From Bacteroidales bacterium (GTDB lineage Bacteria > Bacteroidota > Bacteroidia > Bacteroidales > UBA932), in contig JAFRRW010000011.1 of assembly GCA_017427885.1 (NCBI GenBank), forward strand, positions 186,001-250,000: a stretch of DNA of 64,000 nt. Reading direction: 5' to 3'. Of this stretch, positions 1-64,000 are shown in pieces. Below the pieces are notes generated by a model. It did not search any database, was not told the DNA's origin, and saw nothing but the letters and a program-made list of their open reading frames with translations. A program made the position numbers and the translations under genes. Numbering within the stretch: position 1 is the first letter of the stretch; each line of letters starts with the position of its first letter.

Positions 1-199
1 AGGCGATGCATCTGACCTCCGGGACACGCAAGGCGTCCCTGAGGTCCGACCAGCCCATGCTGTGGCATCCTATCAAAGCCACGTTTATCCTCTCATTCGC
101 CCCCTGTCCCTTGGCGAAAAGGTTGTTCGAAAAAGCCGGGGCGAGGGCTCCGGCGGCCATCAGCGCTCCCGCTCTCCTTAAAAACTCCAGACGGTTCAT
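1..199 (-). CDS. Gfo/Idh/MocA-family oxidoreductase, N-terminal part (cut by window start)
   Basis: The first 66 codons of a leftward gene are visible; the rest lies outside the window. The protein opens MNRLEFLRRAGALMAAG, an Arg-Arg-containing Tat-like signal followed by a hydrophobic stretch and Ala-rich cleavage region. From about residue 38 the sequence INVALIGCHSMG matches the start of the NAD(P)-binding Rossmann fold of the Gfo/Idh/MocA family. Exported members of this family in Bacteroidales usually act on sugars or sugar derivatives, but the substrate cannot be told from this fragment. The start ATG at 197-199 is the only good one and has a promoter-like TAAATTTG upstream. It is divergent from the UpxY-like gene at 276. 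Confidence 0.8.
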   Translation of the reverse strand, partial: MNRLEFLRRAGALMAAGALAPAFSNNLFAKGQGANERINVALIGCHSMGWSDLRDALRVPEVRCIA

Positions 200-232
200 A
201 ACTTATCGATTAAAATATATCCTCCATTTCTC

Positions 233-240
233 CAAATTTA
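233..240 (-). promoter_or_regulatory. Bacteroidales -7 box (TAAATTTG) for the leftward oxidoreductase gene
   Basis: On the minus strand the octamer TAAATTTG fits the Bacteroidetes sigma-ABfr -7 consensus TAnnTTTG. It would start transcription about 30 bases before the ATG at 199. No clear TTTG box is seen at the usual -33 spacing. Confidence 0.45.
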
Positions 241-275
241 CGATTTTCTTCCGAAAGTACCATATTGCAAAAAAA

Positions 276-887
276 ATGGCTACCTTGCAACCAGTAATGG
301 ACAAGTTCGAAATAATCGACGAAGACCGCCGTATCGTCAGAAGGTCCGTACCTGAGAAAGAAGAGGGAGAGGTGTGGTTCGCGATGAGCGCGCCGTACTG
401 CAGGGAAATGAAGGCCAAGGAGTTGCTGGATGACAAGGGGATAGAGAATTTCGTAGCGATGCACCGGGTGAAGGTTGAAGGCAGCAGGAAGAAGAAACTG
501 GTGCCCGTCATCCACAACCTCATCTTCGTCCACGCCAGAAGGGAGAAGGTTCAGGAAACCAAGGCGTCGATTCCCTTCCTCCAATACAGAACGATGATGC
601 AGGAGGGCCGTAACAGGCCCATTGTGGTGCCCGACTGGCAGATGGAGCAGTTCATCAAGGTCTGCAGCACCCTCAACGACGACCTTGTCTTCTACGACCC
701 GAACATAACAAAGCTGCAAAAGGGAGCGAAGGTGAAAATCAACGGCGGAGAATTTGACGGAGTGGTCGGAACCTTCCTCCGCACCAGGGGACCCCGTTCC
801 AGACGAGTTCTCATAGAGATACCTTTCCTGGCCTCCGTCGTCACCGCCACCATACCGGCAGAGCAGCTGGAAATCATTCAGGAATAA
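276..887 (+). CDS. UpxY-family transcription antiterminator (NusG-like)
   Basis: A 203-residue NusG paralogue. The NGN domain starts near residue 30 (VWFAMSAPYCREMKAKELL) and the C-terminal KOW domain is at about 155-200 (GAKVKINGGEFDGVVGTF). Family members bind RNA polymerase at one polysaccharide operon and prevent early termination. A second ATG at 297 gives 196 residues, nearer the family's usual length, and is an alternative start. Upstream codons in the same frame overlap the divergent gene's leader and have no similarity to anything, so I excluded them. The placement is odd. UpxY genes normally lead their capsule operon, but this one points toward, and ends one base before, the convergent dehydratase gene, while the polysaccharide operon reads the other way starting 36 kb away. 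Which operon it controls is not evident. Confidence 0.85.
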   Translation: MATLQPVMDKFEIIDEDRRIVRRSVPEKEEGEVWFAMSAPYCREMKAKELLDDKGIENFVAMHRVKVEGSRKKKLVPVIHNLIFVHARREKVQETKASIPFLQYRTMMQEGRNRPIVVPDWQMEQFIKVCSTLNDDLVFYDPNITKLQKGAKVKINGGEFDGVVGTFLRTRGPRSRRVLIEIPFLASVVTATIPAEQLEIIQE

Positions 888-2801
888 TTATTTATCCAGA
901 ACGGAATAAATGGAGTTGTTGCTGACGTATTCGGGGACGATCTCCTTCATCAGCCTGACCGTGGCCATACTGTCATAGGTCCTGGCGGTCGCTATCAACT
1001 GATCGATCTGCTGGCAGGCGGTGTCGTAGTCATACTCGCGGACCTTAGCGATGCGGATCTTGTCGTGGAACGACGGCAGGGTGTCCTCCTTGTTGCTGAG
1101 AACCTCCTCATAGAGCTTTTCGCCCTCGCGCAGTCCCGTGTACATTATTTCGACGTTATCCGCTCCGGAAAGCCTGATCATACGTTTGGCGAGGGTGGCG
1201 ATCTTCACAGGTTCACCCATATCGAAGACGAAAATCTCCCCTCCGTTGCCCTTGGTGCCGGCTTCCAGGACCAGTTTGCAGGCCTCTGGTATCAGCATGA
1301 AGTAGCGGACGATGTTGGGGTCCGTGACGGTGACGGGACCGCCGGAACGGATCTGCCTCTCGAAGATGGGAATGACGGAACCGTTGCTTCCGAGGACATT
1401 GCCGAACCTGGTGGTAACGAACTGGGTGTGACCTTCGACACGGCCCTCCTCCTCGGCCTTGTTCAGGCTCTGGACGTATATCTCGCAGATACGCTTGCTG
1501 CATCCCATCACGTTGGTCGGATTCACGGCCTTGTCAGTGGAGATCATCACGAACTTCTTCACCCCGTACTTGACGCTCAGGTCCGCTATGACCCTGGTGC
1601 CGTGGACATTGTTAAGCACGGACTCGGTGGGGTTGTCCTCCATCATCGGGACGTGCTTGTAAGCCGCCGCATGGAACACGTAGTCGGGTAGGAAGCTCGA
1701 GAACACACCGTCCATACGGTTGGAGTGGTTGATGGACGTGACCATCGTCTCCACCTTGATGTCCGGATAGTCGCGGGCCATTTCCATACGGAGATCGTGC
1801 TGGGGCGTCTCCGCCTGGTCTATGAGCATCATCGCCGCAGGGCCGAACCTGGCAATCTGACGGACCAGCTCGGCGCCGATCGAACCGGCCGAACCTGTGA
1901 TCAGCACCTTCTTCCCCTTTATGAGCTCCCCTATCGATGCCATATCCACATCGATCTGGTCCCTCGGGAGCAGGTCCTCGATATTTACTTCCTTCAGCGT
2001 CTTCGCTTTGGGAGATTCGGGGCTCCACTCGCTTACCCCTTCGGTCATATAAATCTTTGCTCCGGAAGCCAGGATATAGTCCTGAAGGGCCTGGTCACGA
2101 CGGAACACCTCGTTCCTTAATGGCGACACCAATACTGCCTGGATCCTGTTCTTCTCAAGGATTTCCGGGAGGCTGGAATCCACCTGATATACTTTTTCAC
2201 CAAGCAGCCTGGTATAGCCGAGAGATTTGTCATGGCTGATGAACCCCTTCACTACGAACCTGGCCGGCTTCTCGTTGCGGACCTCCTTGGCAAGTCCCAC
2301 TCCGCCGCTCATAACGCCGTAGATGAAGGCCCTCTTCGCACCGGCAGACTGGTATCCGTAGTCATATAGATACTTCACGAATATCCTCACGAACACCATC
2401 AGGGAAATCACGGAAACGGCGACCACGGCGATCTGCACGATGCGGGTGTCGGCGAAGAATCCGGATTTGCTCATATTGGTGAATATATGGATGACAATAT
2501 CCACCAGGCTGGCGCAGATCACGGCATAGACGATTCGCAGAAGGTCAACGAAGGACGAGAACCTGACGACCACGGAATAGGTGTGGAACACCCGGAAGAA
2601 CAGGATTTGGGGAATGAGGAAAAGCATCAGGACCCTCATCAGGGACCAGAAACTCCCCATAAGGTCATTATAGCCGACAAAGAACCCGTAAACGATCAGC
2701 CAGGAACCAAAAAAGAAAGCGACGTCCATAAGGATAATCATCCAATATGGAGCGGCTCTCCTTGAGAAATACCAGTCGGTCAGCTTGTTAATCCTGCTCA
2801 T
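888..2801 (-). CDS. membrane-bound UDP-sugar 4,6-dehydratase (PglF/CapD/FlaA1 type)
   Basis: At 637 residues this is the full length of the large membrane-anchored 4,6-dehydratases that turn UDP-GlcNAc into UDP-4-keto-6-deoxy-GlcNAc. Residues 1-150 carry about four membrane helices. A CoA-binding-like Rossmann region follows, then a catalytic SDR domain from about 298 (VLITGSAGSIGAELV). The active-site stretch ISTDKAVNPTNVMGCSKR has Met in place of the usual Tyr of YxxxK, as is normal for this membrane-bound class. It supplies the ketosugar that the PglE-like aminotransferase at 6847-8103 would aminate, yet it is separated from that operon by a terminator and three unrelated genes. It has its own promoter-like box at 2830-2837. 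Its stop abuts the stop of the UpxY-like gene. Confidence 0.9.
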   Translation of the reverse strand: MSRINKLTDWYFSRRAAPYWMIILMDVAFFFGSWLIVYGFFVGYNDLMGSFWSLMRVLMLFLIPQILFFRVFHTYSVVVRFSSFVDLLRIVYAVICASLVDIVIHIFTNMSKSGFFADTRIVQIAVVAVSVISLMVFVRIFVKYLYDYGYQSAGAKRAFIYGVMSGGVGLAKEVRNEKPARFVVKGFISHDKSLGYTRLLGEKVYQVDSSLPEILEKNRIQAVLVSPLRNEVFRRDQALQDYILASGAKIYMTEGVSEWSPESPKAKTLKEVNIEDLLPRDQIDVDMASIGELIKGKKVLITGSAGSIGAELVRQIARFGPAAMMLIDQAETPQHDLRMEMARDYPDIKVETMVTSINHSNRMDGVFSSFLPDYVFHAAAYKHVPMMEDNPTESVLNNVHGTRVIADLSVKYGVKKFVMISTDKAVNPTNVMGCSKRICEIYVQSLNKAEEEGRVEGHTQFVTTRFGNVLGSNGSVIPIFERQIRSGGPVTVTDPNIVRYFMLIPEACKLVLEAGTKGNGGEIFVFDMGEPVKIATLAKRMIRLSGADNVEIMYTGLREGEKLYEEVLSNKEDTLPSFHDKIRIAKVREYDYDTACQQIDQLIATARTYDSMATVRLMKEIVPEYVSNNSIYSVLDK

Positions 2802-2829
2802 TATCTTTTTGGGGATAATCTGCCAACTA

Positions 2830-2837
2830 CAAATTTA
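2830..2837 (-). promoter_or_regulatory. -7 box (TAAATTTG) for the 4,6-dehydratase gene
   Basis: The minus-strand octamer TAAATTTG matches TAnnTTTG and lies 29 bases upstream of the ATG, giving a leader of roughly 25 bases. It sits just past the hairpin that ends the preceding operon, so the dehydratase gene is probably its own transcription unit. Confidence 0.55.
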
Positions 2838-2858
2838 AATAAAAAATCTTATAATTTT

Positions 2859-2890
2859 CCCCTTTCGGAAGGAAAATCTGCCGAAAGGGG
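2859..2890 (-). terminator. hairpin after the sod-GH92-OMP operon
   Basis: CCCCTTTCGG (2859-2868) and CCGAAAGGGG (2881-2890) form a perfect 10-bp stem with a 12-base loop, 14 bases after the stop of the small outer-membrane protein gene. No U-run follows in either direction, so it may be a transcript-end or processing hairpin rather than a classic intrinsic terminator. Confidence 0.5.
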
Positions 2891-2904
2891 ATAAGAGTCG
2901 GAGG

Positions 2905-3450
2905 CTATTTCGCGCCGAAAGATAGGGCCAGGAACAGGCTGGCGCAGAAGGCGCTCTTGTCGTTGGGAAGGCCGAAAAGCGACAGTCGGCCGCCAAGCTG
3001 GAGGTAAGGCAGGAGTTCCACGCCGAGGCTGCCGGCCAGGTAATAGCGGTTGACCTTCTCTTTCTTCGCTGAATTGAAGGCTATGATACCCACACGGGCC
3101 TCCGCATAGGGTTTGACGCTTATGTCGGTCAGGCTGTAGCGGGCGGCTCCGAACACGGGGAAGAAAGATTCCTTGACATCGAAGGCACGCAGCATCGAGA
3201 TGCCTCCTCCGACGAAAATCTCAGGAGTCAACTGGACACCGTGGGTGGTAGACAGTTCGCAAATCCACTGGCGATATCCATAAAAAGCCTCGGTTTTATT
3301 ATCTCCGTTGAACTGGCCGACTCCCCAACCGGCATCCACGAAGCCACGGTAGTAGGAAGAGAAGTCAGCGTCTTTATTGCCGTTTACCTGGGAAAACGCG
3401 GCCGTCGCCACGAAGAGCGCAACCGCCAATAAAACTAATTTTCTCATCAT
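2905..3450 (-). CDS. small outer-membrane beta-barrel-like protein
   Basis: This 181-residue protein has a clear signal peptide (MMRKLVLLAVALFVATAAFSQ). The mature part alternates Gly/aromatic-rich strands (GFVDAGWGVGQFNGDN, EIFVGGGISMLRAF, YLQLGGRLSLFGLP) and ends in a hydrophobic strand, as in 8-stranded porin-family or OmpW-like barrels. No enzyme motif is seen. It is the last gene of a leftward operon after superoxide dismutase and the GH92 mannosidase, 22 bases after the latter, and is followed by a hairpin. Function unknown; the barrel assignment is inferred from strand pattern. Confidence 0.6.
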   Translation of the reverse strand: MMRKLVLLAVALFVATAAFSQVNGNKDADFSSYYRGFVDAGWGVGQFNGDNKTEAFYGYRQWICELSTTHGVQLTPEIFVGGGISMLRAFDVKESFFPVFGAARYSLTDISVKPYAEARVGIIAFNSAKKEKVNRYYLAGSLGVELLPYLQLGGRLSLFGLPNDKSAFCASLFLALSFGAK

Positions 3451-3472
3451 ATCACTAATTTTTTATTCTTTC

Positions 3473-5707
3473 TTATAATTCCGCCGCAGCGGTCATCTCA
3501 TATTCCAGGGTACCACCCTTGAGGATATCGTCATATTTGAGGGTCGTGTACTCGACAGGCCTTCCGTTCAGGCGGATTGCCTTCACGAACTTGTTTTCCT
3601 CGGAGAGGTTCTTCGCCTTGATGGTGAACTTCTTCCCGTTGGGGAGACGGAGGATGGCCTCGTGAAGCTGGGGTGCGCCGAAGACATATTCGCCGGAGAT
3701 GGGGTTCACCGGATAGAATCCAAGCGCTGAGAACATATACCAGCAGGACATCTGGCCGCAGTCGTCGTTGCCGCAGAGACCGTCGGGAGTGGGGAAATAC
3801 AGTTTGTCGAAGACCTCGCGGACCACCTCAGCGGCCTTGTCGGGACGGCCGGCAAGGGTGTAGAGGTAGGCGATGTGGTGGCTGGGCTCGTTGCCGTGGG
3901 CGTAAGTCCCAATCATGCCGCTGATATTATGGTCTCCGGACATTCCGAAGGACGAAGAGTCGATGAAGAAGAGGGAATCCAGCTTGTTCACGAACTCATC
4001 CCTGGAATCGAAGAGGTCGATAAGGCCCTGGGGGTTGTTCTGGACGTGCCAGGTCCACTGCCAGGCGTTGCCCTCCTCATAGTCGGGATGGCTGTACTGG
4101 CGGGGGTTGAACGGAGTGCGCCAGTTCCCGGCGAGGTCGCGGCCACGGACGCATTTGGTCGAAGGATCGAACAGGTTCCTGTAGTTCTCGGAACGCTTGA
4201 TGAAGAACTCGTAATCCTCGTCCTTTCCGAGCGCCTTGGCGAACACTGCTGCACAATAGTCGTTGTAGCAGGCCTCCATCGTCCTGGAAACGGATTTCCT
4301 GGGATAATCGGAATTCTCATAGGGGAAGTATCCGCATCTGTCGTAATTGCTCCAGTCGGACTTGTAGTGGTCCGTGGTCATCGCGTGCTTCACGGCATCC
4401 CAGGCGTCGTCCACGTTGAAACTCCTGTCGCCCTTTATGTAGGCGTCGGCTATCACCGGCACGGCATGGTTCCCGATCATGCACCAGGTCTCGCAGAGGC
4501 CGTACTCGTTGGTGACCAGAAGGCCGGTCTGGCGGTGACGCTCGATGAGAGATTCAACGAAACCGCTGTTGTCGCCGGGATAGAGGATTTCAAGGAAGGG
4601 ATGTTCCGCCCTGTAGGTGTCCCAAAGGGAGAAATTGGTGTAAAGGTCGCAGTCGCTGTGATGGGGCTGCTTGTCCCAGCCTACATAGTTGCCGTCGACG
4701 TCGGTGATGAGGTTCGGCATAATGAGGGAATGGTAGAGGGAGGTGTAGAAAGAAGTCCTCTCATCGTCATTCCTGGCCTTTATGACCACCTTCGAAAGAT
4801 AAGAGTTCCATATCTCATCGGCATTCTTCCTCACCGCATCGAAGTCCCAGTGGGGGATCTCCGCCTCGAGGTTTCTCTTGGCACCGTCCTCTCCATAGGT
4901 AGAAAGGGCGACCTTGACAAGGACCACCTGCCCATCTTCAGTCGAGAAATGCACCCTTGCCTTGACGGCCTCCCCGCTGACATCCTTATTGTCGGAAACG
5001 GTTCCGTCCGCCCACGTCTCCACGCTCTCGAAGGGAACGGAGAACTCGGCCCGGAAATAATAGTGATGGTCGTCGACGAAGCCGTGCGAGCGGCGCTTGC
5101 CGACTATGGTCCTGTCGTCAAGGACTTTGAGGAAACTGTCGATGTTCCCGTCGTCGTTGCCGAAACCGAGGTCGATGATGAAGCCGGCGTCATAACTGGC
5201 GGGGAAAGTATAGCGGTGGAAGCCCACGCGCGGGGAAACCGTCATTTCAGCAACCACGCCGTAGTCGTCAAGTTTCACCTTGTAATAGCCTGGATGAGCC
5301 TCCTCGCTGTCGTGGGAGAACCTGGAGCGGTAACCGGTGGAGGTGTCCTCCTTTTGTCCTTTCTCGAATCCGGGATTCCCGGTCACGGGCTGGATGAGGA
5401 TGTCGCCCATATCCTCGCAGCCGGTGCCGCTGAGGTGGGTGTGGGAGAATCCCACTATGGTCTGCTCGTCATAATGATAGCCGGAACAGTGCTCCCACTG
5501 CTTCCCGCCCTGGGAATCATCGGTGCTGGGACCTGCCTGAACCATGCTGAAAGGCAGCTGGGCCGAAGGATGGGTGTGGCCGAAACCGCCCGTCCCCACG
5601 AAGGGATCGACAAATTGCGTCAGGTTCCCTGAACCGCGGTCAGAGCGACTGCATCCGCAGAGGATCGCGGCCAGCGCAAGGGAACATAGGAAAAGCCTTT
5701 TCATCAT
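3473..5707 (-). CDS. GH92 family alpha-mannosidase, lipoprotein
   Basis: The product has 744 residues. It begins MMKRLFLCSLALAAILCGCS, a lipoprotein signal with Cys after LCG, so it should be lipid-anchored. The mature N-terminus FVDPFVGTGGFGHTHPSAQL and the C-terminal CGNDDCGQMSCWYMFSALGF are hallmark GH92 stretches, and CETWCMIGNHAVPVIADAY lies in the (alpha/alpha)6 domain. GH92 enzymes are Ca-dependent exo-alpha-mannosidases (1,2-, 1,3-, 1,4- or 1,6-specific) used on N-glycans or yeast mannan; the linkage is not readable here. I chose the ATG at 5707 (next one at 5704): AGGA lies just upstream, and an earlier in-frame start would overlap the sod stop. It follows sodB by 7 bases and is not part of an evident SusCD locus. 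Confidence 0.93.
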   Translation of the reverse strand: MMKRLFLCSLALAAILCGCSRSDRGSGNLTQFVDPFVGTGGFGHTHPSAQLPFSMVQAGPSTDDSQGGKQWEHCSGYHYDEQTIVGFSHTHLSGTGCEDMGDILIQPVTGNPGFEKGQKEDTSTGYRSRFSHDSEEAHPGYYKVKLDDYGVVAEMTVSPRVGFHRYTFPASYDAGFIIDLGFGNDDGNIDSFLKVLDDRTIVGKRRSHGFVDDHHYYFRAEFSVPFESVETWADGTVSDNKDVSGEAVKARVHFSTEDGQVVLVKVALSTYGEDGAKRNLEAEIPHWDFDAVRKNADEIWNSYLSKVVIKARNDDERTSFYTSLYHSLIMPNLITDVDGNYVGWDKQPHHSDCDLYTNFSLWDTYRAEHPFLEILYPGDNSGFVESLIERHRQTGLLVTNEYGLCETWCMIGNHAVPVIADAYIKGDRSFNVDDAWDAVKHAMTTDHYKSDWSNYDRCGYFPYENSDYPRKSVSRTMEACYNDYCAAVFAKALGKDEDYEFFIKRSENYRNLFDPSTKCVRGRDLAGNWRTPFNPRQYSHPDYEEGNAWQWTWHVQNNPQGLIDLFDSRDEFVNKLDSLFFIDSSSFGMSGDHNISGMIGTYAHGNEPSHHIAYLYTLAGRPDKAAEVVREVFDKLYFPTPDGLCGNDDCGQMSCWYMFSALGFYPVNPISGEYVFGAPQLHEAILRLPNGKKFTIKAKNLSEENKFVKAIRLNGRPVEYTTLKYDDILKGGTLEYEMTAAAEL

Positions 5708-5714
5708 ATCCTGT

Positions 5715-6296
5715 TTATCTTTTTTCAATTACACTCCAATCGGTTATCTGCCAGAGAGCAGCGAGATAGTCCGGCCGGCGGTTCTGCCAGTCGAGATAGT
5801 AGGCGTGCTCCCACACGTCGAAGGTCATCAGGGGCCTGAGGCCGTGAGCGACAGGATTGTCGGCCCCGGAGTACTTCCCTATCGAGAGTTTCCCCTCCGC
5901 ATCGGCCTGGAGCCATACCCAGCCGGAACCGAAAATCGAAGCCCCGGCGGCGGCGAATGCGGCCTTGAACTCCTCGAAAGAGCCGAAAGCTTCGTCGATG
6001 GCCTTCTTCAGGACTCCCTCGGGAGCCGTCTTCGCCTTCGGGGAGAACTGCAGGAAATACATATTGTGATTCAGCACCTGGCCGGCATTGTTGAACACGG
6101 GGGTGAGTCCCTCGGCGGCCGATTTGACGATTAGTTCCTCAAGGGACATATTTTCCATAGGGGTGCCTGCGACAGCCTTGTTCAGGTTGTTCACGTATGT
6201 CGCAAGGTGTTTCCCGTGATGGAAGGAAATGGTCTCCGCGCTTATGGCAGGAGCCAACGCATCCGGAGCGTAAGGCAATGTGATCAGTGTCTGCAT
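5715..6296 (-). CDS. sodB: Fe/Mn superoxide dismutase
   Basis: A 193-residue cytoplasmic superoxide dismutase converting superoxide to H2O2 and O2. The four metal ligands are visible: His26 (in FHHGKH), His77 (in LNHNMYF), Asp160 and His164 (in DVWEHAYY). Gln73, four residues before His77, is at the position typical of Fe-type or cambialistic enzymes, so iron is likelier than strict Mn use. The length is normal. It is the first gene of an operon with GH92 and a small outer-membrane protein. The leader contains a 6-bp hairpin (6319-6335) and a TATATTTG promoter box (6342-6349). Confidence 0.95.
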   Translation of the reverse strand: MQTLITLPYAPDALAPAISAETISFHHGKHLATYVNNLNKAVAGTPMENMSLEELIVKSAAEGLTPVFNNAGQVLNHNMYFLQFSPKAKTAPEGVLKKAIDEAFGSFEEFKAAFAAAGASIFGSGWVWLQADAEGKLSIGKYSGADNPVAHGLRPLMTFDVWEHAYYLDWQNRRPDYLAALWQITDWSVIEKR

Positions 6297-6318
6297 GGTG
6301 GTCTTAGTATCATTAATC

Positions 6319-6335
6319 GGAAGGTCAAACCTTCC
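6319..6335 (-). promoter_or_regulatory. small hairpin in the sodB leader
   Basis: GGAAGG and CCTTCC form a perfect 6-bp stem with a 5-base loop between the promoter box and the sodB ATG (23 bases before it). It could stabilise the mRNA or bind a regulator; nothing further can be said. Confidence 0.35.
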
Positions 6336-6341
6336 ATCTTA

Positions 6342-6349
6342 CAAATATA
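6342..6349 (-). promoter_or_regulatory. -7 box (TATATTTG) for the sodB operon
   Basis: The minus-strand TATATTTG is an exact TAnnTTTG match about 45 bases upstream of the sodB ATG, just downstream of the terminator of the polysaccharide operon. Confidence 0.55.
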
Positions 6350-6372
6350 AGATTTCAAAAGGATAAAAAAAA

Positions 6373-6392
6373 GAGCGCCAGGATTGGCGCTC
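6373..6392 (-). terminator. intrinsic terminator of the polysaccharide operon
   Basis: GAGCGCCA (6373-6380) pairs with TGGCGCTC (6385-6392) around a 4-base loop. On the minus strand the stem is followed directly by eight T residues. This is a textbook Rho-independent terminator, 36 bases after the stop of the last polysaccharide-operon gene. Confidence 0.92.
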
Positions 6393-6428
6393 AAGCTTTC
6401 AAGGTTTTTCCCTTTCAGGTCATGTCCC

Positions 6429-6860
6429 TTACCGGACCTTCAAACGGTAGACATTGGTTTCACGGCGTTCGAAGCCGAGGGACTGGTAGAGTGCGTTCGC
6501 AGCGGTCCGCTGCGGCCGGGAGGTCAGGTGAAGGTCGGTTCCCGGAAGTTCCGTGCGTGCGAAATCGATGATATGTTCCATCAGCGCCCGTCCGAGTCCC
6601 AGGCCCCTGTAGGCAGAGCCCACGACGACATCCTCCACACTGGCCTTCCGGCCAGTCGGGGACTCGAAGACGCAGAGAGTCGCGCACCCGGCGATGTGGC
6701 CGTCGCCGTCAACCGCCGCAAAAAAGTGCGTCCCCTCTGCCTCCACGGCTTTTTTCATCCCCTCTGCCGTCACCGTAACCTCCGGATCCAACTCCCCCAT
6801 CAGCCCCAGGAGGTCCTCCCCCTGCGCATCAGTCAGAGTATGGAGTTCAATGATGTCCAT
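6429..6860 (-). CDS. GNAT-family N-acetyltransferase
   Basis: A 143-residue single-domain GNAT protein. The acetyl-CoA pyrophosphate loop is seen as YRGLGLGRALM near residues 84-94, preceded by strand VEDVVVGSAYR, and the C-terminal ANALYQSLGFERRETNVYRL is the usual GNAT end. Its substrate is unknown. It is the last gene before the terminator at 6373-6392 and starts inside the final codons of the aminotransferase gene (14-base overlap), so the two are translationally linked. Acetylation of the amino group made by that aminotransferase is possible, but the PglD-like protein at 17199-17843 is the better candidate for that step. Confidence 0.85.
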   Translation of the reverse strand: MDIIELHTLTDAQGEDLLGLMGELDPEVTVTAEGMKKAVEAEGTHFFAAVDGDGHIAGCATLCVFESPTGRKASVEDVVVGSAYRGLGLGRALMEHIIDFARTELPGTDLHLTSRPQRTAANALYQSLGFERRETNVYRLKVR

Positions 6861-8103
6861 CCCGAACGATTGCCTTCTTTATCGTATCCACGATATACCT
6901 CACGTCCTCATCCGTCACATACGGGCCGGCGGGGAGGCACATTCCGACCTTGAAGAGGGACTCGGAAACGCCGTTCACATATGCCGGGGCGTTCTTGTAA
7001 ACCGGCTGCCTGTGCATCGGCTTCCACAGGGGACGTGCTTCGATCCCGGCCTGGTCCATAAATACGCGGAGAGCCTCGATGTTGTCATTGGGTTCGCAAT
7101 CGGTGCGGGGGTTTTCCGAACAGTGAACCACTCCGGCTGCGCCGCCTACGGCTCCTTTGACGACGGTCTTGTATGCATTCTCCTGGCCGACGATCCGGAT
7201 TGAAGGATCCACGGTCATCGTACAGAGCCAGAAATTGCTCTGATAGCGGGGATCCGGATTGCCGTGAACCCTGATGCCTGGGACATCGGACAGCAACTCG
7301 GAATAAAGTTCCTGGACGCGCCTGTGATGAGCGATATGCTCATCGACTATGGTCATCTGGCCCCGGCCGATTCCGGCGCAGATGTTCGACAGGCGGTAGT
7401 TGTATCCAATGGCCTCGTGCTGATAATAAGGATACGCCTCACGTGCCTGTGTGGCATACCACATAATCTTGTTCTTGGTCTCAACATCCTCACAGACAAG
7501 CGCTCCCCCTCCGGAGGTGGTTATCATCTTGTTGCCGTTGAAACTCAGCACGCCGAACTTGCCGAAGGTGCCCAGCACCCGGCCCTCCCAGCACGAGCCG
7601 AACCCTTCCGCGGCATCCTCGATGACAGGAATCCCATATTTGTCCGCAATGGCCATAATCCTGTCAATCTGGTAAGGCATGCCATACAGGGCGACGGGGA
7701 CGATGGCCTTGGGCGCACGGCCGGTCTTGGCGATACGGTCCTCGATTGCCTCCTCCAGCAGGTCCGGATCCATATTCCAGGAATCCTTTTCCGAATCGAT
7801 GAACACCGGGGTGGCGCCCAGATATGTGATGGGATGGGAGGATGCGCAGAAGGTGAAACTCTGCACCAGCACTTCATCGCCCGGGCCCACACCGCAGGCA
7901 ATAAGGGCCAGGTGCACGGCGGACGTCCCTGAACACAAGGCGACCACTTCCCTGTCCTGGCCGACGAACTTCTTCAAATCCTCCTCGAATCCATTGACAT
8001 TCGGTCCCAGGGGGACTACCCAGTTGGTGTCGAACGCCTCCTGGATGTATTGCTGTTCCCTGCCGCTCATATGGGCAAGGCACAAATAAATGCGTTTTGA
8101 CAT
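6847..8103 (-). CDS. DegT/DnrJ/EryC1/StrS sugar aminotransferase (PglE/EpsN-like)
   Basis: A 418-residue PLP enzyme of the sugar-aminotransferase family. The Schiff-base lysine is Lys192 in LSFNGNKMITTSGGG, and VIEDAAEGFGS (160-170) is the PLP-binding acidic stretch. PglE/EpsN-type members use glutamate to aminate UDP-4-keto-6-deoxy-GlcNAc at C4, giving the precursor of bacillosamine-type sugars. A PglF-like dehydratase (888-2801), a PglD-like acyltransferase (17199-17843) and a PglC-like transferase (9778-10386) occur in the same region and support that reading. The start ATG at 8101-8103 gives MSKRIYLCLAHMSG, the family's usual N-terminus; codons further upstream lack similarity. Confidence 0.88.
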   Translation of the reverse strand: MSKRIYLCLAHMSGREQQYIQEAFDTNWVVPLGPNVNGFEEDLKKFVGQDREVVALCSGTSAVHLALIACGVGPGDEVLVQSFTFCASSHPITYLGATPVFIDSEKDSWNMDPDLLEEAIEDRIAKTGRAPKAIVPVALYGMPYQIDRIMAIADKYGIPVIEDAAEGFGSCWEGRVLGTFGKFGVLSFNGNKMITTSGGGALVCEDVETKNKIMWYATQAREAYPYYQHEAIGYNYRLSNICAGIGRGQMTIVDEHIAHHRRVQELYSELLSDVPGIRVHGNPDPRYQSNFWLCTMTVDPSIRIVGQENAYKTVVKGAVGGAAGVVHCSENPRTDCEPNDNIEALRVFMDQAGIEARPLWKPMHRQPVYKNAPAYVNGVSESLFKVGMCLPAGPYVTDEDVRYIVDTIKKAIVRDGHH

Positions 8104-8116
8104 ATAAGAATTATAA

Positions 8117-8689
8117 TCAATCGTGCCCCGGCAGAACGGCAAGCCCCTCCGCCAGGACCTTTATCCTTTCCAAAGATTCCTTTGCCAATATCTTATCCCC
8201 TCCCGGCAGGGTGGTGACCACCTTGACGCCCGGGATATATGCGTCCCCTGTGAAAAGCCTGTCCCCAACCCGGAAACAGAGACTGGTAGGATGGTGCCCC
8301 GGCGTCTCGTAAACGGTCGCGAAGACATCGTCGAAAAGCCGTATCCTGTCCCTGTCCTTCACCACGACAACGTTGTCACCGCCATATGCGATAGGATCGT
8401 CGTGATAGCGCGACATGTTCAGTCTGGTATCGATAAGACAGGACAGGCCCGCCTCATTGGTAAACACCTTGCAGTCTGGGAACCTGAACGACAGTGACGG
8501 CAGGCCGTAAATGTGGTCGTAATGGACGTGCGTCAGCAGGACTCCGGCGACGCGGGTTTCAGGCGAAAGCCTTTCAAGGATCCTGTCGGTGTCGCCCACA
8601 TCCACCAGCCAAGCCGATTTCCCGTCATCGGACGAGAGGATGTACGACCGGGAAGTGAACACTTGGTTGACTATGTATTCAACTTTCAT
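8117..8689 (-). CDS. metallo-beta-lactamase-fold hydrolase
   Basis: This 190-residue MBL-fold protein has the HxHxDH metal site at residues 54-59 (THVHYDHI), further ligands in ETPGHHPT and FTGDAYIPG, and a final histidine in the C-terminal LPGHD. It ends right after that motif, shorter than glyoxalase II proteins, which carry an extra helical domain. Substrate unknown. It starts inside the stop of the nucleotidyltransferase-like gene (ATGA overlap at 8686-8689), so the two are probably made together. MBL hydrolases are not a standard part of a polysaccharide operon. A thioester or phosphodiester substrate linked to the acyl carrier protein module is conceivable but unsupported. Confidence 0.8.
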   Translation of the reverse strand: MKVEYIVNQVFTSRSYILSSDDGKSAWLVDVGDTDRILERLSPETRVAGVLLTHVHYDHIYGLPSLSFRFPDCKVFTNEAGLSCLIDTRLNMSRYHDDPIAYGGDNVVVVKDRDRIRLFDDVFATVYETPGHHPTSLCFRVGDRLFTGDAYIPGVKVVTTLPGGDKILAKESLERIKVLAEGLAVLPGHD

Positions 8690-9774
8690 CGGCCGAGCCT
8701 GATCTTCAATTTAAGCATATTGAACATCAAGCCGAGATATGACTCTCCCGGATAGACCAGCCTGTGCTTCCATCTGTTTTGCAGGAATACCCGGGCTTCA
8801 CGGATATAATACTTGAATGACCCCCTCTTGTACGTATCCCTGCCTTTGGGATCGACGATGTCTTCCCAAACCCTTTCCGCAACCTTTCCGGAAAGCGGTT
8901 CGACAGGGCAGGAGACAGCCACCCCGAGTTTCTCCCTGACGATCCAGGTCAGGATTCTCGCGAAACCAATCATTCCCGACCTCTCGTACAGGTCGTGTAC
9001 GAGAGACCAGTCGACCTTGTTCCCCGACTCCCGCAGGAACAGTACCCAGTCATATACCTGGCGCAGCTCCGTCTCTGCGGCCATGAAGTGTCCGGACATA
9101 TGCCTCATCAGGAAAATGGCTTCCATCGTAGGAGACATCCTATAGACATTGTCGCGAAGCCCCTCCTTCAGTTTCAGCCGGTAATCCTTGCCCTCCTTGG
9201 CCGCAAGGGCCTTCATCGCATCATCCAGGATATGGTTGCACCTGTGGTTCTCCCGGTCGAAGAAATCGTAATGATTTTCAAGCAGGATGCCGTTCAGGCT
9301 GGCCTGAGTATGATGATGGTAGTATTCAGAACTAACAATCCCCACGCTCTCCAAAGCCAACTCTCCCGTCTTCGATTTCCCATACAGATAATAGTCTATG
9401 TCGCTGGATATCCTCATTTTGGGGTCGGGATAACGCACCGCAAGGGTCAATCCCTTGAGGATCATCATATCCATCCCGCACTTTCCGTAGAGGTTCGCCA
9501 ACTGCTTGAGAGTGTCGACCTTCTTGGCATACTTCGCCTCCTCCTTCTCCGCCATCAGATAATACGGGATCACCTTCCGGCCGGCAGGCCTCTTCCCCTC
9601 AGGCAAAGACTCGGCCGCGGACACAGCCAGTGGCAGCATCCGCTGAACGGTCGCCAGCATGAACAACCGCTCCCAGCCTTCCTCCGTCTCCGGACATACG
9701 GCCGGCTCCTTCCCGGAAAGTCCCAGAGCCCTGTTACACAGACTGACAAGGCAATCGAACGTATTGTTTTCCAT
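8686..9774 (-). CDS. nucleotidyltransferase-fold family protein (PF14907-like)
   Basis: A 362-residue protein resembling the uncharacterised nucleotidyltransferase family. The diagnostic stretch is MDMMILKGLTLAVRYPDPKMRISSDIDYYL at about 105-134, with the KG pair and the DID acidic metal-binding motif; a His/Asn-rich HYDFFDRENH segment and a helical C-terminal half follow. Members occur in polysaccharide loci and are thought to move nucleotidyl or other phosphoryl groups; none in this setting has a settled reaction that I know of. It lies 3 bases after the PglC-like transferase gene and overlaps the MBL gene by 4 bases. Confidence 0.72.
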   Translation of the reverse strand: MENNTFDCLVSLCNRALGLSGKEPAVCPETEEGWERLFMLATVQRMLPLAVSAAESLPEGKRPAGRKVIPYYLMAEKEEAKYAKKVDTLKQLANLYGKCGMDMMILKGLTLAVRYPDPKMRISSDIDYYLYGKSKTGELALESVGIVSSEYYHHHTQASLNGILLENHYDFFDRENHRCNHILDDAMKALAAKEGKDYRLKLKEGLRDNVYRMSPTMEAIFLMRHMSGHFMAAETELRQVYDWVLFLRESGNKVDWSLVHDLYERSGMIGFARILTWIVREKLGVAVSCPVEPLSGKVAERVWEDIVDPKGRDTYKRGSFKYYIREARVFLQNRWKHRLVYPGESYLGLMFNMLKLKIRLGR

Positions 9775-9777
9775 ATC

Positions 9778-10386
9778 CTAGTTATAACCGTTGAACCGTT
9801 CCGAAGTCGCCTGCCCTTCTTCCGAAATCCCTTCGCGTTTGAACACCTTGACAAAGGTCTTGAAGAATATCTTCACGTCAAGCCAGAAACTCAGGTGATC
9901 CACATAGTAAATGTCGTATTCCAGACGTTTCGTGAACGATATCGCATTGCGTCCATTTATCTGGGCCCAACCGGTGATGCCCGGCCTGACCTCGTGACGC
10001 CGCATCTGCTCCGGCGAATAAAGGGGAAGGTATTCCACCCGCCAGGGCCTAGGACCTATGAAAGCCATGTCTCCTTTCAGGATATTGATCAACTGAGGCA
10101 GTTCGTCTATGGACAGGCTCCGGACAACCCTTCCCACCTTCGTCAGCCTGTCTGCGTCCGGCAGCAACTCCCCGCTTTCATCCCTTTCGTCGGTCATGGT
10201 CTTGAACTTAATGACCTTATATATCCTGGCGTCTTTCCCGGGCCTTTCCTGCAGGAAGAAGGCCCCGGCACCCTTGTTGGCAAAATGCAGGAGAACCGCC
10301 ACGATGACGATTATCCATCCGACCAGAATCAGTCCGATGATGGCCCCGATTATGCCAAAGAGGCGTTTGAAGAAGTGTTTGTACAT
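9778..10386 (-). CDS. PglC-like phosphoglycosyl transferase (initiating sugar transferase)
   Basis: At 202 residues this is the minimal monotopic phosphoglycosyl transferase. It moves a sugar-1-phosphate from a UDP-sugar to undecaprenyl phosphate at the inner membrane, starting the repeat unit. A single hydrophobic re-entrant helix spans residues 8-33. The catalytic Asp94-Glu95 dyad lies in RSLSIDELPQL, followed by GDMAFIGPRP and RPGITGWAQINGRN. PglC itself is about 200 residues and uses UDP-diNAc-bacillosamine. With PglF, PglE and PglD homologues nearby, a 4-amino-4,6-dideoxy HexNAc is the likely first sugar. The gene is 1 base from the preceding one and 3 from the next. Confidence 0.92.
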   Translation of the reverse strand: MYKHFFKRLFGIIGAIIGLILVGWIIVIVAVLLHFANKGAGAFFLQERPGKDARIYKVIKFKTMTDERDESGELLPDADRLTKVGRVVRSLSIDELPQLINILKGDMAFIGPRPWRVEYLPLYSPEQMRRHEVRPGITGWAQINGRNAISFTKRLEYDIYYVDHLSFWLDVKIFFKTFVKVFKREGISEEGQATSERFNGYN

Positions 10387-10387
10387 C

Positions 10388-11548
10388 TTATTCCGAGCAA
10401 ATCAGTCCACGTTCATATACATTCCCGGCAGCATCAGTATAATCCTGATAACGGTACCTCAGGATCCTTTTTCGTTCCCCGTCCGCATTGACGTCCGCTC
10501 CGACCTTTACCAAATAAATCTCCTTGATGTCAGTATCGACACTGAAACAGTTGAAAGAGTCCTGGTTTTTTTTGCCATTAACGCGCAGTTTTTCCTTACT
10601 TCTATTATGGTTGGCAGTAGCACAACGAAGTAATAATTGACGGGAATCTAACTCTAAAACACCAATATCGTCATAATGGCTATGACCGGTAAGCCAACCG
10701 ACGAATTCTCCTCCTGCATCAAGGAAACGTGAAACATCTTTCGCGGCCAACCTGTTCAAACGATCCGAATACTGTCCATTACTTTTTTTATTAGTATATG
10801 AACACGGAATAAGTGATGCATTCGCTGGTGGATAATGACTGGCAATCATTACGGCTAGGCCATTCTTTCTGGCATCATTCAGGACATCTTTCAGCCACTT
10901 ATCCTGGAGACTCTTCTTATTCTCATCCAAATCATCAACCGTCCCGTAATGCATGCAATCCACGACGACGAGCCTCAACTTTCCATAATCCTTGTAGTAA
11001 TAACACTTGCCCGATTCCGGTTGAATCACCTCCCACGATGAAATAAACGGAGAAAAGAGTTTATTATACACATCCTTCTGGCTAAGAATGTAAAACTGGC
11101 TTTCTTTCCCATATGTCCTTACCGTCTCCCCTTCATATTTCTTTCCTTTATAGATAGATTCCGATATCCAGGCATCGTGGTTACCGACCGCCTGTAAGAC
11201 ATTGGACGCCCCGCAATTCGACCACCAGGAGAAATCGTCCGTATAATAAAGATTCTGTTGATCCCCTGTTGCAATAATATCATCAAAACAAGTATTATAA
11301 CGCTTATACCACGACAGGATCCTTCGGAGATTGGTCCTGCTGAAATGTACATCGGAAAACCAAAGAAAAGACGCGGACTGTCCTGTCCCGTCCTTAAGCG
11401 CCTGCATCAAAGCATCATATTCTTCCGGAGGATTCAGGACAAAGATGTTCACCTCTTTGCCGCCCCCGTCTATCTTTTCACACCCTACACACAGAATGAG
11501 AAAAGAAAAAAGCGCCAGAGACCTTATGAAGACTCTCAATCTTGACAT
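10388..11548 (-). CDS. exported calcineurin-like metallophosphoesterase
   Basis: This 386-residue protein has an N-terminal hydrophobic signal ending LILCVGCEK, possibly a lipoprotein signal although the residue at -3 is unusual. All calcineurin-type metal motifs are present in order: FSDVHFS (DxH), ATGDQQN, GNHDAW, ASHYPP and TGHSHYDD. Such enzymes cut phosphomonoesters or phosphodiesters, and its exported location within a polysaccharide operon suggests trimming of phosphate-containing glycan or lipid carrier. The operon also encodes a CDP-alcohol synthase (32119-32523) and a LicD transferase (20177-20977), so a phosphodiester-bearing polymer is plausible. The gene and its neighbour to the right look AT-richer than flanking biosynthetic genes. 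Confidence 0.85.
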   Translation of the reverse strand: MSRLRVFIRSLALFSFLILCVGCEKIDGGGKEVNIFVLNPPEEYDALMQALKDGTGQSASFLWFSDVHFSRTNLRRILSWYKRYNTCFDDIIATGDQQNLYYTDDFSWWSNCGASNVLQAVGNHDAWISESIYKGKKYEGETVRTYGKESQFYILSQKDVYNKLFSPFISSWEVIQPESGKCYYYKDYGKLRLVVVDCMHYGTVDDLDENKKSLQDKWLKDVLNDARKNGLAVMIASHYPPANASLIPCSYTNKKSNGQYSDRLNRLAAKDVSRFLDAGGEFVGWLTGHSHYDDIGVLELDSRQLLLRCATANHNRSKEKLRVNGKKNQDSFNCFSVDTDIKEIYLVKVGADVNADGERKRILRYRYQDYTDAAGNVYERGLICSE

Positions 11549-11576
11549 TCTCAGATAGAATTAATACGGTTCGCTA

Positions 11577-12989
11577 TTATCTTTTTTTCGCGTTCCCGAC
11601 ATTGAAACGGCAATTAGTCCGCTTGTTCCTGCCATTGCTGGTAAAACCAAAGGTTTTTTCCGTCTGTTCAAAATCGCAATTGACAAAATCCACGTGCCTG
11701 CAATCCCTCAATATATCTTTGTCACCATACAGATTGACTATTTTGGGAATGTAACAGTTTTCAAAACGCATCCAGAATACTACCGCAAATCTCAAAGATG
11801 AAGTAAACCTGCAATCCCGAATGACAGTCGCCGTCTTTCCGTAGGCCTTCACTGTATTAAGCGATGATGACATGTCAAAATGATTATTTTTAAACGTGCA
11901 CCTTTCCATCAGTACGTCTTGATTGCCGATTTCGGGATAATATCTTACGTGATCAGGCTCGAAATCTATCGCACTTTTAGGTGCAGTTCCTCTTACTGCA
12001 TCTGTGCCACAGCCCTCGAAATGACAGTTCCGGACCCTTACGTTCCTGGCCCCAATGGCAACGCCATTCCTCCTTGCACGAAGAATCTTCACATTATCCA
12101 ACGTAAGGTTCGAGCCCCAGCGCGGGTTCTTTTCATCCGGATAAACAGAACCGGAATAATGGATGCAGTCCCCAAAGGCATCCGACAAAGTAATGTCCTT
12201 AAACGTAAAGTTCGTGCACCGGATACACCTGAAAATATATCCCCACTCTCCATAAGACTTTCCGGTGAAAGGAGCATCATAACGATGCCAATCATTGTCT
12301 CCTGCTATCGTCCCCGTTCCATCGACAGTTACATTCTCCTTACCATACTCCCAGAATATAAAATATGCGCCTAAACTCGTAGGCAGCATTTTCAGTTTAT
12401 TGTTTATGGTAACGTGCGTATTGGAGGGGATCGTGAATATTCTTAAAAAAGCATAGTCATCATTCAGGACCTCCCAATAATTACGCCTCTTTTTCCCATC
12501 CTCAATCCTGTGGGAGAACGTATTGCCGAGATCTTTCCTGCCATTATACGGCAATTCAAAGTAGTATGTCCTGTCTTCTTCAAAGAACAGGTGACACGGG
12601 GTGCTGTCATTTGAAAACGCCAGCATATTATCAATCACCTGATTGGAAATAAAGTCCGGAGAACTGTCGAAAGCGAACCACCCGTCATGAACTTCGGGAA
12701 CGTTCCAAAGACCGGCGATGGCCATGTTTAAACCGAAAGCCGGTTTAGATTGTTTAACTTCAACTGATGAATTGTTCCCTACCAGTTTCCCATTGTCCAG
12801 GCTACCTCCGGAAAAAACAAGTGTCAATCCCTCAGGTACTTTCAAAGATTTCCCCGCGAGAGTATAATCCTTCTTGACTACGAATCGTCCGTTATTGCCC
12901 TGCAATATGCTTTCTGTCAATACAGGCAGATCTGGTTGCATGTTAACAGACAATACAGAGGAAAGAAGTATGACCAATATGTGTTTCAT
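11577..12989 (-). CDS. exported right-handed beta-helix protein
   Basis: The 470-residue product starts with a short signal peptide (MKHILVILLSSVLSV). From about residue 150 it shows the short strand-turn repeats of a parallel beta helix: FTFKDITLSDAFGDCIHYSG, LTLDNVKILRARRNGVAIG, VRVRNCHFEGCGTDAVRG, VLMERCTFKNNHFDM, and ATVIRDCRFTSSLRFAVVFW. Such folds are shared by polysaccharide lyases, hydrolases, epimerases and pectate-lyase-like proteins. No catalytic signature can be assigned. As an exported member of the operon it might trim, epimerise or bind the surface polymer. The gene follows the small hexapeptide acyltransferase gene by 21 bases. Confidence 0.75.
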   Translation of the reverse strand: MKHILVILLSSVLSVNMQPDLPVLTESILQGNNGRFVVKKDYTLAGKSLKVPEGLTLVFSGGSLDNGKLVGNNSSVEVKQSKPAFGLNMAIAGLWNVPEVHDGWFAFDSSPDFISNQVIDNMLAFSNDSTPCHLFFEEDRTYYFELPYNGRKDLGNTFSHRIEDGKKRRNYWEVLNDDYAFLRIFTIPSNTHVTINNKLKMLPTSLGAYFIFWEYGKENVTVDGTGTIAGDNDWHRYDAPFTGKSYGEWGYIFRCIRCTNFTFKDITLSDAFGDCIHYSGSVYPDEKNPRWGSNLTLDNVKILRARRNGVAIGARNVRVRNCHFEGCGTDAVRGTAPKSAIDFEPDHVRYYPEIGNQDVLMERCTFKNNHFDMSSSLNTVKAYGKTATVIRDCRFTSSLRFAVVFWMRFENCYIPKIVNLYGDKDILRDCRHVDFVNCDFEQTEKTFGFTSNGRNKRTNCRFNVGNAKKR

Positions 12990-13010
12990 CTTTTCAGTAG
13001 TTAAAGTATG

Positions 13011-13445
13011 TTAATTTACCCTTGATCCATCCGAAACAATCTGTCCTTCGTCACTGACGACCATCCCCGTTTTGATTATTCTGGCCGGATTCCCTCCGAC
13101 CATCGAACCTCCGGGAATATCTTTAGTAACTACGGAGCCCGCGGCTACGACACAATGATCCCCGATGTGAACACCAGGAAGAATGATTGAATTAACGCCA
13201 ATGACACAATTACGACCTATATGTGTGTCATAGAGCTTCCCTTCCCTATTGGATCCGCGGCAATAATCATGAGCCAGGATCATTACGTTTGCCAACACCC
13301 ACGTATTCTCGCCGATATGGATCCCTTTGGGATTGACTTTCTTATCTAATTTAACAGTAGAGGCAATTTTCACGTTCGAGCCGATGTCCATCCCAAAAAG
13401 AGAACGATACAACCGGGGTCGCAGACCACTGACGAACCGCCACAT
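13011..13445 (-). CDS. hexapeptide-repeat (LbH) acyltransferase
   Basis: A 144-residue left-handed beta-helix acyltransferase. Isoleucine-rich hexapeptide turns run through the chain (IHIGENTWVLANVMILAH, THIGRNCVIGVNSIILPG, VHIGDHCVVAAGSVVTKD) and end in IPGGSMVGGNPARIIK, the usual family ending. WbbJ/maltose-acetyltransferase-like members move acetyl or other acyl groups from CoA or ACP to sugar hydroxyl or amino groups. Being the gene directly after the ketoacyl reductase of the mini fatty-acid-synthase module, it is a candidate for the final acyl transfer from ACP to the sugar. A gap of 51 bases separates it from the reductase gene. Confidence 0.85.
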   Translation of the reverse strand: MWRFVSGLRPRLYRSLFGMDIGSNVKIASTVKLDKKVNPKGIHIGENTWVLANVMILAHDYCRGSNREGKLYDTHIGRNCVIGVNSIILPGVHIGDHCVVAAGSVVTKDIPGGSMVGGNPARIIKTGMVVSDEGQIVSDGSRVN

Positions 13446-13496
13446 TTTTTTTTGATCAATGACATTGCAAACAATGATAATCCTGTTATTATTCGC

Positions 13497-14243
13497 CTAC
13501 TTTACCGTGAACCCTCCGTCGATAACCAGATTGGATCCGGAAGTATAGGTGCTTACGTCTGACAGCAGATAGAGGATATATCCGGCTATTTCGATTGGTT
13601 CGGCATAGCGTTTCAAAGGATACTCCTGCTTGTTCGCCTCGACCTGCTCCTCCGAGATGTTGTCTCGTTTGATAAGAGGCGTATTCACCCTGGCGGGCGA
13701 CACGCAGTTCACGCGGACGCCGCGGCTGGCGAACTCCAAGGCCTGGGTCCTGACCGATCCCATTATCGCCCCCTTCGAGGCCGCATAGCTGGAATTGCCT
13801 ATATGACCGGTGACGGTCCCGTCGATACTTGCCATATATACGATCGAGGCGTTCTTGTTGATCTTGTTGGCCTTGGCAAGGGACTGCACCAGATAGACGG
13901 GGCCGAAGAAATTGATGTTCATTATGCGGCCGAGTTCCTTTTCCGAGCAGAACTTGAACGGCAAGGTCATCCCGACACCGGCGCAGTTGACCACCCCGTC
14001 CAGTTTGTCAACCTGGCTGATGAGACCGTCCCTCTCCCCGGGATCAGTGAGGTCGCATTTGAATGCGGCGTGTCCTCCCCCGACCATCAGGGCAAGGGTT
14101 TCCTGCATACCGGCCTCGTTGAGGTCGACCAAGATGATGTCGGCCCCCAGTTTCGATGCCTCAATGGCCACACAACGGCCGATGCCCGAAGCGGCGCCGG
14201 TCACCAGGACCTTCTTTCCGGACAAACTAAAGATACTATTCAT
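13497..14243 (-). CDS. SDR oxidoreductase, FabG-like ketoacyl reductase candidate
   Basis: A 248-residue classical short-chain dehydrogenase. The cofactor loop TGAASGIG is at residues 15-22, and the catalytic set is Ser139, Tyr153 and Lys157 (SSYAASKG). The C-terminus DVSTYTSGSNLVIDGGFTVK is the common FabG-type end. It starts 8 bases inside the ketoacyl synthase III gene, so the pair is translationally coupled. The natural reading is NAD(P)H reduction of a 3-ketoacyl-ACP made by that synthase to a 3-hydroxyacyl-ACP. Many SDRs have other substrates, including sugars, so this is an inference from context. Confidence 0.85.
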   Translation of the reverse strand: MNSIFSLSGKKVLVTGAASGIGRCVAIEASKLGADIILVDLNEAGMQETLALMVGGGHAAFKCDLTDPGERDGLISQVDKLDGVVNCAGVGMTLPFKFCSEKELGRIMNINFFGPVYLVQSLAKANKINKNASIVYMASIDGTVTGHIGNSSYAASKGAIMGSVRTQALEFASRGVRVNCVSPARVNTPLIKRDNISEEQVEANKQEYPLKRYAEPIEIAGYILYLLSDVSTYTSGSNLVIDGGFTVK

Positions 14244-15294
14244 ATTCCGTCAAATTCAAATACCTGATATCATTCAACCTGAATATCGCACTTCCCCAGG
14301 AGAGACCTACGCCGAAAGCGGTTGCAACCATCTCCTTACCCTTGAGTTCGGCAACATCCTTGAAACGGTAGTCAATGGTCAACGGTATCGTTGCGCAGCT
14401 GACGTTCCCGAAATCCTTCATCGAATAAGGGACCTTCTCCTCGTCGATCTTCAGTTTCTTGCGAATCTTTTCATTCATGAACCGGTTGGCCTGATGGAAG
14501 ATGAAGAAATCCACGTCATCCACCGTCTCGCCGGCGAACTCAATTATATCCTTGGTCACCTCGGGTCCCTTGGTGATACCGAACGAAAAAACGTCCATAC
14601 CGTTCATTGCAGAATGCAAGGGCGTGCGGACAACACCCTCTTCATACTCCGTCTCTACAAGCGAAGATGCCGAGAACGGCTTGCGACACCCTCCGTCAGG
14701 TACGATGATGGCATCGAACTTCCTGCCGTTCGCATAGAGGGCGAACTTCATATCCTCGGCCTTCGGGTCATACTCGACGGCGGTCGCCGTACCGGCATCA
14801 CCGAACAAAGGACGGGCGGTCTTATCCTTGGCTGACTTGAACGTGGTGGTGGTGTCGCCGACAAGCAGCAATCCTTTCTTCATCACGCCCGAAGAAAGCA
14901 TCGCCGAGATGACGCTGAGGCCATACACCCAACCCGAGCAGCCGTAAGAGATGTCAAAGCAGCAGCAGGAATCGGGCAGGCCCAGTTTGCCCTGGATAAC
15001 GCAGGAAGTGGCAGGAAGGATATAGTCCTGTGTCTGACTCACAAAGATCAGACAGTTGATATCTTCCGCATTCCAGCCAAGTCCCCGTATCAAATCCTCC
15101 GCCGCCTTGCAGCAAAGGTCCCCGGCAGTGACTCCAGGGTCCACGATACGCCTTCTCTCGATTCCCGTAGAAAGTATCACCTTCTCGGCTTCCCCTTCCT
15201 TGAAGAATGGCAGGGACGTGTTCTCCTCGACATTCTTGGGGACACAGGTCGTAATACCTGCTATGCTGACGTTTTGTATGATTTGATGTGCCAT
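14236..15294 (-). CDS. 3-oxoacyl-ACP synthase III (FabH-like)
   Basis: A 352-residue thiolase-fold condensing enzyme with the KAS III triad Cys119 (ISYGCSGW), His267 (IFHQANRF) and Asn297 (GNVSCATIP). It would condense a short acyl-CoA (or acyl-ACP) with malonyl-ACP, or act as an acyl transferase as some relatives do. It sits between an AMP ligase and an FabG-like reductase and a few hundred bases from two acyl carrier protein genes, all in one transcript. This argues for a dedicated route separate from housekeeping fatty-acid synthesis. It is 3 bases from the ligase gene and overlaps the reductase gene by 8. Confidence 0.92.
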   Translation of the reverse strand: MAHQIIQNVSIAGITTCVPKNVEENTSLPFFKEGEAEKVILSTGIERRRIVDPGVTAGDLCCKAAEDLIRGLGWNAEDINCLIFVSQTQDYILPATSCVIQGKLGLPDSCCCFDISYGCSGWVYGLSVISAMLSSGVMKKGLLLVGDTTTTFKSAKDKTARPLFGDAGTATAVEYDPKAEDMKFALYANGRKFDAIIVPDGGCRKPFSASSLVETEYEEGVVRTPLHSAMNGMDVFSFGITKGPEVTKDIIEFAGETVDDVDFFIFHQANRFMNEKIRKKLKIDEEKVPYSMKDFGNVSCATIPLTIDYRFKDVAELKGKEMVATAFGVGLSWGSAIFRLNDIRYLNLTEYE

Positions 15295-15297
15295 ATG

Positions 15298-16692
15298 TCA
15301 ATCAACGCTCAATGCTTTATAAAGAATCTTTCCGGTCTCGGAACGCGGTAACCTGTCAATGTGTCTTATCGAAAAAACCGTACGGACGATCTTGGTCCGC
15401 CTGACCAGGAAATCAATGATTTCTTCGTCGTTATGGTCCGTATCCGTTGTATAGACAATTAATCTGGAGTCATCTCCGACACAAGCGCATTCCTTCAGCC
15501 TGTCCTTTAGCAAATGCTCCACGTAGTCAAGGCTGACGCGGTTGCCGAACAACTTGAGGAAACGCTTCTTTCTGCCGGCGATGAAATAGAACCCGTCTTC
15601 ATCACGGTAAGCCAGGTCGCCGGTATGGAGTACTCCTCGGTTCTCATCCCCCTTCATCAGGTCGGCCGCGCATTCGGCATATCCCAAACTGACGTTCGGG
15701 CCTTCATATACCAATTCTCCTACGTTGTCGGCCTCCTCGATTACCCGGCCTTCATCATCAACCAGAGATAAAGTGCCGCCAGGAATTCCCTTTCCTATAC
15801 TGCCAAGTTTTGTGACGCCGTATGCAGGATCCAGATAGCTCATCCGGGCCGTCGCCTCCGTTTGGCCGTACATAAGGTAGAACTTCACGCCCTGCGGTTC
15901 ATATTTCTCAATGAAGAACTGCAGCAATTCGTTGCTGAGTTTACCGCCGGCCTGCGTCAGTGTCCGGAGAGTCGGCATAGGCAGTTTCCAGAGCTTCAAC
16001 TTTTTCATTATCTCATAGGTGTAAGGTACACCCGAGAAAGACGTGAAACCGTTGTCGTTGGCAAACTGCCAGAACTCCCGCTCAATATATGACGCCGGGG
16101 TAAGAAGCAGGGTGGCACCCATAAGCAGGTGGCTGTTGACAACTGACAGTCCGAACGAATAATACATCGGAAGGCCCGTAACCGGACGCTCGTCGGAAGT
16201 GATGTGGAGATACTCCGCAATCGAGCGGGCGTTGCTCTCCAGGTTCATCTTTGAAAGACGGACCAGCTTGGGAGAACCGGTACTGCCGGATGTGGTAAGC
16301 AAAACCGAAAGGTTCTCATTCACGGGAGTATCGTTGGCGGCAAATTCCCACAGGACATAGCCATTTTCAGCCAAAACACTCTCTGCGCCATCCGGAACGG
16401 CGAAGGCCTCAGGAGCCCAGACATATCTCGGCCGATAGGTATCAAACAATGTCCTGAATGCCGCCGGTTCCATATGTGAATCCAGCATCAGGGTCGCGTC
16501 ATCGTTATCTACGAAAGACACATAGCCTGCCAACGATTCGATGGTATTGCCGCAGAGGCAGAAAACCAACCGATGCGGCTCCAGTCTGCTCCGAATACTT
16601 TCGGACAGTTCCTGCAACCCGCCATAAGGAAGATGCTCCCCCGACGGCGTGATGCAAGCGATGTTGTCCTTGAATCTGCGAAGGTCGAACAT
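15298..16692 (-). CDS. AMP-dependent acyl ligase (acyl-ACP/CoA synthetase type)
   Basis: The 464-residue product belongs to the ANL adenylating superfamily. The phosphate-binding loop is LLTTSGSTGSPKLVR near 130-145, the adenine/acyl motif is LMYGQTEATARMS, the hinge region contains HTGDLAYRDEDGFYFIAGRKKR, and the catalytic lysine is in SETGKILYKAL at the C-terminus. It would activate a small carboxylic acid as acyl-AMP and load it on one of the two carrier proteins encoded immediately upstream. The N-terminal domain is short compared with fatty-acyl-CoA ligases, in the size range of DltA-like enzymes. Spacing to the carrier protein gene is 3 bases. Confidence 0.9.
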   Translation of the reverse strand: MFDLRRFKDNIACITPSGEHLPYGGLQELSESIRSRLEPHRLVFCLCGNTIESLAGYVSFVDNDDATLMLDSHMEPAAFRTLFDTYRPRYVWAPEAFAVPDGAESVLAENGYVLWEFAANDTPVNENLSVLLTTSGSTGSPKLVRLSKMNLESNARSIAEYLHITSDERPVTGLPMYYSFGLSVVNSHLLMGATLLLTPASYIEREFWQFANDNGFTSFSGVPYTYEIMKKLKLWKLPMPTLRTLTQAGGKLSNELLQFFIEKYEPQGVKFYLMYGQTEATARMSYLDPAYGVTKLGSIGKGIPGGTLSLVDDEGRVIEEADNVGELVYEGPNVSLGYAECAADLMKGDENRGVLHTGDLAYRDEDGFYFIAGRKKRFLKLFGNRVSLDYVEHLLKDRLKECACVGDDSRLIVYTTDTDHNDEEIIDFLVRRTKIVRTVFSIRHIDRLPRSETGKILYKALSVD

Positions 16693-16695
16693 TAC

Positions 16696-16935
16696 CTAAA
16701 ACGAAACGCCAAACTTGCCGGCCAGCATCTCCTTACCAATGGCGTACGACTTCAGTTCGAAAATGTCCTCGGTGTCAAAATCCAAGTCGAACGCTTCCTC
16801 TATCTCGGATACAAGGGCGATCTGAGCCATCGAATTCCACTCTGCGGTTCCTTTATATGCCAGGGATTCAAGTTCTTCTTCCGGCACATTGAACATCTTC
16901 ATAAAGATGTCGTTGTACTTTTCCAGATTCGTCAT
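16696..16935 (-). CDS. acyl carrier protein (second of a pair)
   Basis: A 79-residue acidic helical protein. Ser35 in AEWNSMAQIALVSEIEEAF corresponds to the phosphopantetheine serine of the usual DSL motif; here the motif reads NSM. Helix II and the acidic FDTEDIFEL segment fit the carrier fold. It overlaps the preceding carrier gene by one base (TAATG) and lies 3 bases before the AMP ligase gene, so it is probably the ligase's partner or the elongation carrier. Confidence 0.85.
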   Translation of the reverse strand: MTNLEKYNDIFMKMFNVPEEELESLAYKGTAEWNSMAQIALVSEIEEAFDLDFDTEDIFELKSYAIGKEMLAGKFGVSF

Positions 16936-17165
16936 TATCCTTCCTTTTCAATCAAGTCAAACAAATCCTGAATGGTCTTTGCCTTCCTGAACGTATCGCT
17001 GGCAATCGTAACGCCATACTCCTCATCCACCATTGCGATGACGGAGAGCGCAGCCAGTGAGCTCCAGTCATCCAATTCTCGGAAATTGGTTTCAGGGGTC
17101 AGCACATCAGCCTCGGTGTCATCCAGCTGATTGGCGAAATTCTGAATAAACTCTTTGATTTCCAT
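16935..17165 (-). CDS. acyl carrier protein (first of a pair)
   Basis: This 76-residue acidic protein has Ser36 in LDDWSSLAALSVIAMVDEEY, the likely phosphopantetheine attachment site, with SSL in place of DSL. The following hydrophobic/acidic helix is typical of carrier proteins. The two carrier proteins in tandem differ greatly in sequence, so they are not a recent duplication. One may carry the starter and the other the extender or finished acyl group. Confidence 0.87.
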   Translation of the reverse strand: MEIKEFIQNFANQLDDTEADVLTPETNFRELDDWSSLAALSVIAMVDEEYGVTIASDTFRKAKTIQDLFDLIEKEG

Positions 17166-17198
17166 ATTGTTATAAAAATTATTATCTTAATGTATTGT

Positions 17199-17843
17199 CT
17201 ACAATTCTACTTTCTTGGCCGGATTACCCATATACAGGAGTCCGTCCTTGGGACTTCTCATCAGCACGCTTCCTGCGCCCAATCTGACATCGTTCCCGAT
17301 CCTGACCTGCTGCAGGATGATCGACCCCACTCCAAAAAAGTTGCCATTCCCTACAGTCACCTCGCCGGAGATGCGCATGGCTGGCATGAAGACATTGAAT
17401 GAACCCACCACATCATCGTGTCCGAATACGTCAGCACCGTCCATAACGTTGAAATCTCCTATCGTGACATCGCAGGAAAAACTGCAGTGCTTCTGGATGA
17501 TGTTTCCCCGGCCGATCCTGAACGTCTCCGGATCGGCGAAATAAACCGTAGGAGCGATGATGTTGGGAAAGAGGACATTGGGATTGGTAATCCTGGAAAC
17601 CAGATTCCGTACGGTTTTGGGATTGCCTATAGTGATGGCGACCGAGAGTTCAGAAGACCATCCGTTCAGCTCGTCGAGGCCGCCAAGTACCTTGCCGAAA
17701 TGGGAAACCTCCTTCCCCTTCTCCATCCCGTCGTCGAAGAAGCCCTCCAGATCCCAAGTCGGCTCCACCTCGTTGATCTTATTGAGCAGGCAGGCTATTT
17801 CCCGTCCGAAGCCGCCCGCTCCGTATATAGCAATCTTTTTCAT
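17199..17843 (-). CDS. PglD/NeuD-like sugar acyltransferase
   Basis: A 214-residue two-domain acyltransferase. The N-terminal Rossmann-like part begins MKKIAIYGAGGFGREIACLL, the PglD/NeuD signature. A hexapeptide left-handed beta helix follows (RIGRGNIIQKHCSFSCDVTIGDF, VTVGNGNFFGVGSIILQQVRIGN) and ends LLYMGNPAKKVEL. PglD acetylates the C4 amine of UDP-4-amino sugars, so this fits the PglE-like aminotransferase at 6847-8103. Its position directly before the two acyl carrier proteins raises the alternative that its donor is a hydroxyacyl-ACP. It overlaps the glycosyltransferase gene by 4 bases. Confidence 0.88.
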   Translation of the reverse strand: MKKIAIYGAGGFGREIACLLNKINEVEPTWDLEGFFDDGMEKGKEVSHFGKVLGGLDELNGWSSELSVAITIGNPKTVRNLVSRITNPNVLFPNIIAPTVYFADPETFRIGRGNIIQKHCSFSCDVTIGDFNVMDGADVFGHDDVVGSFNVFMPAMRISGEVTVGNGNFFGVGSIILQQVRIGNDVRLGAGSVLMRSPKDGLLYMGNPAKKVEL

Positions 17844-18964
17844 CGCTTCTCGCTTATTACCTTTTCAAAAATACCTTCCAACTGTTTTCCGATTGCCTCG
17901 GAAGAGAACCTGTCCTGGCAGTCCTGTGCAATCCGGGCCCGGTCATACGTCTTATGATACTTATACATCCGGAGTATTGCATCTGCCAACTTGGACACAT
18001 TGTTGACCGGGCACAGCAGCCCGTTCTTCTCCGTAAGGAAATCCCTCGCGCCTCCGCAATCCGTAGCAATTACCGGCAGGCCGCAGGCCAGGGCCTCAAT
18101 GGCAGCCACCCCGAATGTCTCAGAACGGGAAGACATCACATACACGTCGCTCTGCTGCAGCATCCCGATGACACCTTCCCGGCTCTTCCTGCCACACAGG
18201 CGGATGTTCTTTCCTAAATGAAACTGGTCTATCATCCCCTGCAGTCTCGCATGTTCGCTGCCGCCGCCGATGATGTCCAAAGACCAGGATTCATCAGGAA
18301 GCTGCAGCTGGGTGAACGCCTTGATAAGGTTGTCGAATCCCTTGACAGGAAGGAGATTTCCGGTAGAGACAAAACGGACCTTCCTGTCATTACGCTCCTT
18401 GGGGACATAACGGAATTCCCGGCCGACCATATTGTTCACCACTGTCGAGTCGATCCCGAAGTTCTTCAAGATATTCTGCCTCAGGGTTGAGGAGACGGTC
18501 AGGAGGCGATCTACATCCTTATATGTCTTTCCTGCCCAATTCTTGATACCTCTTTTTATTCTTTCATAACCCAATTCACTCCAGTGTTCGATGCCAACGA
18601 CAGGAATGCCATATTCCATTTTCACAGGCAAAACCATTGATGTATTTCGCAAATAATGAGAATACAACACGTCAGGAACGCCTTCTGTCTTTATTACCCT
18701 TTTAAATAGAAGAGAAAAAAGCTTTTTCCTTATTCCCACTGTCCTCAATACTGCACCAGCAAAAAGGTTATAATGAGGAATATCCCCGTGCATTGTGCTT
18801 GAAATGCCAAATTTCCGTCTATATAATCTAAACCTGGAATCTACGCTGAGGACAACGACAGTATGGCCCAACTCTCTCATAGCTAACGCCTGGTCACGTT
18901 CAAAATTCCCCCATTGAGGCTCCCTCTCCGACGGCCAACCACGTGACACAAAGAAAATCTTCAT
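17840..18964 (-). CDS. GT4-family glycosyltransferase
   Basis: A 374-residue GT-B retaining glycosyltransferase. The N-terminal domain starts MKIFFVSRGWPSEREPQWGN, FVSTGNLLPVKGFDNLIKAF opens the C-terminal domain at about 200, and the donor-binding EX7E motif is SETFGVAAIEALACGLPVIA (about 285-304). It is cytoplasmic and acts on the lipid-linked repeat unit. This is the only protein in the operon I can place confidently in a Leloir glycosyltransferase family. The donor is not readable; dTDP-rhamnose or a UDP-hexuronate would fit the supplied precursors. It overlaps both neighbours, by 4 bases and 1 base. Confidence 0.93.
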   Translation of the reverse strand: MKIFFVSRGWPSEREPQWGNFERDQALAMRELGHTVVVLSVDSRFRLYRRKFGISSTMHGDIPHYNLFAGAVLRTVGIRKKLFSLLFKRVIKTEGVPDVLYSHYLRNTSMVLPVKMEYGIPVVGIEHWSELGYERIKRGIKNWAGKTYKDVDRLLTVSSTLRQNILKNFGIDSTVVNNMVGREFRYVPKERNDRKVRFVSTGNLLPVKGFDNLIKAFTQLQLPDESWSLDIIGGGSEHARLQGMIDQFHLGKNIRLCGRKSREGVIGMLQQSDVYVMSSRSETFGVAAIEALACGLPVIATDCGGARDFLTEKNGLLCPVNNVSKLADAILRMYKYHKTYDRARIAQDCQDRFSSEAIGKQLEGIFEKVISEKR

Positions 18965-20148
18965 TATTGTCTTGTTTTAGAATGGTTCAACGATTGCAAA
19001 TGCGCTGTTTCTGCCATTTTACCGTCCTTTAACGCTGCTACCATCGCCCAGAACATAACCAGGTAAAGGAAATAAGAAACATATAGCACCAGCTGGCTCA
19101 CCATGGCCATCACGGCAAAAATACATATGGACATGGTGTATGGAATGAAGAATTCCGTCTCGTTATGATAATGGTACCACCATTCTTTCACCACATAAAC
19201 CCAGAGTCCCAAATACACGATAAGGATCAGTATTCCATAATCATATGTAATCTCCAGAAACTCATTATGAGCAGAAATCTCCAAAAGGGAATCCCTGTCG
19301 ACGGCATTGTGCCCGTGACCAAGGATTTTATCGGCATTGGATGACTTCATTATCATCTCAAGCGTAACAGTATATATCAACTCCCTGCCATTAGAGATAT
19401 CTCCTTCGTTGTCAAAACGCGAACCCAGATACCCTCCCGAGACACTGTCCACGATCTTAAAAGATCCGTAAGCCGCTGCCAGAACCAAGATGGACACCAA
19501 AAACGCGACTCCTTTTTTCGCACCGCCTAACAAATACTTGGCACCAATGGCGACCCAAAACAGCACAATGGCAAGCATCATGGACCTTTTCATGGACAAG
19601 ACCGCAATAAACGTCATCACAATCAATATGATGTTTCTCTGACGTTTATTATTTGTTATCAAAATGACAGGGGCGGTAAGACTTACAAAATAGACCATAT
19701 TCGTCTGCCCGCCAAATCCAATCAATATCATTGCACTGAAAAGTGCAACTAAACCGAAGGCCAGAAATACGTAATAGATTCTACGGAAACCCGATAACAA
19801 CCGCCTGTCCGCCCTGATGAATAAATAAGTCGACTCGAAAAATAAAGGCCAGGCCAGACATTTGGCATAATTGCCGATGGCCGCATGATTGTAAACCAGG
19901 ACGACCAGCATCATTATCTCCCAAATGGCACATATTATATGTATTCCCTTGTCTTTCTTTTTGAATTTAGGAGACGTCAATATCAGTATTACCGACAATA
20001 ATTCAATTCCTACCAATGCGATATATAATAAGAGTCCGGACTGCTGAACTCCATGATACCTGTTGTTAAACCAGAAAACGGCCGTTCTCCAGAAAAAAAC
20101 CAACAACAGCAGGATGTATACTTTATATATCTGACGAACCTGTTTCAT
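18964..20148 (-). CDS. Wzy-like O-antigen/polysaccharide polymerase
   Basis: The 394-residue product is an integral membrane protein with about ten to eleven hydrophobic segments and one large periplasmic loop at roughly 230-300. That loop contains SRFDNEGDISNGRELIY and SAHNEFLEITYDYG, the arginine-containing and HNxxL motifs shared by Wzy polymerases and WaaL ligases. In an operon with a Wzx flippase it is most likely the polymerase that joins lipid-linked repeat units. The start is ATG at 20148; the codon just upstream is TTG. The gene ends on the first base of the glycosyltransferase start. Confidence 0.85.
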   Translation of the reverse strand: MKQVRQIYKVYILLLLVFFWRTAVFWFNNRYHGVQQSGLLLYIALVGIELLSVILILTSPKFKKKDKGIHIICAIWEIMMLVVLVYNHAAIGNYAKCLAWPLFFESTYLFIRADRRLLSGFRRIYYVFLAFGLVALFSAMILIGFGGQTNMVYFVSLTAPVILITNNKRQRNIILIVMTFIAVLSMKRSMMLAIVLFWVAIGAKYLLGGAKKGVAFLVSILVLAAAYGSFKIVDSVSGGYLGSRFDNEGDISNGRELIYTVTLEMIMKSSNADKILGHGHNAVDRDSLLEISAHNEFLEITYDYGILILIVYLGLWVYVVKEWWYHYHNETEFFIPYTMSICIFAVMAMVSQLVLYVSYFLYLVMFWAMVAALKDGKMAETAHLQSLNHSKTRQ

Positions 20149-20176
20149 CAAAAAGGCAAGTTAGAAAAATCCCCCT

Positions 20177-20977
20177 TTACTTATAGTATGCCACAATAGA
20201 ATGTTTAGAAACCTGTTTTTCCTCGGGAGGCATCTGCATATAGTCTCCATAACAGACACTCAGCCACTTGTCATAATCCTTAATAGCGGAAAAAGACATC
20301 CCCTCGAATTCAACCGAAGCGTACTCTTCAAACAGGGAAGACGGGTAGATGTCGTACGGATTGTCAACGGAAACCGTAATACAGACAGAATCTGAGTTAT
20401 CATTACGATACTTGGTCTGCAACTGACAAATCTTTTTCTGAATGACCCTCCTGGGTACGGGGATAAGGATGATGGCCAACCTCTTCAGAATCCTGAACAA
20501 GCCCTTTTCAGACCTGAAGACATTCAATATCCCGGTATTCTTGGCAGTATTGATGCTCATCAGCCGTTTAATCCTTTTCATCCAGGGAATAAACGCAGAG
20601 CTGTCTTCCGGGACACGGTCAACCACAAAAACATCTATGAAAAGACCATAAGACCTCTTGATGGTCTGTTTATAGAAAAAGAATGTCTTGGGGTCATAAA
20701 CCTTCGCCATTCCCGTAGGATGATCCTTATTGGTCGAAAGATCCGAAAAAACGAAACGATCGGAGTTATATGTTTCCCGGAAACGGTCAAAGTCGTTTCT
20801 GGGCATAATGATATCTATATCATCATCCCACGGAATAAACCCCTTGTGCCGAACCGCGCCCAACAATGTACCGTATGCCAGACTGTAACGGATACCGTTA
20901 ATCCGGCAAAACCCGGCAACATCTTTAAGAATCTCAAATGGGATCCTCTTATAATCTTCCTGTGATATTTCCTTCAT
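20177..20977 (-). CDS. LicD-family phosphotransferase
   Basis: A 266-residue LicD protein. The diagnostic region SLAYGTLLGAVRHKGFIPWD followed by DDIDIIMPRNDFDRF (about 32-66) contains the nucleotidyltransferase-fold GTLLG and DDDID motifs. LicD proteins move phosphocholine, or related phospho-alcohols such as glycerol phosphate or ribitol phosphate, from a CDP-activated donor to a glycan. A TagD-like CDP-alcohol synthase is encoded at 32119-32523 and is the obvious donor source. The ATG at 20977 was chosen because the in-frame codon before it is TTG. It still begins 29 bases inside the preceding gene, a sign of translational coupling. Confidence 0.9.
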   Translation of the reverse strand: MKEISQEDYKRIPFEILKDVAGFCRINGIRYSLAYGTLLGAVRHKGFIPWDDDIDIIMPRNDFDRFRETYNSDRFVFSDLSTNKDHPTGMAKVYDPKTFFFYKQTIKRSYGLFIDVFVVDRVPEDSSAFIPWMKRIKRLMSINTAKNTGILNVFRSEKGLFRILKRLAIILIPVPRRVIQKKICQLQTKYRNDNSDSVCITVSVDNPYDIYPSSLFEEYASVEFEGMSFSAIKDYDKWLSVCYGDYMQMPPEEKQVSKHSIVAYYK

Positions 20978-23063
20978 TCTCAATATGTTCTCCTATCGAA
21001 TCCATCAAATACCTCTTGGAACGGCTCGCATAATCCTCTAGTTTCGGCCGGACGACCTGGTAATCAATATCCGGCAACGGGGCGGAGTCTCCGTGTTTGA
21101 TATAACGTTCTCCCAAATCCAGCACCTTTAACAGGGATTCCACCCGGTCCGACCTCTTACCCATCCCGACGGCGAAGAACTGCTTCTCGAAGATGATTGA
21201 CATCGCGACACCGTGGAACGAATTGCTGACGACGTATTCGGCATTCCTAATGAGAGACAGGAATTCGGGTACGGACGCCGTGTGGGAATAGCGCTTTCCC
21301 AAATACCTAATGCCGTATTTCTTTGTAATTTCAATGATTCGCAGGCCGTGTGCCTTTCCAAGCCGGTCGGCGAAACGGCTGCTCTCATTGGAATTCAGAA
21401 GGTTATAGAACAGGATGTATTTCCTGCCTTTAACTTTTTTCTTCGCCTCATCGGCGACCTTGCCCCATTGTTCCCTGCTCAGGAGAAACACCGGATCGAC
21501 GACGACCTCGGAAACGAATCCGAGGGAAGCGAGAGTCTCCTGTAAAGAAGACTCCCTGACGGAAAGGGCCTCGAATGCAGTCAGACGGCTTTTGATGTCC
21601 TCCTTCTCCTTGTCGGAGAGATTCGACGGTCCCATACTGGCAGCATAAGCGATTTTACGGGCCTGGACGTTCGGAGAGCCGAAATACCAGAAATCCAGTC
21701 CCTTATGGCCGGGCAGATTCTGCTGGCGCCATATCTGGTCGCTTCCGTAAACGACACAGTCGAAGCAGTCGCAGACATCTGAATCATCGACATACCGGGG
21801 CCGGTCTGCCAGACCGAGATATCCGGACATGAAGTCCTTCATCACGCATTTACGCTTGGACCGGGGAATACCCCAAACCGTTGCCAGATACAGGCATACC
21901 GCTTTCGTATAAATGCTTCCGGCCTTGAATCTCTTCCAGGGGAATATCTTGAAAAAGTCCGAATGGTAGTCCGGCCAATAGTCGACGAAATCGACGTCGA
22001 ACCCGAGGCCCTTCAGGTATGTCCTTAAAGCAAAAGCCTGAAGGAGAGCTCCGTAGTTCTCAGCGCGGTGATATGTAAGGATTCCGACTTTCATCTTGTC
22101 AGTCCGGGAGGTCTTTTCCTCGATTTCAATTTTCAGGTTTCTGAACGCCTTGCCCATAAAGGCCTTGTACTCCTCGAATCTGTTTTCTGCCTCGTCGTCC
22201 CGCCAGATGAAGGTGTTGATGTTCTTGTCGGAAATGTAACCGTCCAGGTTGCGGCAGCCATAAAACCTCAACAGCGTCTTCTTCAGCGCATTCCCATAAG
22301 GTGCGATTCTCAACAAGGAAGCCAGTTTGGAAATACCTGTGGCAACGAGACTCTTCAGGTTCCTCCTGATACGTATCTGCGCGAACACGCTGCCAAGGTT
22401 CTTCCCCCCTTGTTCCTGATGGATTTTCCTGTATTTGACAGAAGCCTCGGCTTTTTCCTTTTCTGCTGCGATATCCTGAGCCTTCGTCAGGTCCAACTCC
22501 AGCGAGAGGACCACACCCCGGATCTGTTTCCTTTTAAAAACAGAGGAACGCTTGCTGTATTCCATCTGTTCTTTTGTCAGGTCATCGACATTTCCCTCAG
22601 TATTCAGGTAGCGGACGCTCCGGAGCATTGAAGATATGGAACAGCCGAAACAGCCGGCATTGTTGACTGCGGCAGAAGCTACGGTACCGGGCAGACCGAC
22701 CAGTCCGCAAAAACCGGCATAACCCTTTTCCAGGCACTCCTTCGCCAGCCTGACCACACTGACACCGCAATCGCAAACCAACCTGTCCCCTGTTATTTCA
22801 TAGTTGTTTACCTTTACCGTTGAAACGATCACGTCCGGATTGCAGTCTTTATGATAGAACAGATTCGATGTATATCCGACAACATCGAATTCGACTTTTT
22901 CCGCATAAAGGAAACGGCATACAGTCTCAAGCTGGGCCAAACCGTCCGGCACGATCCAATACTTGCACATACCGCCGGTACGGATCCAGGTCTTCCCCGT
23001 CAAGGGAACGTCCTTCTCGAAGGAAACTGAATTAGCAAGTAAGAAAGACTCAATGACACTCAT
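20949..23063 (-). CDS. MurB-like FAD reductase fused to polysaccharide pyruvyltransferase
   Basis: This 704-residue protein joins two enzyme families in one frame. Residues 1-320 resemble UDP-N-acetylenolpyruvylglucosamine reductase (MurB): FAD-binding region VVGYTSNLFYHK and CGLVGLPGTVASAAVNNAGC, Arg172 in SKRSSVFK at the place of MurB's catalytic Arg, Ser225 in NLGSVFAQ at the place of the proton-donating Ser, and glutamates near 313-315 at the C-terminal position. Residues 324-700 form a PF04230 pyruvyltransferase domain starting MKVGILTYHRAENYGALLQA, with YGSDQIWRQQN and VSNSFHGVAMSIIF, the family's usual signatures. PF04230 enzymes attach pyruvate from PEP as a ketal; MurB reduces an enolpyruvyl ether to a lactyl ether. 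Separate translation from an internal ATG at 22094 cannot be excluded. Confidence 0.85.
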   Translation of the reverse strand: MSVIESFLLANSVSFEKDVPLTGKTWIRTGGMCKYWIVPDGLAQLETVCRFLYAEKVEFDVVGYTSNLFYHKDCNPDVIVSTVKVNNYEITGDRLVCDCGVSVVRLAKECLEKGYAGFCGLVGLPGTVASAAVNNAGCFGCSISSMLRSVRYLNTEGNVDDLTKEQMEYSKRSSVFKRKQIRGVVLSLELDLTKAQDIAAEKEKAEASVKYRKIHQEQGGKNLGSVFAQIRIRRNLKSLVATGISKLASLLRIAPYGNALKKTLLRFYGCRNLDGYISDKNINTFIWRDDEAENRFEEYKAFMGKAFRNLKIEIEEKTSRTDKMKVGILTYHRAENYGALLQAFALRTYLKGLGFDVDFVDYWPDYHSDFFKIFPWKRFKAGSIYTKAVCLYLATVWGIPRSKRKCVMKDFMSGYLGLADRPRYVDDSDVCDCFDCVVYGSDQIWRQQNLPGHKGLDFWYFGSPNVQARKIAYAASMGPSNLSDKEKEDIKSRLTAFEALSVRESSLQETLASLGFVSEVVVDPVFLLSREQWGKVADEAKKKVKGRKYILFYNLLNSNESSRFADRLGKAHGLRIIEITKKYGIRYLGKRYSHTASVPEFLSLIRNAEYVVSNSFHGVAMSIIFEKQFFAVGMGKRSDRVESLLKVLDLGERYIKHGDSAPLPDIDYQVVRPKLEDYASRSKRYLMDSIGEHIENEGNITGRL

Positions 23064-23075
23064 CCCGACAAATGC

Positions 23076-24278
23076 TTACTTTCTGCCCAAACATTTTTTT
23101 ATAATTCTCTTGAAGCCGTTTTGCAGAATCAGTTTCCTGAACATCCGTTCCGGTTCCGGATCCTCTTCATCTGCGATGAAACTGATATCCCGACTCCTGA
23201 GCAAGGTTTTGAATTCTCGAGTTGTAATATAACCCTTATACCAGTCATCCAGGCACATCCGCTCATTTAAATAAACGGCCTTATCCTTCACCATTACAGA
23301 GGTGTCAATCGATTCACCATTAATCGCATGAACGAACATTGCAGGCAGGTTCACCCCCGATCTGGTATATGCATATCCCGATCCTCCATACCTGAAATTC
23401 ATCTCGCAGAAATAAAACCTGCTTCCGCTCCGATAGAAATCAATGTCGAATATGCCCACATAACTGGTCTCCCGGACAAAAACCTTGAATGACTCAAGCA
23501 AATCTTCAAACCCTTCAATCGGAATGATCTCCCCTTTTATCGCCACTCCGTAATGAGTCCCGGATGCAAGAGAACTGATTCGGAGGATTCCGGGGATATG
23601 GACCGTCGTTCCGTCGGACACGCCCATCAGGGCAAATTCCTGGTCAATGTGTTTGTACTCCTCAACCAGGATCGATATCGTTGATGACCTCCGGACAAGG
23701 GCATCGATTGATTTCCGCAGTTGCTGTTCCGTGTCACATCTTCCAAGTCCCGTCTTCGCACCGACAAGAGTTGCCAGGGGCTTAGGGAAACACGGATATG
23801 ACAATCCGGAAGGAATACGATAATCACCATCAGCCACTTCTATAACCTCTCCTCTTGCCACATTCAAACCCACTTGCCTGGCCAATTCTTTTTGGCGGAG
23901 CTTGTTCATCCAAACCACAACCGCCCCCGGAGTATGGTCTATATGGGGAAACAAGAAATGCTCTTCAAGCTTTTTCTGGTTCAGATCTATTGCCGCGGCA
24001 GAAAAATCGCTGTCAGGGAAAAGGATAGCCTTCGGACCTTCCTCAACACATTTTTCAAGCAATAAGGCAATCAACCTATCTTTATCAGGAGGGCAATAAT
24101 GGATATGGTCGACATACTTGCTATAACTATCGATGGGACGTGTCGTATCAGGCTTTCCATTCCGTTTATTGAGCATAATCACTATCACGGTTACCTCGTA
24201 ACCGGCGCGGCCCAATGCCCGTATCACTCCCAGCCTGGAAGTGTAGCCGTGACCTATGACTATTACCCTCTGTTTCAT
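23076..24278 (-). CDS. ATP-grasp ligase (carboxylate-amine ligase type)
   Basis: A 400-residue ATP-grasp protein. The N-terminal domain starts RVIVIGHGYTSRLGVIRALG. The grasp domain has CFPKPLATLVGAKTGLGRCD (nucleotide lysine region), ILVEEYKHIDQEFALMGV and the metal-binding end FDIDFYRSGSRFYFCEMNFR with FRYGGSGYAY. These enzymes make an acyl-phosphate from a carboxylate and join it to an amine. Related proteins accompany CapA-like proteins in surface-polymer loci. It overlaps the first capA-like gene by 4 bases. Likely role: amide-linking an amino acid or amine to a carboxyl on the glycan or its precursor; the substrate is unknown. Confidence 0.85.
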   Translation of the reverse strand: MKQRVIVIGHGYTSRLGVIRALGRAGYEVTVIVIMLNKRNGKPDTTRPIDSYSKYVDHIHYCPPDKDRLIALLLEKCVEEGPKAILFPDSDFSAAAIDLNQKKLEEHFLFPHIDHTPGAVVVWMNKLRQKELARQVGLNVARGEVIEVADGDYRIPSGLSYPCFPKPLATLVGAKTGLGRCDTEQQLRKSIDALVRRSSTISILVEEYKHIDQEFALMGVSDGTTVHIPGILRISSLASGTHYGVAIKGEIIPIEGFEDLLESFKVFVRETSYVGIFDIDFYRSGSRFYFCEMNFRYGGSGYAYTRSGVNLPAMFVHAINGESIDTSVMVKDKAVYLNERMCLDDWYKGYITTREFKTLLRSRDISFIADEEDPEPERMFRKLILQNGFKRIIKKCLGRK

Positions 24279-25426
24279 TTATCTGTCCCCTTCAAATCAT
24301 CCAACAAGGATTCGAGCCCCTCTATTACTATTTCCCTATTCTGTTCAGACCGTATAGAATGAAGCATGAACAGCATCTGCCAGCGAGAATAACTCTTCTC
24401 TATCAACCTGTCACGGTAACAGGGAGAAAAACGCCCGATTACTTTATATAACCAGTTCTTCCCTTTATATGCACGAAGATAAAACGGCAGTTCCTGTCGG
24501 CAGTATGTCTTAAACTGTTCTTGTAAAAAAGCTTCATCATCAATACGGGCAGAACGTTCATCGAAAGCCGAGAAATCCTGCTCGTCATCATACACGACCC
24601 TGTCTTCGACCGCCCGGACGAGGTGTTTCTTCACTGTCGGCTTCCCCTCTTCAAACTGCAACTCTATGACCAGACCGGTATCCGTAAATTCATTGTTAAA
24701 TGAACGGAACAAAAAGTTCCCTTGCCCATAAAGCAGATATGCTCCTTTATAATACTCCTCGGAACCTATACAATGCGTATGTTGGGATAAAACCATATTT
24801 GCGCCGGAATCGACCATCCTGTGGAATCTCCGTCTGGTTTGAGGAGAAGGATAACGGAACTTTTCCGTTCCTCCATGATATATTACTATGATGAAATCAA
24901 CTCTCTTTTTCAATTCCTCCAGGTCGTGGCAGACCACCAGTTCATCAAAGAGAAAGGCACCAGGCTTATTCTCTCCCGGAGCATTATACATTGTCTCGGC
25001 AACATTGTAAAGTCCAATCCTAAAGTCATTTACTAAAAAAATGACATGCCTTTTGATGGTACTGATGTCACCGGCACCCAGATGACTGATTCCCGCATCA
25101 TCGAGTATCTTCATCGTATCATACACTCCTTGACTTCCGGCATCCGTAATATGATTGTTAGCCAATGTGCAGCAGTCGATACCCAAAGCCTTGTAAGCAT
25201 TGACAGTCGTTGTCGGTGCGTACAGAGCCGGGCCTGTCTTCTCGCATTTTCCGGGATTGTCTGTCAAGGCGCCTTCAAGATTGCAGATACGGTAATCAGC
25301 AGAAGCGAACAGAGCCGATATCTTATCTCCGAAAAGGTATGACATGTCTCCCGTATTGAACTTAGTGAAGTTCGAAGGAACAGGGAACAAGTCTCCCGCA
25401 ATAATAACACTGAATTGTCTTTGCAT
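24275..25426 (-). CDS. CapA-family protein, copy 1
   Basis: The 383-residue protein matches the CapA/PgsA family (metallophosphoesterase fold). Motifs in order: FSVIIAGDLFP, CNLEGALTDNPG, LANNHITDAGSQG, VIYHGGTEKF and LSQHTHCIGSEEYY, which are the metal-site stretches of the family. There is no signal peptide or membrane anchor, unlike CapA of Bacillus poly-gamma-glutamate systems. A C-terminal tail of about 100 residues is rich in charged residues. CapA is tied to assembly of poly-gamma-glutamate and other surface polymers, but its reaction is unsettled. It is flanked by an ATP-grasp gene (4-base overlap) and a GNAT gene. Confidence 0.88.
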   Translation of the reverse strand: MQRQFSVIIAGDLFPVPSNFTKFNTGDMSYLFGDKISALFASADYRICNLEGALTDNPGKCEKTGPALYAPTTTVNAYKALGIDCCTLANNHITDAGSQGVYDTMKILDDAGISHLGAGDISTIKRHVIFLVNDFRIGLYNVAETMYNAPGENKPGAFLFDELVVCHDLEELKKRVDFIIVIYHGGTEKFRYPSPQTRRRFHRMVDSGANMVLSQHTHCIGSEEYYKGAYLLYGQGNFLFRSFNNEFTDTGLVIELQFEEGKPTVKKHLVRAVEDRVVYDDEQDFSAFDERSARIDDEAFLQEQFKTYCRQELPFYLRAYKGKNWLYKVIGRFSPCYRDRLIEKSYSRWQMLFMLHSIRSEQNREIVIEGLESLLDDLKGTDK

Positions 25427-26014
25427 CTAGTCTTTTTTTAACGGAAAACGACTGATTGCCTTAAACTTGGATATATGGTATCTAACCCAACAATGTATAG
25501 GGGAAAAAGATCGGTCTCTGAGCCATTTTACCATAACTATGTTATAATGATCTCCGCTCTTAGCCCTGAAATAATGAACTGGCCTGTATCCCATTTTTTT
25601 TGCAATCCTGATTCTATGTACATTCTTGCAATGGGTGTCGAAGACCATCACATTATATCCTGCACTTATTGCCAAACTTTCCCTCTTGCTATCCAAAGCA
25701 CGAAAGATCCCGCGCCCTGCATATTCTGGAATAATGCTGTCAAAACAGGCATAAGCATACGGACCGTTGGCATACCAAATCTTACCCACCCTGTCACCAA
25801 GAGCCGCCGTCCCCACCAACTTTTCCCCATCCAGAGCCACAAGCATAAACCCATTATCACCTAAATGTCCTATTATTCTTTCTTCCGGCCATTGGTAATG
25901 ATACATTTTTATCCCCCTCTTACGATTGGATGAATGTGCATCATATAGGCATTGCCTGATGTCATTCCAAGACACCCAGTCAGGCTTTTCTATAATGGTT
26001 ATGTTTTTATCCAT
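25427..26014 (-). CDS. GNAT-family acyltransferase
   Basis: A 195-residue protein starting at the ATG at 26012-26014; an earlier in-frame start would overlap the preceding gene and adds unconserved residues. A GNAT fold is suggested by FMLVALDGEKLVGTAALGDR, the acetyl-CoA loop PEYAGRGIFRALDSKR, and HCKNVHRIRIAKKMGYRPVH. The basic C-terminal 40 residues (SFSPIHCWVRYHISKF) could be a membrane-associating tail. Similar proteins appear beside ATP-grasp genes in polysaccharide loci. It may acylate the amine that the ligases handle, or act as an aminoacyl transferase. Confidence 0.75.
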   Translation of the reverse strand: MDKNITIIEKPDWVSWNDIRQCLYDAHSSNRKRGIKMYHYQWPEERIIGHLGDNGFMLVALDGEKLVGTAALGDRVGKIWYANGPYAYACFDSIIPEYAGRGIFRALDSKRESLAISAGYNVMVFDTHCKNVHRIRIAKKMGYRPVHYFRAKSGDHYNIVMVKWLRDRSFSPIHCWVRYHISKFKAISRFPLKKD

Positions 26015-26027
26015 CAATAACAGGCAA

Positions 26028-27104
26028 TTAATCCGGGAACCAAGTGTTCGGTCTTGGCCATAGCTCACGGATGATTCTTTCCGTATATTCGCCCATGCCG
26101 GACTTGAAAGCTGACTGGCTCAGACCCGGATTCGTATTAAACTCCAGCAGCACAGGTTCTCCATCCTCTTGTATGGCGATATCCCAACCGAGCAAATCGA
26201 AGAATGGTGATTTCATATGAAGCCGCTTCACCATCTCTATAGCTTTATCATAAGATGGCAATTCATACCCTTCCAAAATCACTCCAGTGTCCGTTTTCTC
26301 AATATCATCCTTGCTGAATCCGCCAAATGCTTCCTTACCAAGTCTTCCCTCTTTATCTATAGTTGTGCTAATGCCTCCGGCACACTGATTATCGACTACA
26401 GATCCGTTCCTTCCAATGCGGACAACCGAATATACAATCAATACCTCCATGCCTGAGCGGTATGATAGTATGCGCATCGTATTTACGGAGGAAGGGTTCA
26501 ATGCTGCCATTCTAGGATGCTGCCGGACACATTCTTGAACCAAAAAGTCTTTTTTATACTCCTTGAACAGCTGGGCTATCGTCTTTCCGTTCAAATCAGT
26601 TATTCCATCCTTAGCACTGAGAAGTTGAACCCCATGCCCTTCAGATTCACGGGCAGGTTTAATAATTACCTTTTCAAGATTTTGACATAGTTTGACCGCC
26701 TCCCCTTCCGACACTGGTTTTCCTTCATAATAGTAATACCCGTTTATGTTTTTGAGAATAGAATGAACGACGTTTTCCCCAGGGAATAAAAAATCGCACA
26801 TATTCTTGTCCCCGAATATTCCGCCATAGCGCTTAATATTTGCCCTTGGCACTAATTCACAGTGATAGAAATTGTTCGGGACATACTCCTTAGTAAATAC
26901 ACCGGTGCGAGAATAGAAATATTCATGACAATAAAGCGGGACCTTTCGGCCTATCATACTCTTATAAAAATCATTAACCTCTTTTTTCTGCGTTTTTGTC
27001 AGTTTTCTATGGTTTTCAAGATCCTTGAAGTTTTTAGTAATTCGCACTTTCCACTTCCTGAGCTCCCGTTTTTTATTGATAATTGTTACTATCCTCTTAA
27101 ACAT
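26028..27104 (-). CDS. sugar-transfer-associated ATP-grasp protein, copy 1
   Basis: A 358-residue ATP-grasp protein of the kind annotated as sugar-transfer associated (PF14397-like). The nucleotide-binding lysines fall in VIIKPARESEGHGVQLL; LVQECVRQHPRMAALNPSSV and NTMRILSYRSG form the middle; and FDLLGWDIAIQEDG plus VLLEFNTNPGLSQSAF is the metal-binding end. The N-terminal 60 residues are basic and may touch the membrane. It differs strongly from the next ATP-grasp gene, so the two probably have different substrates. It sits 13 bases upstream of the GNAT gene and 25 after the next ATP-grasp gene. Confidence 0.85.
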   Translation of the reverse strand: MFKRIVTIINKKRELRKWKVRITKNFKDLENHRKLTKTQKKEVNDFYKSMIGRKVPLYCHEYFYSRTGVFTKEYVPNNFYHCELVPRANIKRYGGIFGDKNMCDFLFPGENVVHSILKNINGYYYYEGKPVSEGEAVKLCQNLEKVIIKPARESEGHGVQLLSAKDGITDLNGKTIAQLFKEYKKDFLVQECVRQHPRMAALNPSSVNTMRILSYRSGMEVLIVYSVVRIGRNGSVVDNQCAGGISTTIDKEGRLGKEAFGGFSKDDIEKTDTGVILEGYELPSYDKAIEMVKRLHMKSPFFDLLGWDIAIQEDGEPVLLEFNTNPGLSQSAFKSGMGEYTERIIRELWPRPNTWFPD

Positions 27105-27129
27105 AATCGTACTCTTTAGCGTTTAATAA

Positions 27130-28305
27130 TCAAGAAAACTTGGCTATCATTCTTCTATCCTTTAGAGGCAACCTCCAATTCCCTGTCGCATAACGGTTCA
27201 CATTCCCTCCCCAGTACTGTTTCCAAGCCAAATAGCAATCCCGGATTTCATTACGCCAACCACGCCGTATGAAATACTGGCCGGTCCGATCCCAAAAATC
27301 GTTGACCTCAATTACAACAGGACCATCTTCTGTTATTGCGATATCCCAACCTGCGGCCTTACAATAAGGGAAAGCCTGCTGGAAACGTTTCACCTCTTCC
27401 TTGATTAACTGCCAGTTTTCAACGAAGACACCGTTCAATTGAACACCGCTATCAGGGTGCTTGTCGATTTCTATTGTCTTTCTCCAACCATTAAATAAGA
27501 CAGCATCTTTTATTTCACCGGTTTCAACATCGATACACGCATCTACGTTACCGCCTTCGCCCGCATTGTCAACACATCTGCCAGGACTGCCAATTTTCAC
27601 GAAGGTTGCTATAATCTTTGCAGTTCCATCAGGATACAAAGTGGTCATGAAACGCACCGTGTTGACAGACGTCTCATTGAAATCTGCAAACTGCTTGGTT
27701 TGATGGACCACGCTCTCAAAGATCAAAGGTTCCTTGCCAAGTATCTCACTCAACCTGATAACACTCCCATCAAAACGGGTGAGCATGGCATCTCTCTCCT
27801 CGAACTGAATGTCTTTGATCACCCAAACATTGTCACCGTGCGAGCTCTCCGTAGTTTTTATCACGCAAGATTCAATCCCCTTGGACTCCAAGATATGCAA
27901 CACGCCCGACAGGTCTCCCGCACATTCATCGCTTGCAATATAACGTGCCTCCGGCTGATAATAACAATACAGTTCGGACTTCCGCACGCCTGTATTCTCC
28001 AGTGTTTTGTGAGCCAAATACTTATTGCGGGCAAGAGAATAATACTTTACAGGATTCAAATAATCCAAATAGAAGCGCTGCTCATTAAGTCCAAGAAAAG
28101 ACTGACGGAATCCCTCATCTCGTTTCTCAAATTCAAAATCAAAGTACTCATCAGTTGTCAAGCCCTTAGACTTAAACAATTTTTTATAATCAGCGACAAT
28201 ACGTCTTCTTCCTTGTTTACCGGAGTCAATGGTCTTCGCCCAATTCCTCAAACTCCGGTTCCCCAGAAGAAGGCTTACCAGACGTTTTAAGATTTTATTT
28301 ATCAT
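27130..28305 (-). CDS. sugar-transfer-associated ATP-grasp protein, copy 2
   Basis: A 391-residue relative of the preceding protein, sharing its layout: basic N-terminus (LKRLVSLLLGNRSLRNW), SCVIKTTESSHGDNVWVIKD, FNETSVNTVRFMTTLY, DNAGEGGNVDACIDVETGEI, AAGWDIAITEDGPVVIEVND. The ending EVNDFWDRTGQYF replaces the EFNTNPG form of copy 1. Substrate unknown. Its stop-side neighbour is copy 1, and its ATG overlaps the stop of the second capA-like gene by one base, repeating the ATP-grasp/CapA pairing seen at 23076-25426. Confidence 0.83.
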   Translation of the reverse strand: MINKILKRLVSLLLGNRSLRNWAKTIDSGKQGRRRIVADYKKLFKSKGLTTDEYFDFEFEKRDEGFRQSFLGLNEQRFYLDYLNPVKYYSLARNKYLAHKTLENTGVRKSELYCYYQPEARYIASDECAGDLSGVLHILESKGIESCVIKTTESSHGDNVWVIKDIQFEERDAMLTRFDGSVIRLSEILGKEPLIFESVVHQTKQFADFNETSVNTVRFMTTLYPDGTAKIIATFVKIGSPGRCVDNAGEGGNVDACIDVETGEIKDAVLFNGWRKTIEIDKHPDSGVQLNGVFVENWQLIKEEVKRFQQAFPYCKAAGWDIAITEDGPVVIEVNDFWDRTGQYFIRRGWRNEIRDCYLAWKQYWGGNVNRYATGNWRLPLKDRRMIAKFS

Positions 28306-29402
28306 TATACTTGCTTGATTCTTCGATATATTCTCCGTATTATACTCCTACCTTTACGTTTAATTCTTACCATGGATCGATAGGGCCAACATGTAAGCAT
28401 TAATGAAGACTTACCAAGTCCTCTCAATACAGCCTTTTCAGGGACAGACAGCGACACAACATTATCATCCGAAGAATGAACATAATCCCTTTTAACCGTT
28501 ATACCGTCTTTTTCAACATTAAGACTTACAATACATCCATACCTCGATATGGGATTCCATACTTGCCGGATAGGTTCCTCAATAGGATATGGATAACCAA
28601 CCACGTCCTTTACCCCTTCCACTTCTTTTAATGAATCCGGATACCATATCGGTCGAGGCGGATACATATAAAAATCAGGGAAAAGGAAGTTACCCATACT
28701 ATAACATATCGACTTGCCCTTATATTCCACAAGAGGCTGAATCTGGTGTGTATGGCTTCCCAGCACGGCGTCAGCCCCAGCATCAATCATCTTTTTTGCC
28801 AAGGTCACGCACTCCGGTAACGGCTCATACTGATATTCACGTCCCCAATGAGGCAAAACAATCACCTTGTCATATTTTTCCTTGGCATTATGAATATCTT
28901 CCACCACCTTATCTATATACAACGGATTGACACCCGCCTTTTCTTTCCCTGCCAGTTCAACATATCCTAACCACGGATTGCCATACATACAGTAAGCCAG
29001 AACCGCCACTCGCAAACCGTCCTTCTCCATTATTGCCGGTCGTGAAGCCTCATCAATATTATTACCTACCCCACAATACTTTATGCCGTTTTCTTTTAAT
29101 AGTCTGATTGTATTCTTCAAACCATCCTCGCCCAAGTCCCAGATATGATTATTGGCCAAGGACACGACATCGAACCCCATCTCTTTTATACGGAAAAAGT
29201 CCTCGTTCCGGGCATAGATAATGTTCTGCCTTCCTGACATTTTTACCGGATCGAAAGACAGGCCTGTACCAATAGCGGCTTCGAGGGTTCCTATTCTGAA
29301 GTCAAAGCTTTGAATATAATCCCGTAACGATGATGATATATAATTGTCCTGGTATGGCAATACACCCCCAGGCATTATGTCACCACAAAAGAAGAGTTTC
29401 AC
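28305..29402 (-). CDS. CapA-family protein, copy 2
   Basis: A 365-residue CapA-family protein beginning with GTG (GTG AAA CTC), which gives KLFFCGDIMPGG, the normal CapA N-terminus; the next ATG would remove the first metal motif. Other motifs: RIGTLEAAIG, SLANNHIWDLGEDG, VLPHWGREYQYEPL, GSHTHQIQPL and SICYSMGNFLFPD. This is a canonical cytoplasmic-type CapA with no signal peptide. It is closer to the classic family than copy 1. The flippase gene ends 2 bases upstream. Confidence 0.9.
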   Translation of the reverse strand: MKLFFCGDIMPGGVLPYQDNYISSSLRDYIQSFDFRIGTLEAAIGTGLSFDPVKMSGRQNIIYARNEDFFRIKEMGFDVVSLANNHIWDLGEDGLKNTIRLLKENGIKYCGVGNNIDEASRPAIMEKDGLRVAVLAYCMYGNPWLGYVELAGKEKAGVNPLYIDKVVEDIHNAKEKYDKVIVLPHWGREYQYEPLPECVTLAKKMIDAGADAVLGSHTHQIQPLVEYKGKSICYSMGNFLFPDFYMYPPRPIWYPDSLKEVEGVKDVVGYPYPIEEPIRQVWNPISRYGCIVSLNVEKDGITVKRDYVHSSDDNVVSLSVPEKAVLRGLGKSSLMLTCWPYRSMVRIKRKGRSIIRRIYRRIKQV

Positions 29403-29404
29403 TT

Positions 29405-30868
29405 TTAATTCCTTTTAAATTTTCCAAACACTAACGGTATCGTCTCTCTGACATATTTGAAACTCTCCATTTTCATCAACATCGACCCTCCAAGATAGAT
29501 TATGACAAAGACAAATAACTGTATGATTGCAAGAGGATACATGTTCAGGACAGAGAAATAATCACCTGCAAGGAATGCAGCTATGAACGCGATCAAAGAC
29601 AAAACTACAATTGGCAGAAGGTCCTGCATCTGTCTCGTAATCTTATAACCAATATATTTATGAACCTGAAATGAATTGATAAAATATATCAACCAGGATT
29701 GTAATACCATTCCGACTAGAAGTCCCCATATGCCGCCAAGAATAAGGCCTGAGACGACGAATAAAAGACCGACCACTCGTTTTACAACTGTCCAGGTAAA
29801 CATTTGTTTACTTTTTCCTACAGCAGCTACTGCAAGATAATTAACCCCTTGCAAACTAATGGCAATACCGGCTATACATAAAATCTGGAAATATGGTACG
29901 CTCTCCAACCACCTTTCAGAATAAAGTAACACGAAAATGGGTTTGGCAAGCAAAAAAAGTAATGCCATTATAGGGAAAGTAAGATATGCTATCGAAATGG
30001 TTATTCGCTTTATAACATTGATTAGCACCGGCAAATCGTGTTGGCATTCCGCATAAAGAGGATATGTAACCTGTCCCATAACACCGGAGATACTAGTGGA
30101 TGCCAGTTCCTCAGTACTTTTCGCCTTTGAATAATAACCCATCGTTGACGAATCATACACCCTCCCTATCAACAAACCTTGAATTTGATTACCCAACTGA
30201 TTTAGCAGGTTCGTCAAAAACATATAGAAGCCAAAGGAGAACAATTCCTTAAATGACTTCCAAGAAAAGACCAGCTTTGGACGCCACTTGATAAAAAACC
30301 AAAATACGACGGCCGGGATAGCAGCTGTTATCAGATGTTGCACTACCAAAGCCCATACACCAAACCCTTTATACGCCAAGACAATGGTTACGCTCAGAGC
30401 GATAATGGACGTTGTGATAGTTACTATGGACAGTACTTTGAAATTCAGTTGCTTCTTGAGTTGGTTCCGTTGAACAATGTTGAAAGCATAAATGAACAGT
30501 ACCAATCCCTGAACACGCAACACGTCACATAAAAGCGGTATGTCATAGAATCGTGCAATTGCCGGGGCACAGAAATACAATACCGCATACATTAACAAGG
30601 CCACACCAAGATTCCAATAGAAAATAGTCGAATAATCCTCCTGGGTGGGCCTTTTTTTCTGTATAAGCGCGGAGCCGAAACCTCCGTCGATAAAAGCTTC
30701 CGCAAGCACCATAAATATGGTCAGCATCCCGATGCAGCCATAATCATATGGAGTCAGCAGACGCGCCAGAATTATTCCGGAAATGAACTGGATTCCCATT
30801 GCAGAATACTTCTGCAACGCTGCCCAGGCCATTCCAGAGGCGGCTCTCTGTTTCAACGACTTAGCCAT
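29405..30868 (-). CDS. Wzx-type polysaccharide flippase (MOP superfamily, WzxC-like)
   Basis: A 487-residue integral membrane protein with about 12-14 hydrophobic helices. It starts MAKSLKQRAASGMAWAALQK and continues with SGIILARLLTPYDYGCIGML, the typical opening of WzxC-like flippases, and DGGFGSALIQKKRPTQEDYS follows. It would turn the undecaprenyl-linked repeat unit across the inner membrane for polymerisation by the Wzy-like protein at 18964-20148. It is clearly AT-rich: 21 of the 60 bases at 29461-29520 are G or C by hand count. Confidence 0.92.
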   Translation of the reverse strand: MAKSLKQRAASGMAWAALQKYSAMGIQFISGIILARLLTPYDYGCIGMLTIFMVLAEAFIDGGFGSALIQKKRPTQEDYSTIFYWNLGVALLMYAVLYFCAPAIARFYDIPLLCDVLRVQGLVLFIYAFNIVQRNQLKKQLNFKVLSIVTITTSIIALSVTIVLAYKGFGVWALVVQHLITAAIPAVVFWFFIKWRPKLVFSWKSFKELFSFGFYMFLTNLLNQLGNQIQGLLIGRVYDSSTMGYYSKAKSTEELASTSISGVMGQVTYPLYAECQHDLPVLINVIKRITISIAYLTFPIMALLFLLAKPIFVLLYSERWLESVPYFQILCIAGIAISLQGVNYLAVAAVGKSKQMFTWTVVKRVVGLLFVVSGLILGGIWGLLVGMVLQSWLIYFINSFQVHKYIGYKITRQMQDLLPIVVLSLIAFIAAFLAGDYFSVLNMYPLAIIQLFVFVIIYLGGSMLMKMESFKYVRETIPLVFGKFKRN

Positions 30869-30881
30869 CCTTTTTGCAAGA

Positions 30882-32090
30882 TCACTTCCCTTCCGCGAAA
30901 TCTCTTAAATATTCAAACCATGGCGTCAGGTTTCCGTCTTTCACTATCATCGAACGATTAATCACCTCCGATTTTTCTCCCTTCAATAGCGGCTCAAACA
31001 CATGTTTTGTCAACATCTCTCCGAAATAAGCACTCGTATCCATCGCAAGAGCATTCGGACAGGTATCAACGGCCATTACCGTAATGTTCTTATCTGATGA
31101 GAACGCAGGTTCATCCTGTTCAGTTACGGGATTGTAATCGAAATAAGGGGCATCGTGCGTGGCGGGACGAACTGTTGATTTGATGCTTCCCTTGATATCA
31201 CAGGTAACGTCACCAATCATCTTTATACGCAGATCGTCTCGACGAAGATCTTCCTCGCTCAGATACACAGGAGCATCAGGCCCCCAGAAGTGAGCACAGA
31301 CCAACACATCCGTCTGTCTTGCCCAGCGAAGGAAATCACTCTCGTACTCTTTCGCATTATGTGTGAAATCAGCCCAAGAAAAAACTCCTCCATCTTTCCG
31401 TTTCACAAGCCTGTCCACATCAGCAAAAGAGTAGGAAAGTTTATCCACGCAGTCTGTGCTGAGGTATTCATCCTCAGTCATCTTGACAGCGCCGATATTA
31501 TCCAGGACATATCTGGCCCCTTGTGATACGCGCCCGGCTCCGGTGATGAATATCTTAATCTTTGGAAGTTCAATCCCTTTCAACGCGGCCAACAGTTTAT
31601 CCAAGGTAAAACGGAGATCCGGTTTCGGCAAATCATACAGATTGTGTTTCAAACCATACCCGCGCAGAGTATAATAAACCCCGACCACACCGGCCCACCA
31701 TCCAAATGCACAGACACGGATATTGTTGTCATCTACAAGGTACTCATAATCGCAGAATGTGATCCGCTTTTTAATAAACGCCTGAAGCAAAGGACGATTA
31801 TATGCCTGCATCTTGGCAATATGACCGAAGAAGAAATACTGTTTGTCAGGAATCAGAGAATCAATTTTCGCTTCCTTGATACCGAACAGGATATCACAGT
31901 CTTCCACTTTGTCTACTACCTTGACGCCTTCCTGGCGATACTCTTCGTCCGAAAAAGCACGGATGTCACTGGCCTGCACGACAATCTCGTGTTGAGGATA
32001 TTTCCTGTTCAACTCCGCCACCTGCTTGGGAGACAATGCCACCCTGTTGTCAACAGGCGTTTTCGTTTCTTTGATAAGTCCTATTTTCAT
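30882..32090 (-). CDS. saccharopine/alanine-dehydrogenase-like NAD(P) oxidoreductase
   Basis: A 402-residue protein with an AlaDH/PNT-type N-terminal domain (MKIGLIKETKTPVDNRVALS) and a Rossmann region IFITGAGRVSQGARYVL (about 176-192), then GDVTCDIKGSIKSTVRPATH and TVMAVDTCPNALAMDTSAYF. The overall plan is that of lysine-forming saccharopine dehydrogenase. Homologues occur in Bacteroidales polysaccharide loci. The family oxidises or forms secondary amines between amino acids and keto acids, so a role in making an opine such as N-(carboxyethyl)-lysine for glycan decoration is possible. Polymers carrying such opines are known in other bacteria. This is inference from family and context only. 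Confidence 0.8.
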   Translation of the reverse strand: MKIGLIKETKTPVDNRVALSPKQVAELNRKYPQHEIVVQASDIRAFSDEEYRQEGVKVVDKVEDCDILFGIKEAKIDSLIPDKQYFFFGHIAKMQAYNRPLLQAFIKKRITFCDYEYLVDDNNIRVCAFGWWAGVVGVYYTLRGYGLKHNLYDLPKPDLRFTLDKLLAALKGIELPKIKIFITGAGRVSQGARYVLDNIGAVKMTEDEYLSTDCVDKLSYSFADVDRLVKRKDGGVFSWADFTHNAKEYESDFLRWARQTDVLVCAHFWGPDAPVYLSEEDLRRDDLRIKMIGDVTCDIKGSIKSTVRPATHDAPYFDYNPVTEQDEPAFSSDKNITVMAVDTCPNALAMDTSAYFGEMLTKHVFEPLLKGEKSEVINRSMIVKDGNLTPWFEYLRDFAEGK

Positions 32091-32118
32091 ATACTTGATG
32101 TTACTTTTTTGGAACGAC

Positions 32119-32523
32119 TTACTTATCCCTGCAATACTCCCTCAGCATAGTGGAGGAGATGCCCTCGGTCCTCGCCAGTACCTTTACCTCCTTCCCATTT
32201 TCCTCACACCACTTCACGGCTCTCTGAAACCCCTCGTGCTTCTGGTCCGGACCTTTCACAAATACGTCAAAATCGATATTTCGGATATCAACATCGACAT
32301 CTTTGTATATAACCACCTCATCGACATATTTCACGGCACTGACCATAAAGGCCCTTTCTTCCGTCGAATAAATCATCTTGGTCCCTGGCTTATACTTTAG
32401 GATGAAGTCCCCGTCCTGGACGGCGACAATGAGTTTGTCTCCCAGTTCCTTAGCCCGCTTGAAAAGAAGGATGTGACCGATATGGAGCATATCGTAGACT
32501 CCGAAAGTAAGGACGGTTTTCAT
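32119..32523 (-). CDS. glycerol-3-phosphate cytidylyltransferase-like (TagD-like)
   Basis: A 134-residue single-domain cytidylyltransferase. HIGH at residues 14-17 (DMLHIGHILLF) and RTEGISSTMLR near the C-terminus are the nucleotide-binding motifs of the TagD/GCT family. It would make CDP-glycerol or a similar CDP-polyol from CTP and the alcohol phosphate. It is 28 bases before the dehydrogenase gene and 31 after rmlA, in the same transcript. The LicD protein at 20177-20977 is the probable user of the product. The identity of the alcohol is not readable. Confidence 0.9.
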   Translation of the reverse strand: MKTVLTFGVYDMLHIGHILLFKRAKELGDKLIVAVQDGDFILKYKPGTKMIYSTEERAFMVSAVKYVDEVVIYKDVDVDIRNIDFDVFVKGPDQKHEGFQRAVKWCEENGKEVKVLARTEGISSTMLREYCRDK

Positions 32524-32554
32524 AAAGACTATTTGAGATTGCAGTAATGTATCA

Positions 32555-33433
32555 TCATTCCCCTTCCGCCAGCCTCATCAGGTACTGCCCGTACTGGCTG
32601 TTGAGCATCTGACCGGCGGAACGGCGGACCTGGGCCGGGGTTATCCAGCCCTTCTCGAGGCCTATGCCTTCGAGGCAGGCGACCATCAGGCCCTGGCGTT
32701 TCTCGATGGTTTCAATATAGGCCGTGGCCTCGGCGAGGGAATCGTGGGTGCCGGTGTCGAGCCAGGCGAAACCCAGGCCCAGGGTCTCCACCTTCAGTTC
32801 CCCCGCCTCCAGGAACCTCTGGTTGACGGTGGTTATCTCAAGTTCTCCCCTGGCGGAAGGCCTGACTCCCTTGGCGACCTCGACGACCTTGTTGGGATAG
32901 AAATACAGGCCGACCACGGCATAGTTGCTCTTGGGCCGGGCAGGTTTCTCTTCTATGGAAAGGCAGTTGCCGTCCCTGTCGAATTCGGCGACGCCGTAGC
33001 GCTCGGGGTCGTTGACCCTGTAGCCGAAGATGGTGGCCTTCCCTTCGGTCTCAGCCGTCTTCACAGCATTGTCCAGAAGGGAGGAGAAACCGCTGCCGTG
33101 GAATATGTTGTCACCTAGGACGAGGCAGACGGAGTCGTCGCCTATGAACTTCTCGCCGATGATGAAGGCCTGCGCGAGGCCGTCGGGAGAAGGTTGTTCG
33201 GCATATTCGAAACGGACGCCGAAGTCGGAGCCGTCGCCCAGCAGCCGCCTGAAAAGGGGAAGGTCTTCCGGTGTGGAAATAATCAGTATGTCCCGGATCC
33301 CAGCCTGCATCAGCACGCTGACGGGATAATACACCATCGGCTTGTCATATACGGGAAGCAGCTGCTTGCTGATTCCTTTCGTTATGGGATACAGCCTCGT
33401 GGCCGCTCCCCCGGCGAGAACTATTCCTTTCAT
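32555..33433 (-). CDS. rmlA: glucose-1-phosphate thymidylyltransferase
   Basis: A 292-residue RmlA. The signature [20 protein letters not shown] is at residues 8-27 with YDKPMVYYP after it; [15 protein letters not shown] and [13 protein letters not shown] are further family stretches. It makes dTDP-glucose from dTTP and glucose-1-phosphate, the first step to dTDP-L-rhamnose. It overlaps rmlD by 4 bases. All four rhamnose genes follow one another in the order B-C-D-A in the direction of transcription. Confidence 0.97.
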
Positions 33434-34320
33434 CTGTTTTCGTTTATCATTTTAGCAAGGCACCGTCTCAAAGAATCCGTCCAATGCGGGATGGCGAGGC
33501 CGAAAGTCTCTTTTATCTTGGTCTTGTCGAGAACCGAGTAGGCCGGACGCCGGGCTTTGGTGGGGAATTCATCGCTGTGGCAGGGGATGATGTCACAGGC
33601 GGTATGGCCGGAATAATCGGCGATCGCCTTGGCAAAGTCGTACCAGGAGCAGACACCTTCGTCCGTGTAGTGGTAGATGCCCTCTGCAGGAACTGTGGAA
33701 TCCAGGATTGTCATTATCGCTCCGGCGAGGTCCACGGCGTAAGTGGGGGTGCCGACCTGGTCGGAAACGACCTTCAACTGAGGCCTGGTGTCCATCAGGC
33801 GGAGCATCGTCCTGACGAAATTCTTTCCGGATTCGCTGTAAAGCCACCCCGTGCGGATTATAATATGGCGGCAGCCGGATTCCTGGACGGCCTGTTCTCC
33901 GTGGAGTTTCGAAAGGCCGTAAACTCCCAGCGGCGCCGCAGGATGGTCCTCGCGGATGGGAGCATCGACCGGTTCGCCGCCGAAGACATAATCCGTGGAA
34001 ATATGTACAAGCAGACCTCCGGCCTCCTTCATCGCGGCTGCAAGTATCCCCGGGGCCTCCCCGTTTATCCTTTCCGCAAGGGCGGCATTGTCCTCGGCCG
34101 CCTCGACGTCGGTGTAGGCCGCGCAGTTGACAATCACCTGTATCCCTTCCTTCTTCACCTTATCCCTCACCGCGCCGGCATCGGTGATGTCCAATCCCCC
34201 GATACCCTCTTCCGGAACGGAGGCAACGTCGGTGAACACATACCTGTCCCTCCTTCCCTTTGCAAGAAGCCTCAACTCACTGCCTAGCTGCCCGCAGGCA
34301 CCCGTCACAAGCACGTTCAT
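33430..34320 (-). CDS. rmlD: dTDP-4-dehydrorhamnose reductase
   Basis: A 296-residue SDR of the RmlD type. It has [18 protein letters not shown] at the N-terminus, [10 protein letters not shown], and the catalytic Tyr/Lys pair in [12 protein letters not shown]. It carries out the last step, NAD(P)H reduction to dTDP-L-rhamnose. The length is normal. It overlaps rmlC and rmlA by 4 bases each. Confidence 0.96.
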
Positions 34321-34895
34321 TCCGCGTAGTAATCTATGGCGTAATCAAACAGTTCGCCGGCATCTTTCAGCCTCGGAGCGGCCTTGTCCCTTTCGGAAAG
34401 AATCAGCCCACCTTCCGGCACGGGCCATTCAATTCCCAGCTCTGGATCGTCCCAGGCAATTGATCCTTCCGCTTCCGGGGCGTACGGACTGTCGCATTTG
34501 TACTGGAACAGGGCCGTCTCGCTGAGCACCACAAAACCGTGGGCGAATCCTCTCGGCAAGAACACCTGGCGGTGGTTTTCCCCGCTGAGTTCGACCATCA
34601 CATACTTTCCGAAGGTAGGGGAACCTCTCCTGATATCCACGGCCACATCCATCACGGTGCCCTCGACGACCCTCACGAGCTTGCCCTGTGCGGCCCTCCC
34701 CTTCTGGAAATGAAGCCCCCTCAGCACTCCCCGGCGGCTTCTGCTCTCGCTATCCTGGACGAACTTCACGGGCATGACCTTCCCGTCGAAATCCCTCTGC
34801 GACCACGATTCCATAAAATACCCGCGGCAGTCGCCGAACACCTTCGGTTCGATGACCACCACCCCGGGAATCGCAGTTTCAATCACATCGATCAT
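34317..34895 (-). CDS. rmlC: dTDP-4-dehydrorhamnose 3,5-epimerase
   Basis: A 192-residue cupin-fold RmlC. RRGVLRGLHFQKG contains the catalytic histidine, FLPRGFAHGFVVLSE the second cupin strand pair, and YKCDSPYAPEAEGSIAWDDP the catalytic tyrosine region. It epimerises C3 and C5 of dTDP-4-keto-6-deoxyglucose. It lies 1 base from rmlB and overlaps rmlD by 4 bases. Confidence 0.96.
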   Translation of the reverse strand: MIDVIETAIPGVVVIEPKVFGDCRGYFMESWSQRDFDGKVMPVKFVQDSESRSRRGVLRGLHFQKGRAAQGKLVRVVEGTVMDVAVDIRRGSPTFGKYVMVELSGENHRQVFLPRGFAHGFVVLSETALFQYKCDSPYAPEAEGSIAWDDPELGIEWPVPEGGLILSERDKAAPRLKDAGELFDYAIDYYAE

Positions 34896-34896
34896 C

Positions 34897-35961
34897 CTAT
34901 CTTCCTCCGTACATCTGCTCGTAATACTTCATATAATCCCCGCTGGTGACATTATCCAGCCAGTCCTGATTGTCGAGGTACCAGCGGACGGTCTTTTCGA
35001 TGCCTTCCTCGAACTGCAGGGACGGCTCCCAGCCGAGTTCATCCCGGAGCTTGGTGCTGTCGATGGCATAGCGCAGGTCGTGCCCTGCCCGGTCGGTGAC
35101 GAAGGTGATCAGGTCCCTGTCCTCGCCGGGAGCGCGGCCAAGCAAACGGTCGGTCGTATCTACCAGCAGTTTGACAAGGTCTATGTTCTTCCATTCGTTG
35201 AACCCGCCAATATTGTAGGTCTCGCCGGTACGGCCGTTGTGGAAGATGGTGTCGATGGCCCGCGCGTGGTCTTCGACGTACAGCCAGTCGCGGACATTCT
35301 CCCCCTTCCCGTAAACCGGCAGGGACCTGCGGTGGCGGATATTGTTGATGAAGAGAGGGATGAGTTTCTCCGGGAACTGGTAAGGGCCGTAGTTGTTGGA
35401 ACAGTTGGTAACTATGGTGGGAAGGCCGTAGGTGTCGTGGAAGGCCCGGACGAAATGGTCGCTGGAGGCCTTGGCGGCGCTGTAAGGGCTGTGAGGCTGG
35501 TACCTGGTCTCTTCGGTGAAAAGACTGCCGTCCATCTCCAGGGCTCCGTACACCTCGTCGGTGGAGATATGGTAGAAGCGCTTGCCTTTCCATTCCCCGT
35601 TCCAAACCTCTCTCGCCGCCTGCAGCAGGCTGAGGGTGCCCATCACATTGGTCTGCGCGAAAGTGAAAGGATCCTTTATGGAACGGTCCACGTGGCTCTC
35701 GGCGGCAAGATGGATTATGCCGTCGATGCGCTCCTCCTTCATCAGGGCCAGCACTCCCTCGAAATCGCAGATATCCATCCTGACGAACCTGTAGTTCGGC
35801 CTGTCCTCGACATCCCTGAGGTTGGCCAGGTTGCCGGCATAGGTCAGCTTGTCCAGATTGACGATCCTGTAATCCGGATATTTGTTCACGAAAAGACGGA
35901 CCACGTGGGAGCCGATGAAACCGGCGCCTCCCGTAATCATTATCCTTCTTCTGTATTCCAT
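34897..35961 (-). CDS. rmlB: dTDP-glucose 4,6-dehydratase
   Basis: A 354-residue extended SDR. The cofactor loop MITGGAGFIGSHVVRL is at about 8-23, HISTDEVYGALEMDG carries the catalytic Asp-Glu pair, YSAAKASSDHFVRAF carries Tyr and Lys, and RTGETYNIGGFNEWKN is a typical later stretch. It forms dTDP-4-keto-6-deoxyglucose. The gene is GC-rich like its neighbours to the right: the 60 bases at 35041-35100 contain 40 G or C by hand count. Confidence 0.96.
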   Translation of the reverse strand: MEYRRRIMITGGAGFIGSHVVRLFVNKYPDYRIVNLDKLTYAGNLANLRDVEDRPNYRFVRMDICDFEGVLALMKEERIDGIIHLAAESHVDRSIKDPFTFAQTNVMGTLSLLQAAREVWNGEWKGKRFYHISTDEVYGALEMDGSLFTEETRYQPHSPYSAAKASSDHFVRAFHDTYGLPTIVTNCSNNYGPYQFPEKLIPLFINNIRHRRSLPVYGKGENVRDWLYVEDHARAIDTIFHNGRTGETYNIGGFNEWKNIDLVKLLVDTTDRLLGRAPGEDRDLITFVTDRAGHDLRYAIDSTKLRDELGWEPSLQFEEGIEKTVRWYLDNQDWLDNVTSGDYMKYYEQMYGGR

Positions 35962-35966
35962 CTCGA

Positions 35967-37172
35967 TCAGACTGACTTGGTTCCGTCGGCGGTGTCGCAG
36001 ACGAATACCCCGTACCTGCCCTCCATCTCGGGGAAGGACTTCAGATATTCCTCGGTCACCTTCCTGCGGACCGGTTCTTCAAAAGCGGGATCGATCAGGG
36101 CCATGCAGCAGCCCTTGAAGCCGGCGCCGCAGAACCTTCCGCCATAAATGCCGTCGGTCCGGGTCATGATCTCGTATAGCCGTATCTGCTCGGGGGCGCC
36201 GGACTCCCAGTTGTGGATGCTGCTCCATCCGGATTCGGAGGATAGCCGTCCATAGTTCTCGATATCTCCCTTCCTCCAGGCTTCGGCCCCCTTCTCTACC
36301 CTCTCGAACTCGGTGTACCAGTGCTCGCAGCGTTTCCTCCAAGGGTCCGGCAGACGGTCTTTGTATTGCTCATAGACCACCCGGGGCACATCCCTGGCAT
36401 TGGTTTCCCTGAATTTCCCATATTCAGCTCCGGCAAAGGCCTGGAGGGCATAGACTCCGGCGCGGAGCTCATCCACCCTCATATTGAATTTCGACCCGGC
36501 CAGGCTCTGCTCGAGTCCCGAGAAGAAGATTCCTATCCTAAAGGGTTTCATCCCTGGATTCCGCGGTATCAGTTCATAACTGCCGTCCTTCGTGTCCAGA
36601 TAGAGGAGGTGGTCCTTCCTTCCCAGCACCTCGCAGCTCTGGTCCAGCTTGCCGATGTTCACTCCCACATAGGCCGACTCGGCCTCGTAGGCTATGTCGA
36701 TCAGTTCCGTCTCTTCCAGCACGATCCCGTTCACCCTGCACAGGGCGCACAGGAAAGAGATCGTGACCGCCGCGCTCGACGACAACCCCCCGATCGGGAG
36801 GGAGCCCTCGATGACGCCGCAGATGCCGAGGGAAAGACGGTATCTCTTGGAAAGCATAAGCGTAGCCCCTCGGAGATAGTCTGCCCAGTCATACTGCCTG
36901 TGCGAAGGGATGGAGGCTATGTGCCACTGGGCCCTCTTCGGGAACTGCAGGGACGACATTTCCACGACGCCGTTACGCTTGGGGGCGTAGGCGATGTGGA
37001 TGCCCTTGTCGAGGGCAAAGCCTGTGATCTTGCCGAGGTTGTGGTCGGAATGCGCCCCTATGGGGCAGACACGATAGGGGCAGAAGGCCAGTCCCTCAGG
37101 ATCCCGGCCGTAAATCTGGTTGAAACGGTCTTCGCAAAGCATAAGTGAAATCCCTGGCTCCCCGAACAACAT
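35967..37172 (-). CDS. galacturonokinase-like GHMP sugar kinase
   Basis: A 401-residue GHMP kinase and the first gene of the large polysaccharide operon. The galactokinase-type substrate signature reads PYRVCPIGAHSDHN (residues 32-45) rather than the GEHTDY of GalK; this form, with GAHxDH, is that of galacturonokinase as I recall it from plants. The phosphate loop GGLSSSAA is at 128-135, and SSIHNWESGAPEQIRLYEIM plus GGRFCGAGFKGCCMALID is also the galacturonokinase pattern. It would make alpha-D-galacturonate-1-phosphate, or the phosphate of a related sugar. A downstream ATG at 37142 (MLCEDRFNQIYG) is an alternative start. Confidence 0.8.
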   Translation of the reverse strand: MLFGEPGISLMLCEDRFNQIYGRDPEGLAFCPYRVCPIGAHSDHNLGKITGFALDKGIHIAYAPKRNGVVEMSSLQFPKRAQWHIASIPSHRQYDWADYLRGATLMLSKRYRLSLGICGVIEGSLPIGGLSSSAAVTISFLCALCRVNGIVLEETELIDIAYEAESAYVGVNIGKLDQSCEVLGRKDHLLYLDTKDGSYELIPRNPGMKPFRIGIFFSGLEQSLAGSKFNMRVDELRAGVYALQAFAGAEYGKFRETNARDVPRVVYEQYKDRLPDPWRKRCEHWYTEFERVEKGAEAWRKGDIENYGRLSSESGWSSIHNWESGAPEQIRLYEIMTRTDGIYGGRFCGAGFKGCCMALIDPAFEEPVRRKVTEEYLKSFPEMEGRYGVFVCDTADGTKSV

Positions 37173-37269
37173 AGAAAACGCTGATGCTCAGGTAGTTACA
37201 CGGTTTTATACAGAAATAGTGCATTCTTTCCGCCACTTTCATGCCCCTCGCGCGTATTTCTATAATATG

Positions 37270-37277
37270 CAAATATA
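37270..37277 (-). promoter_or_regulatory. -7 box (TATATTTG) for the polysaccharide operon
   Basis: The minus-strand octamer TATATTTG matches TAnnTTTG and lies about 98 bases before the kinase ATG at 37172, leaving a leader of roughly 90 bases. All 32 genes from here to 6429 read leftward with gaps of at most 51 bases. The leader shows no strong hairpin on inspection. Confidence 0.5.
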
Positions 37278-37309
37278 ACAATTAATCTGGTATTTAAGCC
37301 GTTTTTTAT

Positions 37310-37317
37310 TAACTTAG
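37310..37317 (+). promoter_or_regulatory. -7-like box (TAACTTAG) for lysA
   Basis: TAACTTAG differs from TAnnTTTG at one position and lies 25 bases before the lysA ATG at 37343. No TTTG is seen at the -33 spacing. The short leader leaves no room for a lysine riboswitch. Confidence 0.35.
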
Positions 37318-37342
37318 CCACCGAAACGAAACTGACAAGTAT

Positions 37343-38503
37343 ATGCAAGGACTTCTGAACACGGAAAGGCTCTTTTCGATGCCTACCCCCATCTGGTATT
37401 ACGACATGTCGCTCTTCCGCCGCACCGTCGATGCCGCGGTCAAGGCGGCGGAGGCCAACGGAATCACAATCCACTACTCTATCAAGGCCAACAGCGAACC
37501 CCGGATCCTGGAATATATGAAGGGAAAGGGCCTCGGTGTGGACTGCGTGAGCGGAAATGAGGTGAAATATTCCATTGAACAGGGATTCGACCCAGCGAAG
37601 ATAGTTTTCGCCGGAGTCGGCAAAAGCGATGAGGAAATCCTCTACGCGATGAAAGCCGGGATAGGCTCTTTCAACTGCGAATCCCTTGAGGAACTTGTTG
37701 TGATCGAGGAGATTGCCGCAGCGAACGACCTTCGCGCCAACGTATCCCTCCGCATCAATCCCGAGGTGGACGCAAAGACCCACAAGTTCATGACCACCGG
37801 CCTCGAGATGGACAAGTTTGGGATCCCCAAAAAAGATATGGCCAGGGTGGTGGAGATTCTCCTTCACAGCAGCCACGTCAATTTCAAGGGACTACACTTC
37901 CACATCGGCTCCCAGATCACCGACGTGGAGAACGTCTTCACCAACGAATGCATCAGCGCGAACGGCATCGTGGCCTTCTTCGAGGAGAATGGTTTCCCCG
38001 TGGAGAACATCGACCTCGGCGGCGGCCTGGGCATCGACTACTACAACCCCGACAGCCACGACATCCCAGAATTCGAACTGTGGTTCAGCACCTTACGTGA
38101 AAGGATGAAACTGAGGCCCGGACAGAAGCTGCACGTGGAGCCCGGCCGTTCCCTCGTAGGACAGTGCGTATCTCTTCTGTCCAGGGTAATCTTCGTAAAG
38201 GAAGGTGAAAACAAGACTTTCGTCATCCTGGACACCGGAATGAACGACCTCATCCGGCCCGCCCTGTATCACGCCTATCACAAGATCGAGAACCTGACCG
38301 CCTCCTCCGAGAGGCTGATGGTCTATGACGTGGTAGGCCCGATCTGCGAGAGCGCCGACGTACTGGCCGTAGACCGCGTGCTGCCCGTCACCAAAAGGGG
38401 CGACATACTCGCCATCCGCAGCACCGGCGCCTATGGCAGCGTGATGTCCAGCAGTTACAATATGCGGAACCCCGCACGCGTCGTCTTCTCCGACGATCTT
38501 TAA
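37343..38503 (+). CDS. lysA: diaminopimelate decarboxylase
   Basis: A 386-residue fold-III PLP decarboxylase making L-lysine from meso-diaminopimelate. The PLP lysine is Lys48 in HYSIKANSEPRILEYM. IDLGGGLGIDYYNPDSH is the phosphate-binding glycine loop, HVEPGRSLVGQC the Arg/Ser region, and VGPICESADVLAVDRVLP the substrate-contacting Cys-Glu region from the partner subunit. The length is slightly below the common 410-420. It stands alone, divergent from the polysaccharide operon, 14 kb from the dap operon that makes its substrate. Its stop overlaps the convergent epimerase stop by 4 bases. Confidence 0.95.
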   Translation: MQGLLNTERLFSMPTPIWYYDMSLFRRTVDAAVKAAEANGITIHYSIKANSEPRILEYMKGKGLGVDCVSGNEVKYSIEQGFDPAKIVFAGVGKSDEEILYAMKAGIGSFNCESLEELVVIEEIAAANDLRANVSLRINPEVDAKTHKFMTTGLEMDKFGIPKKDMARVVEILLHSSHVNFKGLHFHIGSQITDVENVFTNECISANGIVAFFEENGFPVENIDLGGGLGIDYYNPDSHDIPEFELWFSTLRERMKLRPGQKLHVEPGRSLVGQCVSLLSRVIFVKEGENKTFVILDTGMNDLIRPALYHAYHKIENLTASSERLMVYDVVGPICESADVLAVDRVLPVTKRGDILAIRSTGAYGSVMSSSYNMRNPARVVFSDDL

Positions 38504-39573
38504 CCATAGAATTCTTTGTACCAGCGGGCGAAAGCCCTGAGACCGGCACGGAGAGGGGTAGATGGTTTGAAACCGTAATCCCTCTCGAGGGGAACGGTGT
38601 CGGCAAAGGTGACAGGAACGTCCCCAGGCTGCATAGAAACGAGTTTTTTGTGCGCTTCGAAATCGTAACCTGCAGGCAAGATTCCTGCGGCCACCAGTTC
38701 CTGCTGGAGGATGTCCACGAAGTCGAGGAGATTCTCCGGTGAACTGTTGCCGATGTTATAGACTTTGTACGGCGGAACGGGCAGTCCGTCCTCGCCTTTC
38801 TTGCGCTCCGGAGCCCCTTGCATAACCCTCACGACACCTTCGACAATATCGTCTATATATGTGAAATCCCGCTGGCAGCTGCCGTAATTGAAGATCTCGA
38901 TCGTCTCTCCCCTTACGAGCTTGTCAGTGAAGCCGAAATATGCCATGTCGGGACGGCCGGCCGGCCCGTAGACCGTGAAGAAACGCAGTCCGGTGCAGGG
39001 AATGTCATAGAGCTTTGAATAGGCGTGGGCCATCAGTTCGTTACTCTTCTTGGTAGCCGCGTACAGGCTTACGGGGTTGTCAACCTTGTCGTCAGTGGAA
39101 TACGGCACTTTCTTGTTTGAGCCGTAAACGCTTGAAGAAGAGGCAAATACCAGATGCTCTACCCCATCGTAAGATTCGTATGAGCGGCGGCAGGTCTCGA
39201 GGATGTTATAGAAGCCTATGACGTTTGATTGGATGTATGCGTCAGGATCCGTTATGCTGTAGCGCACCCCGGCCTGGGCGGCCAGGTTGACGACCACGGC
39301 CGGCCTGTATTCCGAAAACAGCCCGTCCACCGCGGCCTTGTCCGCAATATCCCCTTTGATAAAATGATAATCAATGCCTTCAGGCTTCAGCCCTTCTAGT
39401 TCCCGGAGCCTGTGTTCCTTGATGGCGACGTCGTAGTAGGGATTCATATTGTCGATGCCGACGACCGTCGCCCGGGACAGGTCCAGGAAAAGCCTTTTGA
39501 CAAGGTTGGCACCGATGAATCCGGCCGAACCGGTGACCAGTATGGTCTTGCCCTCCAGACCAATCTTCTGCAT
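38500..39573 (-). CDS. UDP-glucuronate 4-epimerase-like NAD-dependent epimerase
   Basis: A 357-residue extended SDR starting at the ATG at 39571-39573 (MQKIGLEGKTILVTGSAG). TGSAGFIGANLVKRL is the NAD loop and YAATKKSNELMAHAYSKLY the catalytic Tyr/Lys helix. Stretches such as VYGPAGRPDMAYFGFTDKL and GSCQRDFTYIDDIVEGVV are hallmarks of CapI/LpsL-type UDP-GlcA 4-epimerases. The product would be UDP-galacturonate, which goes well with the galacturonokinase-like gene 1.3 kb away, although that one is on a different transcript. It is convergent with lysA, sharing TTAA at the ends. Confidence 0.88.
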   Translation of the reverse strand: MQKIGLEGKTILVTGSAGFIGANLVKRLFLDLSRATVVGIDNMNPYYDVAIKEHRLRELEGLKPEGIDYHFIKGDIADKAAVDGLFSEYRPAVVVNLAAQAGVRYSITDPDAYIQSNVIGFYNILETCRRSYESYDGVEHLVFASSSSVYGSNKKVPYSTDDKVDNPVSLYAATKKSNELMAHAYSKLYDIPCTGLRFFTVYGPAGRPDMAYFGFTDKLVRGETIEIFNYGSCQRDFTYIDDIVEGVVRVMQGAPERKKGEDGLPVPPYKVYNIGNSSPENLLDFVDILQQELVAAGILPAGYDFEAHKKLVSMQPGDVPVTFADTVPLERDYGFKPSTPLRAGLRAFARWYKEFYG

Positions 39574-39586
39574 ATCAATCAAATTT

Positions 39587-39619
39587 TTTGCGAAGATAAT
39601 CAAATAATTCTTATCTTTG
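39587..39619 (+). promoter_or_regulatory. full sigma-ABfr-type promoter of rpsP-rimM
   Basis: TTTG at 39587-39590 and TATCTTTG at 39612-39619 are separated by 21 bases, matching the Bacteroidetes housekeeping promoter (TTTG, 19-21 bases, TAnnTTTG). It is the clearest promoter in the window and places the transcript start near 39626, about 57 bases before the rpsP ATG. Confidence 0.8.
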
Positions 39620-39682
39620 CAGCCCACGTTTCCACGAGATGGAAGCAACAAGGTAATTATTAATTTATTAAACAGATTCACA

Positions 39683-40267
39683 ATGGCTGTTAAAATTCGT
39701 CTTCAGCGCCACGGAAAGAAGAATTTCGCATTCTTCCACATTGTTGTGGCCGACACCCGCGCACCTCGCGACGGTCGTTTCATCGAGCAGATCGGCACCT
39801 ACAACCCCAACACCAACCCTGCCACCATCACTATCAATGAGGAAAGGGCTCTGGCTTGGCTCAACGTAGGAGCACAGACTACCCTCGTCACCCGCAGGAT
39901 ACTTTCCTACGAGGGAATCCTTCTTCGCAAGCACCTTGCCGGCGGAGTCGCCAAAGGCGCTTTCTCCCAGGAAGTTGCAGACAAGAAGTATGCTGACTGG
40001 AAGGCTCAGAGGGATGCCAAGATCGAGGCCAAGAAGCAGGGTCTGACCCACGACGCCATCGAGAAGGCCAAGGCCGCCAAGAGCGCCGAGGCCAAGGTCA
40101 ACGAGGCAAGGGCCGAGGCTCTCGCCAAGAAGAAAGCCGAGCAGGAGGAAGCCGCCCGCAAGCAGGCGGAGGAAGAAGAAGCCGCCAAGAAGGCCGCAGC
40201 ACAGGCTGAGGCCGCCGAGGAGGCCGCTCCTGCAGAAGAGGCTCCCGCCGCCGAACCCGAAGCATAA
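39683..40267 (+). CDS. rpsP: 30S ribosomal protein S16 with long C-terminal extension
   Basis: A 194-residue protein. Residues 1-85 are the S16 fold ([40 protein letters not shown]). Residues 110-194 form a Lys/Glu/Ala-rich, probably helical or coiled-coil extension that ends in an acidic Ala/Pro-rich tail. Bacteroidetes S16 proteins often carry such tails, whereas E. coli S16 is about 82 residues. I chose the ATG at 39683 because translation upstream is unrelated to S16. It is followed 2 bases later by rimM. Confidence 0.96.
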
Positions 40268-40269
40268 GA

Positions 40270-40782
40270 ATGTCGGGCGACTGGCAGACAATCGGCAGGA
40301 TCCTCAAGTCCAACGGCACCGATGGAGAACTCCTTGCGGGTTTTCCGGACGGAATGCCTGGACAGGCAGACATCAAGGAACCGGTATTCATCGAATTCGA
40401 TGGACTTCCGGTTCCTTTTTTCATCCTTTCCATCAGGCAGAGGGGCACGGGGAAATTCCTCATCAGGCTCAACGACATCCTTGACCTGGACGACGCCGAA
40501 GAACTCGTCGGCAGGGACATCCTGGTCCCTTATGTCGAAGAAGAGGAAGCCGGAGGAGACGACCTTCCCGACCTTGAAGACCTGGTCGGATGGTTGCTGG
40601 AAGACGGCGACGGCAACTCTATCGGGGAGATTTCCGGTTATGAAGACATCCCCGGCAATCCCTGCATCTACATCAGGACCGTTTCAGGCGAAGCGATGGT
40701 TCCCCTTCACGAAGACTTCATCCTTTCCTTCGACCCCCACGGGAAAAGACTCTCAATGAACCTGCCCGAAGGCCTGGTCTAA
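40270..40782 (+). CDS. rimM: 16S rRNA processing protein RimM
   Basis: A 170-residue RimM, the ribosome maturation factor that helps assemble the 30S head around S19. The N-terminal beta-barrel domain begins WQTIGRILKSNGTDGELLAG, and the C-terminal PRC-barrel domain contains VGWLLEDGDGNSIGEISGYE and EAMVPLHEDFILSFDPHGKR. It is co-transcribed with rpsP, as in many bacteria, but here without trmD and rplS directly downstream. The convergent lipoprotein gene ends 24 bases later. Confidence 0.92.
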   Translation: MSGDWQTIGRILKSNGTDGELLAGFPDGMPGQADIKEPVFIEFDGLPVPFFILSIRQRGTGKFLIRLNDILDLDDAEELVGRDILVPYVEEEEAGGDDLPDLEDLVGWLLEDGDGNSIGEISGYEDIPGNPCIYIRTVSGEAMVPLHEDFILSFDPHGKRLSMNLPEGLV

Positions 40783-40806
40783 ACGGAATTCCGCTATGAC
40801 AATCTG

Positions 40807-41565
40807 CTAATAGCTGATTTTCACCTTGCCGATATAGTCGTCCATGCAGAAATAGCGGGGGACGCCCGGCTTGGAGGATGTGAGCGAGAACTTAATGGCG
40901 TCGGCGGCGACGATGCTGTTGAGTTTCACTTCCGTCCAGTTCTGAATAAGGCTGAGGGATCCTCCCCTGAAGTCTGCGAGATACACCTCTATGTCAGCAA
41001 TCTTGGAGCCTCCGGCATAACCGCTGATGGTAAGGAGGAACCAGTCTCCGGGACCGAACTTATCCTCGCCATACAGGATATAATTCACTACGGAATTGGT
41101 ATTGTTGACATACAACGAGTTCTGGGTGATTTCGGGATTGCCGTAAGTATTGACATAGGCACCGAAGCTGGGATTCTGGGAGGAATCCGGATTGTCATAA
41201 TAGACACCGTATGCCCAGGAGCCTTCATTGCCGCCCTTCCCGAAAGCGACGTACTCATTCTTCGGGGTATGGCCTTCCGCGGCTATGGGGTCCTGGCACA
41301 TCGAGGCCATCCAGCCACCGGAGAGAGCACCAGAGGTCGATGTATTGGTGGGCAGATAGGCAATGTCCAGGAACTGGAAACCGCTGGTCGAAGGTATGAA
41401 CAGACTGTCCGAATCAAAGTCCAAAAGGGAGATTCCGGAATAATAATCTGAAGGATCAAAAGAAAAATTGAACTGCTGGGAGTATTCTGATCCCTTGTTT
41501 TTCAGGCAGGAAGAAAACACCAGGGCCAGCAGGGCAACCGGAATGAACAAATAAAACTTTTTCAT
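40807..41565 (-). CDS. DUF4465-type lipoprotein
   Basis: A 252-residue lipoprotein (MKKFYLFIPVALLALVFSSC). The beta-rich mature part has the DUF4465 pattern: an early FSFDPSDYYSGISLLDFDSD, WMASMCQDPIAAEGHTPKNE, IADIEVYLADFRGG, NWTEVKLNSIVAADAIKFSL, and the ending GVPRYFCMDDY. DUF4465 proteins of Bacteroidetes are surface-associated and often linked to glycan or cobalamin capture; the exact role is not known. The ATG at 41565 is used because the codon two before it is TTG. It is 35 bases after dapF and may be the last gene of the dap operon. Confidence 0.8.
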   Translation of the reverse strand: MKKFYLFIPVALLALVFSSCLKNKGSEYSQQFNFSFDPSDYYSGISLLDFDSDSLFIPSTSGFQFLDIAYLPTNTSTSGALSGGWMASMCQDPIAAEGHTPKNEYVAFGKGGNEGSWAYGVYYDNPDSSQNPSFGAYVNTYGNPEITQNSLYVNNTNSVVNYILYGEDKFGPGDWFLLTISGYAGGSKIADIEVYLADFRGGSLSLIQNWTEVKLNSIVAADAIKFSLTSSKPGVPRYFCMDDYIGKVKISY

Positions 41566-41591
41566 AGTCAATAAATCTTATTCTTGGCAAT

Positions 41592-41610
41592 ACATAAATC
41601 TTATAATTCC
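41592..41610. repeat. 19-bp sequence repeated exactly at 47354-47372
   Basis: ACATAAATCTTATAATTCC occurs here over the dapF stop and again over the dapA stop, where it overlaps the outer end of the intergenic hairpin element. TTCTTGGC precedes both, directly at 41581 but with the whole element in between at the dapA copy. Confidence 0.75.
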
Positions 41611-42389
41611 ACCCTTGCGACAAAAGCCGCGGGGCCGGTGAGGGCCACTTCACGGAATGACATCCCATCCTTGGCCGGTACAGCAGTGAACGCTACGCAG
41701 AGGTCGTCCCTGCGGGATCGGACCGGGATCTCGTGCCTCCCGGCTTCCCCCCTGTCGAAGAGGAAAGAGCCGAGGGCGGAAGCCACAATTCCCGTGCCGC
41801 AGGCCAGGGTTTCACCTTCCACTCCTTTCTCGTAAGTCCTGACATACAGGACATCCCCTTGCCTCTCAATGAAATCCACATTGGTCCCCACCGGGGCGAA
41901 CCTCGGATCATTCCTCAGCCTCTTCCCTTCATTATACACGTCGAACTCCCCTATCCCCTGAACGGGAACGACAAGATGACGGGTGCCGGTGTCCAGGAAC
42001 ACCTTGTCTCCGATGAACTCATAACCCTCCACGTCCTTCATCCCGATCCTCACCGTCTTCACCTTCCCTTCCTGCGAAAGGATCTCCCCCTTGTGGGGGC
42101 CGTCAGGACCGAGAAAATCGAAGCCCTTGAGGCCGAGGGCGGCCGCAAAAGCCACCGCGCATCTGCCCCCGTTGCCGCACATCATCCCGGTAGAGCCGTC
42201 GGGGTTGAAGAATTCCATCGAGAAATCATAGCCGGGAGCCGTTCCGATAAGGATCACCCCGTCGGCGCCGACCCCGTAATGCCTGTCGCAGAGACTTTGC
42301 ACCGTCTCCACGTCAAGCCTCAACTTTCCCTCCCGGTTGTCAGCCATCAGGAAGTCGTTGCCGGCACCTTGATATTTGTATAGAACCAT
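41601..42389 (-). CDS. dapF: diaminopimelate epimerase
   Basis: A 262-residue PLP-independent epimerase converting LL- to meso-diaminopimelate. Both catalytic cysteines are present, in GSTGMMCGNGGRCAVAF and GETLACGTGIVASALG; the N-terminal MVLYKYQGAGNDFLM and DRHYGVGADGVI are standard. It lies one base after the secreted glycosidase-like gene in the dap operon. Its product feeds LysA (37343-38503) and peptidoglycan synthesis. Confidence 0.96.
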   Translation of the reverse strand: MVLYKYQGAGNDFLMADNREGKLRLDVETVQSLCDRHYGVGADGVILIGTAPGYDFSMEFFNPDGSTGMMCGNGGRCAVAFAAALGLKGFDFLGPDGPHKGEILSQEGKVKTVRIGMKDVEGYEFIGDKVFLDTGTRHLVVPVQGIGEFDVYNEGKRLRNDPRFAPVGTNVDFIERQGDVLYVRTYEKGVEGETLACGTGIVASALGSFLFDRGEAGRHEIPVRSRRDDLCVAFTAVPAKDGMSFREVALTGPAAFVARVEL

Positions 42390-42390
42390 A

Positions 42391-45261
42391 TCAATATGAA
42401 ACGTTTACGTCAAGCCATTTCCTAGCCAGGGCAGGACTCACCGCAAGGGAAAGACAGCCCTCCGAAAGGGATGCGCCATTGACCGCAGCCTTGCCGTTCT
42501 TCACGGAAACCTTCTTCGCCCCTGCCGGCAGGGGAACAGACAACCTGCAATCCCTGTCGACGAACACCCTGTATTTTCCAGGGTCGCCTCCAACCTGGCC
42601 GAAAGCCAGCGAGACCGGCCTGTCGGCAAAAGTATATTCAACCCCGTCCACAGTAACTGACGAGGATTCCTGGCCGTTGAAAGCGGACAGCCGGCCCGAG
42701 GCGTCGGTGTTGAACGCCATCGTCATCTTGCCGGTATATGACACCTCGTGGCCGTTGACTTTCAACCCTTTAAGGTCCAGTTCATCCGAAGGCATAGGGT
42801 TTACCGCAAGGTCGGCGGCATCCCTTTCCGGATTGCGCGAAAAACCGCCATGCCAATTCTCCCTGTGGGTGCGGTAGTGCTTCACGATGGCGGTCGCACC
42901 TGAAGGGAACTTGCTAGCGAAACAGTCTGTCGTCCTTGAGACCACTACGGGATTGTCATTGACATCGAACTTTCCGGTAGGAGGATAAGATCCGATCGAA
43001 TTGAGGATCTCGAAGAGGGTGCGGGTCTCGTAACCCAGGCTGGCCGCCTGGTCGTCGCGGGGACGGAACCCGAAATAATAAACGTCTCCGAGGCCGTATT
43101 TCCTATGAGTGCCAACCACTTGTTTTTCAACCCTTGCCACAGTCTCCGCACCACCAATGGGAGTGACCGGATATATCCTGTCAACTATGAAATCCGTCAG
43201 GATCGTCTGGGGCGATATACCTTCCAGATTGAATTCAACGACCTTTCCCGTCGCTATCTCTCCCATATATTGGCTGTAAGCATAATCCGCTCCGAACAGA
43301 TTACTCCAGCGTGCGCTGCAGTTCTTTCCTTCCCCGTCGATAAGGGGCGGGGCGCTGAACCACAGGACCTTGCCGCCTTTGGACGCAAACTCGTCAAGGA
43401 GGTCCAAAAGGCCCCTGCAAGGCAGGGGTTCGAACATCACGGCTATCGTGCCATACTCCTTTGCCGCCACGTGCATCATCCCGTCGTCACCCACCGATCC
43501 CAATTCGACCAGTTTCTCGGAAGTGAGGTAGTTGGCATATCCGTACTGTGTCATCCAACTGCCGAACCGCTCATCGACGGCCACCAGATTCATCGGATAA
43601 ATCATCAGCACCTCTATGTCGCGGTGGACCCTGTCGGTAAGCAGGGACATTCGGGGACCGGGAGAGGCCCCGTATGCCTCATTGATGGTCTCCCTCCATT
43701 TATTGGCCTCTGACGGAAGGCCCCATACGGCCGCATAGGCGTTGGGAAAGCGGTTTATGACTCCTATGGAAGCCCCCATAGCCGATCCGTAGTAATTTCG
43801 GTCGGCCCAGCCGCATTCGGCGAAATCGTTGCCGGTAGGCTCCAGATACTCTCCCCATTTGAAATAGTCATAGCATGCCGCGGCCGCCTGGTGGACCGTA
43901 TTGCCCCATATGAAATTGGAGGTGTACTCGTACTTATATGCGTTACTGTGAAGCCTTTCTACCTCCCAGAAATCGATGGTAGGGCTTTCGGCCCAGGAGG
44001 CGTGGTAGGCACCTCCGACGCGGATGCTGGGGAGGACCTTTGTCGCATATTCCTTCCCTTCCTTGAACAGGTCCACCACCTCCCCGTTCAACATCTTATA
44101 GTAACGGTCCCTGAGAAGGTACGTCCTGTGGATGTCCTCAGGAGTCTCTCCCATCACATACTGGACGTGACGTACTGAAAAAACAGAATTCAGGAAATAA
44201 GGGGCGCCGCAGGCAAAATAGAGCAGATACCTGTCGTCAAGAGGCTGGTCATACCTTTCCTCATATTTCTCCGAGAAAGACTTCGTAAGGTAACGGAAGT
44301 TCAATTGGCCGTTCTCCTGATGGTTTTCATATCTCCAATCCTGCTGGATATGCATTTCGTCAGAGTATAGTTCGGTGACATTGATTCCCTTGCTCCTGTA
44401 CTTGTCCATCAGGAAATGCAAGAATTCTACCGCCCTGGGACTGAAATAGTCCATCTCCGGAGTTTCATATTCCACCATCACGAACACCCGGTCCATTCCT
44501 TCAAGGCCCTTCTGGCCTCCTTCGGAACTGACATTCAGGCGGCGGAGGGGGAATTTCATCTTATCTTCGGGGACACCGGCGTGAACGCCTCCGTCTCCTT
44601 CAACCAGATCGCCTTCAGTTACGGTAATATCATCTATTTCAATTATATCTTCAGGGTTGACAGCGATGAAACGGGTATCCCCCAAAGGTTTCTGCCTGAA
44701 CGCGTAAGCCTTGACACCCTTCCTGTGCAGACGGATGTTCCCCTTGTTGTTTGTCCACAACGTATGTTCCCAGATATCCAGGCTGAAACGGCCCGTCACG
44801 GGATTACGGTAACCGACCTCATAACTGAGCCAGCGTCCACTCTCTCCTCCCGTGTAATTCCTGAACGCCGGCCCCAGTTCCAACGGGCTCAGCAAAGACA
44901 GGCACAGTCCCATCCCGTATTTGCCCGCGAAATCGCTGACGGACTTTATGATATCCACATACTCGTCCATATCCGGAGTGAGGGTCCTTTCGGTCCCTGC
45001 CTGGGGACGGTACTGACGGAAGAATTCGTCCATAATGACAGTAAGCGTCTTCGTGCCGTTCTTCCTGCAAGTTTCACAAACCTGCCTGAGACTCTTGTGC
45101 TCCGGAGTATATCCCACCGACAGGTCTATCACCTTGTCAGGATCCAGAAGGTCCCTCAACTGCTGGTCACTGGTCAGTATAATCTGGGAGTGCAAGGCCG
45201 GCGTCGCCAGAAGGATGGCGGACAAGACCGTCACGAACCGGTTCAAAAACTTACCTGTCAT
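42391..45261 (-). CDS. large secreted glycoside-hydrolase-like protein
   Basis: A 956-residue protein with a signal peptide (MTGKFLNRFVTVLSAILLA, cleavage near ALHSQ). Residues about 30-500 look like a TIM-barrel enzyme domain, with acidic motifs LTVIMDEFFRQYRP and VTELYSDEMHIQQDW. Residues about 545-690 (IEVLMIYPMNLVAVDERFGS, GGKVLWFSAPPLID) resemble the GATase-like trimerisation domain found after the barrel in GH42-type beta-galactosidases. The C-terminus (GYTPPTGK-like to WLDVNVSY) is beta-sandwich-like. I cannot assign a GH family or catalytic pair. It is placed, with 1-2 base gaps, between the aminotransferase and dapF genes of an amino-acid biosynthesis operon, which is unexpected for an exported enzyme. 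Confidence 0.65.
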   Translation of the reverse strand: MTGKFLNRFVTVLSAILLATPALHSQIILTSDQQLRDLLDPDKVIDLSVGYTPEHKSLRQVCETCRKNGTKTLTVIMDEFFRQYRPQAGTERTLTPDMDEYVDIIKSVSDFAGKYGMGLCLSLLSPLELGPAFRNYTGGESGRWLSYEVGYRNPVTGRFSLDIWEHTLWTNNKGNIRLHRKGVKAYAFRQKPLGDTRFIAVNPEDIIEIDDITVTEGDLVEGDGGVHAGVPEDKMKFPLRRLNVSSEGGQKGLEGMDRVFVMVEYETPEMDYFSPRAVEFLHFLMDKYRSKGINVTELYSDEMHIQQDWRYENHQENGQLNFRYLTKSFSEKYEERYDQPLDDRYLLYFACGAPYFLNSVFSVRHVQYVMGETPEDIHRTYLLRDRYYKMLNGEVVDLFKEGKEYATKVLPSIRVGGAYHASWAESPTIDFWEVERLHSNAYKYEYTSNFIWGNTVHQAAAACYDYFKWGEYLEPTGNDFAECGWADRNYYGSAMGASIGVINRFPNAYAAVWGLPSEANKWRETINEAYGASPGPRMSLLTDRVHRDIEVLMIYPMNLVAVDERFGSWMTQYGYANYLTSEKLVELGSVGDDGMMHVAAKEYGTIAVMFEPLPCRGLLDLLDEFASKGGKVLWFSAPPLIDGEGKNCSARWSNLFGADYAYSQYMGEIATGKVVEFNLEGISPQTILTDFIVDRIYPVTPIGGAETVARVEKQVVGTHRKYGLGDVYYFGFRPRDDQAASLGYETRTLFEILNSIGSYPPTGKFDVNDNPVVVSRTTDCFASKFPSGATAIVKHYRTHRENWHGGFSRNPERDAADLAVNPMPSDELDLKGLKVNGHEVSYTGKMTMAFNTDASGRLSAFNGQESSSVTVDGVEYTFADRPVSLAFGQVGGDPGKYRVFVDRDCRLSVPLPAGAKKVSVKNGKAAVNGASLSEGCLSLAVSPALARKWLDVNVSY

Positions 45262-45263
45262 TC

Positions 45264-46442
45264 TTATCCTTTATCTATTGTTAATTCTTCTTTTATCAGC
45301 CTCGCGAGCAAGGCCACCCCTTCCCTGATGCGCTGTGCAGTCATAAAGGAGAAATTCAGCCTCATCGTGTTGCGGCCGAGGCCGTCGGTGCGGAAGAAAT
45401 TCCCGGCGACATAGGCCACCCCGGCGTCCAGGGCCTTGTCGTAAAAATCAACTACATCGAACCCTTCCGGAAGGGTCAGGAAGAGGAAAAGCCCTCCTTC
45501 AGGATGAGTCCAGGACACCCCCTCGGGCATATTCTCTTCAAGGGCTTCAAGCATCACGTCCCTCTTGGCCCTGTAAATCTCCCTGCTTCTGGCGAGATTG
45601 GCGTCCAGCCTTCCCGAGTCCATGAACTCGGCCGCCAGGTACTGGTCGAAAATCGGCGGACAGAGGTCCAGGCTCTGCTTGCAGACATAGATGGGATCCA
45701 GGAGTTCCGGGGCGGCGATAATCCAGCCCAGACGGAAGCCGGGAGCGAATATCTTGGAGAAGGAACCCAGATGGAGAGTCCTCTCCGGAGCCAGGGAATA
45801 GATGGTCGGGAGAGTTTCCCCCTCATACCTGATCTCCCGGTAGGGGCTGTCTTCGACTATGAGGAAATCGTATTTCCTGGCCAGCGCCACCATTTCCTCC
45901 CGTTCCCCAAGAGTTAGGGTTTCCCCGGAAGGATTCTGGAAATCGGGTATGGAATAGATGAATTTTATCTTCTTCCCTTCGGACAGAACCTTCTGTATTT
46001 CAGCCTCGTACCCCCCTCCGGCCACACCGTGGACATCAGCCCTGTAACTCCTGAAAGACTGGAGGGCACCGAGATATGTGGGCTGAGAGGTAAGGATGAC
46101 CTCTCCAGGATTGACGAAGACGCGGGTGCAGACGTCGATTCCCTGCTGGGACGAGGTGGTCACCTGCACCCTCCCGACAGGGACTCCGTACCTTTTGGAA
46201 ATCACTTCCCGTAGTTCAGGGGTGCCCTGGGTAGCGCCGTATTGGAAGGCCTTCGCACCGTATTTGTCGATGACGACGGATGAGAGTTCGCGGATGTCCT
46301 CAAGGGGGAAGGTGTCGGCGGAAGGATAGCCTCCGGCCATTGAATATATCTTATTGAGGTCCACCCGTTTGAATATCTCCCTGACGGGAGAGCGGAAGAA
46401 CGAGCCGACGTCGTCGGAATTGAATTTCCCGTAGTCTGTCAT
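45264..46442 (-). CDS. class I/MocR-like PLP aminotransferase (candidate N-succinyl-DAP aminotransferase)
   Basis: A 392-residue fold-I aminotransferase resembling LysN (2-aminoadipate aminotransferase). It has [68 protein letters not shown], the Schiff-base lysine in [17 protein letters not shown], and the carboxylate-binding Arg near NTMRLNFSF. It overlaps dapD by 4 bases. The succinylase pathway needs an N-succinyl-2-amino-6-ketopimelate aminotransferase (DapC), and no other is seen in the operon. I infer that this gene fills the step. Usual DapC proteins are ArgD-like, so this would be a non-homologous replacement. Confidence 0.85.
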
Positions 46443-47221
46443 CTCAGGAAGTCCTCAAGCTCTATGGAAGCCTCCGTCTTGGAGTTGCGGTATTTGATGA
46501 TGACGGGGGTATAGATATGGATGCCTTCTTCCACACCGGGGCCCTTGCGCATCGGGCGGCTGCCGGACACTACCACTGCCCCCTCGGGGATTACGATCCT
46601 TCCCTGGTCGTTCGCGCGGATCCAGGTTCCGTTCACGGCATCATACACCGGCGTGGCGCGGTTGATGATCACTCCGGTGGCAATCACCGCCCTGCTGCTC
46701 ACGACCGTTCCTTCATATATCCCGCAGGCCCCTCCGATGAACACGTCGTCTTCGATGATGACAGGAACGGCCCCTATCGGTTCCAGAACCCCTCCGATCT
46801 GGGAATTCGCCGCCAGATGGACCCTCTTGCCCACCTGGGCGCAGGAGCCGACCACTGCGTGGGAATCTATCATCGTCCCCTCGTCCACATAGGCCCCTAT
46901 GTTGACGAAGGCTGGTGGCATGACGATAACCCCAGGAGCCAGATAGGCGCCGCGGCGAATCGAAGTTCCGCCCGGAACGATCCGCACATTATCCTCAAGG
47001 GTAAACTTGCGCGGAAGCACCGTGTCCTTGTCGAAAAAGGGATATCCGTGATTGCCGTCCAGCGAACGGTCGACCATCTTACCCAGACGGAATCCGCTGA
47101 GTATCATTTCCTTTATCCAGGTATTCACGACCCATTCCCCGTCCTTCTTCTCCGCAACCCTCAACTCTCCCCTCTCAAGGGCGTCGCACACCTCGTTGAA
47201 TCTTTTCAATTCTTCGTTCAT
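46439..47221 (-). CDS. dapD: tetrahydrodipicolinate N-succinyltransferase
   Basis: A 260-residue hexapeptide-repeat acyltransferase making N-succinyl-2-amino-6-ketopimelate. The helical N-terminal domain is followed by [55 protein letters not shown], and [20 protein letters not shown], the characteristic DapD string. Its presence shows that this organism uses the succinylase branch. The start is 11 bases after an arm of the intergenic hairpin element at 47233-47359. Confidence 0.95.
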
Positions 47222-47232
47222 AATTCTTGGCC

Positions 47233-47359
47233 TTATGTTAGTCTGGGACCTTCGGGGACCTCTGCCACCTTCGGCAAGATAAGAGGGGGGACCGGAGCGA
47301 AGCGAACGGTGGGGTCGAGCGCAGCGAGACGGTCTCCCGGGGGTCCCAGACTAACATAA
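47233..47359. repeat. intergenic hairpin element, copy 1 (between dapA and dapD)
   Basis: The element is bounded by a perfect 18-bp inverted repeat: TTATGTTAGTCTGGGACC at 47233-47250 and its complement at 47342-47359, 91 bases apart. Inside, 47260-47292 carries a core beginning CTCTGCCACC and continuing through TCGGCAAG and TAAGAGGG that is also present in copy 2 (52795-52827, opposite strand). After the core come two imperfect repeats, GAGCGAAGCGAACGGT and GAGCGCAGCGAGACGGT. It fills nearly the whole 141-base gap inside the dap operon, 3 bases after the dapA stop. It is absent between the other dap genes. Confidence 0.85.
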
Positions 47360-47372
47360 ATCTTATAATTCC
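47354..47372. repeat. 19-bp sequence repeated exactly at 41592-41610
   Basis: This is the second copy of ACATAAATCTTATAATTCC, running from the outer six bases of the copy 1 hairpin arm across the dapA stop into its last codons. Confidence 0.75.
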
Positions 47373-48241
47373 AGTTTATCCAAAGTCTTCTGCATCAATT
47401 CGATGGTGGAAGGTGTGGCAGGAGTGAGGGGAAGGCGAAGTTCGTTGCGCAGGAGGCCGAGCAGGCTCATTCCGGCTTTGACAGGAATGGGATTCGGTTC
47501 CACGAAACAGTTGCGGTAGAGGGGGAGGAGGAGATGGAACAGCCTCCTGGCCTCGTCCATCCTGTCCGCCCAGATGGCCTCGACCAGTTTCACGATGGGC
47601 CCCGGCGCAATGTTAGATGCCACGCTGATGACGCCGTCAGCCCCCGTCGCCATTAGCGAAAGTGTCTCGTCGTCGTTTCCGCTCAAAACGCTGAACCCTT
47701 CAGGGGCGCAGCGGATGATCTCGGCTATCTGCGAATATTTCCCGGAAGCCTCCTTGACGGCCACGATGTTGGGGATTTCCGCCAGGCGGAGGGTTGTTTC
47801 GGCCAGCATGTTGGACCCGGTCCTTCCAGGCACGTTGTACATAACTATCTTCTTGTCGGTGGATTCCGCCACGGCCTTGAAATACTGATACATACCCTCC
47901 TGTGTGGGCTTATTGTAGAAAGGCACCACTATCAGGAAGGCGTCCGGATCGCAAGGGGTGAGCAGCCTGATGTTCTCCAAAGTGCCGGTAAGGGAGTTCG
48001 ATCCGGCTCCGGCGATTATCTTTGCATCGGGGCAGCATTCCTTGGTATAGACAAGGATGTCAACCTTCTCGGTAGCCGAGAGGCAGGGCGTCTCCGCCGT
48101 AGTACCGAGAGGGACGAGGAAATGGATTCCGGCGGCCTTCTGCCGTTCCAGGATTCCGCCGAGGGCCTCGAAATCGACGGCTCCGTCCTTGAAGGGTGTC
48201 ACCAATGCGGTGCCGCATCCCCTAAACATCTTTTCTTTCAT
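47363..48241 (-). CDS. dapA: 4-hydroxy-tetrahydrodipicolinate synthase
   Basis: A 292-residue TIM-barrel aldolase of the DapA family. It contains VPLGTTAETPCLSATEK (substrate carboxylate loop), IVMYNVPGRTGSNML with the catalytic Tyr, and IVAVKEASGKYSQI with the Schiff-base Lys. It condenses aspartate semialdehyde with pyruvate. It lies 15 bases after dapB and just before the hairpin element. Confidence 0.96.
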   Translation of the reverse strand: MKEKMFRGCGTALVTPFKDGAVDFEALGGILERQKAAGIHFLVPLGTTAETPCLSATEKVDILVYTKECCPDAKIIAGAGSNSLTGTLENIRLLTPCDPDAFLIVVPFYNKPTQEGMYQYFKAVAESTDKKIVMYNVPGRTGSNMLAETTLRLAEIPNIVAVKEASGKYSQIAEIIRCAPEGFSVLSGNDDETLSLMATGADGVISVASNIAPGPIVKLVEAIWADRMDEARRLFHLLLPLYRNCFVEPNPIPVKAGMSLLGLLRNELRLPLTPATPSTIELMQKTLDKLEL

Positions 48242-48256
48242 ATCTATATCCTTTCT

Positions 48257-48928
48257 TTATTCCTTGATAAACAATTCCTTGAATTCGTGCACACCGGTCA
48301 GGCCTTCGGTCATCTTCGCCGCAAGGACGGCACCCGACGCGAATCCCTGGCGGGAAAAGGCCTCGTGCTCGAGGGTTATCCTGTCACCGAACCCCTCGAA
48401 ACCGACCGTATGGGTTCCGGCAAGTTCACCTACGCGCACCGACGACACCGGAGGATCGATCCCCATTCCCTCCTTGACGACGGCGGCAAGGGATTTGGCC
48501 GTGCCGCTGGGAGCATCCAGTTTGTGGATGTGGTGCTTCTCGACGATGTATGGACTGTATCCTCCCGCCTGGGCCAGGTTCTTGGAAATCAAGGAGACCG
48601 CAGCGGAAAAGACAGTCACCCCGACGGAGAAATTCGCCGACCAGATCATCGGTGTGCCGGCCTTTTCAAAGCATTCGACCACTTCGTCGCGGATGTCGTC
48701 CCAGCCTGTTGTCCCGACCACCACCGCCTTGAATTTGGCTGCCAGGACCGGGTAGTTCTTCCTGAAGGCCTCAGGCGTGGTGAAGTCGATGCAGACGCAG
48801 TCCTTCGCCTCGTCGGCGGGGAAAGCGGCGATGTCCTCGCTCGCTCCCGCGACCTCTATTCCACTGTCCTTCAGTGTCTTCTCTATCATATGGCCCATCC
48901 GGCCATATCCGCTTATCACTGCTTTCAT
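48257..48928 (-). CDS. dapB: 4-hydroxy-tetrahydrodipicolinate reductase
   Basis: A 223-residue reductase with the cofactor loop MKAVISGYGRMGHMIEKTL and the family signature VEKHHIHKLDAPSGTAKSL, which holds the catalytic His and Lys. It is shorter than E. coli DapB (273 residues), mostly by a compact N-terminal domain, and within the range seen in Bacteroidetes. It sits 2 bases after lysC and 15 before dapA. Confidence 0.95.
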   Translation of the reverse strand: MKAVISGYGRMGHMIEKTLKDSGIEVAGASEDIAAFPADEAKDCVCIDFTTPEAFRKNYPVLAAKFKAVVVGTTGWDDIRDEVVECFEKAGTPMIWSANFSVGVTVFSAAVSLISKNLAQAGGYSPYIVEKHHIHKLDAPSGTAKSLAAVVKEGMGIDPPVSSVRVGELAGTHTVGFEGFGDRITLEHEAFSRQGFASGAVLAAKMTEGLTGVHEFKELFIKE

Positions 48929-48930
48929 TG

Positions 48931-50274
48931 TCAGAATAACCTTTTATGGAGTTCCTTGACGGCATCCCTCACCCCGGCGGCGTCGACGACATAGCTCTCA
49001 CTCAACCCCTTCGGGTCGTCGTGAATCATCGCAACCTTTCCGGTGCAGGAACGGACGGTGTCCCTCAGGCCTTCCTTCTCGACGACATTCTTGCCGACCA
49101 CGCTCAGCTGGGCCTTGTCCCTGTACAGGGTGGCGTAGCCGATGGCGGAAATCTCGGAAAGGGCCTCGTCAAAACCGGGCTGGTCCTTCTCGAGGGTAAG
49201 GCAGATAAGGGCCTGTGAATAATTGAGCAGGCATATCTTGATCCTGCGGGAAGAAAGTATGTCCATTACCTTGGAAGCCAGGAGTTCCGTGCCCGTAAGG
49301 GTTCTGGAGCGGACTTCGAGATAATCTATGTCCTCGCGGAAGGCGATCGACTTGGGGCCTTCTGCCGAAAGCTCGTCGCGCACCACGGCGGATCCTTCGC
49401 AAGGGATGTTGTATGAGTTCTTTACGTAGATGGGGATGTTGCGGCTGCGGGCCGGCTCGATGGTGAGGGGGTGAAGCACACGGGCTCCGAGCCAGGCCAT
49501 CGCGGCGGCTTCCTCGTAGGAAATCTTCTCGATCCTGCAGGTGTCTTCCACCACGCGGGGGTCAGCCGTGCGGATGCCGTCCACATCAGTCCAGATTTCC
49601 ACCCTGGAGGCCCTCAGGGCCATTCCGAAAATGGCTGCCGAATAGTCCGAACCCTCGAAACCAAGGACGGAGGTTGAGCCTTCCTTGGTGGAAGCCACGA
49701 AGCCCTGGGTGAGGATGATGTCGGCACCCTTGAATGCCTCGGGAATCAGCCAGCGGATGTCGCCCTCGGTCTCCTCCATGTCGGGACGGGCGTTCATATA
49801 GTCGTCGTTGGTGATGATCATCCTCCTGGCATCCAGCCATTTGGCCTTCAGTCCCCTGTAGTTCATCGCCGCGGCTATGATGGTGGAAGACAGCATCTCT
49901 CCGGTGGAGATGATGCGGGCGCTGCTGCGCAGGGACAGTTCACCGATGCGGCAGACGCCTTCGGCGAAATCGGAAAGGCTGTCGCACTGGGAGTTGATGG
50001 AAGAGATGCAGTCGTCGAGGAGAGGACCTTCCCCGATGAGTTCGCGGGAGAGGGAAATGTGCCTTTCCCGAAGCTGGTCCATAAGGGTGGCTACGGCCCT
50101 GGGATTCTGCATCCTGGCCTCATCGGCTATCTTCACGAGGAGCCTGGTGACCCTTGCGAGGGCGGAGACCACCACGACCGGCTTCTCGGCGAGGCGGCTC
50201 TCCACGATGGACATCACGTGGCCTATGGCCTGGGCATCCTGAACCGATGTTCCTCCGAATTTAATGATAATCAT
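48931..50274 (-). CDS. lysC: aspartate kinase
   Basis: A 447-residue monofunctional aspartate kinase. IIIKFGGTSVQDAQ opens the kinase domain; VLGFEGSDYSAAIFGMALRA and EIWTDVDGIRTADPRVVE follow; two ACT-type regulatory regions lie at about 305-440 (YLEVRSRTLTGTELLASKVM, AQLSVVGKNVVEKEG). Feedback inhibition by lysine is therefore likely, though the effector cannot be read. There is no fused homoserine dehydrogenase. Aspartate-semialdehyde dehydrogenase (asd) is not in the window. Confidence 0.95.
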   Translation of the reverse strand: MIIIKFGGTSVQDAQAIGHVMSIVESRLAEKPVVVVSALARVTRLLVKIADEARMQNPRAVATLMDQLRERHISLSRELIGEGPLLDDCISSINSQCDSLSDFAEGVCRIGELSLRSSARIISTGEMLSSTIIAAAMNYRGLKAKWLDARRMIITNDDYMNARPDMEETEGDIRWLIPEAFKGADIILTQGFVASTKEGSTSVLGFEGSDYSAAIFGMALRASRVEIWTDVDGIRTADPRVVEDTCRIEKISYEEAAAMAWLGARVLHPLTIEPARSRNIPIYVKNSYNIPCEGSAVVRDELSAEGPKSIAFREDIDYLEVRSRTLTGTELLASKVMDILSSRRIKICLLNYSQALICLTLEKDQPGFDEALSEISAIGYATLYRDKAQLSVVGKNVVEKEGLRDTVRSCTGKVAMIHDDPKGLSESYVVDAAGVRDAVKELHKRLF

Positions 50275-50278
50275 AATG

Positions 50279-51286
50279 TCAAGTCCGTTTTAATATCTGT
50301 TTCGCTATACTCTTGTAATTCTCAATCGCGGCTGTGATGTCGCTGAGGAGGATATGCTCCCCCGGGGTGTGGGCGTCGAGGATGGACCCGGGCCCGAGAA
50401 GGCTCCTGCGCTTGAACTTGTGGAGGCGGGGGGCGTCGCTGCCGAAGGACACCGGAGCCGAGCCGATACCGGGCCAGACGGTGTATTCAGTCGGTTCGTC
50501 CCCTCCGTGGCAAACCACGTCGAATCCCTCCCTGCCCTTTGCCATAAAGGCTTCCACGGCTTTTTTCGAGGCGAACGTGGTCCTGAAATAGAGCCTGAAG
50601 TCCAGGCGGGGGCTGAGGATGTTCTGGGGATTGGCGCTTACCAGGGAACCGACGTTCCAGGTCGTGGCTCCGAGGACCGGATCCTCCGGGAACCGTTCCT
50701 CACGGAGTTCCCTGATGAAATCGATGAACCTCTCCACGGCGCTCACCCCTCCTTCTGGATAACCTGAATGGCAGGATTTTCCGTGAATGGTGATTTCATA
50801 CGAAGCGGTACCCTTGGCGGCGCTTGCCTGGAGATTCCCGGTCGGTTCACCCACTATCACAATGTCACCTCCGGGGCAGTCCCTGTCCCAGGCCTGAGCA
50901 CCGAAAGAACCTGTCTCCTCTCCTGCGAGAAGGAGCAGGCCAAAGTCCGTAAATCCCTCATCCTCAAGCGCTTTACAGGTAGAAAACATCGAGAATATCT
51001 GACCCTTGGCGTCGCAGCTTCCCCTTCCGTCAATCCGGACGTCCCCGTCCGGAAGTGTCGTGAACGACGGGGAGATATAGGGAGGGACAGTATCGAGATG
51101 GGTGCAGAAAAATATCTTCGGAGTCCCCCAGGAAAACAGGAGGTTAAGGGTGCCGTCCCCCACCTCGCGGGTTTCGACCCGGTTTCCCGGCGTCTTAAGC
51201 CACTCGATGAGTTTCAAGGCGAATTCCATTTCCTTTCCGGTGGTCGAATCCGTCTCAAGCATCATTCTGAACAGTCCTAAATCCAT
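50279..51286 (-). CDS. M20-family deacylase, probable succinyl-diaminopimelate desuccinylase
   Basis: A 335-residue zinc amidohydrolase of the DapE/ArgE family. Metal ligands appear in FFCTHLDTVPPY, GRGSCDAKGQ, LLLAGEETGS, VGEPTGN, and the C-terminal DAHTPGEHI; the dimerisation domain starts near SYEITIHGKSCHSGYP. It is somewhat shorter than E. coli DapE (375). As the first gene of the lysC-dapB-dapA-dapD operon it most likely removes succinate from N-succinyl-LL-DAP. Acetylornithine or acetyl-lysine deacylation is the alternative. I chose the ATG at 51286, which has AGGGG upstream; the in-frame codon further up is GTG. Confidence 0.85.
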   Translation of the reverse strand: MDLGLFRMMLETDSTTGKEMEFALKLIEWLKTPGNRVETREVGDGTLNLLFSWGTPKIFFCTHLDTVPPYISPSFTTLPDGDVRIDGRGSCDAKGQIFSMFSTCKALEDEGFTDFGLLLLAGEETGSFGAQAWDRDCPGGDIVIVGEPTGNLQASAAKGTASYEITIHGKSCHSGYPEGGVSAVERFIDFIRELREERFPEDPVLGATTWNVGSLVSANPQNILSPRLDFRLYFRTTFASKKAVEAFMAKGREGFDVVCHGGDEPTEYTVWPGIGSAPVSFGSDAPRLHKFKRRSLLGPGSILDAHTPGEHILLSDITAAIENYKSIAKQILKRT

Positions 51287-51308
51287 AATCCCCTTTTTAT
51301 CCACATTA

Positions 51309-51316
51309 CAAAAATA
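51309..51316 (-). promoter_or_regulatory. -7 box (TATTTTTG) for the dap operon
   Basis: The minus-strand octamer TATTTTTG matches TAnnTTTG, 23 bases before the start of the dapE-like gene. The leader of about 15-20 bases leaves no space for a riboswitch. Confidence 0.5.
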
Positions 51317-51350
51317 AAAAATTTCTTTTTCACTTTTCCATTTGATTTCT

Positions 51351-51358
51351 TAACTTTG
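51351..51358 (+). promoter_or_regulatory. -7 box (TAACTTTG) for gdhA
   Basis: TAACTTTG matches TAnnTTTG and lies 25 bases before the gdhA ATG. It is back to back with the dap operon promoter, so nitrogen assimilation and lysine synthesis share one divergent control region of about 97 bases. Confidence 0.55.
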
Positions 51359-51383
51359 GGAGCGTTAGTAACAAAGTGTACCT

Positions 51384-52736
51384 ATGAAAGCAGCAGAATT
51401 CACCGAGCAATTCCTGGCACAGTTGGAGGCCAGAAACCCCGGCCAGCCTGAATTCCTTCAGGCCGTCCGCGTAGTCACTTCAAGCGTGGCCCAGTACGTT
51501 CTGGACCATCCCTATCTCATCAAGGAAAAGATCATGGAGAGGATCACCGAACCTGAAAGGGTGGTGATGTTCCGCGTTCCCTGGGTTGACGACCGCGGGG
51601 AAATCCAGATCAACCGAGGCTACAGGGTACAGATGAACAGCGCCCTGGGTCCTTACAAGGGCGGCCTCCGTTTCCATCCCAGCGTGAACCTCAGCATCAT
51701 GAAGTTCCTCGCCTTCGAGCAGACCTTCAAGAACTGCCTCACCACCCTTCCGATGGGCGGCGGCAAGGGAGGAAGCGACTTCTATCCCCGTGGCAAGTCC
51801 GACGGTGAGGTGATGCGTTTCTGCCAGAGCTTCATGACTGAACTGCAGCGTTACATCGGACAGGACACCGACGTGCCCGCAGGCGACATCGGAGTAGGCG
51901 GAAGGGAGATCGGCTTCCTTTTCGGACAGTACAAGCGCATTCGCGACGAGTTCACGGGCACCCTCACCGGAAAGGGCCTTAACTGGGGAGGAAGCCTCCT
52001 CAGGCCCGAGGCCACCGGCTATGGTGTATGCTATTTCGCCGAGGAGATGATGGCCTCCAGGGGCTTCGGCTTCGAGGGTAGCACCGTCACCATCTCGGGA
52101 GCCGGCAACGTCGCCCAGTTCGCCGCCAAGAAGGCCAGGGAGCTCGGCGCCAAGGTCGTGTCACTTTCGGATTCCGACGGCAGCATCTACGATCCCGACG
52201 GCATCGACGAAGAGAAGTGGAACTACGTATATATGCTCAAGAACGTCCGCCGCGGACGTATCAGGGAGTATGCTGAGAAATATCCTACCGCTACCTATTT
52301 CAAGGGACAGCGCCCCTGGGGAATCAAGTGCGACATCGCCCTCCCCTGCGCCACCCAGAACGAGATCGAGGCTCCCGATGCGAAGGCCCTCGTAGAGAAT
52401 GGTTGCAAGTGCGTCTGCGAAGGTGCCAACATGCCTACCACGCCCGACGCAATCGCCATCATCCAGGGTGCGGGACTCCTCTATTCTCCCGGAAAGGCTT
52501 CCAACGCCGGCGGCGTAGCGACCAGCGGACTTGAAATGACTCAGAACAGCATCCGCCAGAAATGGACCCGCGAAGAAGTGGATGCCCATCTCCATACCAT
52601 AATGCACGACATCCACTCCGCCTGCGTCAAGTACGGCGACGAGGAAGGTACGGGCAATGTGGACTATGTGAAGGGAGCCAACCTCGCAGGCTTCATCAAG
52701 GTCGCCGAATCGATGCTCGACCAAGGTGTAGTATAA
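51384..52736 (+). CDS. gdhA: NADP-type glutamate dehydrogenase
   Basis: A 450-residue hexameric glutamate dehydrogenase. YKGGLRFHPSVNLSIMKFLA and TTLPMGGGKGGSDFYPRGKS hold the substrate lysines, DVPAGDIGVGGREIGFLFGQ the catalytic Asp region, and TVTISGAGNVAQFAAKKA the cofactor-binding loop. The length and N-terminus fit the ammonium-assimilating NADP class common in Bacteroidales. It is followed 17 bases after its stop by copy 2 of the hairpin element. Confidence 0.96.
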   Translation: MKAAEFTEQFLAQLEARNPGQPEFLQAVRVVTSSVAQYVLDHPYLIKEKIMERITEPERVVMFRVPWVDDRGEIQINRGYRVQMNSALGPYKGGLRFHPSVNLSIMKFLAFEQTFKNCLTTLPMGGGKGGSDFYPRGKSDGEVMRFCQSFMTELQRYIGQDTDVPAGDIGVGGREIGFLFGQYKRIRDEFTGTLTGKGLNWGGSLLRPEATGYGVCYFAEEMMASRGFGFEGSTVTISGAGNVAQFAAKKARELGAKVVSLSDSDGSIYDPDGIDEEKWNYVYMLKNVRRGRIREYAEKYPTATYFKGQRPWGIKCDIALPCATQNEIEAPDAKALVENGCKCVCEGANMPTTPDAIAIIQGAGLLYSPGKASNAGGVATSGLEMTQNSIRQKWTREEVDAHLHTIMHDIHSACVKYGDEEGTGNVDYVKGANLAGFIKVAESMLDQGVV

Positions 52737-52753
52737 TCTGGAATACTTAATGA

Positions 52754-52854
52754 GAGAATCCCTTATATCTCTTTCAGATGACGCCGCTTCGCGGCCCCTC
52801 CCTCTTACCTTGCCGAGGGTGGCAGAGTCACTGAAAGAGATATAAGGGATTCTC
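52754..52854. repeat. intergenic hairpin element, copy 2 (after gdhA)
   Basis: Perfect 24-bp inverted arms lie at 52754-52777 (starting GAGAATCCCTTATATC) and 52831-52854, with a 53-base loop. The loop contains a small perfect hairpin GCCGC-TTC-GCGGC (52783-52795). On the minus strand, 52795-52827 carries the core also seen in copy 1, starting CTCTGCCACC, with only a few substitutions. The arms share no sequence with those of copy 1. It could act as a strong terminator or RNA-stabilising structure between gdhA and the next gene. Confidence 0.88.
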
Positions 52855-52896
52855 CAAAAGAACATTCTCGTGACTAAAGGATTACTGAAGGATTTG

Positions 52897-55818
52897 ATGA
52901 GCAGGAGGATCAAGAGGATTCTCCTGGTGTGCAGCAATTACGACAATTTCTTCCTGGAGGAGGACGGCCGTCTCGAGGAGCAGCTCGCCACGGAATATGC
53001 CGAACTGAGCCTCAGCAACCCGCCCGCCATCACCAGGGCGGCCTCTCCCGAGGACGCCCTCAAAACGGCTTCCGGAGAAGACAGATTCGACCTCGTAATC
53101 CTGATGTACAACATCGGCAAGATGGATGTGGAGGGATTTGCAGCGAAAATGAAAGCCCTCAACCCCGAGGCGCCCTTCGTGCTCCTGACCTCCTACAGCA
53201 GCGAGATGAGGCGCAGGCTTTACAGCCTCGACCGCACCAACGTGGACTACATCTTCTGCTGGAACAACTCCACCGACCTCATCATAGCCATAGTAAAGCT
53301 TCTCGAGGACAGGCTGAATGCCCCGCACGACGTTCTTGAGGGCGGAGTCCAGGCCATCCTCCTGGTGGAAGACAGCGTCCGCTTTTACAGCACCTACCTC
53401 CCCCTCATCTACCGACTTATGCTGGAGCAGAACCGCGAAGGCATCAAGGACGCCCTCAACGAGAGCCAGATGATCCTCCGCAAGCGTTCCCGTCCCAAAC
53501 TCCTCCTCGCCACCAACTACGACCAGGCCCTTTCCCTATACAGGCAGTACGGAAAATATTTCCTCGGGGTCATTTCTGACATCGGTTTCGTGCTCCACGA
53601 AGGGGATGACCCCTCGACCGAAAAACTGGACGCCGGAGTGGACCTCTGCCGCCTCATCCGGGCAGAGAATCCCAGGATGCCCTTCCTTATGCAGAGTTCC
53701 CAGGACAGCATGAGGGCGGTGGCGGCCGAACTTGGCGCCGGATTCGTGATGAAGAGGAGCAAGACCCTCACACACGAACTGTCGGAGTATATCGGAGCCA
53801 ACTTCGGCTTCGGAGATTTCGTGGTCACCGACCCGGACACAGGAGAGGAAGTCGCCCGGGCCAACGACCTGCTCGGAGTGGAAAAGATCCTCGAGGACAT
53901 CCCCCAGAAAACCCTCGACTCCCTCCTGTCCAGGAACTATTTCAGCAAATGGCTGCTTGCAAGGGGTATCTTCTCCATAGGAAGCAGGATCAAGGCGATG
54001 AACCTCAAGGGAAACCCCGACGGGGCCAGGATCCTCCGCGAGGCCATCCACGACTACCGTATCGGGCAGGGGCTCGGTGCCGTGGCCAAATACGACAAGG
54101 CCAGTTACAACGACGCAATCCGTTTCGCCCGGCTGGGGGACGGCTCCCTCGGAGGAAAGGCCAGGGGTCTCGCCTTCCTCAACCACATACTCCAGAAATA
54201 CGACCTCTATGACAAATGGGAAGGGGTCAGGGTGCTGGTTCCCAGGTCCTTCGTGGTCACCACCTCATATTTCGACAAGTTCATTCTCGAGAACGGCCTC
54301 CAGTATGTCATAAACTCGGACATTTCCGACGAAGAGATTCTGGGCGAATTCGTGTCCGCCAGCCTTCCCTCCGACCTGATGGACGCCCTGAAAGTCTTCA
54401 TCAGGCATTGCCGGAAACCCCTTGCCATACGCTCCAGTTCCAAACTCGAAGATTCTTACTACCAGCCTTTTGCCGGGGTATATTCCACATATATGATCCC
54501 CCGCACGCCCAATGACGACCAGGAACTGCGACTCCTCGCAAAGGCCATCAAGAGCGTGTATGCCAGCGTCTTCTTCTCCTCCTCCCGTTCCTATATCCTC
54601 GCGACGGGCAACATGATAGCCGAGGAGAAGATGGCCGTGGTCATCCAGGAGATCTGCGGCTTGGAAGAGAACGGTTATTACTTCCCCTCCCTTTCCGGAG
54701 TGGCCCGCTCGCTGAATTTCTATCCTGTCGGACACGAGAGGGCCGAAGAGGGCATCGTGAAACTGGCCTACGGACTCGGAAAGACGGTCGTGGACGGCGA
54801 GCAGGTGCTCAGGTTCTCCCCCATCTATCCCAAGAACGCCATCCAGACATCCACTCCCGAACTTGCGATGACCGACACCCAGAAGGTGATGTACGCCCTT
54901 AACCTCCAGCCGGACAGGTTCAAGACCTCGCCGGACGACGCAGTGAACCTGGAAAGGATACCCATCGAGAACTGCGTCGGGAAGTTCCCTTCCCTGAAGA
55001 TGGTGGCGTCCACCTTCGACATGGAGAACATGAGGCTGGTGGACAGCGGCGTCGGCAACGGACCGAAGTTCGTCACCTTCGCCCATATCCTGAAATACGA
55101 CACCTTCCCCCTCGCATCCATAGTCCGCAGGCTGCTGGAAATAGCCAGGGAAGAGATGCGCTGCGACGTGGAAATCGAATTCGCCGCCGAACTTACCCCC
55201 GCCGACACCGACGAACTCAGGGGCAGGGCCCTGTTCAACGTCCTGCAGATCAGGCCCATATCCTCCGACGGTGCCACCACCGACGTGGACTGGGACAAGG
55301 TGGACTGCTCTTCACCCATAGTGCTGTCCTCCAGTGCCCTCGGCACCGGTTTCACAGAAGGGGTGCAGGATGTCATATATCTCCGTCCGGAGGCTTTCGA
55401 CAACCTCCACACCCAGGAAATCGCCACGGAAATCGCCGCCCTCAATGCAAAGATGAGGGCCGAGAACTGCGGCTATGTGCTGATCGGCTACGGCCGCTGG
55501 GGTTCCTCGATCCCCTCGCTGGGAGTGCCCGTCAAGTGGGGGGACATTTCCGAGGTGAAGGCCGTGGTGGAATGCGCCCTCGACTCCTTCCGCCCCGATC
55601 CGAGCCAGGGTTCACATTTCTTCCAGAACATGACCTCCTTCAACGTGGGATACGTCAGCGTAGACCGGTATTCCCGTCCCGGGGATTTGTTTGACATAGA
55701 AAAACTTGACTTGATGCCTGCCCTCTACGAGAGCAGGTACGTGCGGCGGGTTAAATTCCCTTCCCCCCTCACCATCTGCATCGACGGCCGTTCCTGCAAG
55801 GCTTTGGTCAAGGCATAA
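52897..55818 (+). CDS. PEP/pyruvate-binding-domain protein with two receiver-like N-terminal domains
   Basis: A 973-residue protein. Residues about 5-125 look like a degenerate response-regulator receiver (RILLVCSNYDNFF, FDLVILMYNIGKMD; the phosphate-accepting Asp is not in place). Residues about 152-320 look like a second, intact receiver: ILLVEDSVRF (acidic pair), GVISDIGFVLHEG (acceptor Asp), MQSSQDS, GFVMKRSK (Lys). From about 400 on, GDGSLGGKARGLAFLNHILQ, PLAIRSSSKLEDSYYQPFAG and YSTYMIP match the ATP-binding domain of pyruvate phosphate dikinase/PEP synthase. The swivelling His domain and PEP barrel are missing. ATG at 52897 has AAGGA upstream; the upstream in-frame GTG is less likely. 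Reaction unknown. Confidence 0.85.
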   Translation: MSRRIKRILLVCSNYDNFFLEEDGRLEEQLATEYAELSLSNPPAITRAASPEDALKTASGEDRFDLVILMYNIGKMDVEGFAAKMKALNPEAPFVLLTSYSSEMRRRLYSLDRTNVDYIFCWNNSTDLIIAIVKLLEDRLNAPHDVLEGGVQAILLVEDSVRFYSTYLPLIYRLMLEQNREGIKDALNESQMILRKRSRPKLLLATNYDQALSLYRQYGKYFLGVISDIGFVLHEGDDPSTEKLDAGVDLCRLIRAENPRMPFLMQSSQDSMRAVAAELGAGFVMKRSKTLTHELSEYIGANFGFGDFVVTDPDTGEEVARANDLLGVEKILEDIPQKTLDSLLSRNYFSKWLLARGIFSIGSRIKAMNLKGNPDGARILREAIHDYRIGQGLGAVAKYDKASYNDAIRFARLGDGSLGGKARGLAFLNHILQKYDLYDKWEGVRVLVPRSFVVTTSYFDKFILENGLQYVINSDISDEEILGEFVSASLPSDLMDALKVFIRHCRKPLAIRSSSKLEDSYYQPFAGVYSTYMIPRTPNDDQELRLLAKAIKSVYASVFFSSSRSYILATGNMIAEEKMAVVIQEICGLEENGYYFPSLSGVARSLNFYPVGHERAEEGIVKLAYGLGKTVVDGEQVLRFSPIYPKNAIQTSTPELAMTDTQKVMYALNLQPDRFKTSPDDAVNLERIPIENCVGKFPSLKMVASTFDMENMRLVDSGVGNGPKFVTFAHILKYDTFPLASIVRRLLEIAREEMRCDVEIEFAAELTPADTDELRGRALFNVLQIRPISSDGATTDVDWDKVDCSSPIVLSSSALGTGFTEGVQDVIYLRPEAFDNLHTQEIATEIAALNAKMRAENCGYVLIGYGRWGSSIPSLGVPVKWGDISEVKAVVECALDSFRPDPSQGSHFFQNMTSFNVGYVSVDRYSRPGDLFDIEKLDLMPALYESRYVRRVKFPSPLTICIDGRSCKALVKA

Positions 55819-55831
55819 AGATAATTTTTAT

Positions 55832-55839
55832 TATCTTTG
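55832..55839 (+). promoter_or_regulatory. -7 box (TATCTTTG) for etfB-etfA-acd
   Basis: TATCTTTG is identical to the box in front of rpsP and lies 27 bases before the etfB ATG. A TTTG at 55803-55806 is 25 bases upstream, a little longer than the usual spacing. Confidence 0.65.
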
Positions 55840-55866
55840 CAACCTGTTTACCAAAACCTGAATAAA

Positions 55867-56748
55867 ATGAAATATAATATCGTTGTCCTGGCCAAACAGG
55901 TTCCCGATACCAGGAACGTAGGCAAGGACGCCATGACGGCGGAAGGAACGGTCAACAGGGCCGCCCTGCCCGCCATTTTCAATCCTGACGACCTTCTCGC
56001 CCTCGAGCAGGCCCTACGCCTCAAAGAGCAGAATCCCGGCTCCACCGTCGGAGTCCTTACGATGGGCCCTCCCAGGGCCGGAGAGATAATCCGACAGGGC
56101 CTGTACCGCGGAGCCGATACCGGATGGCTCCTCACCGACAGGCTATTCGCCGGTGCCGACACCCTCGCCACCTCATATGCCCTGGCCACCGCCATCAAGA
56201 AGATCGGCAAGGTTGACATCGTGATAGGAGGCCGCCAGGCCATCGACGGCGACACCGCCCAGGTAGGCCCCCAGGTGGCCCAGAAACTCGGCCTCAACCA
56301 GGTGACCTACGCCGAGGAGATCCTCGGTATCGAAGACGGCGTGGCCACCATCCGCCGCCATATCGACGGAGGCGTCGAGACCGTAACGGCCCCCCTTCCC
56401 ATACTCATCACCGTAAACGGTTCCGCCGAGCCCTGCAGGCCCGCCAACGCCCGTCTTGTGATGAAGTACAAGAGGGCCGCCTGCCCCCTCGAACTGGATT
56501 CAACACCTTCGAGGGACACCTACTACGACTATCTTTATGAGAAGAAACCCTGGCTCAAACTGAACCAGTGGAGCGTGGCCGACATCGACGGAGACCCTTC
56601 CCAGTGCGGTCTCGCCGGTTCCCCCACCAAGGTCAAGGCCGTCCAGAACATCGTGTTCCAGGCCAAGGAGAGCAAGACCCTCACCGGCAGCGACGCCGAC
56701 GTGAACGGCCTCATCAAGGAATTGCTGAACGAAAGGATAATCGGATAA
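55867..56748 (+). CDS. etfB: electron transfer flavoprotein beta subunit
   Basis: A 293-residue EtfB. MKYNIVVLAKQVPDTRNVGK is the usual N-terminus, and ADIVIGGRQAIDGDTAQVGP-like sequence (VDIVIGGRQAIDGDTAQVG) carries the nucleotide-binding signature. It forms a heterodimer with EtfA to pass electrons between acyl-CoA dehydrogenase and the quinone pool or another acceptor. The ATG at 55867 is preferred over an upstream TTG because it matches the family start. etfA follows 3 bases after the stop. Confidence 0.95.
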   Translation: MKYNIVVLAKQVPDTRNVGKDAMTAEGTVNRAALPAIFNPDDLLALEQALRLKEQNPGSTVGVLTMGPPRAGEIIRQGLYRGADTGWLLTDRLFAGADTLATSYALATAIKKIGKVDIVIGGRQAIDGDTAQVGPQVAQKLGLNQVTYAEEILGIEDGVATIRRHIDGGVETVTAPLPILITVNGSAEPCRPANARLVMKYKRAACPLELDSTPSRDTYYDYLYEKKPWLKLNQWSVADIDGDPSQCGLAGSPTKVKAVQNIVFQAKESKTLTGSDADVNGLIKELLNERIIG

Positions 56749-56751
56749 GCC

Positions 56752-57774
56752 ATGAACAACGTATTTGTATATTGCGAGACAGAGGGCACGAAGGTTGCCG
56801 AGGTATCCCAGGAACTCCTAACAAAAGGCCGCAAGCTCGCGGACACTCTGGGAGTCCAGCTCCACGCCGTAGCCGCCGGTGAAGGCATCACCGGAAAGGT
56901 CGAGGACCAGATCCTCCCCTATGGAGTGGACAAACTCTTCATATTCGACGCCCCGGGGCTCTTCCCCTATACTTCAGCCCCCCATACAGACATACTCGTG
57001 AACCTCTTCAAGAGGGAACAGCCCCAGATCTGCCTTATGGGAGCCACGGTCATCGGGCGCGACCTCGGCCCGAGGGTGTCCTCCTCCCTCACCAGCGGCC
57101 TCACCGCCGATTGCACCCAGCTCGAGATCGGAGACTACGACGACGTCAAAACGGGGAAACACTACGATAATCTCCTTTACCAGATCCGTCCGGCCTTCGG
57201 AGGCAACATAGTCGCCACCATCGTAAATCCCGACCACAGGCCCCAGATGGCCACGGTGCGCAGCGGAGTCATGCAGAAACAGATCCTGGATCCAGCCTAC
57301 AAGGGCGAGGTTGTCGTTGAAGACGTGGCGAAATTCGTTCCTGAAGTGGACTTCGTGGTGAAGGTAATCGACCGCCACGTGGAAGCCGCCAAACATAATC
57401 TCAAAGGTGCAAGCATCGTAGTGTCAGGAGGTTACGGAGTGGGAAGCAAGGAAGGTTTCGACCTTCTCTTCACCCTCGCCAGGGAGCTTCACGGAGAGGT
57501 CGGTGCCAGCCGCGCCGCCGTTGACGCAGGCTTCGTGGACCACGACCGCCAGATCGGCCAGACCGGAGTGACCGTCCATCCCAAGGTGTACATCGCCTGC
57601 GGAATCTCCGGACAGATCCAGCACATAGCCGGGATGAAGGATTCCGGCATCATCATCTCCATCAACACCGACCCCGACGCCCCCATCAACAAGATTGCCG
57701 ACTACGTGATCGTCGGCAAGGTCGAGGACGTGTTGCCCAAGATGATCAAGTACTACAAGGCCAACAGCAAATAA
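56752..57774 (+). CDS. etfA: electron transfer flavoprotein alpha subunit
   Basis: A 340-residue EtfA. The N-terminal part (NNVFVYCETEGTKVAEVSQE) leads to the FAD-binding C-terminal domain with VVSGGYGVGSKEGFDLLF, GASRAAVDAGFVDHDRQIGQ, VHPKVYIACGISGQIQHIAG and IISINTDPDAPINKIADYVI, all standard. It is 12 bases before the acyl-CoA dehydrogenase gene. No ferredoxin-like extension suggesting a bifurcating type is visible. Confidence 0.96.
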   Translation: MNNVFVYCETEGTKVAEVSQELLTKGRKLADTLGVQLHAVAAGEGITGKVEDQILPYGVDKLFIFDAPGLFPYTSAPHTDILVNLFKREQPQICLMGATVIGRDLGPRVSSSLTSGLTADCTQLEIGDYDDVKTGKHYDNLLYQIRPAFGGNIVATIVNPDHRPQMATVRSGVMQKQILDPAYKGEVVVEDVAKFVPEVDFVVKVIDRHVEAAKHNLKGASIVVSGGYGVGSKEGFDLLFTLARELHGEVGASRAAVDAGFVDHDRQIGQTGVTVHPKVYIACGISGQIQHIAGMKDSGIIISINTDPDAPINKIADYVIVGKVEDVLPKMIKYYKANSK

Positions 57775-57786
57775 ACCTGAACCATT

Positions 57787-59505
57787 ATGGCAAATTATTA
57801 TACAGACCATCCCGAAATAGGTTATTACCTCGGTTCCGACCTCATGCGGAGGATCGTCGAACTGAAGGAACATTTCTACGAGGACAAGGATAGCTATGAC
57901 GAGGCCCCCGTGGACTTCGGCGACGCAGTGGCCAACTACGAGAAGGTCCTCGAGATAGCGGGTGACATAGCCGCCAATGTTATCGCAGTCAATTCCGAGG
58001 CGGTTGACCTCGAAGGCCCCCACCTGGTCGACGGCAGGATGCATTACGCCTCCAAAACCGTAGAGAACCTGGCTGCGATGCGCAAGGCCGGCCTCTCCGG
58101 CGTTACGATGGCCCGCAGGTACGGCGGTCTCAATATGCCCAACATCGTGTTCTCGATGCTTTCCGAACTGGTTTCAGCCGCCGACGCCTCCTTCCAGAAC
58201 ATCTGGTCCCTCCAGTCCTGCGCCGACACCCTTTACGAGTTCGCCGACGAAGACCAGAGGCAGAGGTTCATCCCCCGCGTATGCAAGGGAGAGACGATGA
58301 GCATGGACCTTACCGAACCCGATGCGGGATCCGACCTCCAGAGGGTTATGCTCAAGGCCACCTACGACGAGGCCGAAGGCTGCTGGAGGCTCAACGGCGT
58401 TAAGAGGTTCATCACCAACGGCGATTCCGACATCCACCTGGTCCTCGCCCGTTCCGAGGAAGGCACCACCGACGGTCGCGGCCTTTCTATGTTCATCTAT
58501 GACAAGAGGAACGGCGGAGTGAACGTCCGCCACATCGAGAACAAGCTCGGAATCCACGGCTCGCCCACCTGCGAGCTCGTGTACAAGGACGCCAAGGCCG
58601 AACTCTGCGGAAGCACCCGCCTGGGCCTCATCAAATACGTGATGGCCCTTATGAACGGCGCCCGCCTGGGCATCGGAGCCCAGAGCGTCGGCCTCAGCCA
58701 GGAAGCATTCAACGAAGCCCTCTCCTATGCTAAGGAAAGGGCCCAGTTCGGAAAGAAGATCATCAACTTCCCCGCAGTCTACGACCTCCTGGCCACGATG
58801 AAGGCCAAGTTAGACGCAGGACGTTCCCTCCTTTACAGGACCGCCTCCCTCGTGGACATTTACAAGGGAATCGAAGACCTGCAGAGAACCGGCAAGGAGC
58901 TTACTCCCGAGGAAAGGGCCGAGATGAAGAAATACTCCCGCCTCGCCGACGCCTTCACCCCCATCTGCAAGGGAATGAATTCGGAATATGCCAACCAGAA
59001 CGCCTACGACGCTATCGGTGTGCACGGAGGCAGCGGCTTCATAATGGAATACAAGTGCCAGAGGCTCTACCGCGACGCCCGCATATTCTCCATCTATGAG
59101 GGAACCACGCAGCTCCAGGTGGTGGCTGCCATCCGCTATATCACCAACGGCACCTATCTCTCGATAATGAAGGATATGCTGGAGGCCCCGGTTTCCGAAA
59201 CAATGGAACCGCTGAAGGCCCGAATCGCCGCCCTGGTCCGGACTTACGAAGAGACTCTGGAAGCCCAGAAGGCCGACAGGGACGAGGACAAGATGGATTT
59301 CGTGGCAAGGCGCCTCTACGACATGACCGGCGTCATCCTGATGTCACTTCTCATCGTCGCCGACGCCTCGAAGGCACCGGAACTATTTGAGAAGAGCGCC
59401 AACGTCTATGTGCGTCTGGCCGAGGCCGAAGTCGCCCGCAACAAGGCATTCGTCGCCACCGTCACCCCCGCCGACCTCGACAACTACCGTCAGGCCGCCG
59501 AATAA
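57787..59505 (+). CDS. acyl-CoA dehydrogenase
   Basis: A 572-residue FAD enzyme. The acyl-CoA dehydrogenase core is at about 65-460: MSMDLTEPDAGSDLQRVMLK, RFITNGDSDIHLVLARSEEG, NGARLGIGAQSVGLSQEAFN, ERAQFGKKIINFPAVYDLLA, and GVHGGSGFIMEYKCQRLYRD followed by IYEGTTQLQVVAAI. IYEGT holds the catalytic glutamate found in most family members. An N-terminal leader of about 60 residues and a C-terminal helical domain of about 100 make it longer than short-chain enzymes (about 380), like other Bacteroidales proteins beside etfBA. Its acyl chain specificity is unknown. Confidence 0.93.
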   Translation: MANYYTDHPEIGYYLGSDLMRRIVELKEHFYEDKDSYDEAPVDFGDAVANYEKVLEIAGDIAANVIAVNSEAVDLEGPHLVDGRMHYASKTVENLAAMRKAGLSGVTMARRYGGLNMPNIVFSMLSELVSAADASFQNIWSLQSCADTLYEFADEDQRQRFIPRVCKGETMSMDLTEPDAGSDLQRVMLKATYDEAEGCWRLNGVKRFITNGDSDIHLVLARSEEGTTDGRGLSMFIYDKRNGGVNVRHIENKLGIHGSPTCELVYKDAKAELCGSTRLGLIKYVMALMNGARLGIGAQSVGLSQEAFNEALSYAKERAQFGKKIINFPAVYDLLATMKAKLDAGRSLLYRTASLVDIYKGIEDLQRTGKELTPEERAEMKKYSRLADAFTPICKGMNSEYANQNAYDAIGVHGGSGFIMEYKCQRLYRDARIFSIYEGTTQLQVVAAIRYITNGTYLSIMKDMLEAPVSETMEPLKARIAALVRTYEETLEAQKADRDEDKMDFVARRLYDMTGVILMSLLIVADASKAPELFEKSANVYVRLAEAEVARNKAFVATVTPADLDNYRQAAE

Positions 59506-59525
59506 ATTCAGTCCTTGCTTCAACG

Positions 59526-60185
59526 CTAAAGATAATCCTGTCCCGGCTCATTGAAGGGCTGGAGGAACGGATTGTGGGTGCGTTCTGTGGCGATGTCGGT
59601 GGATGGACCGTGACCTGGAATGACGGTCACGTCTCCCGGAAGCCCCATCAGGGTTTCCATAAGGCTGACTATCAGGGAATCATAATCGCCGAGCGGCAGG
59701 TCGGACCGGCCTATGGATCCGGCGAAAAGGGTGTCTCCGCTGAACAGCACCTTGTCCTTTTCATCATAGAAACAGACTCCTCCCGGGGTGTGCCCTGGGG
59801 TGGCGATGACCTTGAACTCCGTCTCTCCGAAAGACAGCGTTTCGCCGTCTGAAATGTCCGTGGTCATAAACGAAGTGTCCGGAGCATCGAGTCCTATGGC
59901 TTCCGCAAGGGAGCCGTCCATGGCCAGGAGGGCCTTGTCGGCAGGATGCATATAAACCGGGACACCGGGGAAGAATGCAACTCCGAAGACATGGTCGAAA
60001 TGGCCGTGAGTAAGCCATATCGCCTTGACTGTAAGATGTTTCTCCTCTACAAAATCTTTCAGGGCCCTTACCTCTGAAGAATCGTAGCATCCCGGGTCGA
60101 CGATCACGGCCTCGAGTCTGTCGTCCCAAACCAGGGAGCAGCGTTCCGCGAAAGGATTGAATGAGAATGTCTTTATGTTCAGCAT
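59526..60185 (-). CDS. MBL-fold hydrolase (glyoxalase II-like)
   Basis: A 219-residue metallo-beta-lactamase-fold hydrolase. HxHxDH is at residues 60-65 (LTHGHFDHVFG), with IATPGHTPGGVCFY, LFSGDTLFAGSIGRSDLPLG and VIPGHGPSTDI supplying the other ligands. It resembles YcbL-type thioesterase or glyoxalase-II-like proteins; the substrate is undetermined. It is the last gene of the TolC export operon, 3 bases after TolC, and convergent with the acyl-CoA dehydrogenase gene 20 bases away. Confidence 0.88.
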   Translation of the reverse strand: MLNIKTFSFNPFAERCSLVWDDRLEAVIVDPGCYDSSEVRALKDFVEEKHLTVKAIWLTHGHFDHVFGVAFFPGVPVYMHPADKALLAMDGSLAEAIGLDAPDTSFMTTDISDGETLSFGETEFKVIATPGHTPGGVCFYDEKDKVLFSGDTLFAGSIGRSDLPLGDYDSLIVSLMETLMGLPGDVTVIPGHGPSTDIATERTHNPFLQPFNEPGQDYL

Positions 60186-60188
60186 ATC

Positions 60189-61502
60189 CTATTTCGACGG
60201 CGTCCTGTAGAATTCGAGGAGTCCGGCCTGATAGAGGTATTCGTACCTGGCCTGGGAAAGGTTGGAATCCGCTTCGAGCCAGGCCGCCCTGGCTTCGTTG
60301 TATTCAGTGATGTTGGCCTTGCCGTTCTCATACTTCGCCTTCACCAGTTCATAGCTCTCACGGGCGCTCTCAAAGGCCGTCCTGGAACTCTCGAAACGAT
60401 AATAGGCGGCAACGGCGTTGTAATATGCCTGCTGGATTTCCTTATAGAGGCTCTTGCGGGTGTTCTCCAGTTCCAGTTCCTGGTTCACGCGGCTGAGCTC
60501 TGCGGAGCGCACGGCGTTCCTGGTCGAGAACTTATTGAATATGGGAACGCTCAGGTTGATGCCGATGTACTGGCTGAAGTTGTTCTTCATCTGGTCGGCG
60601 AAATTGCCGTTGTTCATTCCGGAAGTGGTGTAGTAGTTGGTGCCTACTCCACCGGAAAGGGAAAGGGAGGGATAGAAATAGGATTTGGTGATGGCCAGGT
60701 TCTCGTCGATGGCCTTGAGCCTTGTCTCTCCGGCAAGGATGGCGGGCCTGTAACCGAGGGCGTCGGCATAGATCATTTCCGGGGAAGGAAGGATGCCGGA
60801 AGGGTCCGAGGGGGTATGGTTCACGGTATCGAATCCTTCGGGAGACGGAAGCTCGAGAAGCTGGGAAAGGTCGAGGAGGGACTCCTGGAGGTTGATCCTG
60901 GCCTGGGTGGCGGAAAGTTTGCTGTTGCCGAGGGAGGCCTTCTGCTGTGCCACTTCCACAAGGCTAGCCTTGCCTGCCTTCTCCATTTCCGTAAGCCTCT
61001 CTATCTGAAGGGAGTCCAGTTCCACCTGACGGAGGGCTATCCCGAGGATTTCCTTATTGTATAGGGTCTGGTAATAGGCCTGGGCTACGGCAAGGCGGAT
61101 GTCGTCCTTCATCTTGTCGAGGTCGGCGGAAGCCGCCTCAAGGTTCAGGCGGTTCTGGAGTATCTGATGCTTGATCCTCATTCCGTTGAACACGGGGACG
61201 GAAGAACCGATGGTGAAGGATGAGGACGTAGTGTTGGTATTGGCATAGGTGTTCTCATATGTGAGGCCCCGGCCAAAGGAAAAGTTCTCCCCTGCAGAAG
61301 CGTTCAGGTCGGGAAGGCGACTGCTCTCCGACGTGTTGAGTTCAACCTCAGCCTGACGGACGGCAAGTTCCGCCTGACGGACCCTGATATTGTGCTCCTG
61401 GGCCCAGGATATACACTCCTCGAGGGTCCAGGGACCCCTGGACTCCTGGGCGAAGGACGTCCAGGCCGAGAGCAGCAGGGCCAGTATATATATCTTCTTC
61501 AT
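60189..61502 (-). CDS. TolC-family outer-membrane efflux protein
   Basis: A 437-residue TolC-like channel protein with a signal peptide (MKKIYILALLLSAWTSFAQ). Two coiled-coil halves are visible, around LAVRQAEVELNTSESSRLPD and FSTRNAVRSAELSRVNQELE, with repeated QAYYQTLYNKEIL and QAYYNAVAAYYRFESS helices. It forms the outer-membrane exit duct for the adaptor and permease encoded just upstream. Confidence 0.93.
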   Translation of the reverse strand: MKKIYILALLLSAWTSFAQESRGPWTLEECISWAQEHNIRVRQAELAVRQAEVELNTSESSRLPDLNASAGENFSFGRGLTYENTYANTNTTSSSFTIGSSVPVFNGMRIKHQILQNRLNLEAASADLDKMKDDIRLAVAQAYYQTLYNKEILGIALRQVELDSLQIERLTEMEKAGKASLVEVAQQKASLGNSKLSATQARINLQESLLDLSQLLELPSPEGFDTVNHTPSDPSGILPSPEMIYADALGYRPAILAGETRLKAIDENLAITKSYFYPSLSLSGGVGTNYYTTSGMNNGNFADQMKNNFSQYIGINLSVPIFNKFSTRNAVRSAELSRVNQELELENTRKSLYKEIQQAYYNAVAAYYRFESSRTAFESARESYELVKAKYENGKANITEYNEARAAWLEADSNLSQARYEYLYQAGLLEFYRTPSK

Positions 61503-61504
61503 GA

Positions 61505-62593
61505 CTATTCGATTATCTTGTTTCCACGAAGGGTCTCATTCCCATTCAGACCTGATTTGATCTCGACTTCGACACCGTTGCTCACGCCTGTGGTGACGGC
61601 CGTCTTCTTGTAGGTGCTGTCCTTCTGGGCGACATATACATAAGAGGCTTCCCCCTCATAGGAAACGGCGCTCTCGGGAACGGCGATGACGTTCTCGGCC
61701 CTTTCAAGGACGATTGTCGCGTTGGCGCTGTAACCCGAGCGGATGGTTGTACCTCCGGGGACGGTGACGGCCGCCTTGACCTCGAATTCATTGGTACCGT
61801 TGTTCTCGGTGGCCTTAGGGGAGATATATTCGAGCACTGCGTCGAAAGTTAGGTCCTGAAGGGCTCCTACGGTGATTGTCATCGGCATACCCTGGGAGAT
61901 CCTTCCGACTTCGGTCTCGTCCACCTTTCCGTCGAAGATCAGGTCGCCCATGTCGGCAACGGTGGCGATGGTAGTTCCGTCGTTGAAGGTATTCGACTGG
62001 ATCACGGAATTGCCGACCTTCACCGGGATATCCAGGATAATGCCCGAAACTGTGGAACGGACAAGGGTGGAACTGGAGTTGGCGTTGCTCCTGGCCACAC
62101 CGTCGCGGACAACCTCGAGGGATTCCTCCGCCGCTTTGTATTCCTCCTTCGCCTGAGCCAGGGCCTGGGAATACTTCTCATACTCCTCGGTGCTCACCAG
62201 TTTCTTGTCATAGAGGGACTTCTCCCTGTCGAAGTCGGTCTGGGCCTGCTGGAGGTTGATTTTCGCCAGGCGGACGCGGCTCTCGGAGGAGGACAGCGAG
62301 CCCATGTCGGGAATGACCTTCACCTTGGCTATTATCTCACCGGAAGCCACGTTTTCTCCGGCCTTCTTGTAGAGGGTTGAAATGATTCCGCTGATCTGCG
62401 GCTTGATGTTCACCTCGTCCCTCGGGATGATCTTCCCCGTGATCACCGAAGTCTTGTCGATGGTCTTTACCGTCACCTCGACGTTCGTGAACCTCTCGGG
62501 CTTCGGCCGGGACTTCTTGTAAAGATATACGAAAGTCCCTACGAACACCACGGCAATCAGGGCCAGGAAGAAATATCTCAATATCTTTTTCAT
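61505..62593 (-). CDS. efflux periplasmic adaptor (MacA/HlyD-like)
   Basis: A 362-residue adaptor with an N-terminal membrane anchor (ILRYFFLALIAVVFVGTFVY). It has the first lipoyl half (IIPRDEVNIKPQISGIISTL), a helical hairpin (about 105-170), the second lipoyl half (STVSGIILDIPVKVGNSVIQ) and beta-barrel regions (VDETEVGRISQGMPMTITVG). It links the MacB-like permeases to the TolC protein 2 bases downstream. The exported substrate is unknown. Confidence 0.93.
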   Translation of the reverse strand: MKKILRYFFLALIAVVFVGTFVYLYKKSRPKPERFTNVEVTVKTIDKTSVITGKIIPRDEVNIKPQISGIISTLYKKAGENVASGEIIAKVKVIPDMGSLSSSESRVRLAKINLQQAQTDFDREKSLYDKKLVSTEEYEKYSQALAQAKEEYKAAEESLEVVRDGVARSNANSSSTLVRSTVSGIILDIPVKVGNSVIQSNTFNDGTTIATVADMGDLIFDGKVDETEVGRISQGMPMTITVGALQDLTFDAVLEYISPKATENNGTNEFEVKAAVTVPGGTTIRSGYSANATIVLERAENVIAVPESAVSYEGEASYVYVAQKDSTYKKTAVTTGVSNGVEVEIKSGLNGNETLRGNKIIE

Positions 62594-62634
62594 ATGTATT
62601 GGTTTTATTATCTGTAAAAATCCATTGTCAAACC

Positions 62635-63885
62635 TTATTCATCCCTCATCGCGTCCACCGGCTTTATGCTCATCGCCCTCATCGCAGGTGCCAGTCCGGC
62701 AAGTACTCCCAGGACGGTCAGCACCGCAACGGCCCCGATGGCGGTCCAGAACTTTATCTGGAAGGCTGCCGTCAGCACCCCATCCTTGGTAGCGGCCAGT
62801 TCGGCGCCGGAGAGGATAAGCACGGTGAACATTATCCCGAGGGCTCCGGCCGTCAGGGTCAGCACGATGCTCTCCTTGATGATCTGGCTGAGGATCATTT
62901 TCGGAGTAGCCCCGATGGCCCTGCGGATGCCGATCTCCGACGTCCTCTCCTTCACGGTGACCATCATTATGTTCGACACTCCGATGGCCCCGGCGAGCAG
63001 GGTTCCAAGACCGATGAGAAGAATCATTATGTCCACACCCTTCAGGAGGTTGTCCATCATTGTGAATATGCTTTCAGAGTTCACGGTAACCGAGGCGACG
63101 TCATCGGCCGGATCGAAATAATGGCGGCGGGCGAGGATGTCATTCACCTCCTTGAACAGGGTTTTCACCCTCCAGCCTTCCTTCGCCGTGAATCCGAAGA
63201 ATTCCACCTCGTCACCCTTACCGTACAGTTTGTTGAACACCTTCAGGGGGGTGGTTATCGTCCAGTCCGGAGGGGCTCCCACGGATATGCTGCTCTCGCT
63301 GAAATCGACTCCAACCACCTGATAGAACACTCCTCCCACTTTCACGAACTCCCCGCAGGGATCTTCCCCGCCGGGGAACAGTTCCTCCCACGGCCTCTTC
63401 CCGAGCACGCATACCTTCCTCTCATCTTCCATATCCATCTGGTTCAAGGGCCTCCCGAACTTTATCTTCGGTGTCTCTATGGAATAATAGTCCATCGTTA
63501 TGCCCTTGAAATTGCCGTCGTAAGTCCTGTCTCCGTAAACGGCCACGGCCCCCCACCTCATACCCACGGGAGCGACGGCGTCCACCCCCGGCACCTGAGC
63601 CTTGATGGCGTCGATGTCGCTTAAGTCCATCTTCCACTCCCTGCCCCTCTGGAAACCCTTATAGGGACGTGACGTCTGGGTTGGAATATAGAAACCGGAA
63701 TTCGATGCGAATCCCTTGAAATTATTCAGCAACAGGTCTTTCAGTCCCTGCGATCCTCCTGTGAGGGCAAGGAGCATGAACACTCCCCAGAATATTCCGA
63801 AGCCGGTGAGAAGGGTACGGCTGCGGTTCCTGGACAAGGTGTCCAGGATTTCCTTGAAGCGGTCTATGTCGAAAAACGTCTTCAT
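62635..63885 (-). CDS. MacB-like ABC transporter permease
   Basis: A 416-residue permease starting at the ATG at 63885 (MKTFFDIDRFKEILDTLSRN). One N-terminal membrane helix (TLLTGFGIFWGVFMLLALTG) is followed by a MacB-type periplasmic domain (about 45-270) and three C-terminal FtsX-type helices containing TVKERTSEIGIRRAIGATPK. It lacks its own ATPase domain, so the ATP-binding subunit must be encoded elsewhere, probably upstream beyond the window. Its start overlaps the preceding permease stop by one base. Confidence 0.92.
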   Translation of the reverse strand: MKTFFDIDRFKEILDTLSRNRSRTLLTGFGIFWGVFMLLALTGGSQGLKDLLLNNFKGFASNSGFYIPTQTSRPYKGFQRGREWKMDLSDIDAIKAQVPGVDAVAPVGMRWGAVAVYGDRTYDGNFKGITMDYYSIETPKIKFGRPLNQMDMEDERKVCVLGKRPWEELFPGGEDPCGEFVKVGGVFYQVVGVDFSESSISVGAPPDWTITTPLKVFNKLYGKGDEVEFFGFTAKEGWRVKTLFKEVNDILARRHYFDPADDVASVTVNSESIFTMMDNLLKGVDIMILLIGLGTLLAGAIGVSNIMMVTVKERTSEIGIRRAIGATPKMILSQIIKESIVLTLTAGALGIMFTVLILSGAELAATKDGVLTAAFQIKFWTAIGAVAVLTVLGVLAGLAPAMRAMSIKPVDAMRDE

Positions 63886-64000
63886 CACTCCGCCCTCAAC
63901 GCTTCAATGGGTTTGACTTTGGAAGCCTTCACCGCCGGCATCAGTCCGGCTATAGTCCCGGCTATGATAAGCACGACCGTCGCCTCTATGGCCACGTCGA
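63885..64000 (-). CDS. second ABC transporter permease, C-terminal end (cut by window end)
   Basis: The last 37 codons of a leftward gene are visible, reading EATVVLIIAGTIAGLMPAVK then ASKVKPIEALRAE before the stop. This is the final membrane helix and the conserved A-K/R-A-S-K-x-x-P-I-E-A-L tail of FtsX/MacB permeases. It overlaps the next permease by one base (TGATG). Two permeases in tandem suggest a heterodimeric MacB-type transporter. Confidence 0.85.
   Translation of the reverse strand, partial: DVAIEATVVLIIAGTIAGLMPAVKASKVKPIEALRAE

Follow-up and report, generated by a model that had tools for sequence, protein, structure and literature searches.

A single protein encoded in the 64,000-nucleotide stretch of Bacteroidales contig JAFRRW010000011.1 analysed here (the window) joins a MurB-like reductase to a polysaccharide pyruvyltransferase (PF04230) and, with a probability that we put at roughly 70% from sequence comparison, makes lactyl ethers in two steps as part of surface polysaccharide synthesis in this gut bacterium. 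The PF04230 half would transfer the enolpyruvyl group of PEP to one sugar hydroxyl and would not form a ketal across two oxygens; like those of CsaB and WcfO, the acceptor sugar is probably carried on a lipid. The MurB-like half, its FAD reduced by NAD(P)H, would then reduce the resulting enolpyruvyl ether, giving a lactyl (1-carboxyethyl) ether; this would be the reduction step of MurB in muramic acid synthesis on a different acceptor. We infer the enolpyruvyl intermediate, the cofactor, the acceptor, the product and its stereochemistry.

That the two enzymes are joined in one protein, as proposed in the first-pass annotation, was borne out by the reading frame, which has an ATG start and zero internal stops over 704 aa, and by Pfam, which placed FAD_binding_4 in the N-terminal part (residues 37-159, E 4.3e-11) and PS_pyruv_trans (PF04230) in the C-terminal part (residues 336-633, E 8e-39; 134.7 bits against a gathering score of 25.3), both above the curated cut-offs. 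The gene lies in a polysaccharide cluster (Table 1).

Table 1. The fusion gene, its parts and its neighbours (positions in the window)
Feature	Position	Strand	Remarks
MurB-like FAD reductase + PF04230 pyruvyltransferase fusion	20949..23063	(-)	ORF list, Pfam, NCBIfam and PDB sequence searches
MurB-like domain, residues 1-322	22098..23063	(-)	Arg172, Ser225 and Glu313 kept; Asn-Pro after Ser motif absent
Junction EIEEKTSRTDK/M	22091..22118	(-)	other frame: TGA overlapping ATG
PF04230 domain, residues 324-704	20952..22094	(-)	begins at retained Met codon (ATG at 22094); Ser-Phe-His
LicD-family gene	20177..20983	(-)	35-base overlap with fusion gene 3' end, assuming the listed TTG start
ATP-grasp protein, weak match	23076..24278	(-)	12 bases upstream of fusion gene
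Wzy/O-antigen ligase-like protein	18964..20151	(-)	same cluster as fusion gene
Wzx-type flippase	29405..30868	(-)	same cluster as fusion gene
Initiating sugar-phosphate transferase (Bac_transf)	9778..10386	(-)	same cluster as fusion gene
dTDP-rhamnose genes: nucleotidyltransferase, RmlD, RmlC, dehydratase	32555..35961	(-)	

The single-chain form in the window rests on one metagenome-assembled genome, and relatives have two overlapping genes. Among 400 genomes of the genus searched, the exact fusion was detected in the window genome only (a MurB-type domain is present in three further ones, in shorter frames). The two domains are, however, also combined in other proteins. Since a TGA in one other frame overlaps the ATG of the retained Met, a one-base indel at the junction would separate the halves and restore the arrangement of the nearest relative (G201), in which two overlapping genes meet at the same point; the TGA itself carries no information, since it arises wherever an ATG is followed by A. 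Together with the rarity of the fusion in the genus, this leaves some room for an assembly or sequencing artefact in a genome that really has two overlapping genes acting as a pair, which we consider unlikely: the 24 genes picked on the minus strand from 9.7 to 36 kb lie close together with their frames open, as would hardly be expected at a high indel rate, and the same two domains are fused elsewhere (L154 and L158). An artefact of this kind would leave the proposed function of the pair untouched.

We found both parts together at 14 loci, comprising three fusions, seven adjacent pairs and four loci with one or two genes between the parts (G016, G053, Butyrivibrio and L. brevis). Besides the window protein, the fusions are an E. 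faecalis-type protein (L154) and a Paracoccus protein (L158), both in reverse order. Among the adjacent pairs, the MurB gene comes first in G201, G283 and Colimorpha (overlaps of 4, 32 and 1 nt, respectively) and the PF04230 gene in G738 (12-nt gap), Novosphingobium (4-nt overlap), Natrinema (17-nt overlap) and Cetobacterium (13-nt gap). The pairing thus occurs in Bacteroidota, Alphaproteobacteria, Bacillota, Fusobacteriota and one haloarchaeon (Natrinema). The G053 pair looks damaged: a stop codon lies in frame close to where MurB starts, and the PF04230 partner reads Asn-Met-His. As a control, none of 80 other MurB loci had PF04230 within 1.5 kb on either side (the MurB gene itself was picked in 72), nor did any of 10 MurB loci from six Bacillota genomes within about 6 kb on either side, and co-occurrence at 14 loci therefore exceeds chance. 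From the Bacillota result we also rejected these MurB duplicates as candidate lactyl genes; a MurB duplicate alone is no sign of such genes.

Several other MurBs were set aside. Those of G217 and G098 (112 and 110 bits) are probably housekeeping and lie on contigs (6.5 and 3.7 kb) without PF04230; among eight loci viewed, L069-L072 are housekeeping by appearance and L073 is without PF04230; L151-L153 (141-149 bits) were left out of the locus comparison. A plasmid survey gave 49 and 46 matching records in overlapping sets, from which 19 regions were opened by MurB match, a non-random choice, and that of Gemmobacter by PF04230 match; the MurB on a B. cenocepacia plasmid has another gene context. 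Across 20 MurB loci (the 19 regions opened by MurB match and the E. faecalis-type contig), six have PF04230, seven a MurA match and seven neither; Paenibacillus and Riemerella, among the seven with a MurA match, look housekeeping. The MurB of L167 was missed by the profile and the gene picker, and is annotated and matched by Pfam.

The accessible text of PMC3060912 places lactic acid at C3 of Galf in the E. faecalis capsule by NMR, and the cps operon includes EF2489 cpsG, a "MurB family protein" (PMC2766626). In the E. faecalis-type cps operon of L154, where gene order is as expected and the CpsG place was assigned by that order, the gene at this place encodes PF04230, FAD_binding_4 and MurB_C on one chain (Pfam). 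The wording in the accessible text of PMC3060912 is lactic acid substitution, not ether, and the mutant tested there is cpsI, not cpsG; that the lactic acid is an ether is our own reading of the 1-carboxyethyl references that this text cites. Like the window protein, the L154 protein combines PF04230 with a MurB-type FAD domain on one polypeptide in a surface-polysaccharide operon. Unlike it, PF04230 comes first and MurB last, about 250 residues separate the domains, MurB_C is found, and its MurB falls in another group of the MurB tree; the operon has glf and an ABC exporter, whereas GLF was not found among the 30 window proteins scanned.

CsaB, Pvg1p and WcaK, the last of which we take to be a ketal-type pyruvyltransferase, share with the window protein the PF04230 family, an invariant Arg and the PEP-binding His position (CsaB H308, Pvg1p H339). 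Numbered from Met324, Arg180 and His294 are invariant in 10/10 sequences; Arg180 would be the counterpart of CsaB R148, and a weak match pairs His294 with Pvg1p H339. The window protein differs from the three enzymes in its attached reductase and in Ser292, two residues before the His, where ketal-type pyruvyltransferases have Arg (Pvg1p R337, CsaB R306 and WcaK); Pvg1p and WcaK thus read Arg-Leu-His at its Ser-Phe-His, the alignment of the Ser with R337 coming from a non-significant match (E 0.15) and the WcaK alignment. The S-x-H pattern was found in 26 of 27 related PF04230 proteins, counting both L024 matches (L030 is without a pattern match), and in 10/10 relatives for which a reductase was looked for within 1.5 kb but not found, so that we rejected it as an unspecific marker of lactyl synthases. 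To our knowledge, no characterised PF04230 enzyme releases an enolpyruvyl ether. The PF04230 tree, which left out WcaK and the MurB-linked PF04230 of G053, has many open forks and meeting long branches (L. brevis with Butyrivibrio) and was used only for the E. faecalis-type/Paracoccus/Gemmobacter group; in it, the FrhB label shows little more clustering than after shuffling (70 of 500 shuffles gave a value as low).

In two Paracoccaceae, Gemmobacter and Paracoccus, the pyruvyltransferase parts are 68% identical over 500 aligned positions, and the fusion partner is MurB in the Paracoccus protein versus a nitroreductase in the Gemmobacter protein. A FrhB homologue adjoins 16 of 28 related PF04230 genes, always on the same strand (16/16), and PF04230-FrhB also occurs as a fusion. 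These combinations resemble the window protein in coupling PF04230 to a flavoprotein-type oxidoreductase, although FrhB and nitroreductase are families unrelated to its MurB; we found no characterised example of PF04230-FrhB or PF04230-nitroreductase in the literature searched. The exchange of MurB for nitroreductase and the frequent FrhB neighbours suggest reduction of the transferred group, and the like place of these reductases would fit best if the reductase acts on the PF04230 product. The first-pass proposal of a lactyl ether is thus well supported by comparison, through the recurrent pairing, the reductase exchange and the E. faecalis capsule.

NCBIfam MurB models match the window protein (best span 9-229), every match being below the equivalog cut-off; the whole protein matched 13 PDB sequences, every one a MurB (best 4pyt and 1hsk), and Pfam MurB_C gave no match in it. 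Arg172 and Gly224-Ser225 fall on the MurB motifs in the alignment, and Glu313 is the C-terminal Glu, which agrees with the earlier claim that these MurB positions are retained; Arg172, Ser225 and Glu313 are presumably the catalytic positions of MurB. The Novosphingobium row of the alignment is ambiguous at the C-terminal Glu, and the L. brevis MurB is a long branch in the MurB tree. The window protein thus has FAD_binding_4, Arg, Ser and Glu in common with MurB (UDP-N-acetylmuramate dehydrogenase), and differs in its fusion, in having no MurB_C match and in lacking the Asn-Pro after GS-F-x, which we take to be the UDP-substrate loop. This Asn-Pro is present in 18/19 presumed housekeeping MurBs (17/18 different ones, two rows being identical) versus 0/14 PF04230-linked MurBs. 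A separate, MurB_C-bearing MurB was found in 8/8 genomes tested, the window genome included, on which ground we rejected a housekeeping role for the PF04230-linked MurBs.

Two independent functions on one chain, with PF04230 forming an ordinary ketal and the MurB-like domain using another substrate, for example making extra UDP-muramic acid from the MurA product, appear improbable. MurA+MurB paralogue pairs do lie near glycosyltransferase genes, which shows that a MurB copy can serve sugar synthesis in the absence of PF04230. Beside those other paralogues MurA occupies the PF04230 place; next to PF04230-linked MurBs, no MurA gene was found in six loci, all outside the Bacteroidales (L154, L155, L157, L158, L165 and L166). 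The missing Asn-Pro, the pair in a haloarchaeon, and the replacement of MurB by nitroreductase, with FrhB in a like place, also argue against this reading. Still less probable is that the MurB-like domain is a remnant of the FAD fold which has lost catalysis and serves just to bind or position the acceptor: its C-terminal part has diverged too far to be matched by Pfam MurB_C, but Arg172 is kept in 38/38 aligned rows, position 225 is Ser or Thr in 14/14 PF04230-linked MurBs, and an unrelated flavoprotein can occupy the reductase place.

The accessible part of PMC4803751 describes a Verrucomicrobium MurB/MurC fusion, which likewise joins MurB to another enzyme but has MurC as partner and belongs to the peptidoglycan pathway. 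In the accessible parts of the sources, surface glycans of Klebsiella, Proteus and Salinivibrio are reported to carry lactyl (1-carboxyethyl) groups, and no enzyme assignment for them was found in the literature searched, whose scope largely excluded subscription journals; the Bifidobacterium 35624 and E. coli LL004 papers have carboxyethyl in their reference lists only. A point against the lactyl-ether reading is Klebsiella K8, in which we know of no lactyl group. K8 has a pyruvyltransferase gene yet no pyruvylation (PMC4616057).

The window fusion and its relatives offer a concrete two-enzyme hypothesis for lactyl groups on surface glycans. If it is true, PF04230 need not mean a pyruvate ketal, which would affect the annotation of polysaccharide loci, and MurB would have uses beyond peptidoglycan, including, it seems, in an archaeon. 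It is nearly an even bet that the large S-x-H branch of PF04230 comprises enolpyruvyl transferases with interchangeable flavin reductases (MurB, FrhB and nitroreductase) making lactyl ethers on bacterial and archaeal surface glycans, and whether the lactyl group is (R) or (S) might depend on the type of reductase. If so, this branch would represent a MurA-independent muramic-type chemistry explaining the lactyl ethers of many capsules and O-antigens.

The window fusion is a 704-residue protein with Pfam hits to FAD_binding_4 (residues 37-159) and to PS_pyruv_trans, PF04230 (residues 336-633), and the 13 sequences of solved structure that it matched by phmmer were all MurB (13/13), confirming the first-pass annotation of a MurB-like reductase and a PF04230 pyruvyltransferase on one chain. 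The NCBIfam MurB models all score under their cut-offs (best match 9-229), and the CsaB model matches weakly at 467-636. A profile built from seven relatives found 4pyt at 1.4e-45 among solved structures.

The contig holding the fusion gene is 589 kb long, in an assembly of 1.87 Mb that is 81% complete. The surrounding cluster looks to be of the Wzx/Wzy type: among 30 window proteins scanned we detected Bac_transf, Wzy_C, a flippase, dTDP-rhamnose genes, a glycosyltransferase and LicD, together with ATP-grasp and PGA_cap proteins (table). The ATP-grasp and PGA_cap proteins, with a GNAT protein, could by analogy amidate a carboxylate, conceivably a lactyl one, as Mur ligases act on muramic acid. 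The model of the lasso-peptide epimerase MslH gives hits to both PGA_cap proteins too, far under its cut-off. Elsewhere in the window, the grouped AMP-binding ligase-like, KAS III-like and SDR genes suggest that an unusual acyl group is produced for the glycan, and the cytidylyltransferase-like gene and LicD, in one cluster, suggest a decoration of phosphocholine or glycerophosphate type.

Coordinates of the features discussed, in the window or in the named contig
Feature	Location	Source or length	Remark
MurB-PF04230 fusion ORF	window 20949-23063 (-)	704 aa	
Three ATP-grasp (one weak), two PGA_cap, one GNAT	window 23076-29402		directly upstream of fusion gene
PGA_cap proteins	window 24275-25426 and 28305-29402		
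Alanine dehydrogenase/PNT-like protein	window 30882-32090		within polysaccharide cluster
AMP-binding ligase-like, KAS III-like and SDR genes	window 13497-16692		grouped
Cytidylyltransferase-like gene	window 32119-32523		
LicD gene	window 20177-20983		
L154 (cps contig)	OR846590.1 106630-123271	deposited as Enterococcus phage Efs 1-1-1, unverified	by its genes, seemingly part of an E. faecalis chromosome
PF04230-nitroreductase fusion	L173:4971-7586	Gemmobacter fulvus, 871 aa	nitroreductase domain C-terminal, by Pfam
PF04230-FrhB fusion	L034:7615-9696	693 aa	same-genus genome
PF04230 ORF	L035:8472-10388	638 aa	PF04230 at 341-600, first 340 residues without Pfam match
Burkholderia cenocepacia plasmid MurB	L156:5133-6846		overlaps seemingly truncated carbamoyltransferase gene, then NUDIX gene

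In E. coli MurB, catalysis involves Arg, Ser and Glu residues. In a 38-row alignment (14 PF04230-linked, 5 MurA-linked and 19 presumed housekeeping MurBs, two of these identical), Arg172 is conserved in 38/38 rows and all 14 PF04230-linked rows have Ser or Thr at position 225, while the C-terminal Glu (Glu313 in the window protein) is invariant in a seven-row alignment and ambiguous for Novosphingobium in the larger one; the window protein retains the active-site positions named in the first-pass annotation. Asn-Pro after GS-F-x, whose Asn we take to contact the UDP substrate, occurs in 18/19 presumed housekeeping rows versus 0/14 PF04230-linked rows. Because Arg, Ser and Glu are conserved and Asn-Pro is absent, the PF04230-linked MurBs look to have kept the reductase chemistry and altered the UDP site.

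The polysaccharide-locus MurB type was identified in 4 of 400 genomes of the genus, many of them incomplete, at 274-450 bits in a profile search (next match, 94 bits). In two relative genomes (G201 and G283) and in Colimorpha merdihippi, the MurB-like gene lies immediately before the PF04230 gene, as the domains do in the fusion, and the ends of the two genes overlap. The order is reversed in G738, with a 12-nt gap, and one gene (G016) or two (G053) lie between them in others; in Butyrivibrio XPD2006 they are two genes apart. Searching plasmid records by tblastn added Novosphingobium (4-nt overlap), Cetobacterium (13-nt gap), L. brevis (a flippase gene in between) and Natrinema pellirubrum (17-nt overlap, adjoining a flippase and aglF/aglM). 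Haloarchaea are not known to have murein, which excludes a role of the MurB-like protein of Natrinema as a spare enzyme for peptidoglycan. PF04230 was found within 1.5 kb of 0/80 other MurB loci (of these, 72 had the MurB gene itself among the picked genes; the span is too narrow for pairs two genes apart) and within about 6 kb of 0/10 further control loci.

Fusions in reverse order were also detected. The 817-aa protein of L154, an E. faecalis cps operon by gene content, has PF04230 at 14-295, FAD_binding_4 at 546-673 and MurB_C at 714-805, and is encoded with a glycerophosphotransferase, two GT2 proteins, a 135-aa protein, GLF, an ABC ATPase and an ABC permease. Its place in the gene order is that of EF2489 (cpsG), called a 'MurB family protein' (PMC2766626). 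No cpsF-like gene was seen in the L154 operon, as in type 5 strains, described without cpsF (PMC1899230). Published NMR puts lactic acid on Galf of the E. faecalis capsule. That it forms an ether is our own reading, based on the 1-carboxyethyl papers to which the source refers in assigning it; the word ether does not occur in the available source text (PMC3060912). A Paracoccus aestuarii plasmid encodes an 845-aa fusion with the same domain order, also near glf; the start given in its annotation leaves out the first part of PF04230.

The MurB tree divides the PF04230-linked rows among three supported groups. One (100/99) unites the window protein with G201, G283, Colimorpha, G738, G053 and Novosphingobium, a second (99/98) holds Natrinema, G016, Butyrivibrio and Cetobacterium, and the third (98/92) consists of L. 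brevis, E. faecalis and Paracoccus. All MurA-linked MurBs group together (100/100). A single origin is possible. Since the window fusion is in another group than those of E. faecalis and Paracoccus, and its domains come in the opposite order, we infer at least two fusion events.

PF04230 is also joined to other reductases. The Gemmobacter fulvus protein, with a nitroreductase domain (PDB matches e.g. NfrA2, E 5.6e-7), is 68% identical to the Paracoccus MurB fusion over 500 aligned positions (blastp), and the two are sisters (100/99) in the PF04230 tree, inside a 100/100 group with E. faecalis. By phmmer, 16 of 28 loci with a PF04230 gene akin to the window domain have an FrhB-family homologue on the same strand. 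It is fused in one, overlaps or lies no more than 4 nt away in 12, and is 76, 246 and 1024 nt away in the other three. The fused case (G047; PF04230 and FrhB_FdhB_C by Pfam) also supplied one of the three queries. FrhB was found at 0/90 control MurB loci, and its label shows no clear clustering in the PF04230 tree. On five alphaproteobacterial plasmids (L159, L160, L167, L168, L169) a MurA paralogue adjoins a MurB paralogue, in three beside glycosyltransferase genes. Across these cases, the partner of MurB is an enolpyruvyl transferase or PF04230, and that of PF04230 is a reductase from one of three families. For Vibrio parahaemolyticus, a table in PMC8443796 gives murB as the K31-specific serotyping gene, possibly another capsule-locus MurB.

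PEP binding by CsaB requires R148, H308 and K328, and its R306 is equivalent to Pvg1p R337 (PMC10435577, PMC6801904). With the PF04230 half numbered from Met324, His294 aligns to Pvg1p H339 and Ser292 to R337 (a non-significant match, E 0.15). Reductase-linked PF04230 rows have S-x-H in 16/17 and N-M-H in 1/17; E. coli WcaK has R-L-H. Compared with Pvg1p, CsaB and WcaK as ketal-type sequences (the characterised ketal former WcfO not among them), S-x-H might make an enolpyruvyl ether the likelier product than a ketal, a guess because Ser also occurs in 10/10 PF04230 relatives without a reductase seen nearby.

The title of the Klebsiella K22 paper reportedly announces 'another glycan containing' 4-O-[(S)-1-carboxyethyl]-D-glucuronic acid, the earlier one reportedly being K37. 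A survey of 79 Klebsiella capsule types lists, in the text available, pyruvyltransferase genes in four types without a pyruvylated capsule (K8, K22, K37, K66) and, with types unnamed there, nitroreductase (n=2) and coenzyme F420 hydrogenase (n=1) genes among the cps genes (PMC4616057). This pattern fits PF04230 and a reductase making lactyl groups; that K22, K37 or K66 are the types with these reductase genes is supposition, and K8 is left unexplained. Judging from sequence, we put the probability that the PF04230/MurB pair has a lactyl-ether function at about 0.7. No proposal of such a PF04230 and reductase pathway was found in the literature searched, which mostly excluded subscription journals.

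The architecture that the first-pass annotation suggested seeking in other genomes recurs as pairs and reverse-order fusions, and none of 150 relatives gave a second match spanning both halves of the window protein. The single chain could possibly be an assembly error: in G201, the nearest relative, the genes are separate, the MurB-like protein ending EIEERI-stop and the next starting MKIGILTYHRAEN, where the window reads EIEEKTSRTDK-MKVGILTYHRAEN. A TGA overlaps the junction ATG in one other frame of the window, and a one-base indel would therefore give two genes. We consider a single-chain fusion likely in this genome. The functional reading, transfer of an enolpyruvyl group by PF04230 and its reduction by the MurB-like partner to a lactyl ether on a surface polysaccharide, would be unchanged whether the window has one fused gene or two.
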